DNA of 64,000 nt from a bacterium (GTDB lineage: Bacteria; Pseudomonadota; Alphaproteobacteria; Rhodobacterales; Rhodobacteraceae): positions 124,001 to 188,000 of the forward strand of contig WGOE01000001.1 of assembly GCA_016124195.1 (NCBI GenBank), given 5' to 3'. The notes beneath the pieces are model-generated. The model was given only the letters and a program-made list of their open reading frames with translations, ran no database searches and had not been told where the DNA came from. This document shows, piece by piece, positions 1-64,000 of this stretch. The position numbers and the translations under genes are program-made. Numbering within the stretch: position 1 is the first letter of the stretch; each line of letters opens with the position of its first letter.

Positions 1-761
1 CTGGGATGAGCGCCCAGCAGATGAAGGTCGATGTTGTGTCCAACAACCTCGCCAACATGTCCACCACCGGCTACAACGCCCGCCGCGCCGATTTCGCTGA
101 CCTGATGTATCAGCAGATCGAAAAGCCCGGGGCGATCTCGTCCGAAAGCGGCACGATGCTGCCGACGGGTGTGCAGTTGGGCATGGGCGTGCGGCCCTCG
201 TCGGTTTCGGTCATCCTGCAGCAGGGCGCCCTGAGCCAGACCAGCGGCGATCTTGACGTGGCCGTGCAGGGCAAGGGCTATCTGGAGGTGACCCTGCCCT
301 CGGGTGCTGTGGCCTATACACGCGACGGCGCCCTGAAGCGCACCGCCGACGGGCTGATCGTGACCGCGGACGGTTATCAGGTGAACCCGGGCATCACCAT
401 TCCTTCCGATGCCAAAAGTGTTGCCATCAACCCGAATGGCGAGGTTTATGCCTATTTCGAAGGTCAGCTCAATCCGACCCTCCTCGGGCAGTTCAGCCTC
501 GCGACTTTCACCAACGAAAAGGGGCTGGAGGCTACAGGGTCGAACCTCTTTCTGGAAAGTCCCGCCTCCGGCCCGCCGGTCGAGGGCACTCCGGGAAGCG
601 ATGGCTTCGGACAGCTCCGCCAGGGCTACCTCGAGGAAAGCTCGGTCGATGCGGTGCATGAGATCACCGAACTGATCAAGGCGCAGCGCGGCTACGAACT
701 GAACGCCAAGGTCATCACCGCGGTCGATGAAATGATGTCCACGACGACGCAGGTGAAGTGA
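1..761 (+). CDS. flgG: Flagellar distal rod protein FlgG (5' end cut by window)
   Basis: Distal rod protein that links the proximal rod to the hook and runs through the P and L rings. The reading frame is already open at base 3, and the visible part starts in the conserved N-terminal D0 motif (TGMSAQQ, then VVSNNLANMSTTGY). Only about ten residues are therefore missing upstream. The C-terminus has the matching conserved rod/hook signature (ELIKAQRGYELNAKVI, then VDEMM), so the gene is complete at its 3' end. The stop overlaps the flgA start as TGATG. It heads the flgG-flgA-flgH-fliL run. Identification is secure; only the true start lies outside the window. Confidence 0.95.
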   Translation, partial: GMSAQQMKVDVVSNNLANMSTTGYNARRADFADLMYQQIEKPGAISSESGTMLPTGVQLGMGVRPSSVSVILQQGALSQTSGDLDVAVQGKGYLEVTLPSGAVAYTRDGALKRTADGLIVTADGYQVNPGITIPSDAKSVAINPNGEVYAYFEGQLNPTLLGQFSLATFTNEKGLEATGSNLFLESPASGPPVEGTPGSDGFGQLRQGYLEESSVDAVHEITELIKAQRGYELNAKVITAVDEMMSTTTQVK

Positions 762-1189
762 TGCGCAGGCTCGTCCTTGTCCTGATGTTGCTTGCCCCCC
801 CGGCCCTCGCCGACAGCATGATCGCGACGCGCACGATCCATGCCCTGTCGGTGATCGGCCCCGACGATGTCGCGATGGTGGCAGCAGACATTCCCGGGGC
901 GATGACCAAGCTTGACGATGCGATCGGGCAAGAGGCCAAGGTCACGCTTTATGCCGGGCGGCCGATCGTCGAAGGCGACCTTGGCGCGCCCGCCCTGGTC
1001 AAACGCAGCCAGTTGGTTACCCTGGTGTTCCAGGCCGACGGTCTGACCATTCACACCGACGGCAGAGCGTTGGAGCGCGGCGCGTCGGGCGATCTCATTC
1101 ACGTGATGAACCTGTCCTCACATCTGACCGTGTCCGGTGCTGTCGCTCCGGACGGCAGTGTCGTCGTAGGACCCAAAAGCAAGGACTGA
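761..1189 (+). CDS. flgA: Flagellar P-ring assembly chaperone FlgA (short form)
   Basis: Periplasmic chaperone needed for FlgI polymerisation into the P ring. An N-terminal signal peptide (MRRLVLVLMLLAPPALA) is followed by an SAF-like domain (TIHALSVIGPDDV at about 25-40, GRPIVEGDL at about 70), as in FlgA C-terminal domains. At 142 residues it is much shorter than the roughly 220-residue enterobacterial protein; short FlgA forms are usual in alphaproteobacteria. A GTG three bases earlier (758) is possible, but the ATG at 761 overlaps the flgG stop as TGATG, the pattern used throughout this cluster. Its place between flgG and flgH supports the call. Confidence 0.9.
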   Translation: MRRLVLVLMLLAPPALADSMIATRTIHALSVIGPDDVAMVAADIPGAMTKLDDAIGQEAKVTLYAGRPIVEGDLGAPALVKRSQLVTLVFQADGLTIHTDGRALERGASGDLIHVMNLSSHLTVSGAVAPDGSVVVGPKSKD

Positions 1190-1194
1190 ACCCT

Positions 1195-1911
1195 ATGCGC
1201 AAGATCTTGGTCACATGTCTTCTGTTGGCCAGCTGCGGAAAGCTCAACCAGGTGGGCCGGGCTCCGGAATTCTCGCCGCTCGATGGCAACAGCGAGCACA
1301 ATGCGATGTATTCCAGCCTGCCGGCCGCGGTCGAGGACCGCGGTCCGACCGAACAATCCTCGTTGTGGACGGCGCGCCGCAATTCCTTGCTGGGCGATCA
1401 CAGAGCCAATACGCGCGGCGACATCCTTACCGTTGTTGTGCAGATCAACGATCAGGCCACCATCAACGACACGACAGGCCGCAGCAGAACGGGATCCAAC
1501 AAGATGGGTGTCCCCTCGCTCTTTGGCATTCCTCAACGGCTGGACGCTGTGATGCCGACCGGGGCTACCTCGGCAAGTCTTGTGGCGACCAATTCGGCCA
1601 CCACTTTCTCGGGCACCGGCAGCGTTGCACGGAACGAGAAAGTCACGCTGCGGCTGGCGGCCACGGTTGTTGAAGAATTGCCAAACGGCGTGCTGCGCAT
1701 CGAGGGCCAGCAACAGGTCAGGGTCAACAACGAACTCAGAGACCTCGTCGTCAGCGGATATGTCCGCCCGGACGACATTTCGCGCCAGAACGAGATCACC
1801 TACGACAAGATCGCCGATGCGCAGATCGCCTACGGCGGTAGAGGGCAGATCACCGATGTCCAGCAGCCGGCCTGGGGCCAGCAAGTCGCCGATCAAGTTC
1901 TGCCGTTCTGA
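1195..1911 (+). CDS. flgH: Flagellar L-ring lipoprotein FlgH
   Basis: Outer-membrane lipoprotein forming the L ring around the distal rod. The 238-residue product starts with a lipoprotein signal whose lipobox LASC puts the lipidated cysteine at about residue 14. Family features follow: a segment with WTARRNSLLGDHRANTRGDILTV near residues 60-80 and a C-terminal half with a VVEELPNGVLRIEG motif and a conserved VSGYVRPDDIS segment. Length matches the family. It lies five bases downstream of flgA and six upstream of fliL, so it is almost certainly co-transcribed. Confidence 0.95.
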   Translation: MRKILVTCLLLASCGKLNQVGRAPEFSPLDGNSEHNAMYSSLPAAVEDRGPTEQSSLWTARRNSLLGDHRANTRGDILTVVVQINDQATINDTTGRSRTGSNKMGVPSLFGIPQRLDAVMPTGATSASLVATNSATTFSGTGSVARNEKVTLRLAATVVEELPNGVLRIEGQQQVRVNNELRDLVVSGYVRPDDISRQNEITYDKIADAQIAYGGRGQITDVQQPAWGQQVADQVLPF

Positions 1912-1916
1912 TCATC

Positions 1917-2381
1917 ATGTTCAGAAAGATCCTCCCCCTCCTTCTTGGCGTGATCGGCCTTCTGGCCGGAGCTGGTGCTGGCTATTTCCTGCGCCCGGCT
2001 CCAGACGCAGCCCAGCAAGAAGCCAAGGCGAAACCCGCAGAGCCCGACCCCGCGCTCGAACCGGAATATGCCAAGCTTTCCAATCAGTTCATCGTCCCTG
2101 TGATGAAAAAGGGCAAGGTGTCGGCGATGGTGATCCTGTCGCTCAGCCTACAGGTCAGCAAGGGCATGTCCCCCGATGTTTACAACGCAGAGCCCAAATT
2201 GCGTGACGCTTTCCTGCAGGTGATGTTCGACCACGCCAACTCCGGTGGTTTCGATGGAGCCTATACCGACGGATCGAACATGGTCCTGCTGCGCTCAGCC
2301 CTGCTGGAGGCGGCAAAGTCGATACTGGGCGAAAAGGTCAGCGATGTTCTGATCACCGACATCGTCCGGCAGGACAGCTGA
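1917..2381 (+). CDS. fliL: FliL-family stator/basal-body protein (copy 1)
   Basis: Single-pass inner-membrane protein of the FliL family, which surrounds the MotAB stator and affects torque. Of 154 residues, one N-terminal transmembrane helix (about 7-26) is followed by a short charged linker and a periplasmic domain. That domain has the family-typical start YAKLSNQFIVPVMKKGKVSAMVILSLSLQV and ends LITDIVRQDS. It closes the flgG-flgA-flgH run; motA would be the natural next gene but is separated by about 1.7 kb carrying an IS66 remnant. A second, divergent FliL lies at 17594-18091, so the two copies may have different roles. Confidence 0.85.
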   Translation: MFRKILPLLLGVIGLLAGAGAGYFLRPAPDAAQQEAKAKPAEPDPALEPEYAKLSNQFIVPVMKKGKVSAMVILSLSLQVSKGMSPDVYNAEPKLRDAFLQVMFDHANSGGFDGAYTDGSNMVLLRSALLEAAKSILGEKVSDVLITDIVRQDS

Positions 2382-2959
2382 GATTTCACCTCGTGCCACG
2401 AGGCATGAATCTGCTGCCGAACCCGTCGCTTTGACAAAGGCAGGGCATTGAGCCCCAGTTTGTTCAAAGCGGCGCAAGCGATGCGTGCGCCCCGCGGTTC
2501 TCCGAAAGGGGTATAACAGGCTTGCAGTTGTAGCGCCGATTGAGTTGGGCATTGCGCCGAAAGCAGGTGTGATGGTGATTTGCCGGTCAAAACGTGGTGA
2601 CGGGCTCTAAGTCCTCTATTGAGACGGCTATGGCAAAGTGATGATCTGCAGATGGATGGACCCGGGCGGTCTTGCCCGGCAGAAGGTCGGTGACGGTGTC
2701 ATACGCCTGTTGCGAGTGCAGTTTGAGGCGCTGCTTGCCGGTCTCTGCTTACAACGGATCCAAGCCCTGCGCCGCATTCCGACCGCGACAGAATGACGCG
2801 GGACTCACCTTGCAAATATGGGCGTTCGTCGGGCGGTTCGGTATGAACCCGCGTAATCAGCCACTCTTCAACCCCTTGATCTGGATGCCCTTTCACCCGA
2901 AGTACAGAAGGCTTTTCTGGTCATGCGGTTTGAAGTGGCGTGACAGCGCGCCCGGATCG
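2382..2959. other. Intergenic stretch with no recognisable gene
   Basis: Between fliL and the IS66 remnant. Both strands are open only in short frames with no family resemblance. It may be further decayed mobile-element sequence, because it joins the IS66 remnant without a clear boundary, but I see no terminal repeat. Any native fliL-motA intergenic sequence must lie here or just before motA. Confidence 0.5.
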
Positions 2960-3800
2960 AGCGTCAGGATTACCTGATGGCAGGGCTGCTCCATGCTCTC
3001 TACGAGGATCGGTCCGAGCAGTCGGGCACCGAAAAGCGCCATCTGACTTTCAAAGACCCGCAGACAGCTGTCGCCGAAGCAGAAGCAGCCCGCGTGGCTT
3101 TGACCGCACGCAATGCCGGTGGGACCGCAGGGCGACTGGCTGCCAAACGCAATCGCATACATCTGCCAGACCACATGCAGCGCATCGAACTGGCGATTGA
3201 GCCCACGCCGAAGGTCGACACTCGGCCTTACAGACACCGTCAGGATCGGCGAGGACCCTAGCGAGAGCCTCTACCTCATTCCGGCCCGCTTCCATGGCAT
3301 CATCACCGTTCGCCCCACGACAAGCCTGCCACCGATGCGACGCCAGGGTTTGCCAAGCCGACACAGCCTAATGGCCAATCGAGGGCGGACTGCCCGCTGA
3401 GGTCACATTCGCCCAAGGCGGTGCCCAATCGCAGGGGAAGCGTGACGCCAGTGGCGCCGTGAAATCCCCCGGAGGATCAATTACTTGCCATTGTATCGTC
3501 CACGCCGGATCTACAGACGGGGTGGTGTCGATCTGGACCGCGCCTCCCTGGCAAACTGGTGCGGCACGGCGGCCCATCATTTGCCCCCCGCGGTCGACCG
3601 GATGCTGACCCGTATCAAACGATCCTTTGGCCTCTTCAATGACGAAATCCGCTCCCCTGCGCTGGGCTCAGGGGTGGGCAAAACCACGACCGGCTATCTC
3701 TGGGCGCTGGCGCACGACGACCGGCCTTGGACTAGCGATGAACCGCCGGCAGTCGTGTTCACTACTGCGTCCGGACGCCGTGGCAGTCATGCAGTGGACA
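2960..3800 (+). pseudogene. Decayed IS66-family transposase (TnpC) remnant
   Basis: Fragments of an IS66 TnpC transposase in several frames. Around 2977-3240 the segment KRNRIHLPDHMQRIELAIEP matches the region before the zinc-binding part. Around 3260-3340 IGEDPSESLYLIPARFHGII matches the IGEDxSERLDVIPARYRVIV motif. Around 3520-3770 SLANWCGTAAHHLPPAVDRM and KTTTGYLWALAHDDRPW match the LADW...APVVDRM and KTKTGYLW...DRGW parts of the broken copy at 12.4-14.6 kb. At least three frame changes and in-frame stops show it is dead. No tnpA/tnpB or terminal repeats were found, and 3800-4050 is not recognisable. It is an old insertion between fliL and motA. Confidence 0.8.
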
Positions 3801-4054
3801 GGTGCCATGCCGGTCTGGAAATCACTTTGGCCTCAACCGTCAGGGCAAGCCACTGGGCCTGCCATTGTCGGCCGCGTGAAGGCCGTTCGACTAGGCAGGC
3901 TCGCTTTGTGCGCTGTCGTGGATCTGAAGTCGAAGCGCCAGAGGTACCGGAAGGCGGATCGCTTCTTGCGGCGACAAGGTCCCGCGAACCGGCTCAGCCT
4001 TTCTTAACCTGAGAGTGTCACAGATGAGGAGGGCAGAACAATCGGGGGCATGCC

Positions 4055-4927
4055 ATGATCGCTATTGTCGGCATCATAATGATCTTCGTCATGGTCTTTG
4101 GCGGCTATATGTTCGCCGGTGGCAAAATGGCGATCATCATTGAGGCCCTGCCCCACGAACTGATCGTGATCGGCGGTGCAGCTTTCGGGGCGTTCTTGCT
4201 GGGCAACAATCTGGCTACGGTCAAGCAGGCCATGCGGGATCTGGGCAAGGTCTTCAAGGGAGCGAAGTGGACCCCGGGCGACTATCGGGACTTGCTGGCC
4301 CTGCTGTTTGATCTGGTCAGGATCGCACGATCAAACCCTGTGGCGCTGGAAGAGCATGTCGAAAGTCCGGATGCCTCGTCGATCTTTGGACGTTATCCGA
4401 AAATCCAGCACGATCATGATGTTGTGGAACTTATCTGCGACACGCTGCGTGCGGCTTCTATGAATTACGACGATCCGCACCAAGTTGAGGAAGTCCTGGA
4501 CAAACGCATGGAAGAAGCTCACCACCACGCGTTGCATGGCAGTCATGCCTGGCAATCCATGGCGGATGCCATGCCGGCGATCGGCATCGTTGCCGCGGTG
4601 CTGGGCGTGATCAAGACGATGGGTTCGATCGATCAGCCCCCAGAGATTCTGGGCGGCATGATCGGTGGAGCCTTGGTCGGGACGTTCATGGGCGTATTTC
4701 TGGCCTATGGCTTCATTGGACCGATGTCTGCCCGGATCAAGGCCGTGGTCGACGAGGACAACTATTTCCATTTGCTGATTCGGGAAGTCCTGATCGCAAA
4801 TCTGCATCGACACCCGCCGAATATCTGCATCGAGGTGGGGCGACAGAATACACCGCATCACGTGCGCCCCAGCTTCGCGGCCGTCGAAGAAGTGCTGCGC
4901 GGTCTCAAACAGGAAAACGCAGCATGA
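4055..4927 (+). CDS. motA: Flagellar stator protein MotA
   Basis: Inner-membrane proton-channel subunit of the flagellar stator, paired with MotB (here far away at 26.4-27.3 kb, minus strand). At 290 residues it matches the family: two N-terminal helices, a large cytoplasmic loop (about 60-165) and two C-terminal helices. The two channel prolines are present, Pro174 in DAMPAIGIVAAVLG and Pro223 in AYGFIGPMSAR. Several histidines (HHHALHG) precede helix 3. The start has a GA-rich leader (gaggaggg at about 4026) and cgggggc closer in. The stop overlaps the next gene as ATGA, so motA begins a run to flhB and beyond. Confidence 0.95.
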   Translation: MIAIVGIIMIFVMVFGGYMFAGGKMAIIIEALPHELIVIGGAAFGAFLLGNNLATVKQAMRDLGKVFKGAKWTPGDYRDLLALLFDLVRIARSNPVALEEHVESPDASSIFGRYPKIQHDHDVVELICDTLRAASMNYDDPHQVEEVLDKRMEEAHHHALHGSHAWQSMADAMPAIGIVAAVLGVIKTMGSIDQPPEILGGMIGGALVGTFMGVFLAYGFIGPMSARIKAVVDEDNYFHLLIREVLIANLHRHPPNICIEVGRQNTPHHVRPSFAAVEEVLRGLKQENAA

Positions 4928-7134
4928 GACTGTGGGGCGCCCTTCTGATCGCCTGGGCGTTGAATGGTCTTGCCGCGCAGGCGGGCCCGGCCTTCGTCAC
5001 CTCCGGCGAACACCCCGGATTCACCCGCCTTGTCATGCAGTTCGACGGTCCGGTGGATTGGAAGATGGGACGCGCCTTGGATGGCTATGTCCTGCGACTG
5101 CAGGGGGAGCGACCGGTTTACGATCTGGGCAAGGCTTTCGATCTGATCGGCAAAAGTCGGCTCGCCGCGATCTGGGCCGATCCAGCCTCGGGCGACCTGC
5201 ATTTCGGTGTTGCCTGTGCTTGCTACGCCATGCCGTTCGAGTTTCGGCCGGGCGTGATCGTTGTCGATCTGCGCGACGGCAAACCACCGAAAGGCTCATC
5301 CTTCGAAGCACCGCTGGACACTGCAGGTCCATCTGCCGCCTCAGATCCTGCGCAAATGTCTCAGACGCCGGCACCGAACTACAATTGGGTCGATCTTGCC
5401 GCGTCACATTTGAAGGAGGTGACAGGCGCCACCCTCGCGGCAACACTGTCGAATGCGGATACAAATGGCCTCGTGGTCGATCCCGCGCTCGCGGCCCTGC
5501 GCACCTCTTTGATGGAGGAGATGAGCCGGGGCGCATCGCAGGGCATCGTCGACATGGCCAAGCTGAAAAAACAACCTGAAGCCGACATGGGCAAAATGGA
5601 CCCTTCGGTCCTGATCCATCTGGGAGAGACGCCGAACTTGATCATCCGCCAGAAGGGGGCGCCCGATCAGCCCCTGACAGCCAAGGGCGCGTCATGCCTT
5701 TCGGATGAGCAGCTTAACCTTCCAGTCTGGGGTTCCAGTCGTCCCGTATCCGACCAGATCGGGCCTGAACGGCAAGGTCTGACGGGCGAGTTCGACAAGC
5801 CCGATCCAGACGCGGTCACCCGTGCTGTCCGCTTCCAGTTGTTCCTGGGCTTCGGGGCCGAGGCGCGGGGGCTGTTGCGCGCCTTTCCGCTCGATCTGCC
5901 TGACCAACACGTCTGGGAGAGCATGGCCCATATCCTCGATGGCTTGCCAGACCCGAAACCGGCCTTCGCCGGCATGCAGGATTGCGACACGGCCGCCTCT
6001 CTCTGGGCGGCCCTGGCCGATCCACCGCAACTGCCATCAAGCGATCAAGGCAAGGCCTCGATCCTGCGGAACTTTTCGGCTCTGCCGCCTCACCTTCGGC
6101 GCGACCTTGGACCGCGCCTCGTTGAGCGGTTCCTCGCGGTCGGTGACATTGTGGTTGCCACCTCCCTGCGGGACGCCGTTTTACGCGCACCAGGCGATCC
6201 CGGGCCCGCCATCGTCTTGATGCAGGCTGCGATGGACCGCGCCATGGGCAAACCGGGAAACTCGGAGGCCAAGCTTGAACCCTTGGCGACGACAGCTGGC
6301 CCCAGTTCCGCAGATGCCTTGGCCGCTCTTGTCGAGCAAAGGGCGGTCTTGGGTCAATCCGTAGGTTTCGATCAGGTTCAGGCGCTGGAGGGCTATCTGA
6401 AAGAGCGCAAGGGCACAGTCGAAGCCGCCCGCTACCGGCATGCGCTGGTCTTGGCCCGGGCCGCGTCCGGCGACTTTGACCGGGCCTTTGTTGAGGCAGC
6501 CTCCACGCCGGAGACCCTGGGGCCCCTTTGGCAGATCCTGGCCCAGACCGGGCCGGACAGTGCTTTGCTGGCTCATGCCACCCTTGCGGACGGGGCCACG
6601 CCCCCGGCCGAAGCAAAGGCGGCGGCTGCCCAGATTGCCGATCGCATGCTGGGTCTGGGGTTGCCGGATCAGGCCGCTGTCTGGTTGAAACTCGACGACA
6701 GGGCCCCAAATTTGCTTGATGCGCGGATCAAACTGGCCCAAGGGGATCCCAAGGCGGCATTGGAGCGTCTTCAGAACGACGATTCCAATCCAGCGCTTTT
6801 GATCAAGGCTCAGGCACTGCAGGAGCTGAACGATCAAAGCGGCGCGGCAGATATCTTCGCAAAGCTTGGCAAACCGGATCAGGAAACGCTAGCTCTGGGC
6901 CGTCTGCAAGCCTGGGATGTCCTGGCACGCAGCGGCCCCGATACCTGGAAGGCCGTCGCCTCCGTTGTGGCCCCACAGGGTGGGCCAGCGCCTCTGGTTT
7001 CCTCCGCCGCGCCAAATCCTGTCGATGGTGTCTTGGCTCATAACAAGGCCCTCGTCGAGGGAAGTGCCGCCACGCGCAACGCGATCACGACACTGCTCGA
7101 TTCCGTGAAAGCGCCGTTGCCGCCCACACAATAG
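4924..7134 (+). CDS. Large periplasmic repeat protein of the motility operon (MotC-like role possible)
   Basis: 736 residues with a signal peptide (about 1-20). An N-terminal beta-rich region (GEHPGFTRLVMQFDGPVDW at about 27-45, reminiscent of AMIN-type domains) is followed from about residue 290 by an alanine/leucine-rich helical array resembling TPR/Sel1 solenoids. The start overlaps motA by four bases. In Sinorhizobium the operon motB-motC-motE encodes a periplasmic MotB chaperone (MotC) and the MotC chaperone MotE. A motE homologue sits at 16.6 kb here, so a MotC-like role is plausible by context. The protein is much larger than classic MotC (about 430 residues), however, and I cannot show homology by eye. 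Orthologues beside motA would be expected in related Rhodobacteraceae. Confidence 0.7.
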   Translation: MRLWGALLIAWALNGLAAQAGPAFVTSGEHPGFTRLVMQFDGPVDWKMGRALDGYVLRLQGERPVYDLGKAFDLIGKSRLAAIWADPASGDLHFGVACACYAMPFEFRPGVIVVDLRDGKPPKGSSFEAPLDTAGPSAASDPAQMSQTPAPNYNWVDLAASHLKEVTGATLAATLSNADTNGLVVDPALAALRTSLMEEMSRGASQGIVDMAKLKKQPEADMGKMDPSVLIHLGETPNLIIRQKGAPDQPLTAKGASCLSDEQLNLPVWGSSRPVSDQIGPERQGLTGEFDKPDPDAVTRAVRFQLFLGFGAEARGLLRAFPLDLPDQHVWESMAHILDGLPDPKPAFAGMQDCDTAASLWAALADPPQLPSSDQGKASILRNFSALPPHLRRDLGPRLVERFLAVGDIVVATSLRDAVLRAPGDPGPAIVLMQAAMDRAMGKPGNSEAKLEPLATTAGPSSADALAALVEQRAVLGQSVGFDQVQALEGYLKERKGTVEAARYRHALVLARAASGDFDRAFVEAASTPETLGPLWQILAQTGPDSALLAHATLADGATPPAEAKAAAAQIADRMLGLGLPDQAAVWLKLDDRAPNLLDARIKLAQGDPKAALERLQNDDSNPALLIKAQALQELNDQSGAADIFAKLGKPDQETLALGRLQAWDVLARSGPDTWKAVASVVAPQGGPAPLVSSAAPNPVDGVLAHNKALVEGSAATRNAITTLLDSVKAPLPPTQ

Positions 7135-7218
7135 GCATTCGCTTACGGCTCAGTAAGGTTTCACGGTTAGCGTGGCTTCAGACGCAATAGAATGGCGTCA
7201 GACAGGGTGAAACCCGAT

Positions 7219-7911
7219 ATGTTGAAGTCAGACGCGGCATGGGCCGTTATTCTCCTTTCTTCAGTCCTGACGCCGTTGGCGGCAGGGGCTGCGGCCGCGC
7301 CGGACCCCTCCGGCCTTTGTGATCGTGCTGCTGCCCGCGCGGCGCAAACCTCAGGTGTTCCTGTCGACATCCTGCTCGCCATATCGCGCGTCGAAACCGG
7401 CCGACGCAAAGGCGGCGCCCTGAGCCCGTGGCCCTGGACGATCAATGCAGACGGAAAAGGCGCATTCTATGACAGCAAGGCCGAAGCGGTCACAGCCGCG
7501 ACGGCGCATCTGACCGATGGCACCGGCACTTTCGACGTTGGCTGCTTTCAACTGAACATCCGATGGCACGGAAATTCCTTTGCGACATTGGACGACATGT
7601 TCGATCCGGACCAGAATGCCAGTTATGCTGCGAATTTTCTGACTTCGCTGTATCAAGAGACAGGCAGCTGGGCCGATGCCGTCGCCGCTTACCATTCGCG
7701 CACTCCCGATCTGGCACAGAGCTATCTCAATCAGGTCAAGGCGGTGTTGCATGACGGCACCGGCGATGCTGCGCCCGCGCCCCCAGTGCAACAACCCGTT
7801 CCGGTGCGCGAAAACACCTTTCCCTTGCTGCAGCCCGGCGCACAGGGGAGCTTCGGTTCCATAGTCCCATTCACTGCGGCAAATCGCCCGCTCATCGGAG
7901 GAAACCCCTAG
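7219..7911 (+). CDS. sltF: Flagellar lytic transglycosylase (SltF-like)
   Basis: Periplasmic peptidoglycan lyase that opens the wall for rod assembly. A signal peptide (AWAVILLSSVLTPLAAGAAAA) precedes an SLT-fold domain: catalytic glutamate in LLAISRVETGRR (Glu59), a GCFQLNIRWHG segment corresponding to the GLMQI/N motif, NASYAANFL, and WADAVAAYHS. The proline-rich tail after about residue 185 could bind partners. In Rhodobacter sphaeroides SltF is a flagellum-specific enzyme encoded among rod/export genes, which fits the flhA neighbourhood. An upstream ATG at 7192 would add nine residues. I prefer 7219 because aggtga-like bases precede it and the signal peptide is then canonical. The stop overlaps the GTG of flhA. 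Confidence 0.85.
   Translation: MLKSDAAWAVILLSSVLTPLAAGAAAAPDPSGLCDRAAARAAQTSGVPVDILLAISRVETGRRKGGALSPWPWTINADGKGAFYDSKAEAVTAATAHLTDGTGTFDVGCFQLNIRWHGNSFATLDDMFDPDQNASYAANFLTSLYQETGSWADAVAAYHSRTPDLAQSYLNQVKAVLHDGTGDAAPAPPVQQPVPVRENTFPLLQPGAQGSFGSIVPFTAANRPLIGGNP
7896..7903 (+). promoter_or_regulatory. Ribosome binding site supporting the GTG start of flhA
   Basis: cggaggaa lies seven bases before the GTG at 7911, inside the end of the transglycosylase gene. It is the strongest Shine-Dalgarno match nearby and decides that flhA starts at this GTG. Confidence 0.6.
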
Positions 7912-9989
7912 TGTTCGGGCTCAAGATCGATCGGGCAGCGCTGTTTCGCCCCACCATATTGCTAGCGCTCGCCCTCATGGGCGTCATCCTCATGATGGTT
8001 CTGCCCGTCCCGTCCTGGGTACTCGACATCGGCCTTGCCCTGTCTTTTGCCTTGGCGATCCTGATGTTGACAGTCACGCTCTTCATCGAACGGCCGCTGG
8101 AGTTTTCAGCCTTTCCGACCATCCTTCTGGCATCCCTGATGCTGAGACTGTCGTTGAATGTCTCTTCGACCAAGCTGATCATCGGGCAGGGCCACAAGGG
8201 CACCGCGGCCGCCGGTCACGTCATCCAGGGCTTTGCCGAATTCATCATGGGCGGCAACCTTTTGCAGGGGCTGGTGATTTTTCTTGTCCTGCTGATCGTC
8301 AACTTTGTCGTCATCACCAAGGGCGCCGGCCGGATGGCAGAGGTCGGAGCCCGCTTTGCGCTGGACGGCATGCCGGGCAAACAGCTTGCCATTGATGCCG
8401 ATATGGCCGCCGGCGCCATCACGCATGCCGAGGCCAAGGCGCGGCGAGAGAAGGAACTGGCAGAGACCAATTTCTTCGGCTCGCTCGACGGGGCGTCAAA
8501 ATTCGTAAAGGGCGATGCGGTCGCCGGTCTGATGATCACCGGCCTGAACATCGTGATGGGCCTGATCATGGGGGTTTTTGTCCACGGCATGCCCGTGGCC
8601 AAAGCGTTCGAGACCTATGCCATCCTGACCGTGGGGGATGGTCTGGTCAGCCAGATACCGGCGGTCATCATCTCTGTCGGGGCGGCCCTGCTGCTGGCGC
8701 GCGGCGGGGCGGTGGGGGCCACCGATATTTCCTTCTTTTCGCAGCTCGGACGCTATCCAGGCGCGCTTGGCACCGTGGCCCTTCTGATGGCGCTGATTGC
8801 CCTCGTGCCCGGCATGCCGTTCTTTCCCTTCATCGTCGGCGCCACAGCCCTGGCCGCCGCCGCCTGGCGGGCGCATCGGCGCAATACGGTCGCGCCGGCC
8901 GAGGCAGAGGCGGCCGCGCCAGCGCCATCCAAGAAATCCATCGGCGATATCCTCGATTTCGACGAGATCCATATCGAGTTCGCGCCGAACCTGGTTGCCA
9001 TGGTGCTGGACCCAGCCACAGGACTTGATGCCCGCATCGCCAACATGCGCAACCATGTAGCTTCACATTACGGCCTGATTCTGCCCGAGATCCGACTGAC
9101 CGATGAGGCGACGCTCAATCCCGGCACTTATTCGATTCGCCTTCAAGGTGTTGAAAAGGTGCGCAACAGGCTGTTTCCCGATCGGGCCCTGGTACTGCTG
9201 GGCGATGGGGTCTCTGCGCCGGACGGGATCGATGTCAAGGAGCCGGTCTACGGGGCGCCGGCCCGCTGGATCAAGCCCGACGCGCAGGAGGATGCGGCCT
9301 TGGCCGGCCTGACTGTCGTGTCACCGCCGGAGGTGCTGGCCACGCATCTGCTCGAGGTGATCAAGGGCAATCTCGCGCGGCTATTGTCCTTGCGCGGTCT
9401 GCGCCGGCTTCTGGATGAATTCACCAAGGTCTCCGACCCGCAGCGCGCCGATCAGAACAAGCGCCTGTTGGACGAACTGGTTCCCGACAAGGTCCCCGCC
9501 GATACCCTTCTGACCCTGTTGCGGCTGCTGCTGGAAGAAAGAGTGTCGATCCGAAATCTGCCGCTGATCCTGGAAGCAGCGGCCGAGGCGCGCAGCCTGA
9601 GCACCCCGGAAGCCATCTGCGAACATGTCCGCCAGAGGCTTGGCTTTCAGCTGGTGGCCGATTTGCGGCGCGAGGACGGAACGATCCCGCTCATCCAGCT
9701 GGCGCCCGAGTGGGAAAAGACCTTTGCGACTCACCAGATCGAGGGGGACCGCGGGCAGCGCGATGTGGCTTTGCCGCCGGAGCAGTTCAGCAGGCTTGCC
9801 AATGGCCTGGCCGAAAAACTCAACAAAGCGGCCGAATCCGGTACATTTCCCGCCCTGGTGACCTCGACCTTGCGACGAAGATTTCTCAGAACCGTACTGG
9901 GCGCCAAGGGGTTGTCGGCACCGGTCCTGTCTTATGAGGAAATTGGCATGGATGCTCGGCCGGCTCTGGTCGGCGTGGTCGCGCCATGA
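7911..9989 (+). CDS. flhA: Flagellar type III export gate protein FlhA
   Basis: Core of the flagellar protein-export gate. At 692 residues it matches the family: about eight hydrophobic helices in the first 320 residues, then a cytoplasmic domain that forms a nonameric ring and binds chaperones. The conserved FHIPEP region appears as MLRLSLNVSSTKLI...GHVIQGFAEFIMGGN and the charged loop as GRMAEVGARFALDGMPGKQ. The start is a GTG overlapping the upstream stop, with a good ribosome binding site. The gene overlaps fliR by four bases (ATGA). Confidence 0.97.
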   Translation: MFGLKIDRAALFRPTILLALALMGVILMMVLPVPSWVLDIGLALSFALAILMLTVTLFIERPLEFSAFPTILLASLMLRLSLNVSSTKLIIGQGHKGTAAAGHVIQGFAEFIMGGNLLQGLVIFLVLLIVNFVVITKGAGRMAEVGARFALDGMPGKQLAIDADMAAGAITHAEAKARREKELAETNFFGSLDGASKFVKGDAVAGLMITGLNIVMGLIMGVFVHGMPVAKAFETYAILTVGDGLVSQIPAVIISVGAALLLARGGAVGATDISFFSQLGRYPGALGTVALLMALIALVPGMPFFPFIVGATALAAAAWRAHRRNTVAPAEAEAAAPAPSKKSIGDILDFDEIHIEFAPNLVAMVLDPATGLDARIANMRNHVASHYGLILPEIRLTDEATLNPGTYSIRLQGVEKVRNRLFPDRALVLLGDGVSAPDGIDVKEPVYGAPARWIKPDAQEDAALAGLTVVSPPEVLATHLLEVIKGNLARLLSLRGLRRLLDEFTKVSDPQRADQNKRLLDELVPDKVPADTLLTLLRLLLEERVSIRNLPLILEAAAEARSLSTPEAICEHVRQRLGFQLVADLRREDGTIPLIQLAPEWEKTFATHQIEGDRGQRDVALPPEQFSRLANGLAEKLNKAAESGTFPALVTSTLRRRFLRTVLGAKGLSAPVLSYEEIGMDARPALVGVVAP

Positions 9990-10762
9990 ACGATCTGCTG
10001 GCGCAGATGATGCAATTGGCGGGCGTGACCCAGGATTGGATCTGGGTTGCGGCACTCGTCTTCCTGCGGGTCGGGGCGGCTGTGTTCCTCATGCCGGCGT
10101 TCGGAGAGCAATCGGTGCCACAAAAGGTCCGGCTTATCCTTGCCCTGATGCTGACAGCGATCGTCTTGCCCGCCGTTGCCTTGCGTCTCCAATCGGCCCA
10201 GTCACGCCCCTTTGCGGCCGCCGAAGAAGTGCTGGCCGGACTTACTCTTGGCATCGGGATGCGGCTTTTCATCCTCGCACTGCAATTCGCCGGGGCGATC
10301 ATCGCGCAAACCACATCGCTTTCACAACTTTTCGGGGGCACCACGCCGGAGCCGCAACCCGCGATCGGCAACCTTCTGACCATGGCGAGCCTCGCCCTGG
10401 CCCTGCGCGCCGGCCTGCACGTGAAAGCCGCGAGCCTCCTGATCTTGTCCTACGACTTTTTGCCAGCCGGGCATTTCCCCGCCGCTGCCGATCTCGCGAC
10501 CTGGGGTCTGCAGAGAATCGTCCAGGCGACGGTGCTTGCCTTTTCCCTCGCAGCGCCCTTCGTGATCGCTTCGGTGCTTTATAACCTCGCCCTGGGGGTG
10601 ATCAACCGCACGATGCCACAGATGCCGGTGGCGCTCGTCGGTGCTCCGCTCATGACAGCCGGTGCGCTGGGGGTCATGGCGGTCATGGTGCCGATTGCGC
10701 TCATGGTCTGGATCGAGGGGTTTGAGGCCTTCCTCGCCAACCCTTGGGACTCGGTCCCATGA
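9986..10762 (+). CDS. fliR: Flagellar type III export protein FliR
   Basis: Export-gate membrane protein, 258 residues with about six hydrophobic helices. Typical family segments are the N-terminal FLRVGAAVFLMPAFGEQSVPQKVRL and the central GMRLFILALQFAGAIIAQTTSLS. It sits between flhA and flhB with four-base overlaps on both sides, an arrangement that couples translation of the export gate. fliP is in a different operon at 20.7 kb; fliQ was not found in this window. Confidence 0.95.
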   Translation: MNDLLAQMMQLAGVTQDWIWVAALVFLRVGAAVFLMPAFGEQSVPQKVRLILALMLTAIVLPAVALRLQSAQSRPFAAAEEVLAGLTLGIGMRLFILALQFAGAIIAQTTSLSQLFGGTTPEPQPAIGNLLTMASLALALRAGLHVKAASLLILSYDFLPAGHFPAAADLATWGLQRIVQATVLAFSLAAPFVIASVLYNLALGVINRTMPQMPVALVGAPLMTAGALGVMAVMVPIALMVWIEGFEAFLANPWDSVP

Positions 10763-11844
10763 GCGGTGGCGACGAGGACGGCGAAAAGTCTCACGAACCA
10801 TCACAAAAACGGCTTGAGGAGGCGCGCAAGCGCGGTGACGTCCCGCGCTCGATGGATCTGGCGACCTCGGCTGTCTACGGTGGCGCTGCTTTGGCCATCA
10901 GCGTCGCCGGCACCAAAGCGCTGGGCGGTCTGGGCGCCTCCGCCATCGGGTTGATCGACCACGCGGACCGCATGAGCCAGGCCATGGTCGAGGCCGGTCG
11001 TGCACCGACCATGGGCCTGCTGGTCGCGTTCGGCTTGCCGATCTTGCCACTTTTCCTTTTTCCGCTGGGCGCCGCCGTCCTCGCCATCGCGCTGCAGCGA
11101 GGCTTCATCATCGCCCCGGAGCGGATCGCGCCAAAACTGTCCCGCATTTCGCCCATCAAGGCGATGGGCCAGAAATTCGGCAGGGAGGGCCTGTTCAATT
11201 TTGCAAAGAACCTCATCAAGCTGGTGGTCGTCTGCTGTCTGGTCGCGGGCCTTGCCCTGCAATATGCCGACCCCCTGATGATGAGCCCCCGGCTTTCCGC
11301 CGGTCAAACCGGCCTATTGATGACCCAGATCATTCGGCAGTTCCTGTTCCTGGCTTTTCTTGTCTCCCTGATCTTCGGCGCAATCGACTATGGCTGGCAG
11401 TGGCTGCAGCACCGGCACCGCAACATGATGACCCGGCAAGAGGTGGTCGAAGAGAATCGCGACAATGAAGGCGATCCCCATATGAAGGGACACCGGCGGC
11501 AGAAAGGCCGGGAAATCGCCATGGCGCAGATGCTGCAGGATGTCGCGAAGGCCGATGTCATTCTGGTCAATCCGACCCATTATGCCGTGGCTCTCAAATG
11601 GCGACGTGGCGACAGGACGGCTCCGATCTGCCTCGCGAAGGGGGTAGACGACATTGCCGCCCGCATTCGCGAAAAGGCGTCCGAGGCCGGCGTGCCAATT
11701 CACCGCGATCCGGCGACCGCCCGTGCCATCTATGCCACGGTCGAGATCGGCGACCCGATCCGGCCAGAGCATTTCAAGTCGGTTGCCGCGGCGATCCGCT
11801 TTGCCGAGGCCATGCGCAAACGTGCGAAAGGAAGGAAGCCATGA
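10759..11844 (+). CDS. flhB: Flagellar export switch protein FlhB
   Basis: Export-gate component that self-cleaves to switch substrate specificity. The 361-residue product has the N-terminal KSHEPSQKRLEEARKRGDVPRS motif, four membrane helices, and a cytoplasmic domain with the autocleavage motif NPTH (residues 271-274, in VILVNPTHYAVALKW). The start chosen is the ATG at 10759 overlapping the fliR stop, because homologues begin just before the KSHEPS-type motif; an ATG at 10744 would add five residues. It is followed by a four-base overlap with a small gene. Confidence 0.97.
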   Translation: MSGGDEDGEKSHEPSQKRLEEARKRGDVPRSMDLATSAVYGGAALAISVAGTKALGGLGASAIGLIDHADRMSQAMVEAGRAPTMGLLVAFGLPILPLFLFPLGAAVLAIALQRGFIIAPERIAPKLSRISPIKAMGQKFGREGLFNFAKNLIKLVVVCCLVAGLALQYADPLMMSPRLSAGQTGLLMTQIIRQFLFLAFLVSLIFGAIDYGWQWLQHRHRNMMTRQEVVEENRDNEGDPHMKGHRRQKGREIAMAQMLQDVAKADVILVNPTHYAVALKWRRGDRTAPICLAKGVDDIAARIREKASEAGVPIHRDPATARAIYATVEIGDPIRPEHFKSVAAAIRFAEAMRKRAKGRKP

Positions 11845-12173
11845 GCCACCTTGAAAAGCTCGAGCGCCTCCGTCAGATCAGCAGTCTGCTCCTGGATTCC
11901 AAGCTCGTGGCGGTAGAGCGCGCCGCCCGAGCGCGACAGCACAGCCTTGATCTGCTTGCGGAACTGGACCTGCCTGCCGCACCGATAGACCTGCCTCCGA
12001 TCCTGGCCGGAGAGGTGACGATGCGATACGAACTCTGGGCGGATCAGCGGCGGTCAGAGCTCAACCTCGTCCTAGCCCGTCAGTCGGCCGAATGGGCCGA
12101 GGCCCGGCAAGAGGCCGCCCTCGCCTTCGGGCGAAATCAGGTCGTTGCGAAACTGGGTTCGCAGCGCAAATAA
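11841..12173 (+). CDS. Small coiled-coil protein after flhB (possible FliJ-like export protein)
   Basis: 110 residues, mostly charged helix with heptad-like spacing (LEKLERLRQISSLLLDSKLV, AERAARARQHSLDLLAEL) and no signal peptide or membrane segment. It overlaps flhB by four bases and ends the plus-strand export operon. Size, helical character and position suggest a FliJ-type cytoplasmic export or chaperone protein, which has low sequence conservation. This is inference; I do not recognise the family from sequence alone. Translation is clearly coupled to flhB, so a flagellar role is likely. Confidence 0.6.
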   Translation: MSHLEKLERLRQISSLLLDSKLVAVERAARARQHSLDLLAELDLPAAPIDLPPILAGEVTMRYELWADQRRSELNLVLARQSAEWAEARQEAALAFGRNQVVAKLGSQRK

Positions 12174-12420
12174 CCTTCGCGGATGGTGCCCACGGATCTT
12201 GCAGCGCGGTGAGCCCGCCACGAGCTGCAAGTGACCAACCAGGGTTCAGCAGTTGGTAAAGCCTGTGGCAATCCTCCCTTGGTGAGCGGGGTGCATCGAT
12301 AGAATTCACGCGACCATCTTCGTAGACGGCGTCTGCGGCCCATTGATTTTTCGGTTGCGGCCAGCGGCTTTGGTAACGTTGGGCGTGGGATGATGAGTTC
12401 GTCGGGTTTCCCGGATGAGC
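12174..12420. other. Short intergenic stretch before the IS66 element
   Basis: No gene recognised. A ggcgtctgc at 12328-12336 is repeated inverted at 14672-14680 and may mark the IS66 ends. No terminator-like hairpin with a T-run is obvious for the flhB operon. Confidence 0.4.
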
Positions 12421-13843
12421 TCATAGTGATGCCTTGGCTGCTAAGATTTGGGGCCACGGCATCAAGGCGTCGATGTCTTTTTCGAGGCGGCCGTTGGCCA
12501 GGCTGGTCAAGAGATCTTGCGGGTAGGCGTAGGGCTCGACGCCGTTCATTTTGCAGGTCCCGATCAGACTGGAACAGCGCGCCCAGTTGCGGCCACCCTC
12601 GTCATGGCCAGCGAAAAGGGCGTTGCGGCGGTTCATGGCTGGGCTGCGGATCGCGTTTTCGACCAGGTTCGAGTCCATGTCGACTTTTCCATCGTCGAGG
12701 AACAGCCGGAAGCCGTTCTGGAGCTCCAGCATATAGGCTATGGCTTCGCCTAGATCGGATTTGCGCGAGACGCGGGCTGCTTGCGCGGCAAGCCAGGTGA
12801 AGAACGCATCGGCCAGTGGGCGGGACAGGTTCTGGCGAGCGGCGCAACGCTGATCGGGGTCGGAGCCGCGGAAGGTGTCCTCGACCTTGTAAAGGGCCGC
12901 GATGCGCAACAGCGCCTCGTCCACGATGGGCGAGCCCTTCTCGGGCTTGGCGGCGATCAGCTTTCGGTGCCGCAGATTTGGGCCCATGTGCCCAACAGAA
13001 GGCCAGCTTCAAGGGCATGCCGCCTTTACGATCTGGCGTGGCCAGATGGATGTAACCGCCATAGGCATCAACCTGGATGGTGCCGTCGAAGCCCGTCAGG
13101 ATTTCATCGGCATATTCGCCTTTTCGGCCGGGATGGTAGTGAAACACAACGCCCGGCGAAGCAGGTCCGTTCCAGCCCCGACCATCGCGCAGAACGGTCC
13201 AGAGATAGCCGGTTTTCGTCCGGCCCCGCCCCGGATCAAGAATCGGAGCCGTGGTTTCGTCGACATAGAGCCGCGAGCGACCGGTCTTCAGCAACACTGC
13301 CATGCGATCGACAACCGGTGCGATCAGCGCGCCCGTCCTGCACATCCAGTCGGCCAGCACCGATCGCTCGATCGGCACCCCGAGCCTTGCCATGGCCACA
13401 ACCTGCCGGTTCAACGGCATGTGCTCGGAATGTTTGGCCATGGCGATCTGGGCCAAGAGGGCTTCCTTCGGCCAGCCGCCCTCCAAGAGATGCGCCGGTG
13501 CCTTGGCCTGAGCCACGCCCGTGCGCCCCTTGGGGCAGGCGCATTTCGGGCGGATCGTGACGATGACTCGATAGCGGGCGGGGATGAAGTCGAGGCGTTC
13601 TGTCCGGATCGGTGGCACTGGCCGCGACCTTGCCCTCGACCGCGGCGATCTGTGCCAGCGTTTCGGCGATGGCCGTCTCACGATGCTCCAGTGCCAATTC
13701 CAATTGCGCGGTGTCCAGCTTTTCCGATTTCGGCCCGAACTTCGCCTGCCAGTATTGCCCGACCTGACCCTCCAGTTTCTCGATCAGATCTTTCAACTCG
13801 GTGATGAAGGCTTCTTTCTCGGCCACGACCGCCGGCTCATGCT
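12421..13843 (-). pseudogene. tnpC: IS66 transposase TnpC, inactivated by frameshifts and an internal deletion
   Basis: The DDE transposase of IS66 is spread over three frames. The first part (EKEAFITELKDLIEKLEGQV, then GPKSEKLDTAQLELALE) continues the tnpB frame. At about 13605 the frame changes and the expected zinc-binding segment (about 45-60 residues) is missing. The second part carries RTERLDFIPARYRVIVTIRP, LYVDETTAPILDPGRGRTKT and VDAYGGYIHLATPDRKGG. A second frame change at about 12985 leads to the C-terminal part (KGSPIVDEALLRIAALYK, NLVENAIRSPAMNRRNALFA, GTCKMNGVEPYAY). Catalytic-region motifs survive, but no full-length product is possible. Confidence 0.85.
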
Positions 13844-13844
13844 G

Positions 13845-14183
13845 GCGCGGCGGCACTCGCTGCGCCACCGCACGCCGCCAGTCCAGACCTTCGAACAGGG
13901 CCTCGAACTGCACCGGCGACAGCCGCATGGTCCCGTCCTGAACCTTCGGCCAGGCAAAGCTGCCCTGCTCCAGGACCCTGTAAACAAGGCCGAGGCCTGT
14001 TCCATCCCAAACCAAAATTTTCAACCTGTCCCAGCGCTTGGACCGGAAGATCACCGTGATCCCGGGATGCGGATCAAGATTCAACTCGGTCCGCACCATC
14101 AGCGCCAAAGCCTGATGACCGCAGCGGAGGTCGACAGGCCGAGTCGCAATCAGGATCGGCAGCCGCTGACCGGCGACGATCAT
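13845..14183 (-). CDS. tnpB: IS66 accessory protein TnpB (runs into tnpC frame)
   Basis: IS66 Orf2 family, typified by GITVIFRSKRWDRLKILVWDGTGLGLVYRVLEQGSFAWP. The ATG overlaps the tnpA stop as ATGA. Normal TnpB ends at about 115 residues; here the frame passes without a stop into the TnpC N-terminus, so a frameshift near 13845 has fused the two. The end given is where TnpB similarity stops. Its function in transposition is not well defined. Confidence 0.7.
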
Positions 14184-14638
14184 GCCATCTCTCGCATCGC
14201 ACGGACCAGAGCCGCAGCCCGCGCCACCGGCACATCGCCCGGCACCCGCAACACGCAGTCCGTGCCGATTTCCAGCGTCATGACCCCCGGTGCTGCTTGC
14301 ACCATCGCAACAGACGCTGGGGGATCGACGCTCCTCTTCGGGTCCGCCGCAATCGCCAACGGCACAAAGGCCGGTTCGAAAAGCGTCGCCACAGCAGGAG
14401 GCAATGCCTGCATCAGATCGGAAGGCAATGCCAGAAGGCCTTGACGCGCGTGCCTGCGCCAATCGGAAAGCTGATGCGCAACTATGCCATGCCGGCGCGC
14501 GACATCCACGACCCGCGCACCGGGCTGAAGGCTCTCCGCAACAATCCGCGCCTTCAAATCGTCGGGCCACCGCCGGTTCCCGCGTCGCAGTTCGACAACG
14601 TCGCACCGCCCAATAAACCCAACCCCACTATGCGCCAT
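14180..14638 (-). CDS. tnpA: IS66 accessory protein TnpA (Orf1)
   Basis: 152 residues with an N-terminal helix-turn-helix (RWPDDLKARIVAESLQPGAR, VVDVARRHGIVAHQLSDWRR), as in IS66 Orf1/IS3-type OrfA proteins, and a C-terminal GTDCVLRVPGDVPVARAAALVRAM motif typical of IS66 TnpA. It looks intact, but the element is dead because tnpC is broken. It is translationally coupled to tnpB by ATGA. Confidence 0.8.
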   Translation of the reverse strand: MAHSGVGFIGRCDVVELRRGNRRWPDDLKARIVAESLQPGARVVDVARRHGIVAHQLSDWRRHARQGLLALPSDLMQALPPAVATLFEPAFVPLAIAADPKRSVDPPASVAMVQAAPGVMTLEIGTDCVLRVPGDVPVARAAALVRAMREMA

Positions 14639-14689
14639 GCCAAGTCCCCGTCTGGTGCCGAAGACCTAATGGCAGACGCCTAGCCCACC

Positions 14690-14943
14690 AGAAATATGCG
14701 AAATCAATGGGCTGTGGACGGAGCCTACCCATCTTCAGTTTCTGGGCGGGAGTGATGCCGCCGATGCCCATGTTCGGGCGGTCGAAGTTGCAAGTCCAAA
14801 GCCATTGCGTGGCAAAGTCCTGTGCACCCTCGATGGTTTCGATGATGTATTGGTCCAGCCATTCATGCCGCATCGTGCGGTTGTAGCGCTCGATGTAGGC
14901 GATCTGCTGCGGCTGGCCGGGTTGGATGTGCCGGATGGTGAAC
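14690..14943 (-). pseudogene. IS3-family OrfB transposase C-terminal remnant
   Basis: The minus-strand translation gives FTIRHIQPGQPQQIAYIERYNR and then MRHEWLDQYIIETIEGAQ... and FDRPNMGIGGITPAQKLKM, the C-terminal end of an IS3-family integrase-type transposase including the conserved glutamate region (AYIERYNRT). The rest of the gene is missing: one side is abutted by the IS110 left end at about 14940, the other by the IS66 right end at about 14685. It is therefore a relic between two other elements. Confidence 0.75.
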
Positions 14944-16300
14944 TGATGGGGTGGATGCCCCCTTCGCCCGGCATCGTACGATGCCTACGGCGCCGGACCG
15001 GCGCTTTCGAAGGAGGAGCCCATGTCAGACGTTCATATCCTGGCGATCGACCTCGCCAAACGGCGCTTTCAGGTCTGCACCGCCGATCAGGGCGGGGCGG
15101 TTCTTTACAATCGCATGGTCTGGCGCACGAAACTTATGCAACTGTTGGAAGCGCGAGACGCCTTGCCTCGTTGCGCTGGAGGCGTGGGCGAAACGTCACT
15201 ATTGGGGACGCGTCGCCCAGCGGCTCGCCCACGACGTGCGGCTGATCCCGCGGATCTATGTGAGGCCGTTCGTCAAGCGCCAGAAGAACGCTGCTGCCGA
15301 CGCAGCAGTGATCGCCGAGGCCGTCCTGCGTCCGAATATGCATTGCGTTGCGGTCAAGAGCGCCGAGCATCAGGCGCGCGCGGTGGCATGGCGAAGCTAC
15401 CAGTTCTTTGTCGGCCAGCGCACGCAGCTGATCAATGCTCTGCGGGGCCATCTGGCCGAGTTTGGGCTGATTGTTCCCCGGGGACCGGCCCACCTAGGGC
15501 AGATCGCTGGCCTGCTGGATGACGGCGCAACGGAAGTGCCGGACACCGTCAGGGCGATTGCCGGGCTCTACTTTGATCAGATCGCGCTCCTGACCGAAAG
15601 GATCGAAGAACTGGCCGGCCGACCGAAGGAAGTGACACGTGAAAACGCCGAAATGGGTCGTCTTTGCACCGCGCCCGGCGTCGGACCGGTGACCGCTGGC
15701 GCGGTTATGGCCTTTACGCCCGACCTGCGGAGCTTCTCAAGCGCCAGAAACTCTGCCGCCTGGCTGGGCCTTGTGCCAAGGCAGCGATCAACTGGCGGCA
15801 AGACGCGGCGGGGTCGCGTCAGCAAGATGGGTCAGACCGATATCCGCAAGCGGCTCATCGTCGGCGCCATGAGCCGGATCGGATGGATCGTTCGCAAGGG
15901 AACGACGCCCGACACCCGGCTGGGCAGGCTCGTCGCGCGCAAACCCCACAAATTCGCCCCCGTCGCCGTGGCGAACAAGATGACGCGGATCATATGGGCG
16001 ATCATGACGCGGGAGCAGAACTACAGGATGGCGTGAGCGATCGCCTCCAAGAGGAGGCAAGGCAAGCGCCTCGGGGTTCTGGGACCCTGGCAAGGAGATC
16101 GACTGACGACTTATGCGGCAAAGACTTCAAGGTTCGGGATGGGAAACCAGTCCCGGCGCTCGAGCACAAAGCTCTCTGACCCAATGTGGACCCTGTACTT
16201 CCTACTGCATACCGGCCCCGTGGCACAGACCGCGGTCAGAGGCCAGACCCACGACCGATAGAAGCGCCACGCTGCAGACGAAATCAGAAGAACGCCCTTG
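14939..16300 (+). mobile_element. IS110-family element (transposase frameshifted)
   Basis: The left end is taken at about 14939, where sequence shared with an inverted copy at 16319-16482 begins. It contains a short leader with palindromes (catcgtacgatg at 14971-14982) and a DEDD transposase gene. The right end is unclear, somewhere between the transposase stop at 16036 and the inverted fragment. IS110 elements lack classical inverted repeats and can carry a bridge RNA in a non-coding end. Candidate non-coding segments are 14940-15021 and 16037-16300. Confidence 0.6.
15022..16036 (+). pseudogene. IS110-family transposase with a frameshift near codon 46
   Basis: RNA-guided DEDD recombinase family. 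The start is the ATG at 15022 after a strong ggaggagc site; the first about 45 residues (MSDVHILAIDLAKRRFQVCT, catalytic aspartate in AIDLAK) lie in one frame. At about 15160-15170 similarity jumps to another frame: LVALEAWAKRHYWGRVAQRL, RPFVKRQKNAAADAAVIAEA. This frame continues through the transposase_20 part (MGRLCTAPGVGPVTAGAVMAF, SAAWLGLVPRQRSTGGKTRR, GRVSKMGQTDIRKRLIVGAM) to the stop. A single indel separates the halves, so the gene is probably inactive unless a ribosome slip restores it. Confidence 0.8.
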
Positions 16301-16318
16301 CAAAACCAGGGGCATCCA
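16037..16318. other. Non-coding stretch after the IS110 transposase
   Basis: No gene is recognised. It probably includes the right end of the plus-strand IS110 copy and interior sequence of the truncated inverted copy. A cgcctccaagaggaggcaaggc hairpin-like motif begins at about 16046. Confidence 0.4.
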
Positions 16319-16482
16319 CACACGCCCCGCCCCGATCAGCGCTGCAGACCTGAAAGCGCCGTTTGGCGAGGTCCATCGCCAGGATATGAACGTCTGACAT
16401 GAGCTCCTCCTTCGAAAGCGCCGGTCTGGCGCCGTAGGCATCATACGATGCCGGGCGAAGGGGGCATCTACCCCATCAGTTC
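16319..16482 (-). mobile_element. Inverted fragment of the IS110 left end
   Basis: Read on the minus strand, this is a near-copy of 14939-15101: the same leader, the same ribosome site and the same first codons (MSDVHILAMDLAKRRFQVC). Only scattered single-base differences occur, such as cgtatgatg for cgtacgatg and a Met for Ile near residue 9. It breaks off after about 25 codons. Together the two form an imperfect inverted repeat of about 160 bp flanking the transposase. Confidence 0.8.
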
Positions 16483-16631
16483 ACATGCAATCGGGATGAT
16501 CCCTGACACGGAGGTTCATGGACGACCAAAGGCTGCATCAAGACGAGGCAGGGGTTTTCGTGCGAAGCTCCGGCAGGCATATCTGAAGGATGAGCTTCAG
16601 ACAGGTGATGCGCCTTTTTCTATACGTTTCT

Positions 16632-17192
16632 TTAGTTCTTTGGCGCCAGGGCGTTGCGACCGGCGAGCAGGACTGACACCTGATAGGCCTTGTCAGGCTT
16701 CATACCCGCCATGATCGCCGCCGCAGAAGCCGGTTGCATGCGACCCAGAAAGCCCGCCGCAAATTCGGGCGCCATGGTCTGGAACAAGGTGGCGGCATCC
16801 GCCGGTTTCATAGCCTCATAAACCGCGGTCAGTTGCGTCAAATCCTTCTCGGATGCACCATCCGCGATTGCGATGGTCTTCTTAAGATCGGCTTCGGCCT
16901 TCTGCAATTCGCCCATGCGTTTGGTTATCGCCTCATCTGCAAGGTTCATGGCGGCCATGCGCTCGGCCACGGCTTGTTCCTGCGCCTTTACCTGTGCTTC
17001 CCGACCGGCCAAAGCGGCGGCCAGCGCGGCTGGCGGCGTCGGGCAGTTCAACGGCGCCGCTGCGGGTTCAGCCGCCGAATTGGCCATGGCCACGCCAAGG
17101 CCGGATCCGAGCCGCAGCGCGCCTCCCGCTGCAAAAACGAGTGAAAGGATCACCAGAATTCCGCTGCCAAATCTCTTCCGTCGGACGGTCAT
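16632..17192 (-). CDS. motE: MotE-like motility protein (MgtE N-terminal-like domain)
   Basis: 186 residues: an N-terminal membrane or signal helix (about 9-35), a charged coiled coil (about 65-115, REAQVKAQEQAVAERMAAMN, MGELQKAEADLKK), and a C-terminal MgtE-N-type domain (KDLTQLTAVYEAMKPADAAT, FLGRMQPASAAAIMAGMKPD). MotE of Sinorhizobium is a periplasmic chaperone for MotC, which in turn protects MotB. Here it ends the minus-strand set fliL-membrane protein-motE and its start overlaps the upstream gene by four bases. Its presence supports a MotC-like role for the 736-residue protein at 4.9-7.1 kb. Confidence 0.8.
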   Translation of the reverse strand: MTVRRKRFGSGILVILSLVFAAGGALRLGSGLGVAMANSAAEPAAAPLNCPTPPAALAAALAGREAQVKAQEQAVAERMAAMNLADEAITKRMGELQKAEADLKKTIAIADGASEKDLTQLTAVYEAMKPADAATLFQTMAPEFAAGFLGRMQPASAAAIMAGMKPDKAYQVSVLLAGRNALAPKN

Positions 17193-17584
17193 TCCGCGGC
17201 CTCCAGGTCATTTCGCGTCTGCCGACGCCGGATGAAGCGCAGTTTGCGATCGGATTCCTCCTCTGATTCGACTGTCGAGGCGCGGGCGTGCGAAGTCGGC
17301 TCTGGCAGGTCGTGCATCGAGGCCAGCAACAATTCGATCCGTGCAGCCACCGCCTCGGCCCGCGCAGTCTGGCTTTCCAGCCCGACCGCGGAACTGGTTG
17401 CCGCCATCCGCGCCTTGTCCAGCGCCTTGGTCATGTCATCGACTTGGACCGACAGCACGGCAATTGCACCGCCCATGCCATTCTCGAGCGTGGTGAATTT
17501 CTTGAGACGGCTAGCAAGGACCATGCAGTAAATCGCGGCGCCAAATGCGCCCGCCGACAGAAGGATATCGGAAATAAGGTTCAT
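17189..17584 (-). CDS. Small membrane-anchored protein between fliL and motE (DUF6468-like)
   Basis: 131 residues with one N-terminal transmembrane helix (about 8-27, ILLSAGAFGAAIYCMVLASRL), then an amphipathic helix with alternating hydrophobics (AIAVLSVQVDDMTKALDKAR) and a charged tail. From memory, such proteins in alphaproteobacterial flagellar loci are called DUF6468; this needs a profile search. It is co-transcribed with fliL (nine-base gap) and motE (four-base overlap), so a stator or basal-body role is likely but unknown. Confidence 0.65.
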   Translation of the reverse strand: MNLISDILLSAGAFGAAIYCMVLASRLKKFTTLENGMGGAIAVLSVQVDDMTKALDKARMAATSSAVGLESQTARAEAVAARIELLLASMHDLPEPTSHARASTVESEEESDRKLRFIRRRQTRNDLEAAE

Positions 17585-17593
17585 CTTGCCCTC

Positions 17594-18091
17594 TCAGTCC
17601 AAAACAAATTCTGTAACGAGAAGGTCGCGGACACGCCCCTCACCTGTCACAATCTGGATTCGTCGCAGCATCTGGCTACGCAAGCGGACCAAAGCGTCCG
17701 GATCCTCCAGCTCTGCCGTCTCAACCGCGCGCAGATAGCCATTGAGGACATCAAGGATCCGCGGGACAAGGGCCGTAACTTCCTCCGCCTTGGGTTTGTT
17801 GACTTCCAGCTGCGCGGTGAAGCGCAGGTGGTGATTGTCCGAAACCTTGCCCAGGGATATCGTGACTGGCGCGATTGGCACGAAGGCGATGTCGGGCGCC
17901 GGTTCGGTTCCGGCCATTCCAGCAGAGCCTTCCGCTTTGGGTGCCAGAATCATTCCCGAATAGACGGCATAGAACCCCCCGCCACCGAGGCCCAGAAACA
18001 GCACCAGCCCAAGGATCAGGGGCAGTTTCGATTTTTTCTTTTGAGCCGCGTCCTGCAGCGCTTCGGCTTCGGCCAAAGGAACCTCCATCAT
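17594..18091 (-). CDS. fliL: FliL-family stator/basal-body protein (copy 2)
   Basis: 165 residues with a cytoplasmic lysine-rich lead (KKKSKLP), a transmembrane helix (about 24-45), and a periplasmic FliL domain (FVPIAPVTISLGKVSDNHHL, then EEVTALVPRILDVLNGYLRA, ending VRDLLVTEFVLD). It is the first gene of a minus-strand trio, divergent from fliF across about 86 bases holding a CtrA-like box. It is clearly different from copy 1 at 1917-2381. The LVTEFVLD ending is the standard alphaproteobacterial FliL ending, so this copy is the more typical one. The first two codons are both ATG. Confidence 0.88.
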   Translation of the reverse strand: MMEVPLAEAEALQDAAQKKKSKLPLILGLVLFLGLGGGGFYAVYSGMILAPKAEGSAGMAGTEPAPDIAFVPIAPVTISLGKVSDNHHLRFTAQLEVNKPKAEEVTALVPRILDVLNGYLRAVETAELEDPDALVRLRSQMLRRIQIVTGEGRVRDLLVTEFVLD

Positions 18092-18122
18092 CTCTGTTGG
18101 AACGAAGATAGATCAGGTCCTA

Positions 18123-18137
18123 CTAACCGATTGTTAA
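18123..18137. promoter_or_regulatory. Candidate CtrA box between fliL and fliF
   Basis: ctaaccgattgttaa: CTAA, seven bases, TTAA, one mismatch from the CtrA full site TTAA-N7-TTAA. It lies midway between the divergent fliL and fliF starts. In Rhodobacter sphaeroides the fla2 flagellar genes are switched on by the CckA-ChpT-CtrA pathway, so this site plausibly drives both operons. Confidence 0.6.
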
Positions 18138-18177
18138 GACCGACTCTTCAATGTGGCCTCGAAGGGCAGAAGCCCAA

Positions 18178-19797
18178 ATGGAGACCACCGTGCAGAACCT
18201 GCTCTCGCTCTGGGCCAATCTCAGCAACAGCCGACGCGGCATCCTGGTTGGCGCAACTGTGGCGATGTTCCTCGCCGTCCTCGGCCTCGCGCGGTTCGCC
18301 GGGCAGACCGACATGGCACTTTTGTACTCCGGCCTCGACAGCTCATCTGCGGGCGCGGTCGTGGCGGCCCTGGATCAGCAAGCCGTCGCCTATGAGGTGC
18401 GCGGCGATGCCATCTATGTCGACCAGTCCAAGCGCGACAGCCTGCGGATGACCCTTGCCGCGCAGGGCCTGCCCGCGACTGGGGGGAATGGCTATGAACT
18501 GCTTGATTCCCTTTCAGGTTTCGGCACGACCTCGCAGATGTTCGACGCGGCGTACTGGCGCGCCAAGGAAGGGGAGTTGGCGCGGACCGTTCTGGCCCTG
18601 CCAGAGATCAGGTCTGCCCGTGTCCACGTGGCCGAGGCGCCGACCCAATTGTTTCAGGACAAGTCCAAACCCACGGCCAGCGTGACGGTGACAACACGGT
18701 CAGGAGCCCTGACCCCGGATCAGGCCAAGGCGATCCGGCATCTTGTTGCCGGCGCCGTGTCGGGGATGCTGCCCGATGATGTGGCGGTCATCGATTCCGT
18801 GGCGGGACTGATTCCCTCCGAAACGGATGCCTCGGCCCCGAATACGGCGAGCGCCGCCAAGGCCGCTGAAATCAAACAGAATGTCGAACGGCTGCTTGCC
18901 GCGCGGGTTGGTCCGGGCAAGGCCGTGGTTGAAGTGAACGTCGATGTCGTGACCGACAGAGAAGAGGTCAATCAGCGCACGCTCGATCCTCAGGGCAAGG
19001 TTGCGATTTCGACCGACACGCAGGACAAGAGCGGAACGTCATCGGGCAATGACGGTTCGGTGACCGTCGCCTCGAACCTGCCCAGCGGCGCGGCCGGCGC
19101 AGGTGGGTCGAATCAGAGCCAGACCTCTGACAAGTCCGAGCGGGTGAATTATGAGGTCTCTGAGACCAACCGCCAGGTGATCAAGCTGCCCGGCGCCGTA
19201 GCCAAACTGTCTGTCGCCGTTCTCGTTGATCAAGAAACCGTGACAGCCGCAGATGGGTCCACAAGTCTTCAACCACGCAGTGACGCCGAACTTGCCACGC
19301 TGAAGGAACTTGTCGCCTCGGCAATCGGGCTGGACACGACGCGGGGCGATGTGCTGACCCTGAAATCGCTGCCGTTTCAACAACGCCCGGTCGAAGGGAC
19401 GCTGGCCGAGGCCGGCGCTTTCGCTTCGCTTGGCTCGATCAACCTGATGCTGGTGATCCAGCTCGTCGTCCTGTCGCTGGTTGCGCTGATCTTGGGGCTG
19501 TTCGTCATTCGGCCGATCCTGACCTCTTCGTCGCGGGGCCAGGGCCAGCTTCCGGCACAACTGCCACCCTTGTCCCTGCCCGGCGATCTCAGCAAGGCCG
19601 AAGACGCGGCGTTGACGGGCGAAATCGACGATGGCGGAATTTTCCCGCAAGTCGCTGATTTTTCAGAACAAGAGGCTGCGATGACCGGTGTCGAGACTGA
19701 CCCAGTGGCCCGTTTGCGCCGTCTCATCGACGAACGGCAATCCGAATCCATCGAAATTCTGCGCGCCTGGATGGAAAATGATGAGGAACCCGCGTGA
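18178..19797 (+). CDS. fliF: Flagellar MS-ring protein FliF
   Basis: Builds the MS ring in the inner membrane, base of rod, export gate and C ring. Product of about 539 residues: N-terminal helix (ILVGATVAMFLAVLGLARFA), a YscJ/FliF domain with LLYSGLDSSSAGAVV, LPATGGNGYELLD and ARVHVAEAP, a second periplasmic domain ending in EVSETNRQVIKLPGAVAKLS, a C-terminal helix (LMLVIQLVVLSLVALILGLF), and a FliG-binding tail (RLRRLIDERQSESIEILRAW). I chose the ATG at 18178 over 18151 because the CtrA-like box ends only 13 bases before 18151 and gaaggg lies upstream of 18178. The stop overlaps fliH. Confidence 0.95.
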   Translation: METTVQNLLSLWANLSNSRRGILVGATVAMFLAVLGLARFAGQTDMALLYSGLDSSSAGAVVAALDQQAVAYEVRGDAIYVDQSKRDSLRMTLAAQGLPATGGNGYELLDSLSGFGTTSQMFDAAYWRAKEGELARTVLALPEIRSARVHVAEAPTQLFQDKSKPTASVTVTTRSGALTPDQAKAIRHLVAGAVSGMLPDDVAVIDSVAGLIPSETDASAPNTASAAKAAEIKQNVERLLAARVGPGKAVVEVNVDVVTDREEVNQRTLDPQGKVAISTDTQDKSGTSSGNDGSVTVASNLPSGAAGAGGSNQSQTSDKSERVNYEVSETNRQVIKLPGAVAKLSVAVLVDQETVTAADGSTSLQPRSDAELATLKELVASAIGLDTTRGDVLTLKSLPFQQRPVEGTLAEAGAFASLGSINLMLVIQLVVLSLVALILGLFVIRPILTSSSRGQGQLPAQLPPLSLPGDLSKAEDAALTGEIDDGGIFPQVADFSEQEAAMTGVETDPVARLRRLIDERQSESIEILRAWMENDEEPA

Positions 19798-20393
19798 TGG
19801 CCCTGAAACTTGAAGTCTTCGATGTCGATGCCAAACCCGAGAAATCCCATACCGTCGTCCTGGATCGGGTGGCCCTGGAGGATGAAAAGCTCGCCTCCTA
19901 TGAGACGGGCTACAAGGCGGGATGGGACGATGCTGCCGCGGCGCAGGGCGAAGAGCAGACGGCGATCCGTGCCGAACTGGCCCGCAATCTTCAGACACTG
20001 AATTTCACCTATCAAGAAGCGCGTAGCCACGTTCTCAAGGCAGTTGAGCCTCTTTTGTTACAGATCGTCGGGCAACTCTTGCCGGAAATCGCGAGGGAAG
20101 TGCTGGCTCCCTTCATCTTGGAAACCCTGATGCCGCTGGCCGAAGGGCTGGGGGATGCCCCCGTCACGCTGGTTCTCAACCCGGTGGCGCGCGATCCCAT
20201 CGAATCGCTGCTGACGCAGGCAACCGGCCTGCCCCTGACGATCGAAGAAGAACCGACCCTTGGCGAAGGTCAGGTCTACATCCGCCTCGGCTCTGTGGAA
20301 ACGCAGGTCGATCTCGACAAGGCAACCGCAGACATCGCCGCCGCCGTGCGCGGCTTCTTCGAACTTCCTGGAAAGGACCGACCCAATGGATAA
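19797..20393 (+). CDS. fliH: Flagellar export ATPase regulator FliH-like
   Basis: 198 residues. The N-terminal stretch has a glycine-spaced helix (YETGYKAGWDDAAAAQGEEQ), the middle part resembles FliH/HrpE helices (EARSHVLKAVEPLLLQIVGQ), and the C-terminal alpha/beta domain ends VYIRLGSVETQVDLDKATAD. FliH ties the ATPase FliI to the C ring through FliN. It lies directly between fliF and fliN with overlaps on both sides, as expected. FliH is poorly conserved, so context carries much of the call. The ATG at 19797 overlaps the fliF stop; a GTG three bases earlier is possible. Confidence 0.8.
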   Translation: MALKLEVFDVDAKPEKSHTVVLDRVALEDEKLASYETGYKAGWDDAAAAQGEEQTAIRAELARNLQTLNFTYQEARSHVLKAVEPLLLQIVGQLLPEIAREVLAPFILETLMPLAEGLGDAPVTLVLNPVARDPIESLLTQATGLPLTIEEEPTLGEGQVYIRLGSVETQVDLDKATADIAAAVRGFFELPGKDRPNG

Positions 20394-20655
20394 CCCGGCC
20401 GACAGCAACCCCTTCGCGCAGGTCCCGATCGAGGTCACGATCTCGGTCGGCAAGGCACGTCCGCTGGTCAAGGATCTGCTGCGGCTAAGCCGCGACGCCG
20501 TTCTGCCGCTCGACCGCAGGGTCGATGATCCGGTGGAGCTTTATGTCGGCGACCGTCTCATCGCCCGCGGCGAACTGCAGGAATTGGAGGGCGAACAGGC
20601 TGGCCAGCTTGCCGTCCGTCTGACCGAGGTGGCAAATCTGCGGGGCGGGCTTTGA
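20386..20655 (+). CDS. fliN: Flagellar motor switch protein FliN
   Basis: C-ring switch component. At 89 residues it is close to the minimal SpoA domain: PIEVTISVGKARPLVKDLLR, then LDRRVDDPVELYVGDRLIAR, then a closing LAVRLTEVANL. It starts eight bases inside fliH and its stop overlaps the TTG of fliP, so the fliF-fliH-fliN-fliP genes form one coupled operon. The partners fliG and fliM are not in this window. Confidence 0.92.
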   Translation: MDNPADSNPFAQVPIEVTISVGKARPLVKDLLRLSRDAVLPLDRRVDDPVELYVGDRLIARGELQELEGEQAGQLAVRLTEVANLRGGL

Positions 20656-21377
20656 AACGCATCCTCGCTCTGGCCATTCTGGCCGCCTTGCTGGCAGAGC
20701 CGGCCATGGCACAATCGCTTTCGCTGAATTTCGGGGACAACAGCTCGCTGGCAACGCGGTCGGTCGAGATCATTCTTCTGGTGACCTTGCTGAGCATCGT
20801 GCCCGGGCTTGCCGTGATGGTGACCTGTTTTCCCTTCATCGTCACGGTTTTGTCGATCATGCGGCAGGCCCTCGGCCTCCAGCAGTCGCCCCCCAACATG
20901 GTAATTGTCAGCCTCGCCCTCTTTCTCACCTGGTTCGTGATGGATCCGGTCTTCACCGAAGCCTGGACCAAAGGGGTTGAGCCGCTGACTTCGGGCCAGA
21001 TCGAGGTGCAACAGGCGATTCCGCTGATCATCCAGCCGTTCCGGGGATTCATGGCGGGACGGACGAATCCGGATACTTTCCGGGCTCTGGAGGCTCTGCG
21101 ACCCGGCGAGACCGCAAAACTGGCCGATGCGCCGCTGTCACTGCTGGTGCCGTCCTTCATGCTTTCCGAGATCTCGCGCTCGTTCCAGATCGGATTTCTG
21201 ATCTATCTGCCATTTCTGATCATCGACCTCGTCACTGCCGCCATCCTGATGTCGATGGGCATGATGATGGTGCCGCCGGCTGTAGTTTCCCTGCCCTTCA
21301 AACTGGCATTCTTCGTTGTCGCGAACGGCTGGACCCTGGTTTCTGGCGCCCTTGTGCGCAGCTATACAGGTGGCTGA
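20652..21377 (+). CDS. fliP: Flagellar type III export protein FliP
   Basis: Export-gate membrane protein with a cleavable signal (MKRILALAILAALLAEPAMA), unusual for such components but typical of FliP. Family motifs: FPFIVTVLSIMRQALGLQQSPPNMVIVSLALFLTWFVM near 55-95, LVPSFMLSEISRSFQIGFLIYLPFLIIDLV and SMGMMMVPPAVVSLPFKLAFFV toward the end. 241 residues, usual length. The start codon is TTG at 20652, fixed by the overlap with the fliN stop and by the signal peptide. It is the last gene of its operon, followed by a hairpin terminator. Confidence 0.95.
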   Translation: MKRILALAILAALLAEPAMAQSLSLNFGDNSSLATRSVEIILLVTLLSIVPGLAVMVTCFPFIVTVLSIMRQALGLQQSPPNMVIVSLALFLTWFVMDPVFTEAWTKGVEPLTSGQIEVQQAIPLIIQPFRGFMAGRTNPDTFRALEALRPGETAKLADAPLSLLVPSFMLSEISRSFQIGFLIYLPFLIIDLVTAAILMSMGMMMVPPAVVSLPFKLAFFVVANGWTLVSGALVRSYTGG

Positions 21378-21408
21378 CACCGCGTCGCGCCAAAGCCGAA
21401 ACCCCGAT

Positions 21409-21446
21409 ATGGCTCAGGCCCCGCAGCAACGCGGGGCCTGAGCCAT
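21409..21446. terminator. Bidirectional hairpin between convergent fliP and flgI
   Basis: A perfect 16-base-pair stem (atggctcaggccccgc and its complement) around a six-base agcaac loop, lying between the fliP stop (21377) and the flgI stop (21459). There is no strong T-run on the plus side; a short TTT follows on the minus side. The symmetry and position fit termination of both convergent operons. Confidence 0.75.
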
Positions 21447-21458
21447 TGACCGGTCCTG

Positions 21459-22562
21459 TCAGTTCACCAGGAACTCTGCGTGCAACGCTCCGGCCGCGTT
21501 GATGCTTTTGAGAATGTCGATCATGTCATGCGGTGCCACGCCAAGCGCATTCAGGCCGGCTACAACCTGCGAGAGGTTCGCGCCACCCTGCACCTCTGCC
21601 AATCCGGTGCCTGGGGCATTCTGAATTTCAGCATTGGTCCGCGGTACCACGATCGTCTCACCGGCGGCGAAGGGATTGGGCTGCGAGACCTGTGGCATTT
21701 CGTCGACACGGAGCGTCAGGTTGCCCTGCGCGATCGCGACATGGCTGATGCGGACATCATCATCCATGACGATGGTGCCACTGCGCTGATCAACCACGAC
21801 TCGCGCCCTAGTCTGAGGCTCGACCGTCAGATTTTCCAACTTCGCGATCACATGCGCGGGGGAGGACATATGTGTCGCATCGATATTCAACGACACGGTG
21901 CCAGCGTCCTGCATGACCGCCACTTTCCCGCCAAAGGCGCTGTTGATCGCCGCCTCGATCCGTCCAGCTGTGGTGAAATCGGGCGAGCGCAGCGCAAGGC
22001 GCACCGAATGCATCTGGCTGAAATCGAACTGGACCTCTCGTTCGACATGAGCGCCTGCCGGGATCGTGCCGGCCGTGGGCACGCCTTGCGTCACCTTCGA
22101 CCCTTGCCCCTCGGCCGAAACGCCGCCCGAGATGATCGTGCCCTGCGCCACGGCATAGATCTGCCCGTCCGCCCCGTTGAGCGGTGTCATCACCAAGGTT
22201 CCGCCCAGCAGGCTTTTCGCATCCCCAATCGCCGAGACGGTGACGTCGATCCGCCCACCCGCCCGCGAGAACGGAGGCAGGGTTCCGGTCACGAAGACCG
22301 CCGCCACGTTCTTGGGCTGGAACTGTTCGCCGGACACGTTGACACCGAGGCGCTCCAGCAGGTTCGACATGATTTCGGCCGTGAAGGGCGAATTGCGCAG
22401 GCCATCCCCGGTGCCGTTGAGCCCGACGACAAGGCCGTAGCCGACCAGGTCGTTGCCGCGCACCCCGTCAAACTCGACCAGATCCTTGATCCGGATCGAC
22501 TGGGCCTGAACCGGCAAGGCCAGAACGGCGGCGAACCCCAACAAGACAGCGCGCAGCATCAT
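21459..22562 (-). CDS. flgI: Flagellar P-ring protein FlgI
   Basis: Periplasmic P-ring subunit, assembled with FlgA help. 367 residues, family length. Signal peptide (MMLRAVLLGFAAVLALPVQA) followed by the signature SIRIKDLVEFDGVRGNDLVG and YGLVVGLNGTGD; later NVAAVFVTGTLPPFSRAGGR and the C-terminal VVAGLNALGVAPHDMIDILK. It overlaps flgL by four bases (ATGA) and is the last gene of the minus-strand hook block. Note that flgA is about 20 kb away in another operon. Confidence 0.96.
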   Translation of the reverse strand: MMLRAVLLGFAAVLALPVQAQSIRIKDLVEFDGVRGNDLVGYGLVVGLNGTGDGLRNSPFTAEIMSNLLERLGVNVSGEQFQPKNVAAVFVTGTLPPFSRAGGRIDVTVSAIGDAKSLLGGTLVMTPLNGADGQIYAVAQGTIISGGVSAEGQGSKVTQGVPTAGTIPAGAHVEREVQFDFSQMHSVRLALRSPDFTTAGRIEAAINSAFGGKVAVMQDAGTVSLNIDATHMSSPAHVIAKLENLTVEPQTRARVVVDQRSGTIVMDDDVRISHVAIAQGNLTLRVDEMPQVSQPNPFAAGETIVVPRTNAEIQNAPGTGLAEVQGGANLSQVVAGLNALGVAPHDMIDILKSINAAGALHAEFLVN

Positions 22563-23566
22563 AGGAAACTCACCAGGCTGAGGCGCGAGGCGCGCGCAGT
22601 AAGCGTGTAAAGCGTTTGCAATTGACCCTGTGTCTCCTGGAATTTGGAGGCGGTTTCATAGGGATCCACCGACATCAGGTTCAGACGGGCGGTTTCCAGC
22701 GCGCTCTTTTCGGCATCGTTGCGCGTCGCGGCGTTCTGGATCGTGGCCTCGGTTGTGCCCAGCCGCGCCCCAAGTTCGGCAAGGATCGTCTGCGAGCCGG
22801 ACAGGGCCTGTCCGGACCGCTTGGCCAGATCGGCGCGTGAGGCATCACTGCCCTGCAACACACCACGCGACAAAAGTGCACCCAGCGCCAGACCCTTGAG
22901 CGTGGAGATGATGGCCGGGTCCTTGGCGGTGACATCGACCTGAGCGGTCTGGCCCGGACCAATCGCCACAGGCGCAAGCGGATCACCGCCCGAGTAAACC
23001 TGGGCGGCATAGCCATTGGGATCGTCAAACCAAGTGTTGACGGCCGTCTCGACCTCACTTGACGAGATGGCCCCAGAGGCCGTGATGGCCCCCTGCAGGG
23101 CCGTCAGAAGATTATCGGCATTCGTCACGGCCGATTGATCACTTTTGACACCGGAAAATACAGATCGGTCCCCGAACCGCGTGTTCAGGGCCGACATGAC
23201 CGTCTCGAGCTTGTGCGCGGCATCGGCCCCAAGGGAATCGACCACCGTGGTGGAATTGCTGGACGCGCCGGCGAGCATGGCGGCGCCGAGCGTGCTCGAC
23301 TGATCGCTGATCGTGCCAAGCGCCACCTGCATGACGCTGGTGATGACCTGCGTTTCAGAGGTTACGGAACCATAGGCCGCCAGCTGGGTCAGGCTCGATT
23401 CGATGCCTGCAATCGGGACATAATTGCCCTTCAATCGCGCGGTCTGGTCCGAGACGAGGCCCGTCGTGGCCTCGGTCGAAAGTGTCTGCATGGCGGATTT
23501 GAGATTGGCACCCTGACGGCTGAGGATCAGGGATTGCGCCATATCGCCGACGGAAAAGGTTTGCAT
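22559..23566 (-). CDS. flgL: Flagellar hook-filament junction protein FlgL
   Basis: Second hook-associated protein, joining FlgK to the filament. 335 residues with a flagellin-like N-terminal helix (SLILSRQGANLKSAMQTLST) and a C-terminal helix (ARLNLMSVDPYETASKFQET). The middle is a variable domain rich in small residues. Position between flgK and flgI and size support FlgL rather than flagellin. The gap to flgK is one base, so it is co-translated. Confidence 0.88.
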   Translation of the reverse strand: MQTFSVGDMAQSLILSRQGANLKSAMQTLSTEATTGLVSDQTARLKGNYVPIAGIESSLTQLAAYGSVTSETQVITSVMQVALGTISDQSSTLGAAMLAGASSNSTTVVDSLGADAAHKLETVMSALNTRFGDRSVFSGVKSDQSAVTNADNLLTALQGAITASGAISSSEVETAVNTWFDDPNGYAAQVYSGGDPLAPVAIGPGQTAQVDVTAKDPAIISTLKGLALGALLSRGVLQGSDASRADLAKRSGQALSGSQTILAELGARLGTTEATIQNAATRNDAEKSALETARLNLMSVDPYETASKFQETQGQLQTLYTLTARASRLSLVSFL

Positions 23567-23567
23567 G

Positions 23568-25025
23568 TCACATATCCAATAGGCGTTGAATCATGTCGTC
23601 CACGGTCTTCATGACCTTGGCATTGGCGGCGTAGGATTGTTCGACTTGCAGCAGGGACTGCATTTCCTGATCGGTATCCACCGCGCCCTGCGCCTCCATG
23701 GCGGTGAAGCTGTTCAACCGAGTGGCAGCATAGGTGGCTTGTCCCTGCGCCGTCAGCTTGCTGGAGGCGGCAGATGACAGAAGGTCGCTGGCCAGTACCG
23801 AAAAACTGCGCGCGCCGGCCATGAACCCACCAGAGACCGGTGTTCGATCTGACGTGAAGGCCGCGTTCAGGCTTGAAAGCAAGGTGCTGTCGCCCACGTT
23901 GCCGGGTGCCGTCGCCCCCAGACCATCGCGCAAACGCCAGATCGCGCCACCTTGCGTGGGATCGGCGGCCGCGTTCAGGGAAAGGCGCTGCGCCAGACCG
24001 ACCTCGTTGGCAGGATCGAAGGCCGCGCCACTGTCGGTGAACAGGCCCGGATCTCCGGGCGCCTGAGTGCTGTCCACGTTCGGATCCTGGAACCTTTCGA
24101 CCAGATCACGGGCCACGCCATCGATCTGCGCCTGCGCCGAGACGCCAAGATCGTCACGGATGGCAAAGTTGGCGGCGAGCGACCCGCCCAGAATGGGCGA
24201 CGACTCCCCCGAAGTCGGGATGGCGCGCCCGTTCAATGTCAATCCGGACAGGCCACCTGATTGCAGCGTCATCGCCGGAGAAATTGCCGCGGTGGTCGAA
24301 AACCCGAAGACCGAAGCCTTCGTATCAAGAAGAACGCCGCCATTGGTGGTATAAAGCGATACCGAGCCGTCGTCGTTCTGCATTTCACGCAACGGCACGA
24401 TCTGGGCAATCTGATCGACAACCTGCTGACGCTGATCCTGCAGCGCGGAAGTATCCGTCCCGGCGCCATTTCCGCGACGGATCTGCAGGTTGAGCTGATC
24501 GGCTCTTTGCAGCGCGTCGTTGAGCTGCCTGACCTCTGCCCCGATTTCGGTATCAGCGGCGGTTCTTGCCGACTGGATATCCTTCCCGATCGCCGCAATG
24601 CCCGAGACCAGAGTCCGCGCGGCATCGCCAACAGCGGTCAACCTTGGTTCGGACTCAGGATGGGAGGCCGCCTCGGTCAAGGCCGAGTTGAGCGCTGCGA
24701 CACGACCGCTCAGGGAATAGGCCTGATCGGGGGTGCCGATCGTCGTTTCGATGCGCTGATAGAAAGCTGTGACGGCATCCGCGCCGCCCTGTTCGGCCTG
24801 GGCCAGCCGCCGATCGCTGATCAGCGGCTGGTTAACCACACGGTTGGTACCAACAATCCGGACACCCTGACCGTTCGTGTAAACCGCCTGAGACGTAAGG
24901 TTCAACGTGCGACGCGCATATCCCGCTGTCGTCGCATTCGCGATGTTGGACGAGACCAGTTCTGCCGCTTTGGACGCGGCGGTCAGCCCTGACAGAGCGC
25001 TGGAGAAGGCGTTCGCAATGGTCAC
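23568..25025 (-). CDS. flgK: Flagellar hook-associated protein FlgK
   Basis: First hook-filament junction protein. 485 residues: conserved N-terminus (ALSGLTAASKAAELVSSNIANATTAGYARR), a central region with DQRQQVVDQIAQIVPL, and a C-terminal signature (VDTDQEMQSLLQVEQSYAAN, AKVMKTVDDMIQRLL). It sits between flgE and flgL with nine- and one-base gaps in the normal flgE-flgK-flgL order. Confidence 0.95.
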   Translation of the reverse strand: MTIANAFSSALSGLTAASKAAELVSSNIANATTAGYARRTLNLTSQAVYTNGQGVRIVGTNRVVNQPLISDRRLAQAEQGGADAVTAFYQRIETTIGTPDQAYSLSGRVAALNSALTEAASHPESEPRLTAVGDAARTLVSGIAAIGKDIQSARTAADTEIGAEVRQLNDALQRADQLNLQIRRGNGAGTDTSALQDQRQQVVDQIAQIVPLREMQNDDGSVSLYTTNGGVLLDTKASVFGFSTTAAISPAMTLQSGGLSGLTLNGRAIPTSGESSPILGGSLAANFAIRDDLGVSAQAQIDGVARDLVERFQDPNVDSTQAPGDPGLFTDSGAAFDPANEVGLAQRLSLNAAADPTQGGAIWRLRDGLGATAPGNVGDSTLLSSLNAAFTSDRTPVSGGFMAGARSFSVLASDLLSSAASSKLTAQGQATYAATRLNSFTAMEAQGAVDTDQEMQSLLQVEQSYAANAKVMKTVDDMIQRLLDM

Positions 25026-25034
25026 TTACCCCTC

Positions 25035-26339
25035 CTATCGCTTGAGGTTGGCGGTTTCCTGCAGCATCTCGTCGACGGTCTGGATCACCTTGACGTTCGA
25101 CGAATAGGCGCGCTGGGTGGTGATCAGATTGGTCAGTTCCGCCGTGACATCGGTGGTCGACTGCTCTTCCGAATAGCCGACCAGCTTGCCCGTCGGGCCG
25201 TCGCCGGAGTTCCACAGATAGAAGGGGCCGGATTCGGCTGAAACCTGATAGGTCTGGTCCGAATGCGAGGCAAGCCCGTTCGGGTTAGGCACATCGACCA
25301 CCGGAATCTGATAGATCACCTTCGAGAAGCCCTGGTCATAGTTGGCATGAAGATAGCCGTTGTCATCGATGTTGACGCCGACAAGGCGGGCAACCGGCGT
25401 GCCATTGGTCGCCTTGCCGATCGGCGCAAAGCTTTCGGACAGTTGTGTCATCCCGCCCGTGACGCCGATGGCGCCGATGTCGAGATCGACATTGCCGCCA
25501 CCCACGGCCAGAGGGATCACTCCGCTGGTCGGATCGTAATCGGCGCCGCTGACCGTGGAGACCGAGGCCAGCGTGCCGCCTGAACCCTGACTGCTGTCGA
25601 ACTGGACAGTGTATTCTCCGATGACGGCGTTGTCCGAAGCGCTGTCCGATATCGTCATGTCCCAGGTGTTCGAAGCTCCGCTGGCCGGCACCGTGGGCGT
25701 GAAAACATAGTGCAAGGTTTCCTGGGTGCCGAGGTTGCCGGTGTATTGCACGGACATCTCATAGGTCAGACCATCGGCCCCGGCCTGAGTGGCGGTGGCG
25801 GGCAGGTTCGCCCCCAAGGTCATCTTGGTGGTCGGGTTCGACACGTACTGGTTTGAATCGAGCCGGACCGGCTGCATCGCCTTCATCGTATCGCGCGGAT
25901 AGTTGCCGAGGCTGCCATCAGGATTGGCCGGCCACCCCATCAGCACTTGACCGGTCGGGTTGCGCAGCACGCCGTTGGCATCGGCCTTGAATGAACCCGT
26001 GGTGGTCAACGAGATCGGCAGATTGGTCGTGCCGCGATTGACCGCGTCAATCGTGGTCACCGCCATGAATCCGCGGCCGTCGATGGCCAGATCGGTCGGA
26101 TTGGAGGTGCCGATCAGCGGCCCATGCTCATCAATCAGCCGATAGCTGGTGGAACGAACCCCGCCGGCCGAATAGGCCGTGCTGAGATCGCCATGCACCA
26201 CCACCGAATAGAAATCGGCCTGGGCCCTTTTGTATCCATAAGTGGAGGAGTTCGCGATATTGTCCGAAATCGTGGCCAGACGGTTGGCATTCGCGGTTAA
26301 ACCTGCCACCCCCGCGTTGAGCGAAGAGGTAATTGTCAT
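25035..26339 (-). CDS. flgE: Flagellar hook protein FlgE
   Basis: Hook subunit. The start is placed at MTITSSLNAGVAGLTANANR (ATG complement at 26337-26339) because homologues begin there and agaaagg precedes it; the longer frame to 26378 adds 13 atypical residues. Product of 434 residues with the rod/hook N-terminal motif (LATISDNIANSSTYGYKRAQ) and C-terminal motif (VTAELTNLITTQRAYSSNVK, VIQTVDEMLQETANL). It is the first gene of flgE-flgK-flgL-flgI and is preceded by a CtrA-like box. Confidence 0.95.
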   Translation of the reverse strand: MTITSSLNAGVAGLTANANRLATISDNIANSSTYGYKRAQADFYSVVVHGDLSTAYSAGGVRSTSYRLIDEHGPLIGTSNPTDLAIDGRGFMAVTTIDAVNRGTTNLPISLTTTGSFKADANGVLRNPTGQVLMGWPANPDGSLGNYPRDTMKAMQPVRLDSNQYVSNPTTKMTLGANLPATATQAGADGLTYEMSVQYTGNLGTQETLHYVFTPTVPASGASNTWDMTISDSASDNAVIGEYTVQFDSSQGSGGTLASVSTVSGADYDPTSGVIPLAVGGGNVDLDIGAIGVTGGMTQLSESFAPIGKATNGTPVARLVGVNIDDNGYLHANYDQGFSKVIYQIPVVDVPNPNGLASHSDQTYQVSAESGPFYLWNSGDGPTGKLVGYSEEQSTTDVTAELTNLITTQRAYSSNVKVIQTVDEMLQETANLKR

Positions 26340-26393
26340 CGATAGCGCCTTTCTGCAGCTCGACCCTTGTTGGGCCAAGCTGAACGCTTCGAC

Positions 26394-26408
26394 TTAAGAT
26401 TAGCCTAA
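26394..26408. promoter_or_regulatory. Candidate CtrA box upstream of flgE
   Basis: ttaagattagcctaa: TTAA, seven bases, CTAA (on the minus strand TTAG-N7-TTAA), one mismatch from the full CtrA site. It lies 55 bases before the flgE start and just after the motB stop, suggesting that flgE has its own promoter rather than relying only on motB transcription. Confidence 0.6.
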
Positions 26409-26430
26409 CAGGTAAAATCCAAGACGTATC

Positions 26431-27273
26431 TCAGCGGTTCTTGCGCAAGAGCACGACCTCGATCCGGTTGTTGCGGGCCGCCGTGGGGTCGGCCGTGACA
26501 GGCTTGCGGTCGGCGTGTCCGCTGACCCTGGAGATCCGGCTGGTCGGCATTCCTGCATTTTCAAGCAGTTGCCGCACCACCTGCGCCCGGGAGGATGACA
26601 GGTCCCAGGACGGATTCTTGGCGATCATCACGGGATAGGCATGCACATAGCCGTCCACCGCGATCTGATTCTGGGTCTGGCCAAGAACTTCCGACAAAAG
26701 CGAGGTAATTGCCGTCATGGTATCGGTCGGACTCGCGGTTTCGCCGGTGAAGAGCGGCGTGCCCTCTGTGTCGAAGATTTCGACCACAAGCCCCTCGTCG
26801 GTGACCTTGGTGACCACATGGCTCAGCAAGGTTTGCATGGTGGCGCTTTCGCCGCCCTTGCCCTCGAGGGCGCTTTGCAGGCGCTTGAGTTGCGCATCCT
26901 GTGCGGCGGCGTCCTGGCCGGCCGTATCACCGCCCACACCCCCGGATTTCTGCAACTCACCCGGCGTGGCCGCGGATTGGCCGGTGCCGTCATGCGCCAG
27001 ACTGCGGTCGGTGAAGATCGAGTCGCCGCCAAAGGCGCCCGTGCCCCCGCCGGAAACCCGGTTGATTGGAATCGTCGGATTGAAGTAATCCGCAATGCCC
27101 TTGCGTTGCTTTTCCGTCGTTGCACCCAATAGCCACATCAGCATGAAGAAGGCCATCATGGCCGTCACGAAATCGGCATAAGCGACCTTCCACGCCCCAC
27201 CGTGGTGACCGCCGCCCATTATGATCTTCTTACGCTTGATGATGACTGGCGCGGCATTTGATTGCCCAGCCAT
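26431..27273 (-). CDS. motB: Flagellar stator protein MotB
   Basis: Peptidoglycan-anchored stator subunit. The single transmembrane helix holds the essential proton-binding aspartate (Asp34 in KVAYADFVTAMMAFFMLMWL). A plug/linker region follows and then an OmpA-type domain (IAVDGYVHAYPVM, WDLSSSRAQVVRQLLENAGM, RVSGHADRKP, NNRIEVVLL). The start is taken as ATG at 27273; a GTG at 27282 adds three residues. motB is separated from motA by over 20 kb, unlike the usual motAB pair, and lies upstream of flgE. Confidence 0.93.
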   Translation of the reverse strand: MAGQSNAAPVIIKRKKIIMGGGHHGGAWKVAYADFVTAMMAFFMLMWLLGATTEKQRKGIADYFNPTIPINRVSGGGTGAFGGDSIFTDRSLAHDGTGQSAATPGELQKSGGVGGDTAGQDAAAQDAQLKRLQSALEGKGGESATMQTLLSHVVTKVTDEGLVVEIFDTEGTPLFTGETASPTDTMTAITSLLSEVLGQTQNQIAVDGYVHAYPVMIAKNPSWDLSSSRAQVVRQLLENAGMPTSRISRVSGHADRKPVTADPTAARNNRIEVVLLRKNR

Positions 27274-27364
27274 TCCACACACCCATTAAACACCCAAGGA
27301 TCAGCCTAGCGCAACGGCGTGAACGATGGCTTAACCCTCGGCATTTTATGAGTTTTGCCAGATC

Positions 27365-28252
27365 TCAAGTTAGCGACAGCTCGGCCTCGGCGCGCAGGCC
27401 AATCGCGGTATAGTCTGCCAGAAACTGCCCGGCCGCCGCGCGCGACAGGCCGCTTTCGAGGACCGTGCCGCCATCGCGGGCCAGCGCCGGATCCGCCTGC
27501 CAGGCGCCGACGCCGCGGGTCGCGAGGAAATCGCTCAATTCCCGCGACGACAATCGACCCCGACCGACCAGACGCAGTTCATAGCGCTGAAAGGCCTGGT
27601 TGACCCCGAACAGCCCAGCCTGCGGAAACCTTGACAGAACATGCGCCAGCGTCATGCGATCAAGCCCGGTGGCCAAGGCCTTGGCAGGGCCCGCATTCAG
27701 ACAGCCCAACAGGCGCAGGTGACGCCTCAGATCGGCAGAGGGCGCAGACCGGGACAGAAACAGGTCGTAGACAGCCGTGCTCTGGGCGCTGACCGTCACC
27801 TTGACGCCCGGTACGGCGCGCAACTCGGCCGCGACAGCCTTGGCGCGCGTCTCCGTCAGATCGGCCACGACCAGACCTGAAGGGGTGGCGAATGAGGCCA
27901 GCGTTGCTCGGCGCGCCACACCGAACCGATGCAACGCCCCGAGCGCCGCCCGTCCACTCGCCTCGGACAGGCAACGCAGCGACAGATCGTAGACTTCGGC
28001 CCCGACCGCGGCATCAACCGGCCGGACGGCGACCTGAAGTCCCAGGGCGGCGAACAGGGGCAGTATCTTGCGGACATCAGCCAGCGGCATCTGCGCGGCG
28101 ATGATACCGCGGCCCTCTTCCAGCAGGGCCGCGGCCCGCGTCGCAGACAGGCCGAAATGCTGCGCCAGGGGTCCGGCAACAAGGCTGGCCTGGCGGCAGC
28201 GCGCCAGAAGCACGACCTGAACGGCATCATCAGCAAGCTGCGGCGATCTCAT
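27365..28252 (-). CDS. Unknown 295-residue protein at the end of the flagellar cluster
   Basis: No family recognised. It is soluble, alanine/leucine-rich, with no signal or membrane helix. The first about 75 residues (VQVVLLARCRQASLVAGPLA, then GRGIIAAQMPLADVRKILPL, LGLQVAVRP) have the rhythm of a ClpS/ribosomal L7-L12-like alpha/beta fold, and a similar strand-helix-strand unit seems to recur around 115-165 (ATLASFATPSGLVVADLTET, VPGVKVTVSAQSTAVYDLFL). This is a pattern impression only. A perfect CtrA box lies 64 bases upstream and motB follows about 90 bases downstream, so regulation with motility is likely. Confidence 0.65.
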   Translation of the reverse strand: MRSPQLADDAVQVVLLARCRQASLVAGPLAQHFGLSATRAAALLEEGRGIIAAQMPLADVRKILPLFAALGLQVAVRPVDAAVGAEVYDLSLRCLSEASGRAALGALHRFGVARRATLASFATPSGLVVADLTETRAKAVAAELRAVPGVKVTVSAQSTAVYDLFLSRSAPSADLRRHLRLLGCLNAGPAKALATGLDRMTLAHVLSRFPQAGLFGVNQAFQRYELRLVGRGRLSSRELSDFLATRGVGAWQADPALARDGGTVLESGLSRAAAGQFLADYTAIGLRAEAELSLT

Positions 28253-28315
28253 CTGGTCCTCCTGTTGTTGCGCAGACTATGCACGAACCCTCGTAATCAT
28301 TGCGTGACTGCCCTG

Positions 28316-28330
28316 TTAACGAAGTGTTAA
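28316..28330. promoter_or_regulatory. Perfect CtrA box upstream of the 295-residue gene
   Basis: ttaacgaagtgttaa is an exact TTAA-N7-TTAA site, ending 64 bases before the minus-strand start at 28252. The gene on the other side (28404) ends here, so only the 295-residue gene and possibly motB downstream can be its targets. Confidence 0.7.
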
Positions 28331-28403
28331 TTCGTCAGGCACAACGGGGGTGGCATGGTCCGGCAGACAAAATTCGGACGGATTGCGTGCAGTTTTGGCC
28401 GGT

Positions 28404-30437
28404 CTAAAGCACGGCACTCAACCGCAAGGCGTCATAGATCGCGGCATGGATATTGCGGGCCTCGACCGAGTCGCCGATGCGGAACAGCTGAAAACCCGCG
28501 GGCCCGCCGTTCAGGGTCTGCGGCCGGCTTGCGATCAGCGCCTCGTAATCCACGGCACCCAGATTGACCGACAGGGGTTTGAGCGCGAAATACAGATCGT
28601 CCAGCGGCAGGGTCCCGTGATTCACGACGACCTGATCGAAATGCCGGGTGATGCCCAGCTTGGCGTAATCGCTGTCGATCGTGGCCTTGATCCGGTTGCC
28701 ATCCTTTTCGACCTTGGTCAGACGATAGGTCACGGTAAAGGTCACCGGCTTGTCCTGCAACGCGCGCATGTAGGGCACGAGGTTCATCGCCATGATGTCG
28801 GGCGCAAAGCTGCGGTCGGGTGTCATCACCTCGACCGTGGCCCCGGCCTCGGCCAGAAGTTGTGCCGCCTGAAGCGCCGTATGATCGCCCGCATCGTCAA
28901 AGAGCAGCACGTTCTGGCCGGGCTTTACGTCGCCCGACAGGATATCCCAGGCCGAGACGGTCAGATCGTTGCCCGCGCTCAGGACATCCTTTTGCGCCAT
29001 GCCCCCCGTCGCCACGATCACCACATCGGGCGAGAGCGCCAGCACATCCTCGGCCTCGGCCCAGGTGTTGAAGCGGAACTCGACCCCGCGCGCAGCGCAT
29101 TGCGCCATGCGCCAGTCGATGATGCCGATCATCTCGGCCCGCCGCTTGGTCTGCGCCAGAAGACGCACCTGACCGCCGGCCTGATCGGCCGCTTCGAAGA
29201 CCGTGACCTGGTGACCCCGTTCAGCACAGACCCGCGCCGCCTCGAGCCCGGCAGGCCCGGCGCCGATCACGACCACCCGCCGTTTGTCGGCGGCCGGCGA
29301 GATCGTATGGGGCATGGTCTCTTCCCGACCAGTCGCGGGGTTGTGGATGCACAGCGCCATGCCGCCCTGATAGATGCGGTCCAGGCAATAGGTGGCGCCC
29401 ACACAGGGGCGAATGTCATGCTCGCGCCCCTCGACGATCTTTTGCACGATATGCGGGTCTGCCATGTGGGCGCGGGTCATGCCGACCATGTCCAGCTGCC
29501 CCGAGGCTATGGCATGACGCGCTGTGGCGACATCGGGGATACGCGCGGCGTGGAATGTCGGCAGGCCGACCTCTGCCTTCATCCGCCCGGCGAAATCGAG
29601 ATGCGGCGCAGATCTCATCCCATGGATCGGGATCACATCGGTCATCGCCGCATCGGTGTGGATGCGCCCCCGGATGATGTTGAGAAAGTCAACCAGCCCC
29701 GAATCGCGGAACATCTTGCCGATGGCCACGCCCTCATCGGGCGATATCCCGCCCGCTTCAACCTCGTCCGCGGTGTAGCGCATGCCAAGAAGGAACTTGT
29801 CCCCCACCCGCTTGCGTACCGCCGCCAGAAGCTCCATCGCAAAGCGCGCCCGGTTTTCCAGATTGCCGCCATAGGGCGCGGGCAGGGCATTGGTGAAGGG
29901 CGACATGAACTGGTCAATGAGGTGGCCATAGCATTCGAACTCCACCCCATCGAGACCGGCCTCTTTCATCCGTTCCGCCGCATCGGCGAAATCGGCAATG
30001 ACCCGTGCGATGTCCCAGTCTTCCATGACCTTGGGAAAGGCGCGGTGGCTGGGTTCGCGCGCGGGACTGGCGGCGAGCACGGGCAGCCAGTCGCCCTTGT
30101 CCCAGCGGGTGCGTCGGCCCAGATGCGTCAGCTGGATCATCACCGCCGCCCCTGCCTCGTGGCAGTCGTCAGCGATGCGGCGCATCCACGGCACGACCTC
30201 GTCCTTGTAGGCCAGTACATTGTTGAAGACCGGCGGCGAATCCTTGGAGACCGCAGCCGAACCCGCCGTCATCACCATCGCCACGCCGGCCTTGGCACGC
30301 TCCAGATGGTAAAGCCGGTAGCGGTCCTTGGGCATGCCATCTTCGGGGTAGGCAGGTTCATGACTGGTCGTCATGATGCGGTTGCGCAGGGTCAGGTGCT
30401 TGAGCGTATAGGGTTGCAGCAGCGGGTCATTCGACAT
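28404..30437 (-). CDS. FMN/FAD oxidoreductase of the trimethylamine/dimethylglycine dehydrogenase type
   Basis: 677 residues, usual size for this class. An N-terminal old-yellow-enzyme TIM barrel (about 1-340: TLRNRIMTTSHEP, IQLTHLGRR, PYGGNLENRARF) is followed by a cysteine motif and an FAD/NAD-type Rossmann domain (RRVVVIGAGPAGLEAARV at about 388). Relatives oxidise trimethylamine, histamine, dimethylglycine, N-methylproline or stachydrine, often as N-demethylases. The iron-sulfur motif here reads CVGATYC...C (Cys345, Cys351, Cys363), with alanine where trimethylamine dehydrogenase has its second cysteine. It follows marR on the same strand after 69 bases, so probably marR and this gene form an operon opposite the hydroxylase operon. 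Confidence 0.85.
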   Translation of the reverse strand: MSNDPLLQPYTLKHLTLRNRIMTTSHEPAYPEDGMPKDRYRLYHLERAKAGVAMVMTAGSAAVSKDSPPVFNNVLAYKDEVVPWMRRIADDCHEAGAAVMIQLTHLGRRTRWDKGDWLPVLAASPAREPSHRAFPKVMEDWDIARVIADFADAAERMKEAGLDGVEFECYGHLIDQFMSPFTNALPAPYGGNLENRARFAMELLAAVRKRVGDKFLLGMRYTADEVEAGGISPDEGVAIGKMFRDSGLVDFLNIIRGRIHTDAAMTDVIPIHGMRSAPHLDFAGRMKAEVGLPTFHAARIPDVATARHAIASGQLDMVGMTRAHMADPHIVQKIVEGREHDIRPCVGATYCLDRIYQGGMALCIHNPATGREETMPHTISPAADKRRVVVIGAGPAGLEAARVCAERGHQVTVFEAADQAGGQVRLLAQTKRRAEMIGIIDWRMAQCAARGVEFRFNTWAEAEDVLALSPDVVIVATGGMAQKDVLSAGNDLTVSAWDILSGDVKPGQNVLLFDDAGDHTALQAAQLLAEAGATVEVMTPDRSFAPDIMAMNLVPYMRALQDKPVTFTVTYRLTKVEKDGNRIKATIDSDYAKLGITRHFDQVVVNHGTLPLDDLYFALKPLSVNLGAVDYEALIASRPQTLNGGPAGFQLFRIGDSVEARNIHAAIYDALRLSAVL

Positions 30438-30506
30438 TTGGGCCTCCGGTTTGGCAAAACCTAGCGTCGACAGGACGTCTGCAACTGTCGGTTTGCGACC
30501 TGTTTT

Positions 30507-30929
30507 TCAAGTAAGCCGCGACAAAAGCTGAATGAGGCAAGCGCGCTCGGCCTCTGACAAGGGGGCAAGCGTGTCCGTGCTGACCTGCAACGCCGCCGCA
30601 ATCCTTTCTGCGTAAAGCTGCGCGCCGGCATCGGTCAGGCTGACGGTCAGGCGTCGGCCATCCACCGGGTCGGGCGCCGTCTGCACCAGACCGCCACGCA
30701 CCAGGCGGTCCACCACGCCCTTGATCGTCGCAGCATCCATCGAGGTGGCACGGCCCAGCGTGTTCTGCCCTTGCGGCCCCAGTTCCGCCAGTTTGGCCAG
30801 CGCCGCGAATTGCGTCGTGGTGATCTCGGGGATGGCCGCGTTGAAGATCGACAGATGCCTTTGGGTCACCCGCCGCAGCAGATAGCCGATCTGGTCGTCC
30901 AGAGAATAGGCGGGCGTGTCGGTGTGCAT
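30507..30929 (-). CDS. MarR-family transcriptional regulator
   Basis: 140 residues with the winged helix-turn-helix of MarR (ITTTQFAALAKLAELGPQGQ, LGRATSMDAATIKGVVDRLV, and the wing TAPDPVDGRRLTVSLTDAGA). MarR proteins usually repress divergent genes and release DNA on binding an aromatic or heterocyclic ligand. The start at 30929 is chosen by the MHTDTPAYSLDDQIGYLLRR N-terminus. It diverges from the hydroxylase operon across 96 bases holding a palindrome, and lies upstream of the flavin oxidoreductase, so it probably controls both sides. Confidence 0.88.
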   Translation of the reverse strand: MHTDTPAYSLDDQIGYLLRRVTQRHLSIFNAAIPEITTTQFAALAKLAELGPQGQNTLGRATSMDAATIKGVVDRLVRGGLVQTAPDPVDGRRLTVSLTDAGAQLYAERIAAALQVSTDTLAPLSEAERACLIQLLSRLT

Positions 30930-30969
30930 CGCTTGGCAATAGCCACGGTGGCCACGGGGCGCAACACTG

Positions 30970-31014
30970 TTGACAGACTCCGGTCGGCACCGGCAAGCTC
31001 GTTTGCACACAAAC
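30970..31014 (+). promoter_or_regulatory. Putative promoter -35 and MarR operator of the hydroxylase operon
   Basis: ttgaca at 30970-30975 is a consensus -35 box; no clear -10 follows at the usual spacing. At 31001-31014 gtttgcacacaaac is a perfect palindrome (GTTTG, four bases, CAAAC) just 12 bases before the ATG of the first operon gene. MarR operators are short palindromes overlapping promoters, so repression by the neighbouring MarR protein is likely. This is inference from sequence and position. Confidence 0.5.
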
Positions 31015-31025
31015 AAGATCGACCC

Positions 31026-31844
31026 ATGACCCCCTACGTCCGCCCAGCCAACCTGTCCGAGGCCATTGCCCTGGCCGGCCACGGCTATCGCCCTCTGGCC
31101 GGAGGAACCGATCTGTATCCCGGCGCAGGGCGCGAGTTGTCCGGCCCGGTGCTGGACCTGACGGCGCTGAGCGAATTGCGCGGCTTTGATGCCACGCATG
31201 GTCTGCGGATCGGAGCCTGCACAAGCTGGGCCGCGATTGCCGAGGCCAGCTTGCCGCCCGCCCTGCGCGCCTTGCAACAGGCCGCGCTGCAGGTAGGCGG
31301 GCGCCAGATTCAAAACGCTGGCACCATCGGCGGCAACATCTGCAATGCCTCTCCGGCCGCGGATGGCATCCCGCCCCTTCTGGCCCTGAACGCCGAGCTG
31401 GAGTTCGCCGGGCCGGGCGGCAAACGGCGGATTGCGCTGGAACAGGCTCTGCTCGGCCCGCGCAAGATTGCGAGGGCCCCGGATGAAATTCTGATCGCCG
31501 TGCATATTCCAGCCGCAGCGCTGACCGGGCGCTCGGCCTTCCGCAAGCTTGGGGCGCGGAGCCATCTTGTGATTTCGATCGTGATGGCGGCGGTCAATCT
31601 GAGGATCGAGGCGGGTCGGATAATGCGGGCGCGCATTGCGGTCGGCTCTTGCGCGCCCACGGCCCGGCGCCTGCCGGGACTGGAGCAGGCGTTGACCGGC
31701 ATGACGCCGGATCAGGTGGTGATTGACCCCGCTCTCGTGATAGCGGCCCTGTCCCCGCTGGACGACATTCGTGCCACTGCCGCTTACAGGTCTGCGGCGG
31801 TCGTCACCCTGCTGTCCCGCCTGATCAGGGAATGTGGCGCATGA
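31026..31844 (+). CDS. Molybdenum hydroxylase FAD-binding subunit (xanthine dehydrogenase/CoxM type)
   Basis: 272 residues of the FAD_binding_5 family: the FAD-loop motif [13 protein letters not shown] at about 20-32 and the second motif [20 protein letters not shown] at about 99-118, then a CO-dehydrogenase flavoprotein C-terminal part ([20 protein letters not shown]). It would pass electrons from the FeS clusters of the next gene product to an acceptor. It is the first gene of the operon, 12 bases after the palindrome, and overlaps the next gene by four bases. Confidence 0.9.
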
Positions 31845-34519
31845 TCGACTTTACCCTGAACGGCAAGACGGTCACAGCTGAGGTTGCGCCCACCCTGCGC
31901 CTGTCCGAGGTCTTGCGTGATCATCTGGGCCTGACCGGCACCAAGGTCGGCTGTGATGCCGGCGATTGCGGCGCTTGCACGGTTCTGGTCGACGGGCGCG
32001 CCCAATGCGCCTGCCTGATCCCCATTGGCCGTATCGCAGCCTGCCATGTCCAAACGGTCGAGGCTGAAACGCCGCTTCTTTCGCGGCTGCGCGCCAGTTT
32101 CCTGCGGCATGGCGCGGCGCAATGCGGCATCTGCACGCCGGGAATGTTGATGGCCGCCTGCGATCTGCTGAACCGGACGCCGCACCCGACACCGGCCCAG
32201 GTCGAGCAGACGCTTGGCGGCGTCCTGTGCCGCTGCACCGGCTATCGCAAAATCATCGAAGCCGTGACCAAGGCCAATTCTGCCTTTACAGAGCCTGAAA
32301 TGGTCTCGAAAGTCGGTGCCAGCCTGCAGCGGGTCGATGGCGCGGCGAAGGTGTCGGGCGACAGGTTTGGCGCCGACCTGACGCCATCCGGGGCGGTGAC
32401 GGTGAAGGCCATCCGCGCGCCGCATCCCCATGCGGACTTTGTGTTTGGCGATCTTGCGGCTTTCGCGGCGCGGCCCGGAGTGGCGGGCATCTTTACCGCC
32501 AAAGATATTCCCGGACGCAACGCCTTTGGCGTGATCCCCGCCTTCGCCGATCAACCCGCCATTGCCGCCGCACCGGCGCGTTTTCGTGGCGAATGCGTTG
32601 CTCTGGTGGCCTTTGAACCCGGCGCCCCGGCCGATCTCGGGGAATTTCCGATCACCTGGACCGCATTGCCCGCCCTGCTGTCGCCCGCCGCAGCTGAGGC
32701 GCAGGGGGCCCCGCTGCTGCACCCGCACCGCCGCGAAAATCGGCTGACACAGGGTCGCGTAGTCAAGGGCGATGCGGGTCAGGCGCTCGCCGGTTCGGCC
32801 CATGTCGTCGGCGGCAGCATCACGACTTCGCATGTCGAACATGCCTATATCGAACCAGAGGCCGGCGCCGCCTGGATGGAGGGGGACACCCTCGTGATCC
32901 GCGCCTGCACCCAAGCCCCCGCGATGGACCGGGATGACACCGCAGCCGTTCTGGGCTTGCCGATCGACCGGCTGCGCATTGTCCCCTCGGCGGTGGGCGG
33001 CGGCTTCGGTTCGAAACTGGATGTGAGCCTGCAACCGCTGATTGGCCTCGTCACGCTGAGGACCGGACGGCCGAGCCGGATGGTATATGACCGGGCCGAA
33101 AGCATGACTTCGACCACCAAGCGCCACCCGGCCGAGATCACCGGCCGGATCGGCTGCGATGCGACTGGCCGCATCACCGGGATGGAATTCGAGGGCCGGT
33201 TTGACACCGGCGCCTATTCCTCCTGGGGGCCAACAGTGGCGAACCGCGTGCCGGTCCATGCCTCCGGCCCCTACCGCACGCCGCATCTGACCGCCCATGC
33301 CCGGGCCGTCCACACCCATGGTCCAGTCAGCGGTGCCTTTCGTGGCTTTGGCGTGCCGCAAGCCGCTGTCTGGCAAGAGACACTTTACGACGAACTGGCC
33401 GCGAAAGTCGGCCTCGACCCGCTGGAGTTTCGCATTCTGAACGCGCTGCGCGACGGCGATGCCTCTGGCACGGGTCAGGTGCTGCAGGCCGTAGGCATCG
33501 GCCCTTGTCTGGAGGCGCTGCGCCCGCACTGGCAGCGCGCCCGGACCGAGGCGGCCAGCCAGCCATTTCGCGGCGTGGGCGTCGCCTCGTGCTGGTACGG
33601 ATGCGGCAATACGGCGCTGCCCAACCCATCGACCATCCGGATCGGTGTGACCGCTGCGGGACGGATCGTCCTGCATCAGGGCGCCACCGATATCGGCCAG
33701 GGCTCCAACACCGTGATCGCACAGATCGCGGCCGAAGCTTTGGGCGTGCCGGTGCAGGCGCTGCACCTGATCGGACCCGACACCGCGCTGACGCCGGATG
33801 CCGGCAAGACCTCTGCCAGCCGGCAGACCTTTGTCAGCGGCCGGGCGGCACAGTCCGCGGGTCTGGCCCTGCGCGCCGCCCTTTTGCGGTTGGCCAATGC
33901 AGGCGAGGACGCGGTCCTGCTGGCCGATGACAGCGGCATCCATGTCAGAACAGGCTCTGACACACGCCAAATCCAGCTTGAGGGTTTGCCAGCCGATGCC
34001 CTCGGCTACGCGCTCAGCGTCGAGGAAACCTACGACCCGCCCACGCTGCCCTTGAATGAGAACGGCCAGGGCAGCCCCTATGCCGTCTACGGCTATGGTG
34101 CGCAGATGGTCGAATTGTCGGTCGATCCCGATCTGGGAATGGTGACACTGCACAAGATCACTGCCGCGCATGATCTGGGACGCGCCATCAATCCCATGCT
34201 CGCCGAGGGTCAGATCGAAGGCGGTATCGCTCAAGGCATCGGCATGGCCCTGATGGAGGAATATGTCTCTGGCCGCACTGACAATCTGCACGACTATCTG
34301 ATACCGACCTTTGGCGACGTGCCACCGATCGAAAGCCTGCTGATCGAAGTGCCCGACCCCGAGGGCCCCTTTGGCGCCAAGGGCTTGGGCGAACATGTGC
34401 TGATCCCGACAGCGCCTGCCATACTCAACGCCATCCGTCACGCCACGGGTGCGCGTCTGACCCGCCTGCCGGCCCTGCCTCATCGCATTCTTGCCGCCAT
34501 GAAGGGGCAAATCGGATGA
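31841..34519 (+). CDS. Fused [2Fe-2S]/molybdopterin hydroxylase (xanthine dehydrogenase family)
   Basis: 892 residues. The N-terminal about 155 residues carry two [2Fe-2S] clusters: a plant-type set (Cys38, Cys43, Cys46, Cys58 in [14 protein letters not shown]...C) and a helical set (QCGICTPG and VLCRCTGYR). The rest is the molybdopterin-binding subunit with [20 protein letters not shown] and the conserved active-site glutamate in [11 protein letters not shown] near the C-terminus. The family hydroxylates carbons next to nitrogen in heteroaromatic rings using water, or oxidises aldehydes. FeS and Mo parts are usually separate genes in bacterial heterocycle hydroxylases; here they are fused as in aldehyde oxidoreductases. 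The start at 31841 overlaps the upstream stop. Confidence 0.92.
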
Positions 34520-35961
34520 CAGAAAAGATCCGCTGCGACGCTTGTCCCGTGATGTGCTACATCGCGCCCGGCCAGACCGGCGCCTGCGACCGCTATGCCA
34601 ACAGCGACGGCAGGATCGTGCGGACCGATCCGCTGGTCATGCTGTCGCACGCCGTGCAGAACGGCACCCGCCTCGTGCCCTTTGCCAGCCGCCCCTGGGC
34701 AGAAAGCGCCGACACAGAGCCTCTACCGACTGACGTGACCCTGACCGGCATCGGCAGCGGTACCACCTATCCGGACTACAAGCCCGCGCCCTTCATCGTC
34801 TCGTCCAAGGTCGCGGGGGCCGACATGGTCACCGTTGTGACCGAGGCGATCTTTTCTTACTGCGGGGTCAAGGTGAAGATCGACACCGACCGCTTCCTTG
34901 GCCCGGAAGGTGCCGCGGTCCGCGCAAAGGGCGAGGTGATCGGCCATGTCACCACGGCGGAATATGGCAGCCAGATGCTGTCGATCGGCGGCGTGCATCA
35001 TTTGACCGGCGGCTCCAAACCCGAAGGGCGCGAGACCTGTGCCACCATGCTCGCGCTGTGCAACGGCGAGGCGGCAGAACTTGTCATCGATGGTGGCGCG
35101 GTCGTGTTGGTGCAGGCCGGCAAGGCGCCCGTGGTCGATGGCAAGCCCGAATATCGCATGCGGGTTGGCTGCGGCTCTGCCACCATCGGGATGTTTGCCG
35201 CCCAATGGAAGGGTCTGGTCGACGAGGTTGTCGTGGTCGATGACCATATCACCGGCGTCGTCTCGGAACATCAGGCCGGCAAGGTTCTGGACTGGCCACC
35301 CACCGGCATCCGCATCAAGGGGCACCGCTCGACCCCCGGGCGCTATTTCCGCGTGTCAGAGCCGGGCCTCGGCTGGGGTGGCACGAAGCTGACAGACCCG
35401 CTGGACATCCTTGGCCCCTGGAAGGCCGAAAAGGGTGCCCGCCCCGGCCTGACCCTGCTCATGGTCTCGACGACGGGCGAGGACCACGGCTATTTCGTGC
35501 TTGATCAGTCTCTGATCCCGCAAAGACAGCCCCTGCCGGATCATTTGAAACCGACGGTCTCGTTGATCGCGGAAAACTGTGAACCTGCGCTTTGCACCGT
35601 GATGTTTGTAGGCGGTGCAGGCGGGTCGTTGCGGGCTGGCGTGGCCCGCAATCCAGTCCGTCTCACTCAATCGGTCCAGGGTGGCCGGACAGAGTTGACC
35701 ATCGGCGGCGCCAAATGCTTCGTCTGGCCCGGCGGCGGCATCACCTTCATGGTTGACGTCCTCCACCTGCCGCGCGGTGCCTTTGGTTACGTGCCCACGC
35801 CCGCTCTTGTAGCTCCGTTGGAGTTCACACTGCCGCGCGAAGATTATCTTGCGATGGGTGGTCACGCCGAACAAATCCTGTCTCTGGATCAGGTCTTGCG
35901 AGAGGGCGGAGAATATACGACCGCAGCCGAACTGCGGCCCCGCCCGGACAAAGCGTCATGA
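34516..35961 (+). CDS. 6-Hydroxynicotinate reductase-like iron-sulfur protein
   Basis: 481 residues. An N-terminal cysteine cluster (Cys7, Cys10, Cys14, Cys24 in [20 protein letters not shown]) suggests a [4Fe-4S] centre. The remainder has glycine-rich segments ([55 protein letters not shown]). I recognise it as the family annotated as 6-hydroxynicotinate reductase, known from nicotinate fermentation in Eubacterium barkeri, where it reduces a hydroxylated pyridine ring to a cyclic lactam. The identity of the substrate here is unknown. It follows the hydroxylase with a four-base overlap, consistent with reduction of the hydroxylated product. Confidence 0.75.
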
Positions 35962-36785
35962 CAGGTCCACAAATCGCCAAACTGCCAGATGGTCGGCTGC
36001 ACCTTCAGCACGGGCCGATCGACCTGATCTGCGAGGCCTGGGGCGACGGCGATGCCGTGACCCTTGCGCATGATCTGGCGGCGCAACGGTTTGGCACCAT
36101 TCTGGCCGAACTCGCAACGGAACTGCCCGCTCTGCGCTTGGCCGATGCGCCGGTCAATGGCACTGTCGCGCGCAAGATGGCCGCCGCCGTGGCACCGTTT
36201 CGACCCGCCTTCGTCACGCCAATGGCCGCGGTTGCGGGCGCCGTGGCCGAGACGATCCTGGCTGCCATGCTGCCCGCCGGGCTCAGCCGGGCCTATGTGA
36301 ACAACGGTGGGGACATCGCCCTGCATCTGGCACCGGGCCAGCAGTTGACGGCGGCGATTGCCGGAACGCCCCACCGCATCACCATCCGGGCGGCGGATAG
36401 GGTCCGCGGGATTGCGACCTCCGGCTGGGGGGGGCGGAGCTTTTCGCTTGGCATTGCCGATTCAGTCACTGTCCTGGCCGCAACGGCGGCGATGGCCGAT
36501 GCCGCCGCCACGATGGTCGCCAATGCGGTGGATCTGCCGGGCCATCCTGGGATCCAACGTGCCAGCGCCAGCAGCCTTCGGTCCGACAGCGACCTGGGCG
36601 AGCTTTTGGTGACCACCGGCGTCGCGGCCCTGTCGGGTGCGGAGTGCGATGCCGCCCTTGATCGCGGTGCGGATTTTGCCGCAACCTGCCTCGTGCGCGG
36701 CCTGATTTACGGCGCGGCGCTGTGCCTCGGCTCTCATCTGCGCACCGTCGGCGCGCCCTTCCTTTCGGAGATCGTCCATGCCTGA
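35958..36785 (+). CDS. UPF0280 family protein (ApbE-like)
   Basis: 275 residues. Family features: TPMAAVAGAVAETILAAM, then the YVNNGGDIALHL motif also found in ApbE flavin transferases, IATSGWGGRSFSLGIADSVT, and a DAAATMVANAV segment. ApbE transfers FMN to proteins; whether UPF0280 members do so is not established as far as I know. Tight coupling (four-base overlap) to the reductase-like gene suggests it matures or modifies that enzyme, or acts in the same pathway. This is inference. Confidence 0.75.
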   Translation: MTGPQIAKLPDGRLHLQHGPIDLICEAWGDGDAVTLAHDLAAQRFGTILAELATELPALRLADAPVNGTVARKMAAAVAPFRPAFVTPMAAVAGAVAETILAAMLPAGLSRAYVNNGGDIALHLAPGQQLTAAIAGTPHRITIRAADRVRGIATSGWGGRSFSLGIADSVTVLAATAAMADAAATMVANAVDLPGHPGIQRASASSLRSDSDLGELLVTTGVAALSGAECDAALDRGADFAATCLVRGLIYGAALCLGSHLRTVGAPFLSEIVHA

Positions 36786-37356
36786 ATTTCGCCTCCGCCG
36801 CATGACTCTGCAGATCGAAGAGATCTTTCACGATGGCGGACCGGAGGCCGAACCGCGGCGCCGCGGCGCCGTGCTGGCGGTGGTGTCGAACCCGTTTTCG
36901 GCACGGTTCGAGCCTGATTTGCAGCGAGGGATGGAGGATCTGCGGCCGCTTGGTCTGCGCATGACCGACCGCTTGATCGCCGCTTTGGGCGGCAAGGAAA
37001 AGATCGACGGCTACGGCAAGGGTGCCATGGTCGGCGCGCTTGGTGAGGCGGAACATGGCGCGCTCTGGCATGTGCCGGGGGGCTATGCGATGCGCGAACG
37101 TCTGGGTGAAAGCCGGGCCATCGTGCCCTCGGCGATGAAGGTCGCCCCGATGGGGGGCAGCCTCGATGTGCCTTTGGGCCATATCAACGCGGCCTATGTG
37201 CGCAGCCACTTCGACGCGATGACCGTGACGGTTCCGGATGCGCCCAAGCCGGACGAGATCGTCTTCGTTCTGGCCATGTCCTGCGGTGGTCGCGTCCACA
37301 GCCGGATGGGCGGACTGGAGGTCTGGCAGGTCAAGGGCGAGGATGGGTTGCGCTGA
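36778..37356 (+). CDS. DUF1185 family protein (amino acid synthesis family)
   Basis: 192 residues, no signal or membrane helix. It matches the family annotated as amino acid synthesis protein/DUF1185 (RRGAVLAVVSNPFSARFEPD, DGYGKGAMVGALGEAEHGAL, IVPSAMKVAPMGGSLDVPLG, HINAAYVRSHFDAMTVTVPD). Catalytic function is unknown. It overlaps the UPF0280 gene by eight bases and the HyuA gene by one base (TGATG), so it belongs firmly to this operon. Confidence 0.75.
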   Translation: MPEFRLRRMTLQIEEIFHDGGPEAEPRRRGAVLAVVSNPFSARFEPDLQRGMEDLRPLGLRMTDRLIAALGGKEKIDGYGKGAMVGALGEAEHGALWHVPGGYAMRERLGESRAIVPSAMKVAPMGGSLDVPLGHINAAYVRSHFDAMTVTVPDAPKPDEIVFVLAMSCGGRVHSRMGGLEVWQVKGEDGLR

Positions 37357-39392
37357 TGTCCGGTCTGACAGCCGGCGTTGATGTCGGAGGCACCTTTACC
37401 GATCTGGTCACCCTGGACCCTGCCACCGGGACGCTGCGGATGGCCAAGGTGCCGACGACCTTGCCCAACCAGGCGGGCGGCGTCATTGCGGCCTTTACCG
37501 CCGCCGAGGTTGATCTGGCCGAGGTCAGCCTGATCATTCACGGCACGACCACCACGACCAACGCCGTTCTGGAACGGCAGCTGTGCCGGACCGGGCTGAT
37601 CACGACCCAGGGCTTTCGCGATGTGCTGGAACTTGGCCGTCGCACTCGCCCGCAGGCCTATGGCATGAAGGGCCAGTTCCGCCCGGTCATCCCGCGCGAT
37701 CTGCGCCTTGAAGTGGCAGAGCGCATGGATGCATCGGGCCGTGTCGTGACTCCGCTTGACGAGGATGCGCTCCGCGCGGCTGTCGTGCGGTTGCGCGACG
37801 CGGGTTGTGAAAGTCTGGTCATCCACTTCCTGCACGCCTATGCCAACCCAGCGCACGAACTCCGCGCTGGCGAGATCGCGTCGGCGCTCTGGCCGAACGC
37901 GCATATCACGCTCGGGCACGCCCTGCTGTCCGAAAGCCGCGAATTCGAACGTGGTGTTACCGCCGCGGTGAATGCCGCCGTGCAGCCCTTGCTGGAACGC
38001 TACATCAGCCGGCTGGCGCGCGATCTGCGCGACCGCGGCTATGCGGCGCCCTTGTTGGTGATGAACGGCAATGGCGGCATGGTCAGTGCCGAAAATGTCT
38101 CTCGCGAGGCGGTAAAGACCGTGATGTCCGGACCTGCCTCGGGGGTCATGGCGGCACTGGCAACCGGGCGCCGCGCCGGAATGCCCAACCTTCTGACCTA
38201 TGACATGGGCGGCACCTCGACCGATGTCGCGATGATCCGGGACGGCCGCGCTCCGGTCTCGAACGAGATCGAGGTGGAATATGCCATGCCGATCCATGTC
38301 CCTATGGTCGATGTGCGCACCGTCGGCGCAGGCGGAGGCTCCATCGCGCGGATCGATGCGGGCGGCCTGTTGCGCGTTGGCCCCGAAAGCGCAGGCTCTT
38401 ATCCGGGGCCGGTTTGCTATGGCCGCGGCGGTACGTCAGTGACGATTTCCGATGCCAATCTTTTGCTTGGCCGTCTGCCTGCCGCCCGTTTTGGCGCCGC
38501 GATCGAGGCGGCTCGGCAGGCGATGCAGGACCAGATCGCCACCCCGCTTGGCCTTTCGGTCGAAGAGGCGGCCGCGGCTGTCGTGCGCATCGCCAACACC
38601 CATATGGCCGGCGCGATCCGCCTTGTCTCGCTGTCACTGGGCGCCGATCCGCGCGACTTTGCGCTGTTCGCTTTCGGCGGCGCCGGTCCGCTGCATGCCG
38701 TGGCGCTGGCGCGCGAACTGGCCGTGCCGCGCGTTCTGGTGCCGGCGCGCCCCGGTCTGACCAATGCGCTCGGCTGTGTCGTGGCCGATCTGCGGCATGA
38801 TTTCGTGCGCACGATCAACCAGCCGCTCGACCTGGCCGACATGGGGCGCGTCCATGCGATCCTAGTGGCGCAAGAGGCCGAGGGCCGTGCCATCATCGCC
38901 GCGGAACGGGTCGCGGTGGAGGAGATCGAGACGGAATTCACCGCGGACATGCAGTTTCTGGGCCAGACCCACCTCCTGCGCATCCGTCTGCCGCATTCAA
39001 AACCCACGCGTGATGATCTTCAACGCCTGTTCGAGGCTGCCTATTTCGCCCGCTTCAGGGTCGATCTGCCGATGATCCGCGCCAATCTGGTCAACCTTTC
39101 CGTTTCGGTGATCGGACGCAGGCCGATGCCGGATCTCAGCCAGCTGATTGCCATTTCGGGCCGTGCAGAGACACTTTCGGCCCTGGGCAGCCGTCAGGTC
39201 TGGTTCGATGGCTGGACCGATACGCCGGTTTACTGGCGTGATCACATGCCGCTGTCCGCCCGGCTGACCGGCCCCGCCATCATCGAGCAGATGGACACCA
39301 CCCTGCTTGTCGAGCCCGGATGCATGGTTCAGACCGATGCCGACGGCAATCTGATCATCGAGGTGCCGCATGACCGACCTATCCAGGATTGA
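37356..39392 (+). CDS. Hydantoinase/oxoprolinase family subunit A
   Basis: 678 residues. The N-terminal phosphate-binding motif GVDVGGTFTDLVTLD and LIIHGTTTTTNAVLERQ, a central RRTRPQAYGM segment, LLTYDMGGTSTDVAMI and the metal/nucleotide region VRTVGAGGGSIARID are characteristic of HyuA/N-methylhydantoinase A. These enzymes use ATP to open cyclic amides, or in acetone carboxylase relatives to carboxylate. With HyuB (overlapping by 23 bases) it could open a lactam formed by the upstream hydroxylase and reductase. Confidence 0.9.
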   Translation: MSGLTAGVDVGGTFTDLVTLDPATGTLRMAKVPTTLPNQAGGVIAAFTAAEVDLAEVSLIIHGTTTTTNAVLERQLCRTGLITTQGFRDVLELGRRTRPQAYGMKGQFRPVIPRDLRLEVAERMDASGRVVTPLDEDALRAAVVRLRDAGCESLVIHFLHAYANPAHELRAGEIASALWPNAHITLGHALLSESREFERGVTAAVNAAVQPLLERYISRLARDLRDRGYAAPLLVMNGNGGMVSAENVSREAVKTVMSGPASGVMAALATGRRAGMPNLLTYDMGGTSTDVAMIRDGRAPVSNEIEVEYAMPIHVPMVDVRTVGAGGGSIARIDAGGLLRVGPESAGSYPGPVCYGRGGTSVTISDANLLLGRLPAARFGAAIEAARQAMQDQIATPLGLSVEEAAAAVVRIANTHMAGAIRLVSLSLGADPRDFALFAFGGAGPLHAVALARELAVPRVLVPARPGLTNALGCVVADLRHDFVRTINQPLDLADMGRVHAILVAQEAEGRAIIAAERVAVEEIETEFTADMQFLGQTHLLRIRLPHSKPTRDDLQRLFEAAYFARFRVDLPMIRANLVNLSVSVIGRRPMPDLSQLIAISGRAETLSALGSRQVWFDGWTDTPVYWRDHMPLSARLTGPAIIEQMDTTLLVEPGCMVQTDADGNLIIEVPHDRPIQD

Positions 39393-41061
39393 TCCGGTAA
39401 CGCTGTCGGTCATTCAGGCCAGCCTGCAACAGGTCTGCGACGAGATGGACCTGACTTTCTCGCGCGCGGCCTTCTCGCCCGTCATTGCCGAGGCGAATGA
39501 CCGGTCCGATGGCATCTACGCGGCAGAGGATGGTGCGCTGATCGCCCAAGGCTCGCAGGGCCTGCCGGTCTTTGTGGGTGTGATGCAGTTTTCGACCGAG
39601 ACGATCATCAAGCGCATCGCCAACGGTCAGACCCTGGCTCCAGAGCCCGGCGACATCTACATCGTCAATGACCCCTACCTCGGCGGCACGCATCTGATGG
39701 ATGTGCGCTTCGCAATGCCCTATTTCCGCAACGACAGGCTCGTTTTCTGGCTGTCCAACACCGGTCACTGGCCGGACACGGGCGGTGCGGTGCCCGGTGG
39801 GTTTTCCGCCTCGGCGATCAGTTCGGAACAGGAGGGCCTGCGCCTGCCGCCCGTCAAGCTGTTCAAGCGCGGTCATATGGACAACGAGATTTGGGATATC
39901 ATCCGGTCGAACATCCGCGTCTCCGATCAACGCATCGGCGACGTCAAGGCACAGGCTTCGGCGCTTCTGGTCGGCGCCGAGCGGTTGACCCAGCTGTTGG
40001 ATCGCTACGGCGACGACACCGTTGGCCAAGCCATCGTCGAGATGCGTCTGCGGGCCGCCCGCCAGATGCGCGCCATGATCGCGCTGATCCCTGAAGGGCG
40101 GTTCGAGGCCAAGGCCGAGATCGACAGCGATGGCGTGGTCAATCAGCCCCTGACCATCGCACTGGCGGTGGAACGGCGCGGCGAGGCGCTGCATTTCGAC
40201 TTTGCCGGATCGTCGCCGCCCTGCATGGGGCCGATGAATTCAGTGCGCGCCACGACGCTGTCCTCGGTCTTCCTGGCCATCCGGCACATCTTTCCCGAGG
40301 TGCCATTGTCCTCGGGCGCATTCGAACCGCTGGTCGTCGAAAACATCGCCGGCACCTTTCTGGATGCCGCCTATCCGCGCCCGGTCTCTGGCTGCGCGGC
40401 CGAGGTCAGCCAGCGGATCGCCGAGGCGGTCTTTGCGGCGTTGGTGCCCGCCTTGCCCGACCGTGTGACCGCCGCACCAGCCGGCACCAGCGGCAACTTC
40501 GGCCTCGGCGGGCATGATCCGCAAAAGGGCCGCGACTATGTGATGTATCAGATTTCCGGTGGCGGCTATGGCGGCAATGCCGATCACGACGGGCTGTCGA
40601 ATGGCTGTTCGACCATCGGCATCTCCAAGGCCCCCCCGGTCGAGATCATGGAGCAGAATTTTCCCGTCCTCTATCACCGTTATGCCTTGCACGAAGGCTC
40701 TGGCGGGGCGGGCAAGCACCGTGGGGGGTTCGGGCTGGACTATGAAATCGAGCTTCTGCGCGGCAAAGCTCGGGCGAGCTTCGTGATGGATCACGGGCGC
40801 AATGGCCCGCAAGGCGCCTTGGGCGGTTTGGATGGCGGTGTGAACCGGGTCGAGGTGACGCAGAACGGTGTTACATCGGTGCCTGAACACCTGTCGAAAG
40901 CGCAGGACATCGCCCTGTCGCCCGGCGACCGCGTTCGCGTGCGTACGCCGGGCGGCGGCGGCTATGGTCGCCCAACCGAACGCGACCCGGCCTTGATCGA
41001 GGAAGACATTCGTCTTGGCCGCTATTCCGCCGCGGAGTCGCAAAGCCGCTTCGGGCGCTGA
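39370..41061 (+). CDS. Hydantoinase/oxoprolinase family subunit B
   Basis: 563 residues, typical for HyuB. Key segments: SRAAFSPVIAEANDRSDGIY near the N-terminus, GDIYIVNDPYLGGTHLMDVR, FWLSNTGHWPDTGGAVPGGF, then CMGPMNSVRATTLSSVF and a glycine-rich C-terminus (GGAGKHRGGFGLDYEIELLR, VRTPGGGGYGRP). It forms the catalytic complex with HyuA and ends the operon. The stop lies inside a hairpin shared with the convergent sulfotransferase gene. Confidence 0.9.
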   Translation: MTDLSRIDPVTLSVIQASLQQVCDEMDLTFSRAAFSPVIAEANDRSDGIYAAEDGALIAQGSQGLPVFVGVMQFSTETIIKRIANGQTLAPEPGDIYIVNDPYLGGTHLMDVRFAMPYFRNDRLVFWLSNTGHWPDTGGAVPGGFSASAISSEQEGLRLPPVKLFKRGHMDNEIWDIIRSNIRVSDQRIGDVKAQASALLVGAERLTQLLDRYGDDTVGQAIVEMRLRAARQMRAMIALIPEGRFEAKAEIDSDGVVNQPLTIALAVERRGEALHFDFAGSSPPCMGPMNSVRATTLSSVFLAIRHIFPEVPLSSGAFEPLVVENIAGTFLDAAYPRPVSGCAAEVSQRIAEAVFAALVPALPDRVTAAPAGTSGNFGLGGHDPQKGRDYVMYQISGGGYGGNADHDGLSNGCSTIGISKAPPVEIMEQNFPVLYHRYALHEGSGGAGKHRGGFGLDYEIELLRGKARASFVMDHGRNGPQGALGGLDGGVNRVEVTQNGVTSVPEHLSKAQDIALSPGDRVRVRTPGGGGYGRPTERDPALIEEDIRLGRYSAAESQSRFGR

Positions 41062-41082
41062 CCGCAGCGGCGTGTCAGCGCC
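41054..41082. terminator. Hairpin spanning both convergent stop codons
   Basis: ggcgctgac and its exact complement gtcagcgcc form a nine-base-pair stem around an 11-base loop. The hyuB stop lies in the left arm and the sulfotransferase stop in the right arm. No T-run follows, so it may act as a bidirectional blocker rather than a classical intrinsic terminator. Confidence 0.5.
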
Positions 41083-42475
41083 AGTCCTCGAACCCGAAAT
41101 AGATGTAGTCGCGGCCGTAAGCCTCGCGCGCGGCAGCTTCCAGATCGCGGTCATACAGCTGATCCAGGGCAAATCGCCCCGGCTCGGCCACTTTGGGAAG
41201 GGGCTGCATCTTGACCCCGACCTCGGCGCAGAGGAACGCAAGACCCTCCTCCAGCCGATCTTCGCGCAGGATATGGTCGGGGGCCTGCAACTGGGCAAAA
41301 CCGCCGATCGTAGCGATCTGGGTGGCCAGATGAGGCGGCGTGCGCAGTTCCGTGCGCCCCGCATGCAGATGCTTGACCACCTCAAGAAACTTGAGAAACC
41401 CGGCGCGATGCGCGGCCTGATCGGCGAAACCCTCGCCTTTGGGCGGCAATTCGAACTTGTGGATGCGCTTCATGTGGCCGCGCAGTTCCGCCATCCACTC
41501 CTTGTCGAGGAAGTCGCAAAACGCCGCGTGCGCTCGGGCAAGCGGATGGCGCAACACGGTAAAACTGCGATGCCCCGGCCTGTCGCTGCGCCAGGCTTTC
41601 AGCCCCTGCCGGTCAAAGCCGGTCAAGACCTCGCCATAGGTCTGCAACCACTTGCGCATGGCCTGGTCCGGCGCCGCCTTGATCGGCTGGAACAGCAGGG
41701 GCGCCGCGGCACTTGCCACATAGGTGTTGATGGCCCCCTGCCGGCGCGGTTCGAAATTCGGCGTATGCCTCAGATTGTAAAAGTCGATCTGGTTCAGCCC
41801 CGCCGCCATTTCGGCCGGGTTAGAGACCTTTTCGGTCAGAGGCTCGGGGTTTTGCTTCTTATAGGAGAGATCCAGCTTTTCCAGTCGCCCCTCCACGCCC
41901 AGAAAGGCCGCGAGCCCGTTGATCACCTTCAGATCCAGCACATCCTCATAGTCGATGTAGAAGGCCGTCTGACCGCTGACCTGAAGTCGGTTGAGCAAAA
42001 GACGCTGGAACTCTTGCAACGTGTCCACTCGCTCGCGGAATTCCTCAATCAGAAAGCGCGGCCGCGCCGTCTTGATGTTGGCGGCAGAGGTGGTGCGCCA
42101 CTGGTTGGATTCCTTGGCGATCTTCCAGGAGATGTAGCTTTCCAAAGGGTTGCGAGTGAGGATGATCTTGGCAACGGTCGGATCGTCGACCACCATGTCG
42201 AAGACACGCGGATCGTGGTTGTGAAAGTAGCGAAAGCCCGAAAGTCCTTCGGTCTCTTTCCGCATAACCTTCAAAAGGCTTTCCGGGTTCAGATCGCGCT
42301 GATGGATGCTGACGCCCAGAAGCTCGGTCTTGTTGGAATTGCCAACGAAGACCGGATTGAACGCTTCGCCATAGCAGGTCACCCCAGGGATGGCGTTCAG
42401 ATTGGCCTCAAGAAAGTTCGAACCCGTCCGCATTTCCGCAAAGACGACGAAGGATTGAAAGCGGGCTTTGGCCAA
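41075..42475 (-). CDS. Sulfotransferase with two sulfotransferase-like halves
   Basis: 466 residues. The N-terminal half has the PAPS 5'-phosphosulfate loop (FAEMRTGSNFLEANLNAI at 12-29) and the 3'-phosphate motif (IILTRNPLESYISWKIA at about 124-140), as in NodH/Stf0-type enzymes. The C-terminal half has a second, weaker region (SFTVLRHPLARAHAAFCDFL) like the RHP...FCDF motif of Sulfotransfer_2 proteins. Sulfate would be moved from PAPS to a surface sugar. It is in a minus-strand group with glycosyltransferases, and a CysQ-like PAP phosphatase is encoded seven kilobases away on the same strand. Confidence 0.8.
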   Translation of the reverse strand: MAKARFQSFVVFAEMRTGSNFLEANLNAIPGVTCYGEAFNPVFVGNSNKTELLGVSIHQRDLNPESLLKVMRKETEGLSGFRYFHNHDPRVFDMVVDDPTVAKIILTRNPLESYISWKIAKESNQWRTTSAANIKTARPRFLIEEFRERVDTLQEFQRLLLNRLQVSGQTAFYIDYEDVLDLKVINGLAAFLGVEGRLEKLDLSYKKQNPEPLTEKVSNPAEMAAGLNQIDFYNLRHTPNFEPRRQGAINTYVASAAAPLLFQPIKAAPDQAMRKWLQTYGEVLTGFDRQGLKAWRSDRPGHRSFTVLRHPLARAHAAFCDFLDKEWMAELRGHMKRIHKFELPPKGEGFADQAAHRAGFLKFLEVVKHLHAGRTELRTPPHLATQIATIGGFAQLQAPDHILREDRLEEGLAFLCAEVGVKMQPLPKVAEPGRFALDQLYDRDLEAAAREAYGRDYIYFGFEDWR

Positions 42476-42487
42476 GGACAGATCCCT

Positions 42488-44185
42488 TTACTTCACCAGA
42501 TAGGGGCGGCGCCGCCGCGTGGTGGCCGGCGTCGGGTCCTCTCCGGTCGGGAAGTCGCCCATCAGCACAGGTTGCATGCCCTGATTTCGCAAATTCTGCA
42601 AGAACTGGCCAAATCCCTTGAGGTCGGCGAGGCGCGGCGCCTCGGTCAGACGGCGCGCGCTGCGCGGGCTGATCTCGTCCACGATGCTCTGCAAGGGCTC
42701 CATCGGATTTTCGACAAATTCGGCCAGGGTCCAGATCCGGATCCGCGCCTTGGCGTAATGCGAGCGCAGGATGCCGATGTGATCGGCCTCGATTTTCTGC
42801 AAACGCGCCGCCTCGCGCCGGATGTCCGAGAAATTCTGGTTGGAATGGAAAAGCGGAATGGCCCAGGCGCCCGAAATCACCGAGATCTGCGCATTCGGAT
42901 CGCAGGCCATGAACCAGCTGCAATCCTGCCGGTCGTTGGGGCCGAACTGAAAGCACTGCCGCTCTCCGCGCGTGTTCCAGATCAGGTTCGACAGGAAATT
43001 CTTTGGTGCATAGTCGCGCAAGGCCGCACTGTCGGACAGGGCACCACTGAAGACCGTCTCATTGCCGGCAAATTCAACACGGTCCGGCGCGAACAGATGG
43101 CCATGCGCGCGGGTACCGGCGACCTTGCCCAGCCAGACTTCGAAATTCTCGAACACTTCCGAAAAGCCTTCAAGCACCGAATAGGGCGCTGCGGTGCGAC
43201 CATTCTCCCAGTTTTCGTTGGGAAAGCGGCTTTGCATGTAAAGGCCGGCGCGTCCCTTGATCCGCCGCTCGACCGCCTTGGAGAACAGCCGGTCGATCTT
43301 GCCCGGGTTCGGCTCTGCTGCGGGCTGCCCGCCCCCGGCGTTGTGCAGGAAGGTGTCGTAAAGCTTGTCCGCCTGTGGCCAGATCTTGCGCGCCACAAAG
43401 CAATCCGACCGGCGCAGCAATTGCAGGTGATCGTCATAAAAAATATGCGGCTTGCCCTGATAGTCGAACTTCGACAGCGTCAGCGACCGGCTTTCCACGT
43501 TGGTCGAGTAAAGCCGGACCATCGTCTGGAAGTAGCTTTCGTCCGGGATCCACACCCTGCGGAAATAGCGGTCCGTCTCGGCCCGATCCGGGCTTTCCAG
43601 GATCGCCGAGAGGGTCTGCCGGGTCAGGCACCACCATTGGCTACCCAGATGAGGCACCAGACCCGCAGGCACCTTTCGACAAAAGCCGATGCGGCGCTGA
43701 AACCGGACATACCAGTCAAAAATCCGCCGACGTTTGCGCCAGCTGAAGGGAAACCGCAGCGTGAACCGTTCCAGATTAAGACCGCCCACGGTCCAGCCCA
43801 CATCCGACGTGGTCACACTTTCAATGAAATCGGTGCGCGGCCGGCTGTCCAGATAACGGCGCAGCTCTTCCACGGGTCGCAGCGGCAGGCAGGACCCCGA
43901 GGCAAGATAAACATGCCGCACCTCGGCAAATTCACGCAGCATCAGGGTGGCCGCTTCTTGCGTTGCGGCCACGATGCCCCAGGTCCCCCATTCGCAGGCA
44001 TAGCGTCCGGAGAACCGCACATTCCCCAAATCCGCCAATGCAGCCATCAGCCCGTCATAGGCCGGGCGCTCGACCCGTCGGTCCACGTGGATGACAACCG
44101 GGCAATCCCGCTCGGCCCAGTGGCGCGCGACTTCCGCCGCGCGGTCAAGGGCCGTGTGGCACAGCATGACAAAGCCGACGCTCAC
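42488..44185 (-). CDS. Core-2/I-branching-type beta-1,6-N-acetylglucosaminyltransferase-like protein
   Basis: 565 residues. The N-terminal half matches GT14 Branch-like enzymes: MSVGFVMLCHTALDRAAEVA, then VVIHVDRRVE, NVRFSGRYACEWGTWGIVAA, VYLASGSCLPLRPVEELRRY, and a WWCLTRQTLSAI segment with PDESYFQTMVRL. The C-terminal about 250 residues (DDHLQLLRRSDCFVARK onward) are a separate domain that I do not recognise. No membrane helix is obvious. Together with the neighbouring sulfotransferase it probably decorates a surface polysaccharide. Confidence 0.75.
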   Translation of the reverse strand: MSVGFVMLCHTALDRAAEVARHWAERDCPVVIHVDRRVERPAYDGLMAALADLGNVRFSGRYACEWGTWGIVAATQEAATLMLREFAEVRHVYLASGSCLPLRPVEELRRYLDSRPRTDFIESVTTSDVGWTVGGLNLERFTLRFPFSWRKRRRIFDWYVRFQRRIGFCRKVPAGLVPHLGSQWWCLTRQTLSAILESPDRAETDRYFRRVWIPDESYFQTMVRLYSTNVESRSLTLSKFDYQGKPHIFYDDHLQLLRRSDCFVARKIWPQADKLYDTFLHNAGGGQPAAEPNPGKIDRLFSKAVERRIKGRAGLYMQSRFPNENWENGRTAAPYSVLEGFSEVFENFEVWLGKVAGTRAHGHLFAPDRVEFAGNETVFSGALSDSAALRDYAPKNFLSNLIWNTRGERQCFQFGPNDRQDCSWFMACDPNAQISVISGAWAIPLFHSNQNFSDIRREAARLQKIEADHIGILRSHYAKARIRIWTLAEFVENPMEPLQSIVDEISPRSARRLTEAPRLADLKGFGQFLQNLRNQGMQPVLMGDFPTGEDPTPATTRRRRPYLVK

Positions 44186-44195
44186 CCCGCCCCCC

Positions 44196-45209
44196 TCAGG
44201 CCCAATTGCCCTTGGACATCAGCCCAAGAATTTCGAGTTGCCGCCAGTTGATGTATTTCTCCGAAAATTTGCACCACAGATCGGGCTGTTTCGCCAGTTT
44301 TTCCTGATAAGACCGATACTCGACACTTGCGCCATAATGTTGTCCGCGCTGCATCTCTTCTGCGGCCTTGCTGGCAAAAGTGTCCAGAAACTTGGCATGA
44401 AGCAGGCAGCCGGAAGCCTTTTCTCCGCCCCATTCGTCGTAGACGAGGTTCAGACCGCGTGGCAGCAGCATATGGGTCGAACTGACATAGGCATAGGATC
44501 GATGCCAATGCACAAGAGGGATCTTGTTCAGGGCCGGCGCCATGGCCGGCTGATCGGGAAAGAAAACCCGCGACCGCGGCCCGCCCTGAATCCACAGATT
44601 TCCCAACCCCCCGTTGCGGTGGATCGTGTAGTTGCCGCTGTCGAACCACTGCGCGATTTCGAATGGGTTCTGCCCCTCGTGATAGGGCCGGCTCTGCATC
44701 GAGCCTTTGGGATACATGTCCAGCATCATTGCCGAAAATGACCGGATCGCAGAGGAATCGAGCCAATCGGTCAGCGCCCGCAATGGCCGGGTTTCGCAGA
44801 ACGGATAGACTAGGAATTCATCCACATCGACGGTCAGGCACCAATGCTGGTGGCAATAGCGCCTCTGCAGCCATGTCAGCCAATCGACCCCGAAACGTGA
44901 GGCCTTGTAGCTGGCACTGGTTGTCCAGATCGAGACATCCGGTTGATCGGCCAGAAACTCACGACTGCCATCGTCGCTGTCATTGTCGACGAACAGGAAA
45001 TGTTCGACACCCAGATCACGGTAATAGCGCAGAAAGAACGGCAGGCGGACCCGCTCGTTGCGCAGGGTGCACAACAAAAGGATGGCATTGGCCGCAATCC
45101 CGCGCGTCCGATCGGCCACCGATTTCAACTGATGCCGCTTGAGAAAGGCGCGAAGATGAGCACGCCTGCGTCGTGACCTCAGCTTGACGGCCCCCAGAAT
45201 GCTCACCAC
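44196..45209 (-). CDS. Glycosyltransferase family 2-like protein (paralogue 1)
   Basis: 337 residues. The GT-A core is seen in LCTLRNERVRLPFFLRYYRD, HFLFVDNDSDDGSREFLADQ and the metal-binding WCLTVDVDEFLVYPFCETRP. Later segments (FDSGNYTIHRNGGLGNLWIQ, PLVHWHRSYAYVSSTHMLLP, GCLLHAKFLDTF) are shared closely with the gene at 45414-46532, showing a tandem paralogue pair. The acceptor is unknown. It is ten bases from the branching enzyme gene, so they share a transcript. Confidence 0.8.
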   Translation of the reverse strand: MVSILGAVKLRSRRRRAHLRAFLKRHQLKSVADRTRGIAANAILLLCTLRNERVRLPFFLRYYRDLGVEHFLFVDNDSDDGSREFLADQPDVSIWTTSASYKASRFGVDWLTWLQRRYCHQHWCLTVDVDEFLVYPFCETRPLRALTDWLDSSAIRSFSAMMLDMYPKGSMQSRPYHEGQNPFEIAQWFDSGNYTIHRNGGLGNLWIQGGPRSRVFFPDQPAMAPALNKIPLVHWHRSYAYVSSTHMLLPRGLNLVYDEWGGEKASGCLLHAKFLDTFASKAAEEMQRGQHYGASVEYRSYQEKLAKQPDLWCKFSEKYINWRQLEILGLMSKGNWA

Positions 45210-45413
45210 TCATCTCCCAAAAGTGCCACGCGGACGGATTTCTCCTGTCGTAGCGAACAAGGGATTAAGAAAGACTGAGCATTCACCACGAAAAGCGTCC
45301 TAAACCGCACGACTCAGCAAGATTAAGTCCTGTTTGGCGGGAAGCTTGGCAGTAATCCAGAGATTTGTCATGAATATGGCAACAATCGTGGCAGGTTAGA
45401 GGCAGAGTTGGTC

Positions 45414-46532
45414 TCAGACCCAGCCGCCGCGCGACATGAGGCCAAGCGCCTCGAGCTGGCGCCAGCCGTCGTAGCGGCGCGAAGCGGGGCACCAGAGGTC
45501 CGGGCTGGCCATCACGCCGGCGTAATAGCTTTCGTAAAACGCGGAATTGGCGAAATGTTCGCGCCTTTCGCGCTCTTCGGCGGATTTCTCCACCACCACC
45601 GGAAGGAATTTGGTGTGAAGCAGAATGCCCGACAAAAGCTCGCCCCCCGTCTCGCTGAACACCGCGTTGAGATGAGGCGGCAAGGCGGCATGGGTCGAGT
45701 TTACATAGGCATAGCCCCTGCGCCAAAAGATCAGCGGCACCTTGTTCAGGGTTGGGGCGCGGCGCGGTTCGGCGGCAAAGAAGGCACGCGCCCGCACACC
45801 ACCCTGAATCCACAAGTTGCGCATGCGGGGCTGCACCTGCACCACGTAGTTGCCACTGTCGAACCAGGGAAGAACCTCCAACGGGTCCTGACCGGGCTGG
45901 TAGATTTGCGCATCCAGCGCACCCTTGGGGTAAAGGTCCAGCATCATGGCCCCGAAGGACTGCCGACCCTCGGAGGCCAGCCGTTCCGTCAGGGCGCGCA
46001 GGGGCCGCGTCTCGCAGTAGGGATAGACCAGGAGTTCATCGGCATCGAGCGTCAGGCACCAATGCCCGGCACCATGCCGCCACATCAACCCGGTCAGCCA
46101 ATCGAGCCCGAAGCGCGCGGCCTTATAGCCCGCCCCCGTGCTCCACAACGACACATCCGGCTGCGCGGCCAAAAGGTCCGTCGTGCCATCTGTGCTGGCA
46201 TTGTCCACGAAAAGGAAATGATCAACGCCGAGCTTGCGGTAGTGTTGCAGGAAATACGGCAGGCGCAGCGCCTCATTGCGCACAGTCACAAAGGCGAGGA
46301 TGGCGCCCTTCGCGATGCCGGCGCTGCGATCCGCCACAACCCGGATTTCACGCCGCTTGCGCAGGGCGCGTACCAAAAAGGCGCGCCGCCGCAACCGCAG
46401 GCGATAGGCGCGCCACATGGCCAGGATCGACAGCTCTGGCAAACCAAGCTGTCCCGCCGAGAAGGCTTGCGGCGGGCTGGCACAACCCCAGACCCGCAGC
46501 GCAACCTCACGCAAACGAGCCATCGGGCCCAA
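45414..46532 (-). CDS. Glycosyltransferase family 2-like protein (paralogue 2)
   Basis: 372 residues with the same order of motifs as its neighbour: AFVTVRNEALRLPYFLQHYR, HFLFVDNASTDGTTDLLAAQ, WCLTLDADELLVYPYCETRP, FDSGNYVVQVQPRMRNLWIQ, YAYVNSTHAALPPHLNAVFS. It has about 35 extra N-terminal residues. Both copies end with the same motif (LMSKGNWA versus LMSRGGWV). It is separated from paralogue 1 by about 200 bases with no gene, and sits four bases after galU. Confidence 0.8.
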   Translation of the reverse strand: MGPMARLREVALRVWGCASPPQAFSAGQLGLPELSILAMWRAYRLRLRRRAFLVRALRKRREIRVVADRSAGIAKGAILAFVTVRNEALRLPYFLQHYRKLGVDHFLFVDNASTDGTTDLLAAQPDVSLWSTGAGYKAARFGLDWLTGLMWRHGAGHWCLTLDADELLVYPYCETRPLRALTERLASEGRQSFGAMMLDLYPKGALDAQIYQPGQDPLEVLPWFDSGNYVVQVQPRMRNLWIQGGVRARAFFAAEPRRAPTLNKVPLIFWRRGYAYVNSTHAALPPHLNAVFSETGGELLSGILLHTKFLPVVVEKSAEERERREHFANSAFYESYYAGVMASPDLWCPASRRYDGWRQLEALGLMSRGGWV

Positions 46533-46535
46533 ATC

Positions 46536-47450
46536 TTACTGCGCCGCCTTCTGCATCGCGACCATATCGTTGATATAGGCCGAGAATTCCTCGCGCAGGT
46601 CAGGCCGGGTCAGCCCAAAGGCAACGGTGGCCTGCAAGAAGCCGCTCTTGGTGCCGCAGTCATAACGTTGGCCGCGGAAGCGGAAGCCAAACACGGTGCC
46701 GGGAGTTTCAGCCTCTTCGGCTATGGCGTCGGTCAACTGGATCTCGCCACCCGCGCCCTGCTTCATCTTGTTGAGGTTGACCATGACCTTGGGCGACAGG
46801 ATATAGCGCCCGATCACGGCGAGGTTCGATGGCGCATCCTCGGCCTTGGGCTTTTCGACCATGCCGCGCACCTGAACGATGGAACCCATGTCCTCGGCCA
46901 CATCCAGCACGCCATAAGACGAGGTCCGGTCCATCGGGACCTCCATCGCCGCGACCATGTTGCCGCCGGTCTCTTCGTAGGCTTCGACCATCTGCTGCAA
47001 ACAGGGCTTTTCTGCTGCGATCACATCATCGGGCAGCAGAACGGCAAAGGGCTCATTGCCGATCAGCCGGCGCGCACACCACACGGCATGGCCAAGCCCC
47101 AGCGCCCGGTTCTGCCGCACATAGGCGATGGCACCCGATTCCATATTGGTTTCGCGCAGGATTTCCAGAAGCTGGTCCTTGCCGGCCCGGCGCAGCGTCG
47201 CCTCAAGCTCGGGCGAGTGATCGAAGTAATCCTCCAGCGCGGATTTGCCGCGGGCGGTGACGAAGATGAACTCCTTGATCCCGGCGGCGCGCGCCTCGTC
47301 GATCGCGTATTGGATGAGAGGTCGGTCAACGAGCGTCAGAATTTCCTTGGGAATGGATTTGGTGGCAGGAAGGAAGCGCGTGCCCATGCCCGCTACGGGG
47401 AACACCGCCTTCGTCACCTTTTTGATCTTTTGTTTCACGACATGTGCCAT
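46536..47450 (-). CDS. galU: UTP-glucose-1-phosphate uridylyltransferase GalU
   Basis: Makes UDP-glucose for surface polysaccharides. About 304 residues from the ATG at 47450 (MAHVVKQKIKKVTKAVFPVA); the longer frame to 47498 adds 16 atypical residues. Motifs: nucleotide-binding VFPVAGMGTRFLPATKSIPK, ILTLVDRPLIQYAIDEARAA, FAVLLPDDVIAAE, VEKPKAEDAPSNLAVIGRYI and GGEIQLTDAIAEEAE. It lies after kdsB on the minus strand and just before the glycosyltransferases that would use its product. Confidence 0.95.
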   Translation of the reverse strand: MAHVVKQKIKKVTKAVFPVAGMGTRFLPATKSIPKEILTLVDRPLIQYAIDEARAAGIKEFIFVTARGKSALEDYFDHSPELEATLRRAGKDQLLEILRETNMESGAIAYVRQNRALGLGHAVWCARRLIGNEPFAVLLPDDVIAAEKPCLQQMVEAYEETGGNMVAAMEVPMDRTSSYGVLDVAEDMGSIVQVRGMVEKPKAEDAPSNLAVIGRYILSPKVMVNLNKMKQGAGGEIQLTDAIAEEAETPGTVFGFRFRGQRYDCGTKSGFLQATVAFGLTRPDLREEFSAYINDMVAMQKAAQ

Positions 47451-47611
47451 CTCAACCACCTGGTCATCTTCCTTCGAACTACGCCACGCTTGTGACACTT
47501 TAGCAGATCATTCGAACCTTAGCCCGCACTCGAACGCAGAAACTGGAAGCATTTACAAAAAATTGCGGACTTTCGCTCACACCGAGCGGCCTGAATACCG
47601 CGGCCAAGACG

Positions 47612-48427
47612 TCAAAGCGTGGATGTCTCGGCAAGGCCTGATCCCATCTGCAGCATCATCGACTCAATCACTTCGACGTCCGAGGGGTTGTTGAGCTCCC
47701 AGAATTGCCGCCCGCGCGCATCGACTTCGACACACAGGACCTTGCGCCCCTGCTCCAGAAAGCGCAGTTGCTCGAGACCTTCCAGACGTTCCAGCGGCCC
47801 CATCGGCCAGTCCGCATAGGCCGCAAGGGCGGCCGGCCGATAGGCATAGACGCCCACGTGGTGAAAGATCGGCGTGGGCTCGTCGTCCGCGTAGGTCTTG
47901 CTGCTGTAGGGGATGACCTCCTTGGAAAAGTACAAGGCCCGCCCCCCAGCGCCGAACACCGCCGTCGTGCCGCCCACCCGCCCGGCGCGCCGGTCGGCCA
48001 GAAATCCCGCGACGGCACGACCGTCGCAACGCAACACCGGCGTGGCGATATCGGCCTGCGAATCGGATTGCAGACCAGCGACCAGATCCTCGACAAACCA
48101 GGCCGGCGTCAGCGGCGCGTCGCCTTGCAGGTTCACGATCACGTCATATCCCGAAAGCCGCTGCGCCACTTCGGCACAGCGTTCCGTCCCGTTGGCCCAG
48201 GCGGAGGAGGTCATGATGACATCGGCCCCGAACTCTTCGGCATGGTCACGAATCCGGTCGTCGTCGGTCGCCACGACCACGCGGTCTACGCCTTTGACAG
48301 CCATCGCAGCCTCCCAGCTGCGGCGGATCAGCGTCTTTTCACCATCGGGTCCGCGCAGGCTGACCAGCGGCTTGCCCGGGTAGCGGGCCGAGGCATAGCG
48401 GGCCGGAATGGCAATCAGGACGCTCAT
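47612..48427 (-). CDS. kdsB: CMP-Kdo synthetase (3-deoxy-manno-octulosonate cytidylyltransferase)
   Basis: Activates Kdo with CTP for lipopolysaccharide core or capsule linker. 271 residues with VLIAIPARYASARYPGKPLV (CTP-binding), VDRVVVATDDDRI, MTSSAWANGTERCAEVAQRL, IVNLQGDAPLTP, and a HHVGVYAYRPAALAAYADWP segment. Homologues are about 245-260 residues. It overlaps the cysQ-like gene by four bases, so the two are co-translated. Confidence 0.93.
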   Translation of the reverse strand: MSVLIAIPARYASARYPGKPLVSLRGPDGEKTLIRRSWEAAMAVKGVDRVVVATDDDRIRDHAEEFGADVIMTSSAWANGTERCAEVAQRLSGYDVIVNLQGDAPLTPAWFVEDLVAGLQSDSQADIATPVLRCDGRAVAGFLADRRAGRVGGTTAVFGAGGRALYFSKEVIPYSSKTYADDEPTPIFHHVGVYAYRPAALAAYADWPMGPLERLEGLEQLRFLEQGRKVLCVEVDARGRQFWELNNPSDVEVIESMMLQMGSGLAETSTL

Positions 48428-49218
48428 TTCCGCAGGGCCACGCCAGGGGCATAGGCAATGAAGAAGGGATTGTCCCAGCCCTTCTTGCCATAGGCCAAGG
48501 GCGTGTGGTCGTCAAAGCGCACCACCCTGCCGCCAGCCCCGCGCAGCACCGCATCACCGGCCGCCGTGTCCCATTCCATCGTGCGACCAAGGCGCGGATA
48601 GATATCCGCCTCGCCGGTCGCAACCAGACAGAATTTGAGGCTCGACCCCGCAGACTTCATGTCTTTCACATTGTATTTGCTGATATATTCATCAGTGGCC
48701 GCATCCCTGTGGCTCTTGGAGGCCACCACCATCAGCGCACCGTTGTCCGGTTTTGAAACACTGATCGCGCGCGTCGCCCCGGCCACATCCTTGTCAAACG
48801 CACCCGTCTCTTCGACTGAAGTGCCATCGGGCAGCGTGTAGAAAAGTCGGTCCTGGGCCGGCGCATAGACCACGCCGCGCAATGGCACGCCATTTTCGAC
48901 ATAGGCGATGTTCACAGTGAAATCGCCGCGCCGCTGCACGAATTCCTTGGTGCCGTCCAGCGGGTCCACGATCAGAAAAGTCGAGGCTTCAAGGGCATGG
49001 CTCGCAGCCTGCTCTTCGGTGATCAGCACCAGATCGGGAAAAGCCGCGCGCAACCCTGTCGAGATCAGCGCATCGGCCGCCTCATCCGCCTCGGTCACAG
49101 GACTCGTGTCACCTTTCGATTTCACCTCGAAATCCGGGCCGTTGTAGACCTGCATGATTCGGTCGCCCGCCTCGAGCGCAAGCCGCCGAAAGACCGGGAC
49201 GAGACGGTGAAAATCCAT
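48424..49218 (-). CDS. cysQ: CysQ-like 3'(2'),5'-bisphosphate nucleotidase
   Basis: Removes the 3' phosphate of PAP, the by-product of PAPS-dependent sulfation, or acts in sulfate assimilation. About 264 residues of the inositol monophosphatase family: KSKGDTSPVTEADEAADALI, LITEEQAAS, FLIVDPLDGTKEFVQRRGDF (metal-binding DPLDGT) and the C-terminal WDTAAGDAVLRGAGG. The start at 49218 is set by aaggaga just upstream; the frame to 49371 is otherwise open. Co-translation with kdsB and the sulfotransferase seven kilobases away suggest PAP recycling for glycan sulfation, which is inference. Confidence 0.9.
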   Translation of the reverse strand: MDFHRLVPVFRRLALEAGDRIMQVYNGPDFEVKSKGDTSPVTEADEAADALISTGLRAAFPDLVLITEEQAASHALEASTFLIVDPLDGTKEFVQRRGDFTVNIAYVENGVPLRGVVYAPAQDRLFYTLPDGTSVEETGAFDKDVAGATRAISVSKPDNGALMVVASKSHRDAATDEYISKYNVKDMKSAGSSLKFCLVATGEADIYPRLGRTMEWDTAAGDAVLRGAGGRVVRFDDHTPLAYGKKGWDNPFFIAYAPGVALRK

Positions 49219-49369
49219 GAAATCTCCTTGACGGGTACGCGACGCCTGCGCAACACGCGATTGAACTGTCATTTTAAAGCCCTTATCATCAAAGATAAAG
49301 GGAACCGCAAGATTTCCCGGCTTAGGAATGGCGGCACGCCGCTCAGGGCGCATCTGGAAAGAAGAGGTC

Positions 49370-50191
49370 ATGTTTCAGCCCGCGCGCTCGCGCACCCATG
49401 TCGGCGGTCTGCTGGCCACGGCGGAACTGATCTTCCACGTCGCGGTCCGCGACATCCGCAAATCGCATGGCAATGCGATCATCGGTCTGTTGATGTCGAT
49501 GGTGCAATCCATCGTCATGGTGATGTTTCTTTACGTCCTGTTCACCGTGCTGAAGATGCGCGGCTCGGCGGTGCGTGGCGACTTCATGCTCTATTCGATG
49601 ACGGGCGTGTTCATGTACATGACCCATATCAAGACCATCAAATCGGTCGCGGCGGCCGAGGGTGCGACCTCGGCCATGATGAAACACGCGCCGATGAACA
49701 CCGTGGTCGCCATTGCCGGTCAGGCCCTGGCTACCCTGTATCAGCAGATCCTGTCGATCATGGTGATCCTGTTCTTCTACAACACCGTCTTCAACCGCAT
49801 CACAATAGAGCAGCCGGTCTACTCCTTGTGCATGGTGTTGCTGGCCTGGCTGTCGGGCATCGGCGTCGGCATGGTTTTCAAGGCCGCGACGCCGTGGTCG
49901 CCCAACTTCTTCCTGATCCTGCAAACGGTCTACAGCCGGATCAACATGATTGCCTCGGGCAAGATGTTCCTGGCCAACGCGATGCCGACCTCCAAACTGG
50001 CCTGGTTCTGGTGGAACCCTTTGTTCCACACGATCGACCAGTGCCGCGGCTTCGTCTTCCTCAACTACCACCCGCATTATTCCTCGGTCAGCTACCCGCT
50101 GATCGTGTCGCTCGCGCTGATAACACTGGGGTTGATGGGCGACAGCTTCACCCGCAAATACGCCTCGCTCAGCTGGTCAGCCGGTCGCTGA
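49370..50191 (+). CDS. ABC-2 type polysaccharide export permease (KpsM-like)
   Basis: 273 residues with about six hydrophobic helices and the ABC2_membrane pattern (GNAIIGLLMSMVQSIVMVMF, GVFMYMTHIKTIKSVAAAEG, GRYPL-like C-terminal LIVSLALITLGLMGDSFTRK). The start at 49370 follows agaagagg. Such permeases export capsular or O-antigen polysaccharide with a separate ATPase, but no ATPase gene is beside it here. It is transcribed away from the cysQ-kdsB-galU group, and dnaK follows. The substrate is probably the Kdo-linked polysaccharide implied by neighbours; this is inference. Confidence 0.8.
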   Translation: MFQPARSRTHVGGLLATAELIFHVAVRDIRKSHGNAIIGLLMSMVQSIVMVMFLYVLFTVLKMRGSAVRGDFMLYSMTGVFMYMTHIKTIKSVAAAEGATSAMMKHAPMNTVVAIAGQALATLYQQILSIMVILFFYNTVFNRITIEQPVYSLCMVLLAWLSGIGVGMVFKAATPWSPNFFLILQTVYSRINMIASGKMFLANAMPTSKLAWFWWNPLFHTIDQCRGFVFLNYHPHYSSVSYPLIVSLALITLGLMGDSFTRKYASLSWSAGR

Positions 50192-50415
50192 GACCGATCC
50201 ATGGCCGCGATCCGGGAAATTTGCAGGTTTCCTCAATTTCGTCGATCTTTCCTGCCAGCAGGGCGCTTGCAGCACCCGTTACCCCCCCTTATATACCCAC
50301 GGAAGCCGAATGGGGGAGGTCCGCAGGGGCAACCTCCGGACGGTTCTCATTGGGATCGGGGCAGGATGCCTGAATGGGTCCGCTCCACATCATCGCCTAA
50401 GAAGAGGTAGCAGAC
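50192..50415 (+). other. Intergenic region upstream of dnaK
   Basis: Contains an RpoH-type promoter (50266-50294) and a purine-rich leader (aagaagaggtagcag before the ATG at 50416). No gene recognised. Confidence 0.6.
50266..50294 (+). promoter_or_regulatory. RpoH (sigma-32) type heat-shock promoter of dnaK
   Basis: cttg at 50266-50269, an 18-base spacer, then cttatat at 50288-50294. This fits the alphaproteobacterial RpoH consensus CTTG-N17/18-CYTATNT. It lies about 120 bases before the dnaK start, the expected place for heat-inducible dnaKJ transcription. Confidence 0.75.
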
Positions 50416-52323
<1,908 letters not shown>

Positions 52324-52342
52324 CCAGCGCAGAACCAAGTCT

Positions 52343-52368
52343 GGGCGGCCCTAGCAACAGGGTCGCCC
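52343..52368 (+). terminator. Hairpin between dnaK and dnaJ
   Basis: gggcggccct pairs with agggtcgccc (ten pairs including one G-U) around a six-base agcaac loop. No T-run follows, so it may be a partial terminator or mRNA processing element setting the dnaK:dnaJ ratio rather than a full stop. Confidence 0.45.
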
Positions 52369-52397
52369 GATTGCGTTCTCGACATGAGGTCCAGCGG

Positions 52398-53552
52398 ATG
52401 GCTAAGCGCGACTACTACGATATTCTGGGGGCACCCAAAGGCGCCTCGGCGGAAGAGCTGAAGAAGGCTTACCGCAACAAGGCCAAAGAACTGCACCCGG
52501 ACCGAAACTCTGACAATCCCGAGGCCGAGGCTCAGTTCAAGGAAGTGAACGAAGCCTATGACGTGCTGAAGGACGCCGACAAGAAGGCCGCCTACGACCG
52601 CTATGGCCATGCCGCTTTCGAAGGCGGGCGTGGCGGCTTTGGCGGCGGCGGTGCGGGAAATGCCGATTTCGCATCGGCCTTCTCGGACGTGTTCGAAGAT
52701 CTCTTCGGCGACTTCATGGGCCGTGGCGGCCAAGCTGGCCAAGGCGGCAATCGACGCCGGGCACAGCGCGGCTCCGACTTGCGCTATAACCTGCGGGTTT
52801 CTCTCGAGGAATCCTACAAGGGCGTGCAAAAGACCATCAACGTTCCCTCTGCCGTGGGCTGTGACACCTGTCACGGCACCGGGGCCGAAGGTGGCGCGGA
52901 GCCCGTCACTTGCCCGACTTGTTCGGGGATGGGCAAGGTGCGCGCCCAGCAAGGTTTCTTCACGGTGGAACGCACCTGCCCCACCTGCGGCGGTGCGGGC
53001 CAGACCATAAAGAACCCCTGCAAGGTCTGCGGTGGCGCCGGCCGGATCGAGAAGGAGCGTTCGCTCTCCGTCAATATCCCGGCGGGCGTGGAAACCGGCA
53101 CCCGGATCCGCCTGGCGGGCGAGGGTGAGGCTGGGATGCGGGGTGGTCCTGCGGGCGATCTTTATATCTTCATCGAGACTCGAGAGCACCCGATCTTCCA
53201 GCGCGACGGGGTGAACCTGTTTTGCCGCGTGCCGGTGTCCCTGATCTCGGCCGCTCTGGGCGGCGAGGTCGAGGTGCCGACGATCGATGGCGGCAAATCC
53301 CGCGTCAAGGTGCCGGCGGGGACACAAACCGGCAAGCAACTGCGCCTGCGGTCCAAAGGGATGCCGGCGTTGCGGGGCGGCGCTTATGGCGACATGCTGA
53401 TCGAATTGGCGGTCGAAACCCCGGTCAACCTGTCCTCACGGCAAAAGGAACTGCTGCGGGAGTTCGAAAAACTCGAGGCCGAGGACAACAACCCCGAAGG
53501 TTCGTCTTTCTTTGCCAAGGTCAAGGGCTTCTGGGACGGCATGAAGAACTGA
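52398..53552 (+). CDS. dnaJ: Chaperone DnaJ (Hsp40)
   Basis: Cochaperone that stimulates DnaK ATPase. 384 residues from the ATG at 52398 (MAKRDYYDILGAPKGASAEE); the frame to 52371 adds nine residues that homologues lack. J domain with the HPD motif (KELHPDRNSD), a glycine-rich G/F region, four zinc-binding CxxCxGxG repeats (CDTCHGTG, CPTCSGMG, CPTCGGAG, CKVCGGAG), and two C-terminal beta domains. Confidence 0.97.
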   Translation: MAKRDYYDILGAPKGASAEELKKAYRNKAKELHPDRNSDNPEAEAQFKEVNEAYDVLKDADKKAAYDRYGHAAFEGGRGGFGGGGAGNADFASAFSDVFEDLFGDFMGRGGQAGQGGNRRRAQRGSDLRYNLRVSLEESYKGVQKTINVPSAVGCDTCHGTGAEGGAEPVTCPTCSGMGKVRAQQGFFTVERTCPTCGGAGQTIKNPCKVCGGAGRIEKERSLSVNIPAGVETGTRIRLAGEGEAGMRGGPAGDLYIFIETREHPIFQRDGVNLFCRVPVSLISAALGGEVEVPTIDGGKSRVKVPAGTQTGKQLRLRSKGMPALRGGAYGDMLIELAVETPVNLSSRQKELLREFEKLEAEDNNPEGSSFFAKVKGFWDGMKN

Positions 53553-53593
53553 GAGGACGATGGGCAAATTGCCCATCCTACCTGACCGGAAGG

Positions 53594-53628
53594 CCGCGCC
53601 TGTCGTTGGGCGCGGTTTCATTTTCATT
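53594..53628 (+). terminator. Intrinsic terminator after dnaJ
   Basis: ccgcgcc and ggcgcgg pair around an eight-base loop and are followed by a T-rich run (tttcattttcatt). About 40 bases after the dnaJ stop. A separate palindrome (gatgggcaaattgcccatc at 53559-53577) lies just upstream. Confidence 0.75.
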
Positions 53629-53796
53629 GCCGCCCGCCGAGCGGGCAATCGGGCAGAAATGCATCGCCTGGCATCTGGCGCCCATTGCGGGGCCGCGCCC
53701 TTGATCGGCACAGGTGCGTCAGGATTTCGCACTTTGAACGGGATGTCGAGGCGGCCGTTAACTCTTCCTTCATCATGCCCGCGGCACACTGCGGCC

Positions 53797-54564
53797 ATGG
53801 CACAGAATGGCTTTCAGGAATCGATGTTGCCGCTTCTCCCCGTCTGCGAGGACGAGGATGAGGCCGTGCAGGCCACGCTTCCGGCCAAGTTGCCCTCCTA
53901 TATCGCAGATCACCGCAAGCGCCTGAGGGACCGTTTCATGACCGGGGGGGCCGCTGCCCTACCGGATTACGAACTGCTTGAGCTTCTGCTGTTCCGCGCT
54001 ATCCCGCGGATGGATGTCAAGCCGCTCGCCCGGCTGCTGCTGGATACATTCGGCGACTTCAACCGAGTGATTTCAGCGGCACCGCAACGCCTGAGGATGG
54101 TCAAGGGCGTGGGCGAAGCGGTGGTTCAGGAGTTGAAGATCGTCGAAGCCGCCGCCGGCCGCCTCATGCGGGCCAAAGTCTTGAACATGCCCGTGCTTTC
54201 CTCATGGAACGCGCTTCTGGATTATTGTCAGACCGTCATGGCGCACCGTGAAACCGAGCAGTTCCGCATCCTGTTTCTTGACCGCAAGAACGTGCTTATT
54301 GCGGACGAGGAACAGGCCAAGGGCACCGTCGATCATGTTCCTGTCTATCCTCGAGAGGTCGTCAAACGCGCGTTGGAGCTTAATGCCTCGGCGATCATAT
54401 TGGTGCATAATCACCCTTCGGGCGACCCGACGCCATCTGATGCCGATATCTCGATGACGATGCAGGTGCAGGATGCCGCCCAAGTGCTCGGAATCGTTCT
54501 GCATGATCATCTGATCATCGGCAAATCCCGTGAGCTGAGCTTCAAGGCACAGGGATATCTGTGA
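53797..54564 (+). CDS. radC: RadC/YeeS-type JAB domain protein
   Basis: 255 residues from ATG at 53797; an open frame reaches back to 53560 but crosses the dnaJ terminator region. N-terminal helix-hairpin-helix-like part (FGDFNRVISAAPQRLRMVKG, VGEAVVQELKIVEAAA) and a JAB/JAMM metal site in the C-terminal half (VHNHPSGDPTPSDADI). RadC is named after a historical DNA-repair association, but its role is unclear. The last 23 bases overlap the end of the convergent gene on the other strand. Confidence 0.9.
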   Translation: MAQNGFQESMLPLLPVCEDEDEAVQATLPAKLPSYIADHRKRLRDRFMTGGAAALPDYELLELLLFRAIPRMDVKPLARLLLDTFGDFNRVISAAPQRLRMVKGVGEAVVQELKIVEAAAGRLMRAKVLNMPVLSSWNALLDYCQTVMAHRETEQFRILFLDRKNVLIADEEQAKGTVDHVPVYPREVVKRALELNASAIILVHNHPSGDPTPSDADISMTMQVQDAAQVLGIVLHDHLIIGKSRELSFKAQGYL

Positions 54565-56041
54565 CGAAGGCCGGCTTGACCCAGACCTCGACCCGACGAT
54601 TGAGCCTGCGCCCGGCCGCGACCGCATCGCAGGCCATGGGCAGTGCACCGCCGAAGGCCGCCTCTGCCGGCAACTGGTCCAGCGGCATGCCCGGGACCAG
54701 ACCCTTCAGCGCCGCCAGAACCGCATCGGCTCGCGCCTGGGACAGATCCAAATTTGCAGCGGGATTGCCTTGACCATCCGAGAATCCGGCCAGCGTAAGG
54801 ATCTGGCCCTTGAAAAGCCCGGCCTCCATCATTTGCGCCAGGTCCGCCAGATTGCCCTGACTAGCGGCGTCCAAAGTGTTCGTTCCCCCTTCGAAGCGGA
54901 AGGTCAGCGACAGACGGTCAGCGCCGTCCATCACCGCGACCAGACGCTGAAGGTCCTCCAACTTGGTGTCCTTGCCTGCCCCCTTGATGGCATTGATCAG
55001 GCGCAAGCCGTCGGTCGTCATCGGCTGACGTTCCACACTGCGGTCGATATAGCCGGCCGCAGCGACGGCCGCCTGCGCCTCGGGAGTGGAGAGAAACTCA
55101 AGAAACTCGCGTGCGATCAGCGGCAGCCGATGGCGCGGAGTCAGAAAAAAAACAGGCAACGTAAGAGGATAGTCCTGTGCCTTCACCGCCAGCCGAGTTG
55201 GCAGCAGGGGAAAACCGCAGCTGTCGGTCAAGGGCAACAGCTTGGCCGGCTGCGCCACCGCCCGCCCCGTTACCGCCAGAGCCCACGGATCCTTGGCCAC
55301 CGCCGAGGCCAAATCGGCCAGGCTGGCATGGCTGACCGCGACTGCCGGCGCCTTGCCCAGCCGCGCCGTCAGCGCGCGCGCCACGTCGCTGTCGCCGGCC
55401 AGCCCGTGCAGCACGAGCGGCATGTCAGGTCCGCCAATCTCCTTCCAGTTCGTCACCTCTCCGGACAGAACCCGCGCCAGATCGGTGGTCGAGATCCGCG
55501 GCGTTGGGTTGTCCGGCGCTACGATTGGGACCATGGCGTCAAGCGCCACCGATTGAAATCCAAGATCCGGCTCGGTGGTCGAGGCAAGCGCCAGCAAAGC
55601 CTGCCCGGAGATCAAGGCGTCGCGCGCCTGCGCCGGCGAGGCCGGGGTGAACGAGATCTCCGCCAGCGTCTCGCCGGTTCCAGCCTCGGAAATCATAGTG
55701 GTCGGACCCGGATGCAGCGTCAGCCGACGCGCCCGGGCAAAGGCGGCCAGCAGCGGCGGCAGCAACTTAGACCCCGCGTCCGAAGCGCCAGTGATCGCGA
55801 TCACCGCCTTGGGCGCTGTCAGATCCGGGCAAGCAGGTCCTTCGCACACTACGCCCTGGCCGTCGATCGTAAGAGGTCCGTAGGAAGAACTGATGCGGAA
55901 GAATTCTCCATCATAGCCAGTCAAAGTGCCCGCGATCGACAAAGACCCGTCCCGCGATGTCAACGTCACATCCTGCGCCGAAGCGACAGCAGGAAGCCAA
56001 AGCGCGGCAAGAACCGCGGCGCACCATACCCTGAAGCCCAT
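54542..56041 (-). CDS. Periplasmic phosphate-binding-like protein with C-terminal OmpA domain
   Basis: About 499 residues from the ATG at 56041 (MGFRVWCAAVLAALWLPAVA), after a gaggag site; the longer frame to 56158 is atypical. Signal peptide, then a PstS-type solute-binding fold (AVIAITGASDAGSKLLPPLL, VPIVAPDNPTPRISTTDLAR, LSGEVTNWKEIGG, RLPLIAREFLEFLSTPEAQA), then an OmpA-type peptidoglycan-binding region (LTLAGFSDGQGNPAANLDLS, RRLNRRVEVWVKPAF). Proteins joining these two modules are known in Rhodobacteraceae, but their ligand is unknown. No transporter genes are adjacent. Confidence 0.8.
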   Translation of the reverse strand: MGFRVWCAAVLAALWLPAVASAQDVTLTSRDGSLSIAGTLTGYDGEFFRISSSYGPLTIDGQGVVCEGPACPDLTAPKAVIAITGASDAGSKLLPPLLAAFARARRLTLHPGPTTMISEAGTGETLAEISFTPASPAQARDALISGQALLALASTTEPDLGFQSVALDAMVPIVAPDNPTPRISTTDLARVLSGEVTNWKEIGGPDMPLVLHGLAGDSDVARALTARLGKAPAVAVSHASLADLASAVAKDPWALAVTGRAVAQPAKLLPLTDSCGFPLLPTRLAVKAQDYPLTLPVFFLTPRHRLPLIAREFLEFLSTPEAQAAVAAAGYIDRSVERQPMTTDGLRLINAIKGAGKDTKLEDLQRLVAVMDGADRLSLTFRFEGGTNTLDAASQGNLADLAQMMEAGLFKGQILTLAGFSDGQGNPAANLDLSQARADAVLAALKGLVPGMPLDQLPAEAAFGGALPMACDAVAAGRRLNRRVEVWVKPAFVTDIPVP

Positions 56042-56469
56042 GAAAACCCGCCGCTCCTCACCAGGGGCAAGTTTCGTGCGAGATGCCAGATTCTTCAACA
56101 CCCTAAAGCTGACAGGCGCATACAAACAGCGCTCGCTCACCGGACCGCCGGTCGGCATCCGATTTGCTCACGAAAGCGGCGCGGTCAGCTGGATGCCTCA
56201 ATAACAGGCGATAGCCCGCCCAGATCGGAACGTCTGGGCATGACAAACACAAACGGATAGCGTAAGAGCGCACGTGATCGGGTCAACCGCGTATCTGGGC
56301 AACAGACTGTCATAATTCCGCGCGCTTCAACGCCAAGCCAACAAGGATGAACGTCAGGATGCGGCACAACGGCGTATAGAACAAGATCTCGAAAGCTGGA
56401 ATACCTGTAAAATGGCTGAATGGACGTCTCACCTCCAGACCACCAATATAAACTTGCGGACAGATCTAT
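56042..56469. other. Intergenic stretch of about 430 bases
   Basis: No gene recognised. A hairpin (gcccaga...tctgggc, 56218-56239) could terminate or regulate. Base composition falls towards AT from about 56260 on, marking entry into the AT-richer glycosyltransferase patch. Promoters for both flanking genes should lie here. Confidence 0.5.
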
Positions 56470-57447
56470 ATGACTAAAATAACATGCATCACGACGACTT
56501 TCAATGAAGACCAAGCTTTGATGATTAGCGTCAACTCGATACTGGCGCAGAGTTTCACGGATTTTCAATATATAATCGTTGATGACGGATCATCAGAATC
56601 AACGCGGAATATCCTTGATGGCCTCGATGACCCACGCATTATGGTGATCAAACAGGCGAATGATGGCTTGTCGGGCGCCCGCAACAGGGCTCTGGAGCAG
56701 GCAACTGGTGATTATGTCTGCTTTCTGGACGCCGACGACAGTCGACCGAATTGGTCCTTCTCGGCGATCAATGACATCATAGAAAGAGACGATCCAGATC
56801 TGATCCTTTGCCCCGGTGTCTTGCAGGATCTGCGTGGCGAAGCGACAAGTTTTTATGACGCGCGCGTCTTTGACTTGATTGCCAGAGAATGTCCCTCGGG
56901 CACCACGCAACGGGGGAACCAGGACTATGCCAAGGTGCGTGCGCTTGCGCAAAGAATAGAGCCGCAGTCTGCCAACAAGGTTGTACGCAGGTCCTTTCTC
57001 AAGAAGACGGGCATTGGCTTTCCAAATACGCACTTCTTTGAGGACATATTCTTTCACACTGGGGTCATTGTTGCCGCTGACCGCATATCGTTCGCCAAAA
57101 CGCCGACCTTCGCCTATTTCCGAAGATACATGCGTCCTCAACTCACCGCGACCGCCGGCGACATGCGATTTGACATCATTGCGGTCAGCAAATTGACGCT
57201 GGAGGCCTTCTCAAGAAAGACCGAGTTCCACGATACGACACATAGAGCCGCGGTTCTTGCGTCGTGCATGAAAATCGTTCAATGGTGCGAAAATACAGTT
57301 TCTCACCATCATCGTTATGCTTTCAAGCAATGCGCCCGGGTCATGTTGCGTATGATTGACCCTCTCTATTTGCATTTGCCAGCCAACCTTTCGGAAGAAG
57401 TGGGCGATCTTTCAAGCCTACGGACTTATCTGAGCCACTTGAAATAA
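56470..57447 (+). CDS. Glycosyltransferase family 2
   Basis: 325 residues. GT-A fold motifs: ITCITTTFNEDQALMISVNS, QYIIVDDGSSESTRNILDGL, GLSGARNRALEQATGDYVCF and the metal-binding LDADD. The C-terminal half is unique and has no membrane helix. Visibly more A and T than its neighbours, with less biased codon use, which suggests horizontal transfer. Its acceptor is unknown. Confidence 0.85.
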   Translation: MTKITCITTTFNEDQALMISVNSILAQSFTDFQYIIVDDGSSESTRNILDGLDDPRIMVIKQANDGLSGARNRALEQATGDYVCFLDADDSRPNWSFSAINDIIERDDPDLILCPGVLQDLRGEATSFYDARVFDLIARECPSGTTQRGNQDYAKVRALAQRIEPQSANKVVRRSFLKKTGIGFPNTHFFEDIFFHTGVIVAADRISFAKTPTFAYFRRYMRPQLTATAGDMRFDIIAVSKLTLEAFSRKTEFHDTTHRAAVLASCMKIVQWCENTVSHHHRYAFKQCARVMLRMIDPLYLHLPANLSEEVGDLSSLRTYLSHLK

Positions 57448-57536
57448 ACGGTGATCCGCCGCCAGTGTATTAGTTCTTGATATGCAAGAAAGAATACAAG
57501 GCGCCACGATCAGGACAAGGTTAGAGTTGATCTACG

Positions 57537-59432
57537 ATGCCCAGAGCAATGAAAAAAACGACAAAAGCTTCAAACAAGATAACACAAGAGCGACGGATTA
57601 GTCCCCCTCAGGACGTTGCAATCAGTGCTTTTGGCCGCTCCGTCTCGCTGACCTGCCCGGGCTATGATTTCCTGCGCACGGACTCGGTGTGGCGGATTGC
57701 CAATATCTATGAGCCGGCACTTGGGGCTCAAAGCTTGGCTTCAACTGGCGTGGCGTTTGATGTCGGCGCCGGCTTCGGGAGTTTTGCGGTGCCTTTTGCA
57801 CTTCAGTTCCCGAATTGGACCGTTTATTGCTTTGAGCCCGATCCACAAAGCTTTGCCGCGCTCGCTGAAAATATCTCCCGTCACGAGCTCGGGAATGTCA
57901 TTGCTTTGCCATTTGCCTTGGGCGGCGATGACTACGACCTTCCCGATCAACCGGAGAAGGTGCATGAGGCTGTCCTCGAAATTGGCTCTGGAAATCGTCA
58001 AGCCATTGCAAAACTTGTGCAACTTCTGCCTGAGCGCGACTTCAGCCATCACAGGATAAATCAGGGGTTCATATCGCGCGGAACTGAGACTTCGCCGGAT
58101 TTTTCAAATTTCACCGCCCCAACTCTGGCCGTCTCTTTTGCCAAATTGTTGGCACCTCGATTCCTGAAGATCCTCGCCCCGAACTCGGAGACCATGATCC
58201 TCGAGGGCCTGACGGACTGTAAGATCGACCACGTCATTGGTGAAACGTGGTCCCATATTCCGGCAGCCCTGGTGCATGATCAGACGCGCGGGCTGCGACA
58301 AACTTGGGTCCCGCGAGCGGGCACACCACTGCTGAGCCTGAGACGGAATGCCAATCCTGCTAGGTTCGAGGCCAAGCTTGACGTTGTCGTAGCGATGTAT
58401 AATTCGCGCGCCTACATTCTGGAATGTATTGAAGGAATCCTGAACGGGGACAGCAATGAAGTGCGGGCGCTCGTCGTCGATGATGGGTCCAGCGACAATG
58501 CGCATGAATTGATCGAAAGCGTTTATGCCGGCAATCCGCGGGTCAAGGTGCTCCGCAAGCCGAATGGGGGATGTGCTTCGGCTCGCAATTTTGGTCGGAT
58601 GAATTCCAATGCCAGCCATATCGCGTTCGTCGACGCCGATGACGTGCCCGGCCGCAATCTGTTTTCCGGACTGCTTGAACTTGCGCGCCATACCGGCGCC
58701 GAGATTGTTCAGGGCGGGTTTGAGATGCTCTATGAGGATGCGAATGGCGGCCGGCGCATCGAACCCTCTTACGAGGTTTCGGAAGATATGGTGAAATATG
58801 CGCATCGGCACTCTTTCGGAGAGAGCACGTGTTTTCTTTTGCCGTCAAGTTATTTGATGATGGGTCAGCCGACCATTTGGCGGCGGGTTTATCGCCGGGA
58901 TTTCCTCGACAATCGGAAAATTTGGTTTCCCGAACATATCCGCGCCTTCGATGATCAGATCTTTCAGATGCTTGGATTGCAAGCTGTCGCAAATGTGCCG
59001 GTGCTCGATGGCGTCAGTTATGGCTATCGCCAGCATCCCGGCCAAGACATCCGGCAGGGTGATGAGAGGAACTTCTATTCGCTCGAAATGTTTCGCCTGA
59101 TCATGAAGCGTGGTATTTCCGAAGGCTGGCCTGATTTCGAACCGGTGTTGCGATCTTTCATAAACACCGTGAACTGGATCGCCGGTAAATTGCGCGCGGA
59201 GCTTCGGCCCTCTTTCGTCAAAGGCGCTGCAGAGTTGTGGGTCTATGCCCGCAAGACGCTTGGCGAGGGACCTTTCAAGACCATGCCGATCACGCTGTTT
59301 GAACCGATGGATTTCGCGCATTACGTCGCGACTTTCGAACAACGGCTCAGCGCATTCGATGTTTCTTACGGATGGACCTATCTCGATTCCTTCGAGATGC
59401 ATGTGCCGTTGATGAAATCAGCCCACCTGTGA
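57537..59432 (+). CDS. FkbM-type methyltransferase fused to a family 2 glycosyltransferase
   Basis: 631 residues. The N-terminal part is a class I SAM-binding domain of the FkbM type (GVAFDVGAGFGSFAVPFALQ, TVYCFEPDPQSFAALAENIS). After about residue 270 a GT2 domain follows (LDVVVAMYNSRAYILECIEG, ALVVDDGSSDNAHELIESVY, GGCASARNFGRMNSNASHIA, VDADD). So one protein could methylate and transfer a sugar. It follows the GT2 gene after about 90 bases, in the AT-rich patch. The start may be the ATG at 57537 or 57549. Confidence 0.8.
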   Translation: MPRAMKKTTKASNKITQERRISPPQDVAISAFGRSVSLTCPGYDFLRTDSVWRIANIYEPALGAQSLASTGVAFDVGAGFGSFAVPFALQFPNWTVYCFEPDPQSFAALAENISRHELGNVIALPFALGGDDYDLPDQPEKVHEAVLEIGSGNRQAIAKLVQLLPERDFSHHRINQGFISRGTETSPDFSNFTAPTLAVSFAKLLAPRFLKILAPNSETMILEGLTDCKIDHVIGETWSHIPAALVHDQTRGLRQTWVPRAGTPLLSLRRNANPARFEAKLDVVVAMYNSRAYILECIEGILNGDSNEVRALVVDDGSSDNAHELIESVYAGNPRVKVLRKPNGGCASARNFGRMNSNASHIAFVDADDVPGRNLFSGLLELARHTGAEIVQGGFEMLYEDANGGRRIEPSYEVSEDMVKYAHRHSFGESTCFLLPSSYLMMGQPTIWRRVYRRDFLDNRKIWFPEHIRAFDDQIFQMLGLQAVANVPVLDGVSYGYRQHPGQDIRQGDERNFYSLEMFRLIMKRGISEGWPDFEPVLRSFINTVNWIAGKLRAELRPSFVKGAAELWVYARKTLGEGPFKTMPITLFEPMDFAHYVATFEQRLSAFDVSYGWTYLDSFEMHVPLMKSAHL

Positions 59433-59475
59433 TCGGGCGGGTTCGGGCTGCACAGCCACCGCTAAAGGCAGACGT

Positions 59476-59823
59476 TCAGTCCTGCGGGGTGCAGAACGCG
59501 TCGCGCAGGGCCGAGACGACTTTGGCGATCTCGGGCCGGGCGATGGAATAGAGAATGCTTTTGCCATGCCGCTCGGTCCGAACCAGCCCCTCGGCCCGCA
59601 GACGCATCAACTGCTGCGAGACGGCCGGCTGCGAAGACCCGATCGCCTCGGTCAACTGTCCCACGCTAAGTTCGCCATCGATCAGGTTGCACAGAATCTC
59701 CAGCCGCCCCTCGTGGCCCAGCACCTTGAGGAAAGTCACGGCACGCGGCAGGGCCTCGTGCTGGCCATTCGGGTCAAAGCGGCTTGGCGTGGGAGAAGAA
59801 GATGGCATCGCGGCAATGTCCAT
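59476..59823 (-). CDS. ArsR-family regulator of the SqrR/BigR persulfide-sensing type
   Basis: 115 residues with a winged helix-turn-helix (ELSVGQLTEAIGSSQPAVSQ, QLMRLRAEGLVRTERHGKSI). Metal-sensor cysteines are absent (ELSVGQL instead of ELCVCDL). Instead Cys45 (LEILCNLIDG) and Cys111 (DAFCTPQD) are 66 residues apart, the same spacing as Cys41 and Cys107 of SqrR of Rhodobacter capsulatus, which form a di- or tetrasulfide. This points to sulfide/persulfide or redox sensing. No sulfide oxidation gene is next to it in this window. Confidence 0.75.
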   Translation of the reverse strand: MDIAAMPSSSPTPSRFDPNGQHEALPRAVTFLKVLGHEGRLEILCNLIDGELSVGQLTEAIGSSQPAVSQQLMRLRAEGLVRTERHGKSILYSIARPEIAKVVSALRDAFCTPQD

Positions 59824-59885
59824 ATCGTTGCGGTACAGGATAGCCTGACATTCTCGGATATAAATATGTACAGATCAAGCTTAGG

Positions 59886-60701
59886 TCAAGGCAGGCTCAT
59901 CGGGCCGTGAGGCACGGGCATCCCCCCGGCCACCGCGCCCCAGACAGATTGATCGAAGTTCACGATGGCGCCCGTCATGAGGCCCGCGTCGTCCGAGACC
60001 AGAAAATTCACCGCCCGGGCCGCTTCTTCGGGGTCGACCAGACGCCCGAAAGGCAGCCAGGATGCGGCCTGCGCCTCCCATTCCGGCCCGGACTGTTTGG
60101 CCTGCACTTCCCGTTCGTGGTCCGAGGACATCCAGCCGACGTTCAGTTGATTGACCCGGATCCGGTTCGCCATCACGGAAAACGCCGTGTTCGCCGTCAG
60201 CGTACTCAGCGCCCCTTTCGAGGCGCAATAGGCATTGATGAAGGGTTGCCCCGACAGCGCCGAAATCGAACCGATGTTGCAGATCGCACCTTCGATTCCG
60301 TCGCGGATCATCAGCTTGATGGCCTCTTGCATCAGAAAATAGGGGCCGCGGACATTTGTGGAAAAGATCCGGTCGAAAAGCTCGGGTGAGGTGTCGAGGA
60401 TGGTGCCGCGGTCGGTCGAGGCGCCCGCGTTGACCAGAACGTCCAGCCGGCCAAACATGCGGTCGGTTTCGGCAATGGCATGACGGCAGTCGTCCACGCG
60501 GGCAAAGTCGGCGCGGATGAAGCGGGCCTGAATGCCAAAATCGGCCTCGAGCGCTCTGGCAACTGCATCGCCGCGTCTGAGGCTGCGCCCAGTGATCACG
60601 ACTCCGGCCGCGCCGGCCGCCGCAAGTCGCCGCGCGATCGCCGCTCCCAGCCCCTGTGTGGCCCCCGTCACCACACAGATCTTGCCATCCATCCGGTTCA
60701 T
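59886..60701 (-). CDS. Short-chain dehydrogenase/reductase
   Basis: 271 residues from the ATG at 60701, after a ggaggcg site. Classical SDR motifs: cofactor TGATQGLGAAIARRLAAAG, NAGAS-type LVNAGAS, catalytic serine region CNIGSISALSGQPFIN and YCASKGALSTLT. NAD(P)-dependent oxidation of a hydroxyl group; the substrate is unknown. It is 101 bases from gluconate kinase and on the same strand, suggesting sugar-acid metabolism, which is inference. Confidence 0.88.
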   Translation of the reverse strand: MNRMDGKICVVTGATQGLGAAIARRLAAAGAAGVVITGRSLRRGDAVARALEADFGIQARFIRADFARVDDCRHAIAETDRMFGRLDVLVNAGASTDRGTILDTSPELFDRIFSTNVRGPYFLMQEAIKLMIRDGIEGAICNIGSISALSGQPFINAYCASKGALSTLTANTAFSVMANRIRVNQLNVGWMSSDHEREVQAKQSGPEWEAQAASWLPFGRLVDPEEAARAVNFLVSDDAGLMTGAIVNFDQSVWGAVAGGMPVPHGPMSLP

Positions 60702-60802
60702 TACGCCTCCGCAACCGCCCCCGGGCAACCATAACGCGCCGAGGGCAGCTTCGCCAGACGACAGATCATCCGGGCATCCCGCCGTTTCGGGCGATAGCAC
60801 CG

Positions 60803-61291
60803 TTAGACGGACAGGTCTTTCAATATCTCCGCCACGATCGCCTCTGGCGTCTGGTCGATCGAAACCGTGATCGCCTCGTCAGGCCCCGGCGCCTCAAGAG
60901 CTGCAAATTGGCTGTCGAGCAGCGAGAGGGGCATATAATGTCCACTGCGTCTGGCCATGCGCGCCGCGATCACCTCGCGACTTCCGGCAAGGTGAACGAA
61001 AGTCACAGGACCGCCGGCGCCGGCGCGAATTCTGTCACGATAGCTGCGTTTCAGAGCCGAACATCCCACTATGACTGGGGCCTCGTCCGCCAGAACCCGG
61101 GCCACGCTGTCCAGCCAGGGCCAGCGGTCGCCATCCTCCAGGGGTGTTCCGGCCCGCATCTTGGCCACGTTCTGCGGCGGGTGCAGGTCATCCCCATCAA
61201 TATAGGTCAGACCCAAATGACCGGCGACCGCCAGACCGACAGACGACTTGCCGCAACCCGACACGCCCATAATGATCATGCGAAGGCTCAT
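60803..61291 (-). CDS. gntK: Gluconokinase (GntK type)
   Basis: Phosphorylates gluconate to 6-phosphogluconate. 162 residues, family size. Walker A in IIMGVSGCGKSSVGLAVAGH, the substrate motif YIDGDDLHPPQNVAKMRAGT, LEDGDRWPWLD, CSALKRSYRDRIR and FVHLAGSREVIAARMARRSG. The start is at ATG 61291; the frame upstream is open by chance for a long way on this strand. Confidence 0.92.
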   Translation of the reverse strand: MSLRMIIMGVSGCGKSSVGLAVAGHLGLTYIDGDDLHPPQNVAKMRAGTPLEDGDRWPWLDSVARVLADEAPVIVGCSALKRSYRDRIRAGAGGPVTFVHLAGSREVIAARMARRSGHYMPLSLLDSQFAALEAPGPDEAITVSIDQTPEAIVAEILKDLSV

Positions 61292-61426
61292 CGCGCTGCC
61301 GTGCGCCGGCCAAGACCAAACAGACAAATGAACATCCTGCCTCCTGATTGACGCGCGACCGTGCTTGGCCCAGTGTTCATGTGATCCTTGTCCCTGCCTG
61401 TCAAGCCAACCGAACCCGAGATTGAG

Positions 61427-62365
61427 ATGACCAAACCGCATGTCCTGCAAATGGGGGCTTATCCCGAATGGGACCAGGCGCCGCTTGATGCCGCCTATGT
61501 CATGCATCGCTACGATGCAGCGATCGACAAGGCCGCATTCTTGGCCAACGTCGGGCCGGAAATCCGCGCGATTGCGACGAATGGAGGGACCGGCGTGCCG
61601 ACCTCTGTCATCAAGGCTTGCCCCAAGCTGGAACTGATCAGCATCTACGGAGTGGGCTACGACGCTGTCGACCTGGCCGAATGCAAGGCGCGCGGCATCC
61701 GGGTCACCAACACGCCCGACGTGCTGACAGAAGATTGCGCCGATCTTGCGGTGGGCATGCTTCTGGTGCTGGCCCGGGGCATGGTCAAGGCAGAGGACTG
61801 GGCCCGATCCGGGGAATGGGTCAAGGCCGCGTTTCCCCTGCAACGCCGTGTGACTGGCATGAAGGTCGGAATCCTCGGTCTGGGGCGTATTGGTCTCGAA
61901 ATCGCCAAACGGCTCGAAGGGTTTTCGGCCGACATCGCCTATTCCGCCCGCAGCATCAAGGATGTGCCCTATGCCTTTGTGCCAGATCCCGTGGCCTTGG
62001 CTGCGCGGTCCGAGGCTCTGATCGTCTCGACGCTCGCGAATGCGGAAACCCGGCATATCGTGAATGCGCAGGTTCTGGCGGCGCTGGGTCCGACGGGTTT
62101 GCTGATCAACATCTCTCGTGCGGCCAATATTGATGAGGACGCCTTGCTGGACGCGTTGGAAGCGCGTCGCCTTGCCGGGGCCGCGCTGGATGTCTTTGAA
62201 GGCGAACCCCGGATCAACCCGAGATTTCTTGCCTTGCCGAACGTCGTCCTGCAACCGCATCACGCCTCTGGCACGGTCGAGACGCGCAAGGCCATGGGGC
62301 AGATGATGCGTGACAATCTGACGGCGCATTTTGCCGGCCGGCCTTTGCTGAGCCCTGTCAACTGA
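61427..62365 (+). CDS. D-isomer-specific 2-hydroxyacid dehydrogenase (glyoxylate/hydroxypyruvate reductase-like)
   Basis: 312 residues from the ATG at 61427 (MTKPHVLQMGAYPEWDQAPL); a TTG at 61388 would add 13. NAD-binding KVGILGLGRIGLEIAKRLEG, the substrate-side GVGYDAVDLAECKARGIRVT, catalytic arginine/glutamate region (VSTLANAETRHIVN, LINISRAANIDEDALLDAL) and histidine near LQPHHASGTVETR. Length fits glyoxylate or hydroxypyruvate reductases. Function of the neighbouring thiamine enzyme is compatible with a sugar-acid or C2 pathway. Confidence 0.88.
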   Translation: MTKPHVLQMGAYPEWDQAPLDAAYVMHRYDAAIDKAAFLANVGPEIRAIATNGGTGVPTSVIKACPKLELISIYGVGYDAVDLAECKARGIRVTNTPDVLTEDCADLAVGMLLVLARGMVKAEDWARSGEWVKAAFPLQRRVTGMKVGILGLGRIGLEIAKRLEGFSADIAYSARSIKDVPYAFVPDPVALAARSEALIVSTLANAETRHIVNAQVLAALGPTGLLINISRAANIDEDALLDALEARRLAGAALDVFEGEPRINPRFLALPNVVLQPHHASGTVETRKAMGQMMRDNLTAHFAGRPLLSPVN

Positions 62366-62449
62366 ACCGCCTTGCCTTGGGCCGGCTTTGTGACCCTCGA
62401 CACCAGCCAAGGGCTGCCGCATGATCGCGGCGCAAATGGGAGGCGGAAG

Positions 62450-64000
62450 ATGCGGAACGGTGGGCAGATCCTGGTCGAAAGTCTGGTGGCTTTGGGGGCG
62501 CGCAAAGCTTTTGGGGTGCCCGGGGAAAGCTATCTCGCGGTTCTGGATGCCATGCATGACTGCGTTGGCCGGTTCGACTATGTGCTCTGCCGCAACGAAG
62601 GCGGCGCGAGTTTCATGGCCGCCGCCTATGGAAAGTTGACTGGCACTCCCGGCATCTGCATGGTCACGCGGGGACCCGGCGCCTCGAACGCGATGATCGG
62701 CGTGCACACGGCGATGCAGGATTCGACACCGATGCTGCTGTTTGTCGGCCAGATCGCCCGTTCGGATCGCGAAAGGGAAAGCTTCCAGGAGGTCGATTAC
62801 CGCGCCGTCTTTGGCAGCATGGCGAAATATGTGGTGGAAATCACCGAGACGTCCCGCATTCCGGAACACCTCGCCCGCGCCTGGACCACGGCCATCTCTG
62901 GCCGGCCGGGGCCAGTGGTCGTGGCCCTGCCAGAGGACATGCTGGCCGAACTTTCAGAGGCCCCGCCCCTTGCAGCGCCCCTGCCGCGCGTGGCCGAGCC
63001 CGCACCGGACGCCGCCACGCTTGCCGCCGCCCGCATGCTGCTGGCCAAGGCCAAGCACCCGCTGATCCTGACCGGCGGCACGGGCTGGTCGGCCGAGGGG
63101 CGCGCGGCCCTGCAACGCTTTGCCGAAGGCTCCGACATCCCGGTTGTCACTGCCTTTCGCTGTCAGGACAGCTTTGACAACCACTCCCCCGTCTTTGCTG
63201 GCGAGGCCGGGGTCGGCATGTGGCCGCATGTGGCAGAGACGATCCGTTCGGCGGATGTGATCCTGGCACTGAACCTGCGGATGGATGAGATGACCACCGG
63301 CGCCTACACGCTGCTGGAGGTCCCCTTGCCGAAGCAGACCCTGATCCATGTCCATCCGTCGAGTGACGAGTTGGGCAAGATCTATATCGCCACTCTGCCG
63401 GTGCAGGCCGGGCCAAATGCATTTTCGGCTGCATTAGAGCCTGTTTCGGGTGACTGGCAGGCTTGGCGCGCCAAGGGTCGGGCCGGGTATGAGGCGGCTT
63501 TCGTGGCGCCCCCGCAGCCCTCGCCCGTCGATATGGCGGCCGTCATGGAATATCTGGATGCCAACCTGCCGGCGGATGTGATCGTCACCAACGGCGCGGG
63601 TAATTTCGCGGCCTGGCCCAGCCGGCACCTGCACTTTGGCCCCAAGGCGCGGCTCTTGGCGCCGCAATCGGGCGCCATGGGGTACGGCGTGCCTGCGGCC
63701 ATCGCGGCCAGCCTTGCCGAACCCGACCGCATGGCGCTGTGCTTTGCCGGCGACGGTGACTTTCAGATGAACTGTCAGGAACTTGCCACCGCAGCGCAGC
63801 ATGGCGCCGCCCCGATCATCCTGATCCTCGACAACGGCATTTACGGCACGATCCGCGCCCATCAGGAACGCCAATTCCCCGCGCGGGTCTTTGGCACCAC
63901 GATGGTCAACCCCGATTTCGCCGCCGTGGCCCGGGCCTATGGCTTGCACGGCGAAAGGGTCGAGACGACGGCCGATTTCATCCCCGCCTTCGAACGTGCG
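62450..64000 (+). CDS. Thiamine-diphosphate-dependent enzyme (acetolactate synthase-like), cut by window end
   Basis: Starts at ATG 62450 after gggaggcgga and is open to the last base (517 codons), so the C-terminus is missing. The N-terminal domain has the cofactor-activating glutamate (YVLCRNEGGASFMAAAYGKL) and GICMVTRGPGASNAMIGVHT; the central domain ends near residue 330; the C-terminal domain holds the Mg/ThDP motif GDGDFQMNCQELATAAQHGA with LILDN near residues 433-465. Relatives include acetolactate synthase, glyoxylate carboligase and oxalyl-CoA decarboxylase. No reductase or FAD partner is visible to decide which. It lies 84 bases after the dehydrogenase gene. Confidence 0.85.
   Translation, partial: MRNGGQILVESLVALGARKAFGVPGESYLAVLDAMHDCVGRFDYVLCRNEGGASFMAAAYGKLTGTPGICMVTRGPGASNAMIGVHTAMQDSTPMLLFVGQIARSDRERESFQEVDYRAVFGSMAKYVVEITETSRIPEHLARAWTTAISGRPGPVVVALPEDMLAELSEAPPLAAPLPRVAEPAPDAATLAAARMLLAKAKHPLILTGGTGWSAEGRAALQRFAEGSDIPVVTAFRCQDSFDNHSPVFAGEAGVGMWPHVAETIRSADVILALNLRMDEMTTGAYTLLEVPLPKQTLIHVHPSSDELGKIYIATLPVQAGPNAFSAALEPVSGDWQAWRAKGRAGYEAAFVAPPQPSPVDMAAVMEYLDANLPADVIVTNGAGNFAAWPSRHLHFGPKARLLAPQSGAMGYGVPAAIAASLAEPDRMALCFAGDGDFQMNCQELATAAQHGAAPIILILDNGIYGTIRAHQERQFPARVFGTTMVNPDFAAVARAYGLHGERVETTADFIPAFERA

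Follow-up and report, generated by a model that had tools for sequence, protein, structure and literature searches.

Which compound is degraded by a locus that joins a molybdenum hydroxylase, a ring reductase homologue, and a hydantoinase-type enzyme to a demethylase-like flavoprotein across one MarR control region, and do these parts form a single pathway? The locus lies at positions 28404-41061 of the window, i.e., the whole 64,000-nucleotide stretch of the Rhodobacteraceae contig WGOE01000001.1 that was analyzed. We consider it likely that the products of the rightward operon carry out the upper part of a reductive degradation of nicotinate or a closely related pyridine carboxylate, with MarR control and the recruitment of a demethylase.

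Divergent layout of the locus

Two genes are read leftward. The gene of an OYE/TMADH-family flavoprotein (28404-30437, minus strand) encodes 677 amino acids with Pfam Oxidored_FMN and Pyr_redox domains, by sequence an HpbA-type N-methyl amino acid demethylase, and the gene of the MarR-family regulator (30507-30929, minus strand; PF01047) starts with an ATG at 30929. A divergent intergenic region of 96 bases (30930-31025), in which the palindrome GTTTGcacaCAAAC (GTTTG-N4-CAAAC) sits at 31001-31014, separates them from seven plus-strand genes that overlap by 1 to 23 bases at each of the six junctions. This operon begins with the FAD subunit of the Mo hydroxylase (31026-31844; PF00941 and PF03450) and its fused [2Fe-2S]/molybdopterin subunit (31832-34519), which is nicotinate-dehydrogenase-like by Pfam and structural relatives; an alternative in-frame ATG at 31841 would give the latter a 4-base overlap with the FAD subunit gene. 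These are followed by the 6-hydroxynicotinate reductase (HNR) homologue (34516-35961), assigned from homologue names and an N-terminal cysteine motif; a UPF0280 protein with an ApbE fold (35958-36785; NF003322 over the cut-off, and a fold match of the model); a PF06684 (AA_synth, DUF1185) protein (36778-37356) with the solved relatives 3byq and 2qtp; and the hydantoinase/oxoprolinase subunits HyuA (37356-39392) and HyuB (39370-41061), each with a near full-length Pfam domain. The divergent arrangement described in the initial annotation is thus confirmed by the coordinates, and the same layout, with the flavoprotein gene (hereafter OYE) and marR on the left and a transporter-free operon on the right, occurs in L012 and L119 (genome of the same genus).

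The initial annotation had further proposed that the parts would form one complete pathway, which does not hold. Transporter pieces, present in 63 of 90 loci, are absent from the window locus, and the best match to livK of a Liv transporter sought elsewhere in the genome reaches 30%. A ferredoxin reductase does not stand beside the operon, its nearest match in the genome (56%) being located elsewhere, and the locus contains none of the enzymes for the steps past ring opening. The locus sample takes the top 80 out of 593 confirmed stretches and leans to close relatives, and many loci end at contig ends.

The Mo hydroxylase, HNR, and the UPF0280 protein

A reductive nicotinate route covering the first steps has been described in Eubacterium barkeri and Azorhizobium (PMC3511419), so the gene set is not wholly undescribed, as the initial annotation had supposed when it knew of no pathway with this set. 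The proteobacterial cluster in that study includes two conserved unknown proteins, which may correspond to UPF0280 and PF06684. Compared with the route of E. barkeri and Azorhizobium caulinodans (nicotinate dehydrogenase, HNR, and enamidase), the window shares the Mo half, the HNR homologue, and the accessory genes adjoining HNR, but it has HyuAB, no enamidase homologue at E<=1e-90, no transporter, and an extra demethylase. The general claim of N-heterocycle degradation stands and can be sharpened to what looks like the reductive nicotinate route, with a Mo hydroxylase and HNR, and HyuAB in place of enamidase.

Within the Mo subunit, residues 560-895 have their best solved relative in nicotinate dehydrogenase (3hrd_B), with 220 bits versus 172 for the next, whereas over the whole subunit an aldehyde oxidoreductase ranks first, above nicotinate dehydrogenase. 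The molybdenum hydroxylase named initially is thus of the nicotinate-dehydrogenase-like kind, and it would put the 6-oxygen on nicotinate. We take the structure 3hrd, as well as the enamidase structure 2vun discussed below, to be of E. barkeri origin. A nicotinamidase-like gene stands in 14 of the 90 loci, six of these with HyuAB, and the one of the 14 that was run against NCBIfam scored over the nicotinamidase cut-off. Such neighbors bear on a different substrate, e.g., picolinate, for which opening of the reduced 6-oxo form would yield 2-oxoadipate. The enzyme set would suit that chemistry, but the tested Mo half is closest to nicotinate dehydrogenase, and the nicotinamidase-like neighbors, the exchange with enamidase, and the 6-hydroxynicotinate pocket residues in MarR all point away from it, which makes another pyridine carboxylate quite improbable.

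The ring reductase-like protein has 26 plasmid homologues with 58-78% identity, 17 of which are named 6-hydroxynicotinate reductase, in keeping with its first description. Alongside this name, ten HNR neighborhoods count toward the nicotinate reading. Cysteines 7, 10, 14, and 24 of the N-terminal C-x2-C-x3-C-x9-C are invariant in 35 sequences and probably form an Fe-S motif. At E<=0.001, HNR matched no Pfam or NCBIfam family, and a Foldseek search with its moderate model (pLDDT 76) returned no match and no solved relative. In the nicotinate route, HNR would convert 6-hydroxynicotinate to tetrahydro-6-oxonicotinate. The E. barkeri HNR is reported to carry a covalent flavin; a search by eye for a flavinylation site in the window HNR (the D-H-I-T-G-V stretch, Ser221) gave nothing firm.

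HNR and the UPF0280 protein occur together in 133 genomes, with HNR alone in two and UPF0280 alone in two, and these four exceptions lie at contig ends or are partial. The UPF0280 model (pLDDT 95) gave 25 Foldseek matches at E<=0.001, 23 of which are ApbE, FmnB, or Ftp and the other two 2o34, with modest TM-scores of about 0.3 to 0.5 against the ApbE structures. The window protein has the fold of these flavin transferases but belongs to UPF0280, and its sequence scores 12.3 bits against Pfam ApbE, below the cut-off of 25.6. The residues A180, D181, A183, A184, and T185 (A-D-x-A-A-T) are invariant in 40 sequences and resemble the metal motif of ApbE flavin transferases, A-D-A-x-x-T. Given the ApbE fold and the near-perfect co-occurrence, the UPF0280 protein is probably a dedicated flavin transferase that would install the covalent flavin on HNR, an enzyme that would also bear Fe-S clusters.

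Mutual exclusion of HyuA and the enamidase homologue

HyuA was found in 35 of the 90 loci, enamidase in three, and both in none. Since three enamidase loci are too few, the exclusion was tested on 394 genomes of the family, mostly one per genus, with few candidates scored per genome and a single threshold each for HNR (1e-100), HyuA (1e-220), enamidase (1e-90), UPF0280 (1e-12), and OYE (1e-200). HNR is present in 135 genomes, a third of the sample; 72 of these contain HyuA, 58 contain the enamidase homologue, none contains both, and five contain neither, namely G014 (HNR with stops), G029 (97% complete), and G147, G220, and G359 (73-77% complete). Conversely, HNR is missing from one of the 73 HyuA genomes (G022, 85% complete) and from one of the 59 enamidase genomes (G348, 56% match, 88% complete). 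The core genes are thus not scattered, as HNR is almost always accompanied by UPF0280, and HyuA by HNR. The alternative opener of the HNR genomes matches the solved 'ENAMIDASE' 2vun at 1.8e-105, its sole match at E<=1e-8. The genome of the window (G000) contains HyuAB and no enamidase homologue at E<=1e-90. On the HNR tree, which holds only four enamidase loci, one of them (L006) on a long branch and of unsure placement, the opener has switched at least twice, and it looks as though two unrelated ring-opening enzymes were exchanged within the pathway.

Because the two openers never occur together in HNR genomes, we infer the HyuAB product from the exclusion: HyuAB, predicted to be an ATP-dependent opener of the six-membered lactam, would stand in for enamidase and yield 2-formylglutarate and ammonia. 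The lactam-opener type initially proposed for HyuAB, as predicted by family, is kept. For OplAB relatives, PMC11033972 reports ATP-driven opening of a six-membered lactam. Like OplAB and the caprolactamase CapAB, the window proteins have both subunit families with domains near full length, but HyuA and HyuB score 486.7 and 308.2, respectively, versus the CapA and CapB equivalog cut-offs of 1000 (NCBIfam), and in contrast to both systems they are genomically linked to HNR. A literature search with limited full-text coverage, and hence a weak negative, found no proposal of HyuAB for the lactam step or of UPF0280 for HNR.

The probable MarR site and the neighboring demethylase-like flavoprotein

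The search for the palindrome covered 33 loci, including the window, in which marR and the FAD subunit gene diverge. Sites with one mismatch or none are present in 15 of the 33 loci, where dinucleotide shuffles predict 0.25, and sites with two or fewer in 28, where they predict 2.26, although the 33 loci are related and hence not 33 independent trials. The four middle bases, which lay outside the search, are Y-R-Y-R in 15 of 15 sites. No match within two mismatches occurs in five marR loci (L018, L021, L036, L052, and L060), nor in the three marR-less loci L015, L020, and L023, which form one clade, so that the loss of marR and palindrome there is one event. The stretch GTTTGCACACAAAC at 31001-31014 is therefore a probable MarR operator by prediction, and its conservation in related loci agrees with the single MarR region common to both operons that was first suggested. 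BpsR is a MarR-family repressor that is released by 6-hydroxynicotinate. In the window MarR, Tyr8, Arg19, and His25 match three of the four BpsR ligand residues, Tyr15, Arg26, and His32, when aligned by spacing, but it has a tyrosine (Tyr16) for His23 and would control other genes. Among the 27 PF01047 matches of the genome, this Tyr/Arg/His signature occurs in the window MarR alone. Judged from these residues, MarR probably senses 6-hydroxynicotinate or a close analogue; bound to the palindrome, it would repress both directions until 6-hydroxynicotinate releases it.

The OYE is 71% identical over its full length to plasmid proteins annotated as the N-methyl-L-proline N-demethylase HpbA. An N-methylproline demethylase, StcD, is also described from Sinorhizobium meliloti (PMC12239276). 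The N-dealkylating type named at the outset is upheld, but its role as a pathway part is predicted and less secure, as only a minority of the sampled loci (10 of 80, with some loci truncated on that side) have OYE next to HNR. Read by eye, at least 10 of the 135 HNR genomes have OYE no more than about 10 kb away from HNR. It could be an ordinary N-methylproline demethylase of the stachydrine pathway that has no substrate in common with the nicotinate operon, an explanation that is conceivable though not the one we expect. A close homologue occurs in 203 of the 394 genomes, and of 18 stretches in which OYE is free, two of them identical (L092 and L110), 14 have a TetR gene beside it. Moreover, linked and free copies are intermixed on the tree with at least six changes of state, and a separate clade of HNR-linked OYEs was accordingly rejected. 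OYE and HNR co-occur slightly above expectation (87 observed versus 69.6 expected; Fisher p 3e-4, a value that takes genomes as unrelated, with kinship uncorrected). Against a stachydrine role, the window OYE is the sole close homologue in its genome (next best match, 37%), and it differs from HpbA in standing behind the marR of a nicotinate-type operon, with neither a TetR nor a Rieske partner found beside it.

Several arrangements exist near HNR. OYE keeps its own TetR in some loci; TetR is gone and OYE stands directly behind marR in the window, L012, and L119, and separately in L122 (placement weak, 85/77); and both TetR and marR are gone in L015, L020, and L023, where OYE faces the FAD subunit. 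OYE seems to have come under the operon control region repeatedly and, if the TetR arrangement is older, would have lost its own regulator in three lineages, which also speaks against a purely stachydrine role. These arrangements, together with the 71% identity, also count in favor of an N-methylated pyridine carboxylate as the true substrate, most likely trigonelline (N-methylnicotinate), where the pathway enzymes would process the methylated ring and OYE would demethylate it before or after opening; the quite distinct HNR/enamidase locus L115 likewise has OYE, together with genes for a Rieske oxygenase and the corresponding reductase. However, most HNR loci are without OYE, the intermixed tree offers no sign in the sequences that the substrate has changed, and the six HyuAB loci with a nicotinamidase-like gene point to plain nicotinate, so we regard trigonelline as rather unlikely. 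The fuller proposal of an aerobic reductive route for trigonelline-type N-methyl pyridine carboxylates, uniting HyuAB, UPF0280 as the HNR flavin transferase, and a captured demethylase under a 6-hydroxynicotinate-sensing MarR, is a touch more doubtful still.

Homarine as the substrate, leading to N-methyl-2-aminoadipate, was considered early because of the demethylase, and was put aside as less probable, as the Mo hydroxylase, the nicotinamidase-like neighbors, the enamidase exchange, and the MarR pocket favor nicotinate. A further reason is that the published homarine pathway, as cited in PMC13390433, is said to involve Mgd.

For the preferred nicotinate pathway, the HpbA-type demethylase, which is mostly found elsewhere as a free gene accompanied by its own TetR, would have been drawn to the marR side in this lineage and would probably make N-methylated relatives or products available to the cell. 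From its sequences, the locus looks like a modification of the known nicotinate pathway in which HyuAB replaces enamidase. A specific, testable job can be given to three protein groups: UPF0280, predicted to be the flavin transferase for HNR; a HyuAB clade, predicted to carry out ATP-dependent opening of a six-membered enamide lactam; and a MarR clade with an operator-like site. The complete mutual exclusion over 130 of the 135 HNR genomes represents an apparent swap of unrelated openers in a vitamin catabolic pathway.

Locus layout and conserved gene neighbourhood

The genes for an HpbA-type flavoprotein of the OYE type (677 aa, 28404-30437) and for MarR (marR, 30507-30929) are located on the minus strand, and seven genes run on the plus strand to 41061, which is the divergent layout described in the initial annotation. 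The overlap claimed throughout the rightward operon was found at 6/6 junctions, and the palindrome GTTTGcacaCAAAC does occur at 31001-31014 within the 96 bases separating marR from the first rightward gene. Family searches assigned the rightward genes, in order, to the FAD subunit of a molybdenum hydroxylase, a fused [2Fe-2S]/molybdopterin subunit, the 6-hydroxynicotinate reductase homologue (HNR, 34516-35961; no Pfam or NCBIfam family at E ≤ 0.001), UPF0280, PF06684, and the hydantoinase/oxoprolinase subunits HyuA and HyuB. Flagellar hook- and MotB-like genes, recognized by eye, adjoin the locus at 25035-27282, and similar flagellar-type genes flank it in a same-genus genome (L119:1528-5249); on the right, outside the operon, are two large leftward genes, sulfotransferase/glycosyltransferase-like by eye (41075-44185).

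HNR is single copy in the 4.26-Mb source genome. Its homologues occur in 26 plasmid records at 58-78% identity, 17 of which name it 6-hydroxynicotinate reductase; the others are labelled differently, list no gene, or are unannotated. In the ten plasmid neighbourhoods fetched (one unannotated) and scored by tblastn, HNR, UPF0280, and one or more PF06684 genes are present in 10/10, MarR in 9/10, the Mo hydroxylase in 8/10, HyuAB in 7/10, two PF06684 genes in 7/10, ferredoxin-NADP reductase in 6/10, and an amidohydrolase in 3/10. A scan of the genome collection confirmed at least 593 stretches. In the neighbourhood comparison proposed initially, covering the ten plasmid loci and the best 80 of these stretches, UPF0280 stands directly behind HNR in 87/90 loci. 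As for the other three, a MarR match separates the two genes in L009, the contig ends in L032, and no UPF0280 was found in L043. Two tandem PF06684 genes follow UPF0280 in loci L003, L004, L005, L006, L008, L010, and L011, and one in the window. A 457-487 aa protein without a Pfam family (for example L002:14897-16270, L004:2746-4209, and L005:4125-5534) recurs in 39/90 loci (same ten plus best 80 of at least 593), mostly adjoining Liv transporter genes; the window locus is without one.

The HNR model (pLDDT 76) gave no Foldseek fold match at E ≤ 0.001. Below threshold, residues 116-152 weakly resemble the glycine-cleavage T-protein family GCV_T_C (18 bits, cut-off 25.9), and Foldseek gives the T-protein structure 1wos a probability of 0.38. 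The AlphaFold2 model of UPF0280 (pLDDT 95) yielded 25 Foldseek matches at E ≤ 0.001, of which 23 fall among the flavin transferases ApbE, FmnB, and Ftp (TM-scores modest) and two are the DUF375 structure 2o34. By sequence, UPF0280 does not reach the Pfam cut-off for ApbE; in a profile search against sequences of solved structures, 2o34 was recovered, but no ApbE entry at E ≤ 1. UPF0280 is present in 135 of the 394 family genomes, 133 of which also carry HNR; the four mismatched genomes are explained by assembly edges (a match at or near the contig start in G155 and G325, a partial HNR in G008, HNR at the contig start in G132). The HNR match of G014 has several stops, indicating a decayed copy or an assembly error. 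The HNR of E. barkeri reportedly carries a covalent flavin; together with the ApbE-type fold of the model and the co-occurrence, this suggests that UPF0280 is likely the flavin transferase of HNR.

The palindrome and the MarR regulator

Among 33 related loci, the palindrome recurs between marR and the FAD-subunit gene with at most one mismatch in 15 (0.25 expected) and at most two in 28 (2.26 expected), leaving five unmatched within two mismatches, as are three loci of one clade without marR. The four middle positions, outside the search pattern, read Y-R-Y-R in 15/15 near-perfect sites. We regard the palindrome as a conserved operator-like site.

According to PMC6837509, the MarR repressor BpsR also represses nicotinate genes and binds 6-hydroxynicotinate via Tyr15, His23, Arg26, and His32. 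Compared with the residues named there, the window MarR has Tyr8, Tyr16, Arg19, and His25 at the same spacing. Tyr, Arg, and His are kept in 59 of the 62 related MarR proteins that could be anchored (five of 67 were unanchored and omitted, alike by eye), with Asn for His in L003, L008, and L011, and the window MarR alone carries this signature among the 27 PF01047 matches of its genome. The window MarR is a probable sensor of 6-hydroxynicotinate.

The linked probable demethylase

The OYE protein shares 71% identity with proteins that carry the annotation HpbA, N-methyl-L-proline N-demethylase, and its gene adjoins HNR in 10/80 genome loci (best 80 of at least 593 stretches). A TetR gene accompanies free OYE copies in 14 of 18 fetched stretches (L092 and L110 being identical) and was not found in L112, L117, L124, and L125. 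Beside HNR, TetR is kept in L013, L014 (= L120), L016, L018, L021, and L052; it is lost, with OYE behind marR, in the window, L012, and L119 (one clade, 100/99) and, apart from them, in L122; L015, L020, and L023 (one clade, 100/99) have lost both TetR and marR, and in them OYE faces the FAD-subunit gene; L121 is convergent. Assuming that the TetR-kept arrangement is the older one, as we infer, three lineages would have brought OYE under the control region of the operon. Free and linked copies are intermixed on the OYE tree, with at least six state changes, and OYE (203 genomes) and HNR (135) coincide in 87/394 genomes against 69.6 expected (p = 3e-4). Together, these patterns suggest that gene order and an apparent regulatory capture, not strict co-occurrence, are what tie the demethylase to the pathway. 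In addition, OYE, TetR, and a Rieske oxygenase with its reductase are joined to an HNR/enamidase cluster in the composite locus L115:1-19001; for the homologous Rieske protein of L126, the GbcA model is closest, scoring below its cut-off. The pathway might plausibly act on an N-methylated substrate.

Ring opening and substrate

HNR occurs in 135, HyuA in 73, and an enamidase homologue in 59 of the 394 genomes, and HNR accompanies 72/73 HyuA genomes (Fisher p = 1e-39) and 58/59 enamidase genomes (p = 2e-30), kinship being ignored in both tests. The 135 HNR genomes comprise 72 with HyuA only, 58 with enamidase only, none with both, and five with neither. A 40-locus HNR tree (26 HyuAB, 4 enamidase, 10 unknown) shows two or more switches of the opener; L006, one of the enamidase loci, lies on a long branch of unsure placement. 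The plain reading of this exclusion, the shared co-occurrence with HNR, and the changes on the tree is that HyuAB would carry out the step of enamidase. PMC11033972 describes OplAB, relatives of HyuAB, as opening six-membered delta-valerolactam with ATP. The HyuA matches of G285, G135, G148, and G133 each contain one TGA, reflecting decayed copies or assembly errors.

For residues 560-895 of the Mo subunit, nicotinate dehydrogenase is the closest solved structure (220 bits versus 172 for the next), and for the whole subunit including its Fe-S domain, aldehyde oxidoreductase scores first. For the amidohydrolase of the alternative loci, tested on that of L005, the sole match at E ≤ 1e-8 is the solved "ENAMIDASE" 2vun, aligned over the full length of the protein. 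A nicotinamidase-like gene is found in 14/90 loci (ten plasmid plus best 80 of at least 593), six of them with HyuAB, and the one protein tested (L036) exceeds the cut-off of the nicotinamidase/pyrazinamidase model. According to PMC3511419, a nicotinate-growing strain has an HNR 42% identical to that of E. barkeri, and the proteobacterial nicotinate cluster also holds two conserved unknown proteins, which we infer to be UPF0280 and PF06684. The initial reading as N-heterocycle degradation was right in kind and is now narrowed: the operon is probably of the reductive nicotinate type, with HyuAB in place of enamidase, a variant of a known pathway.
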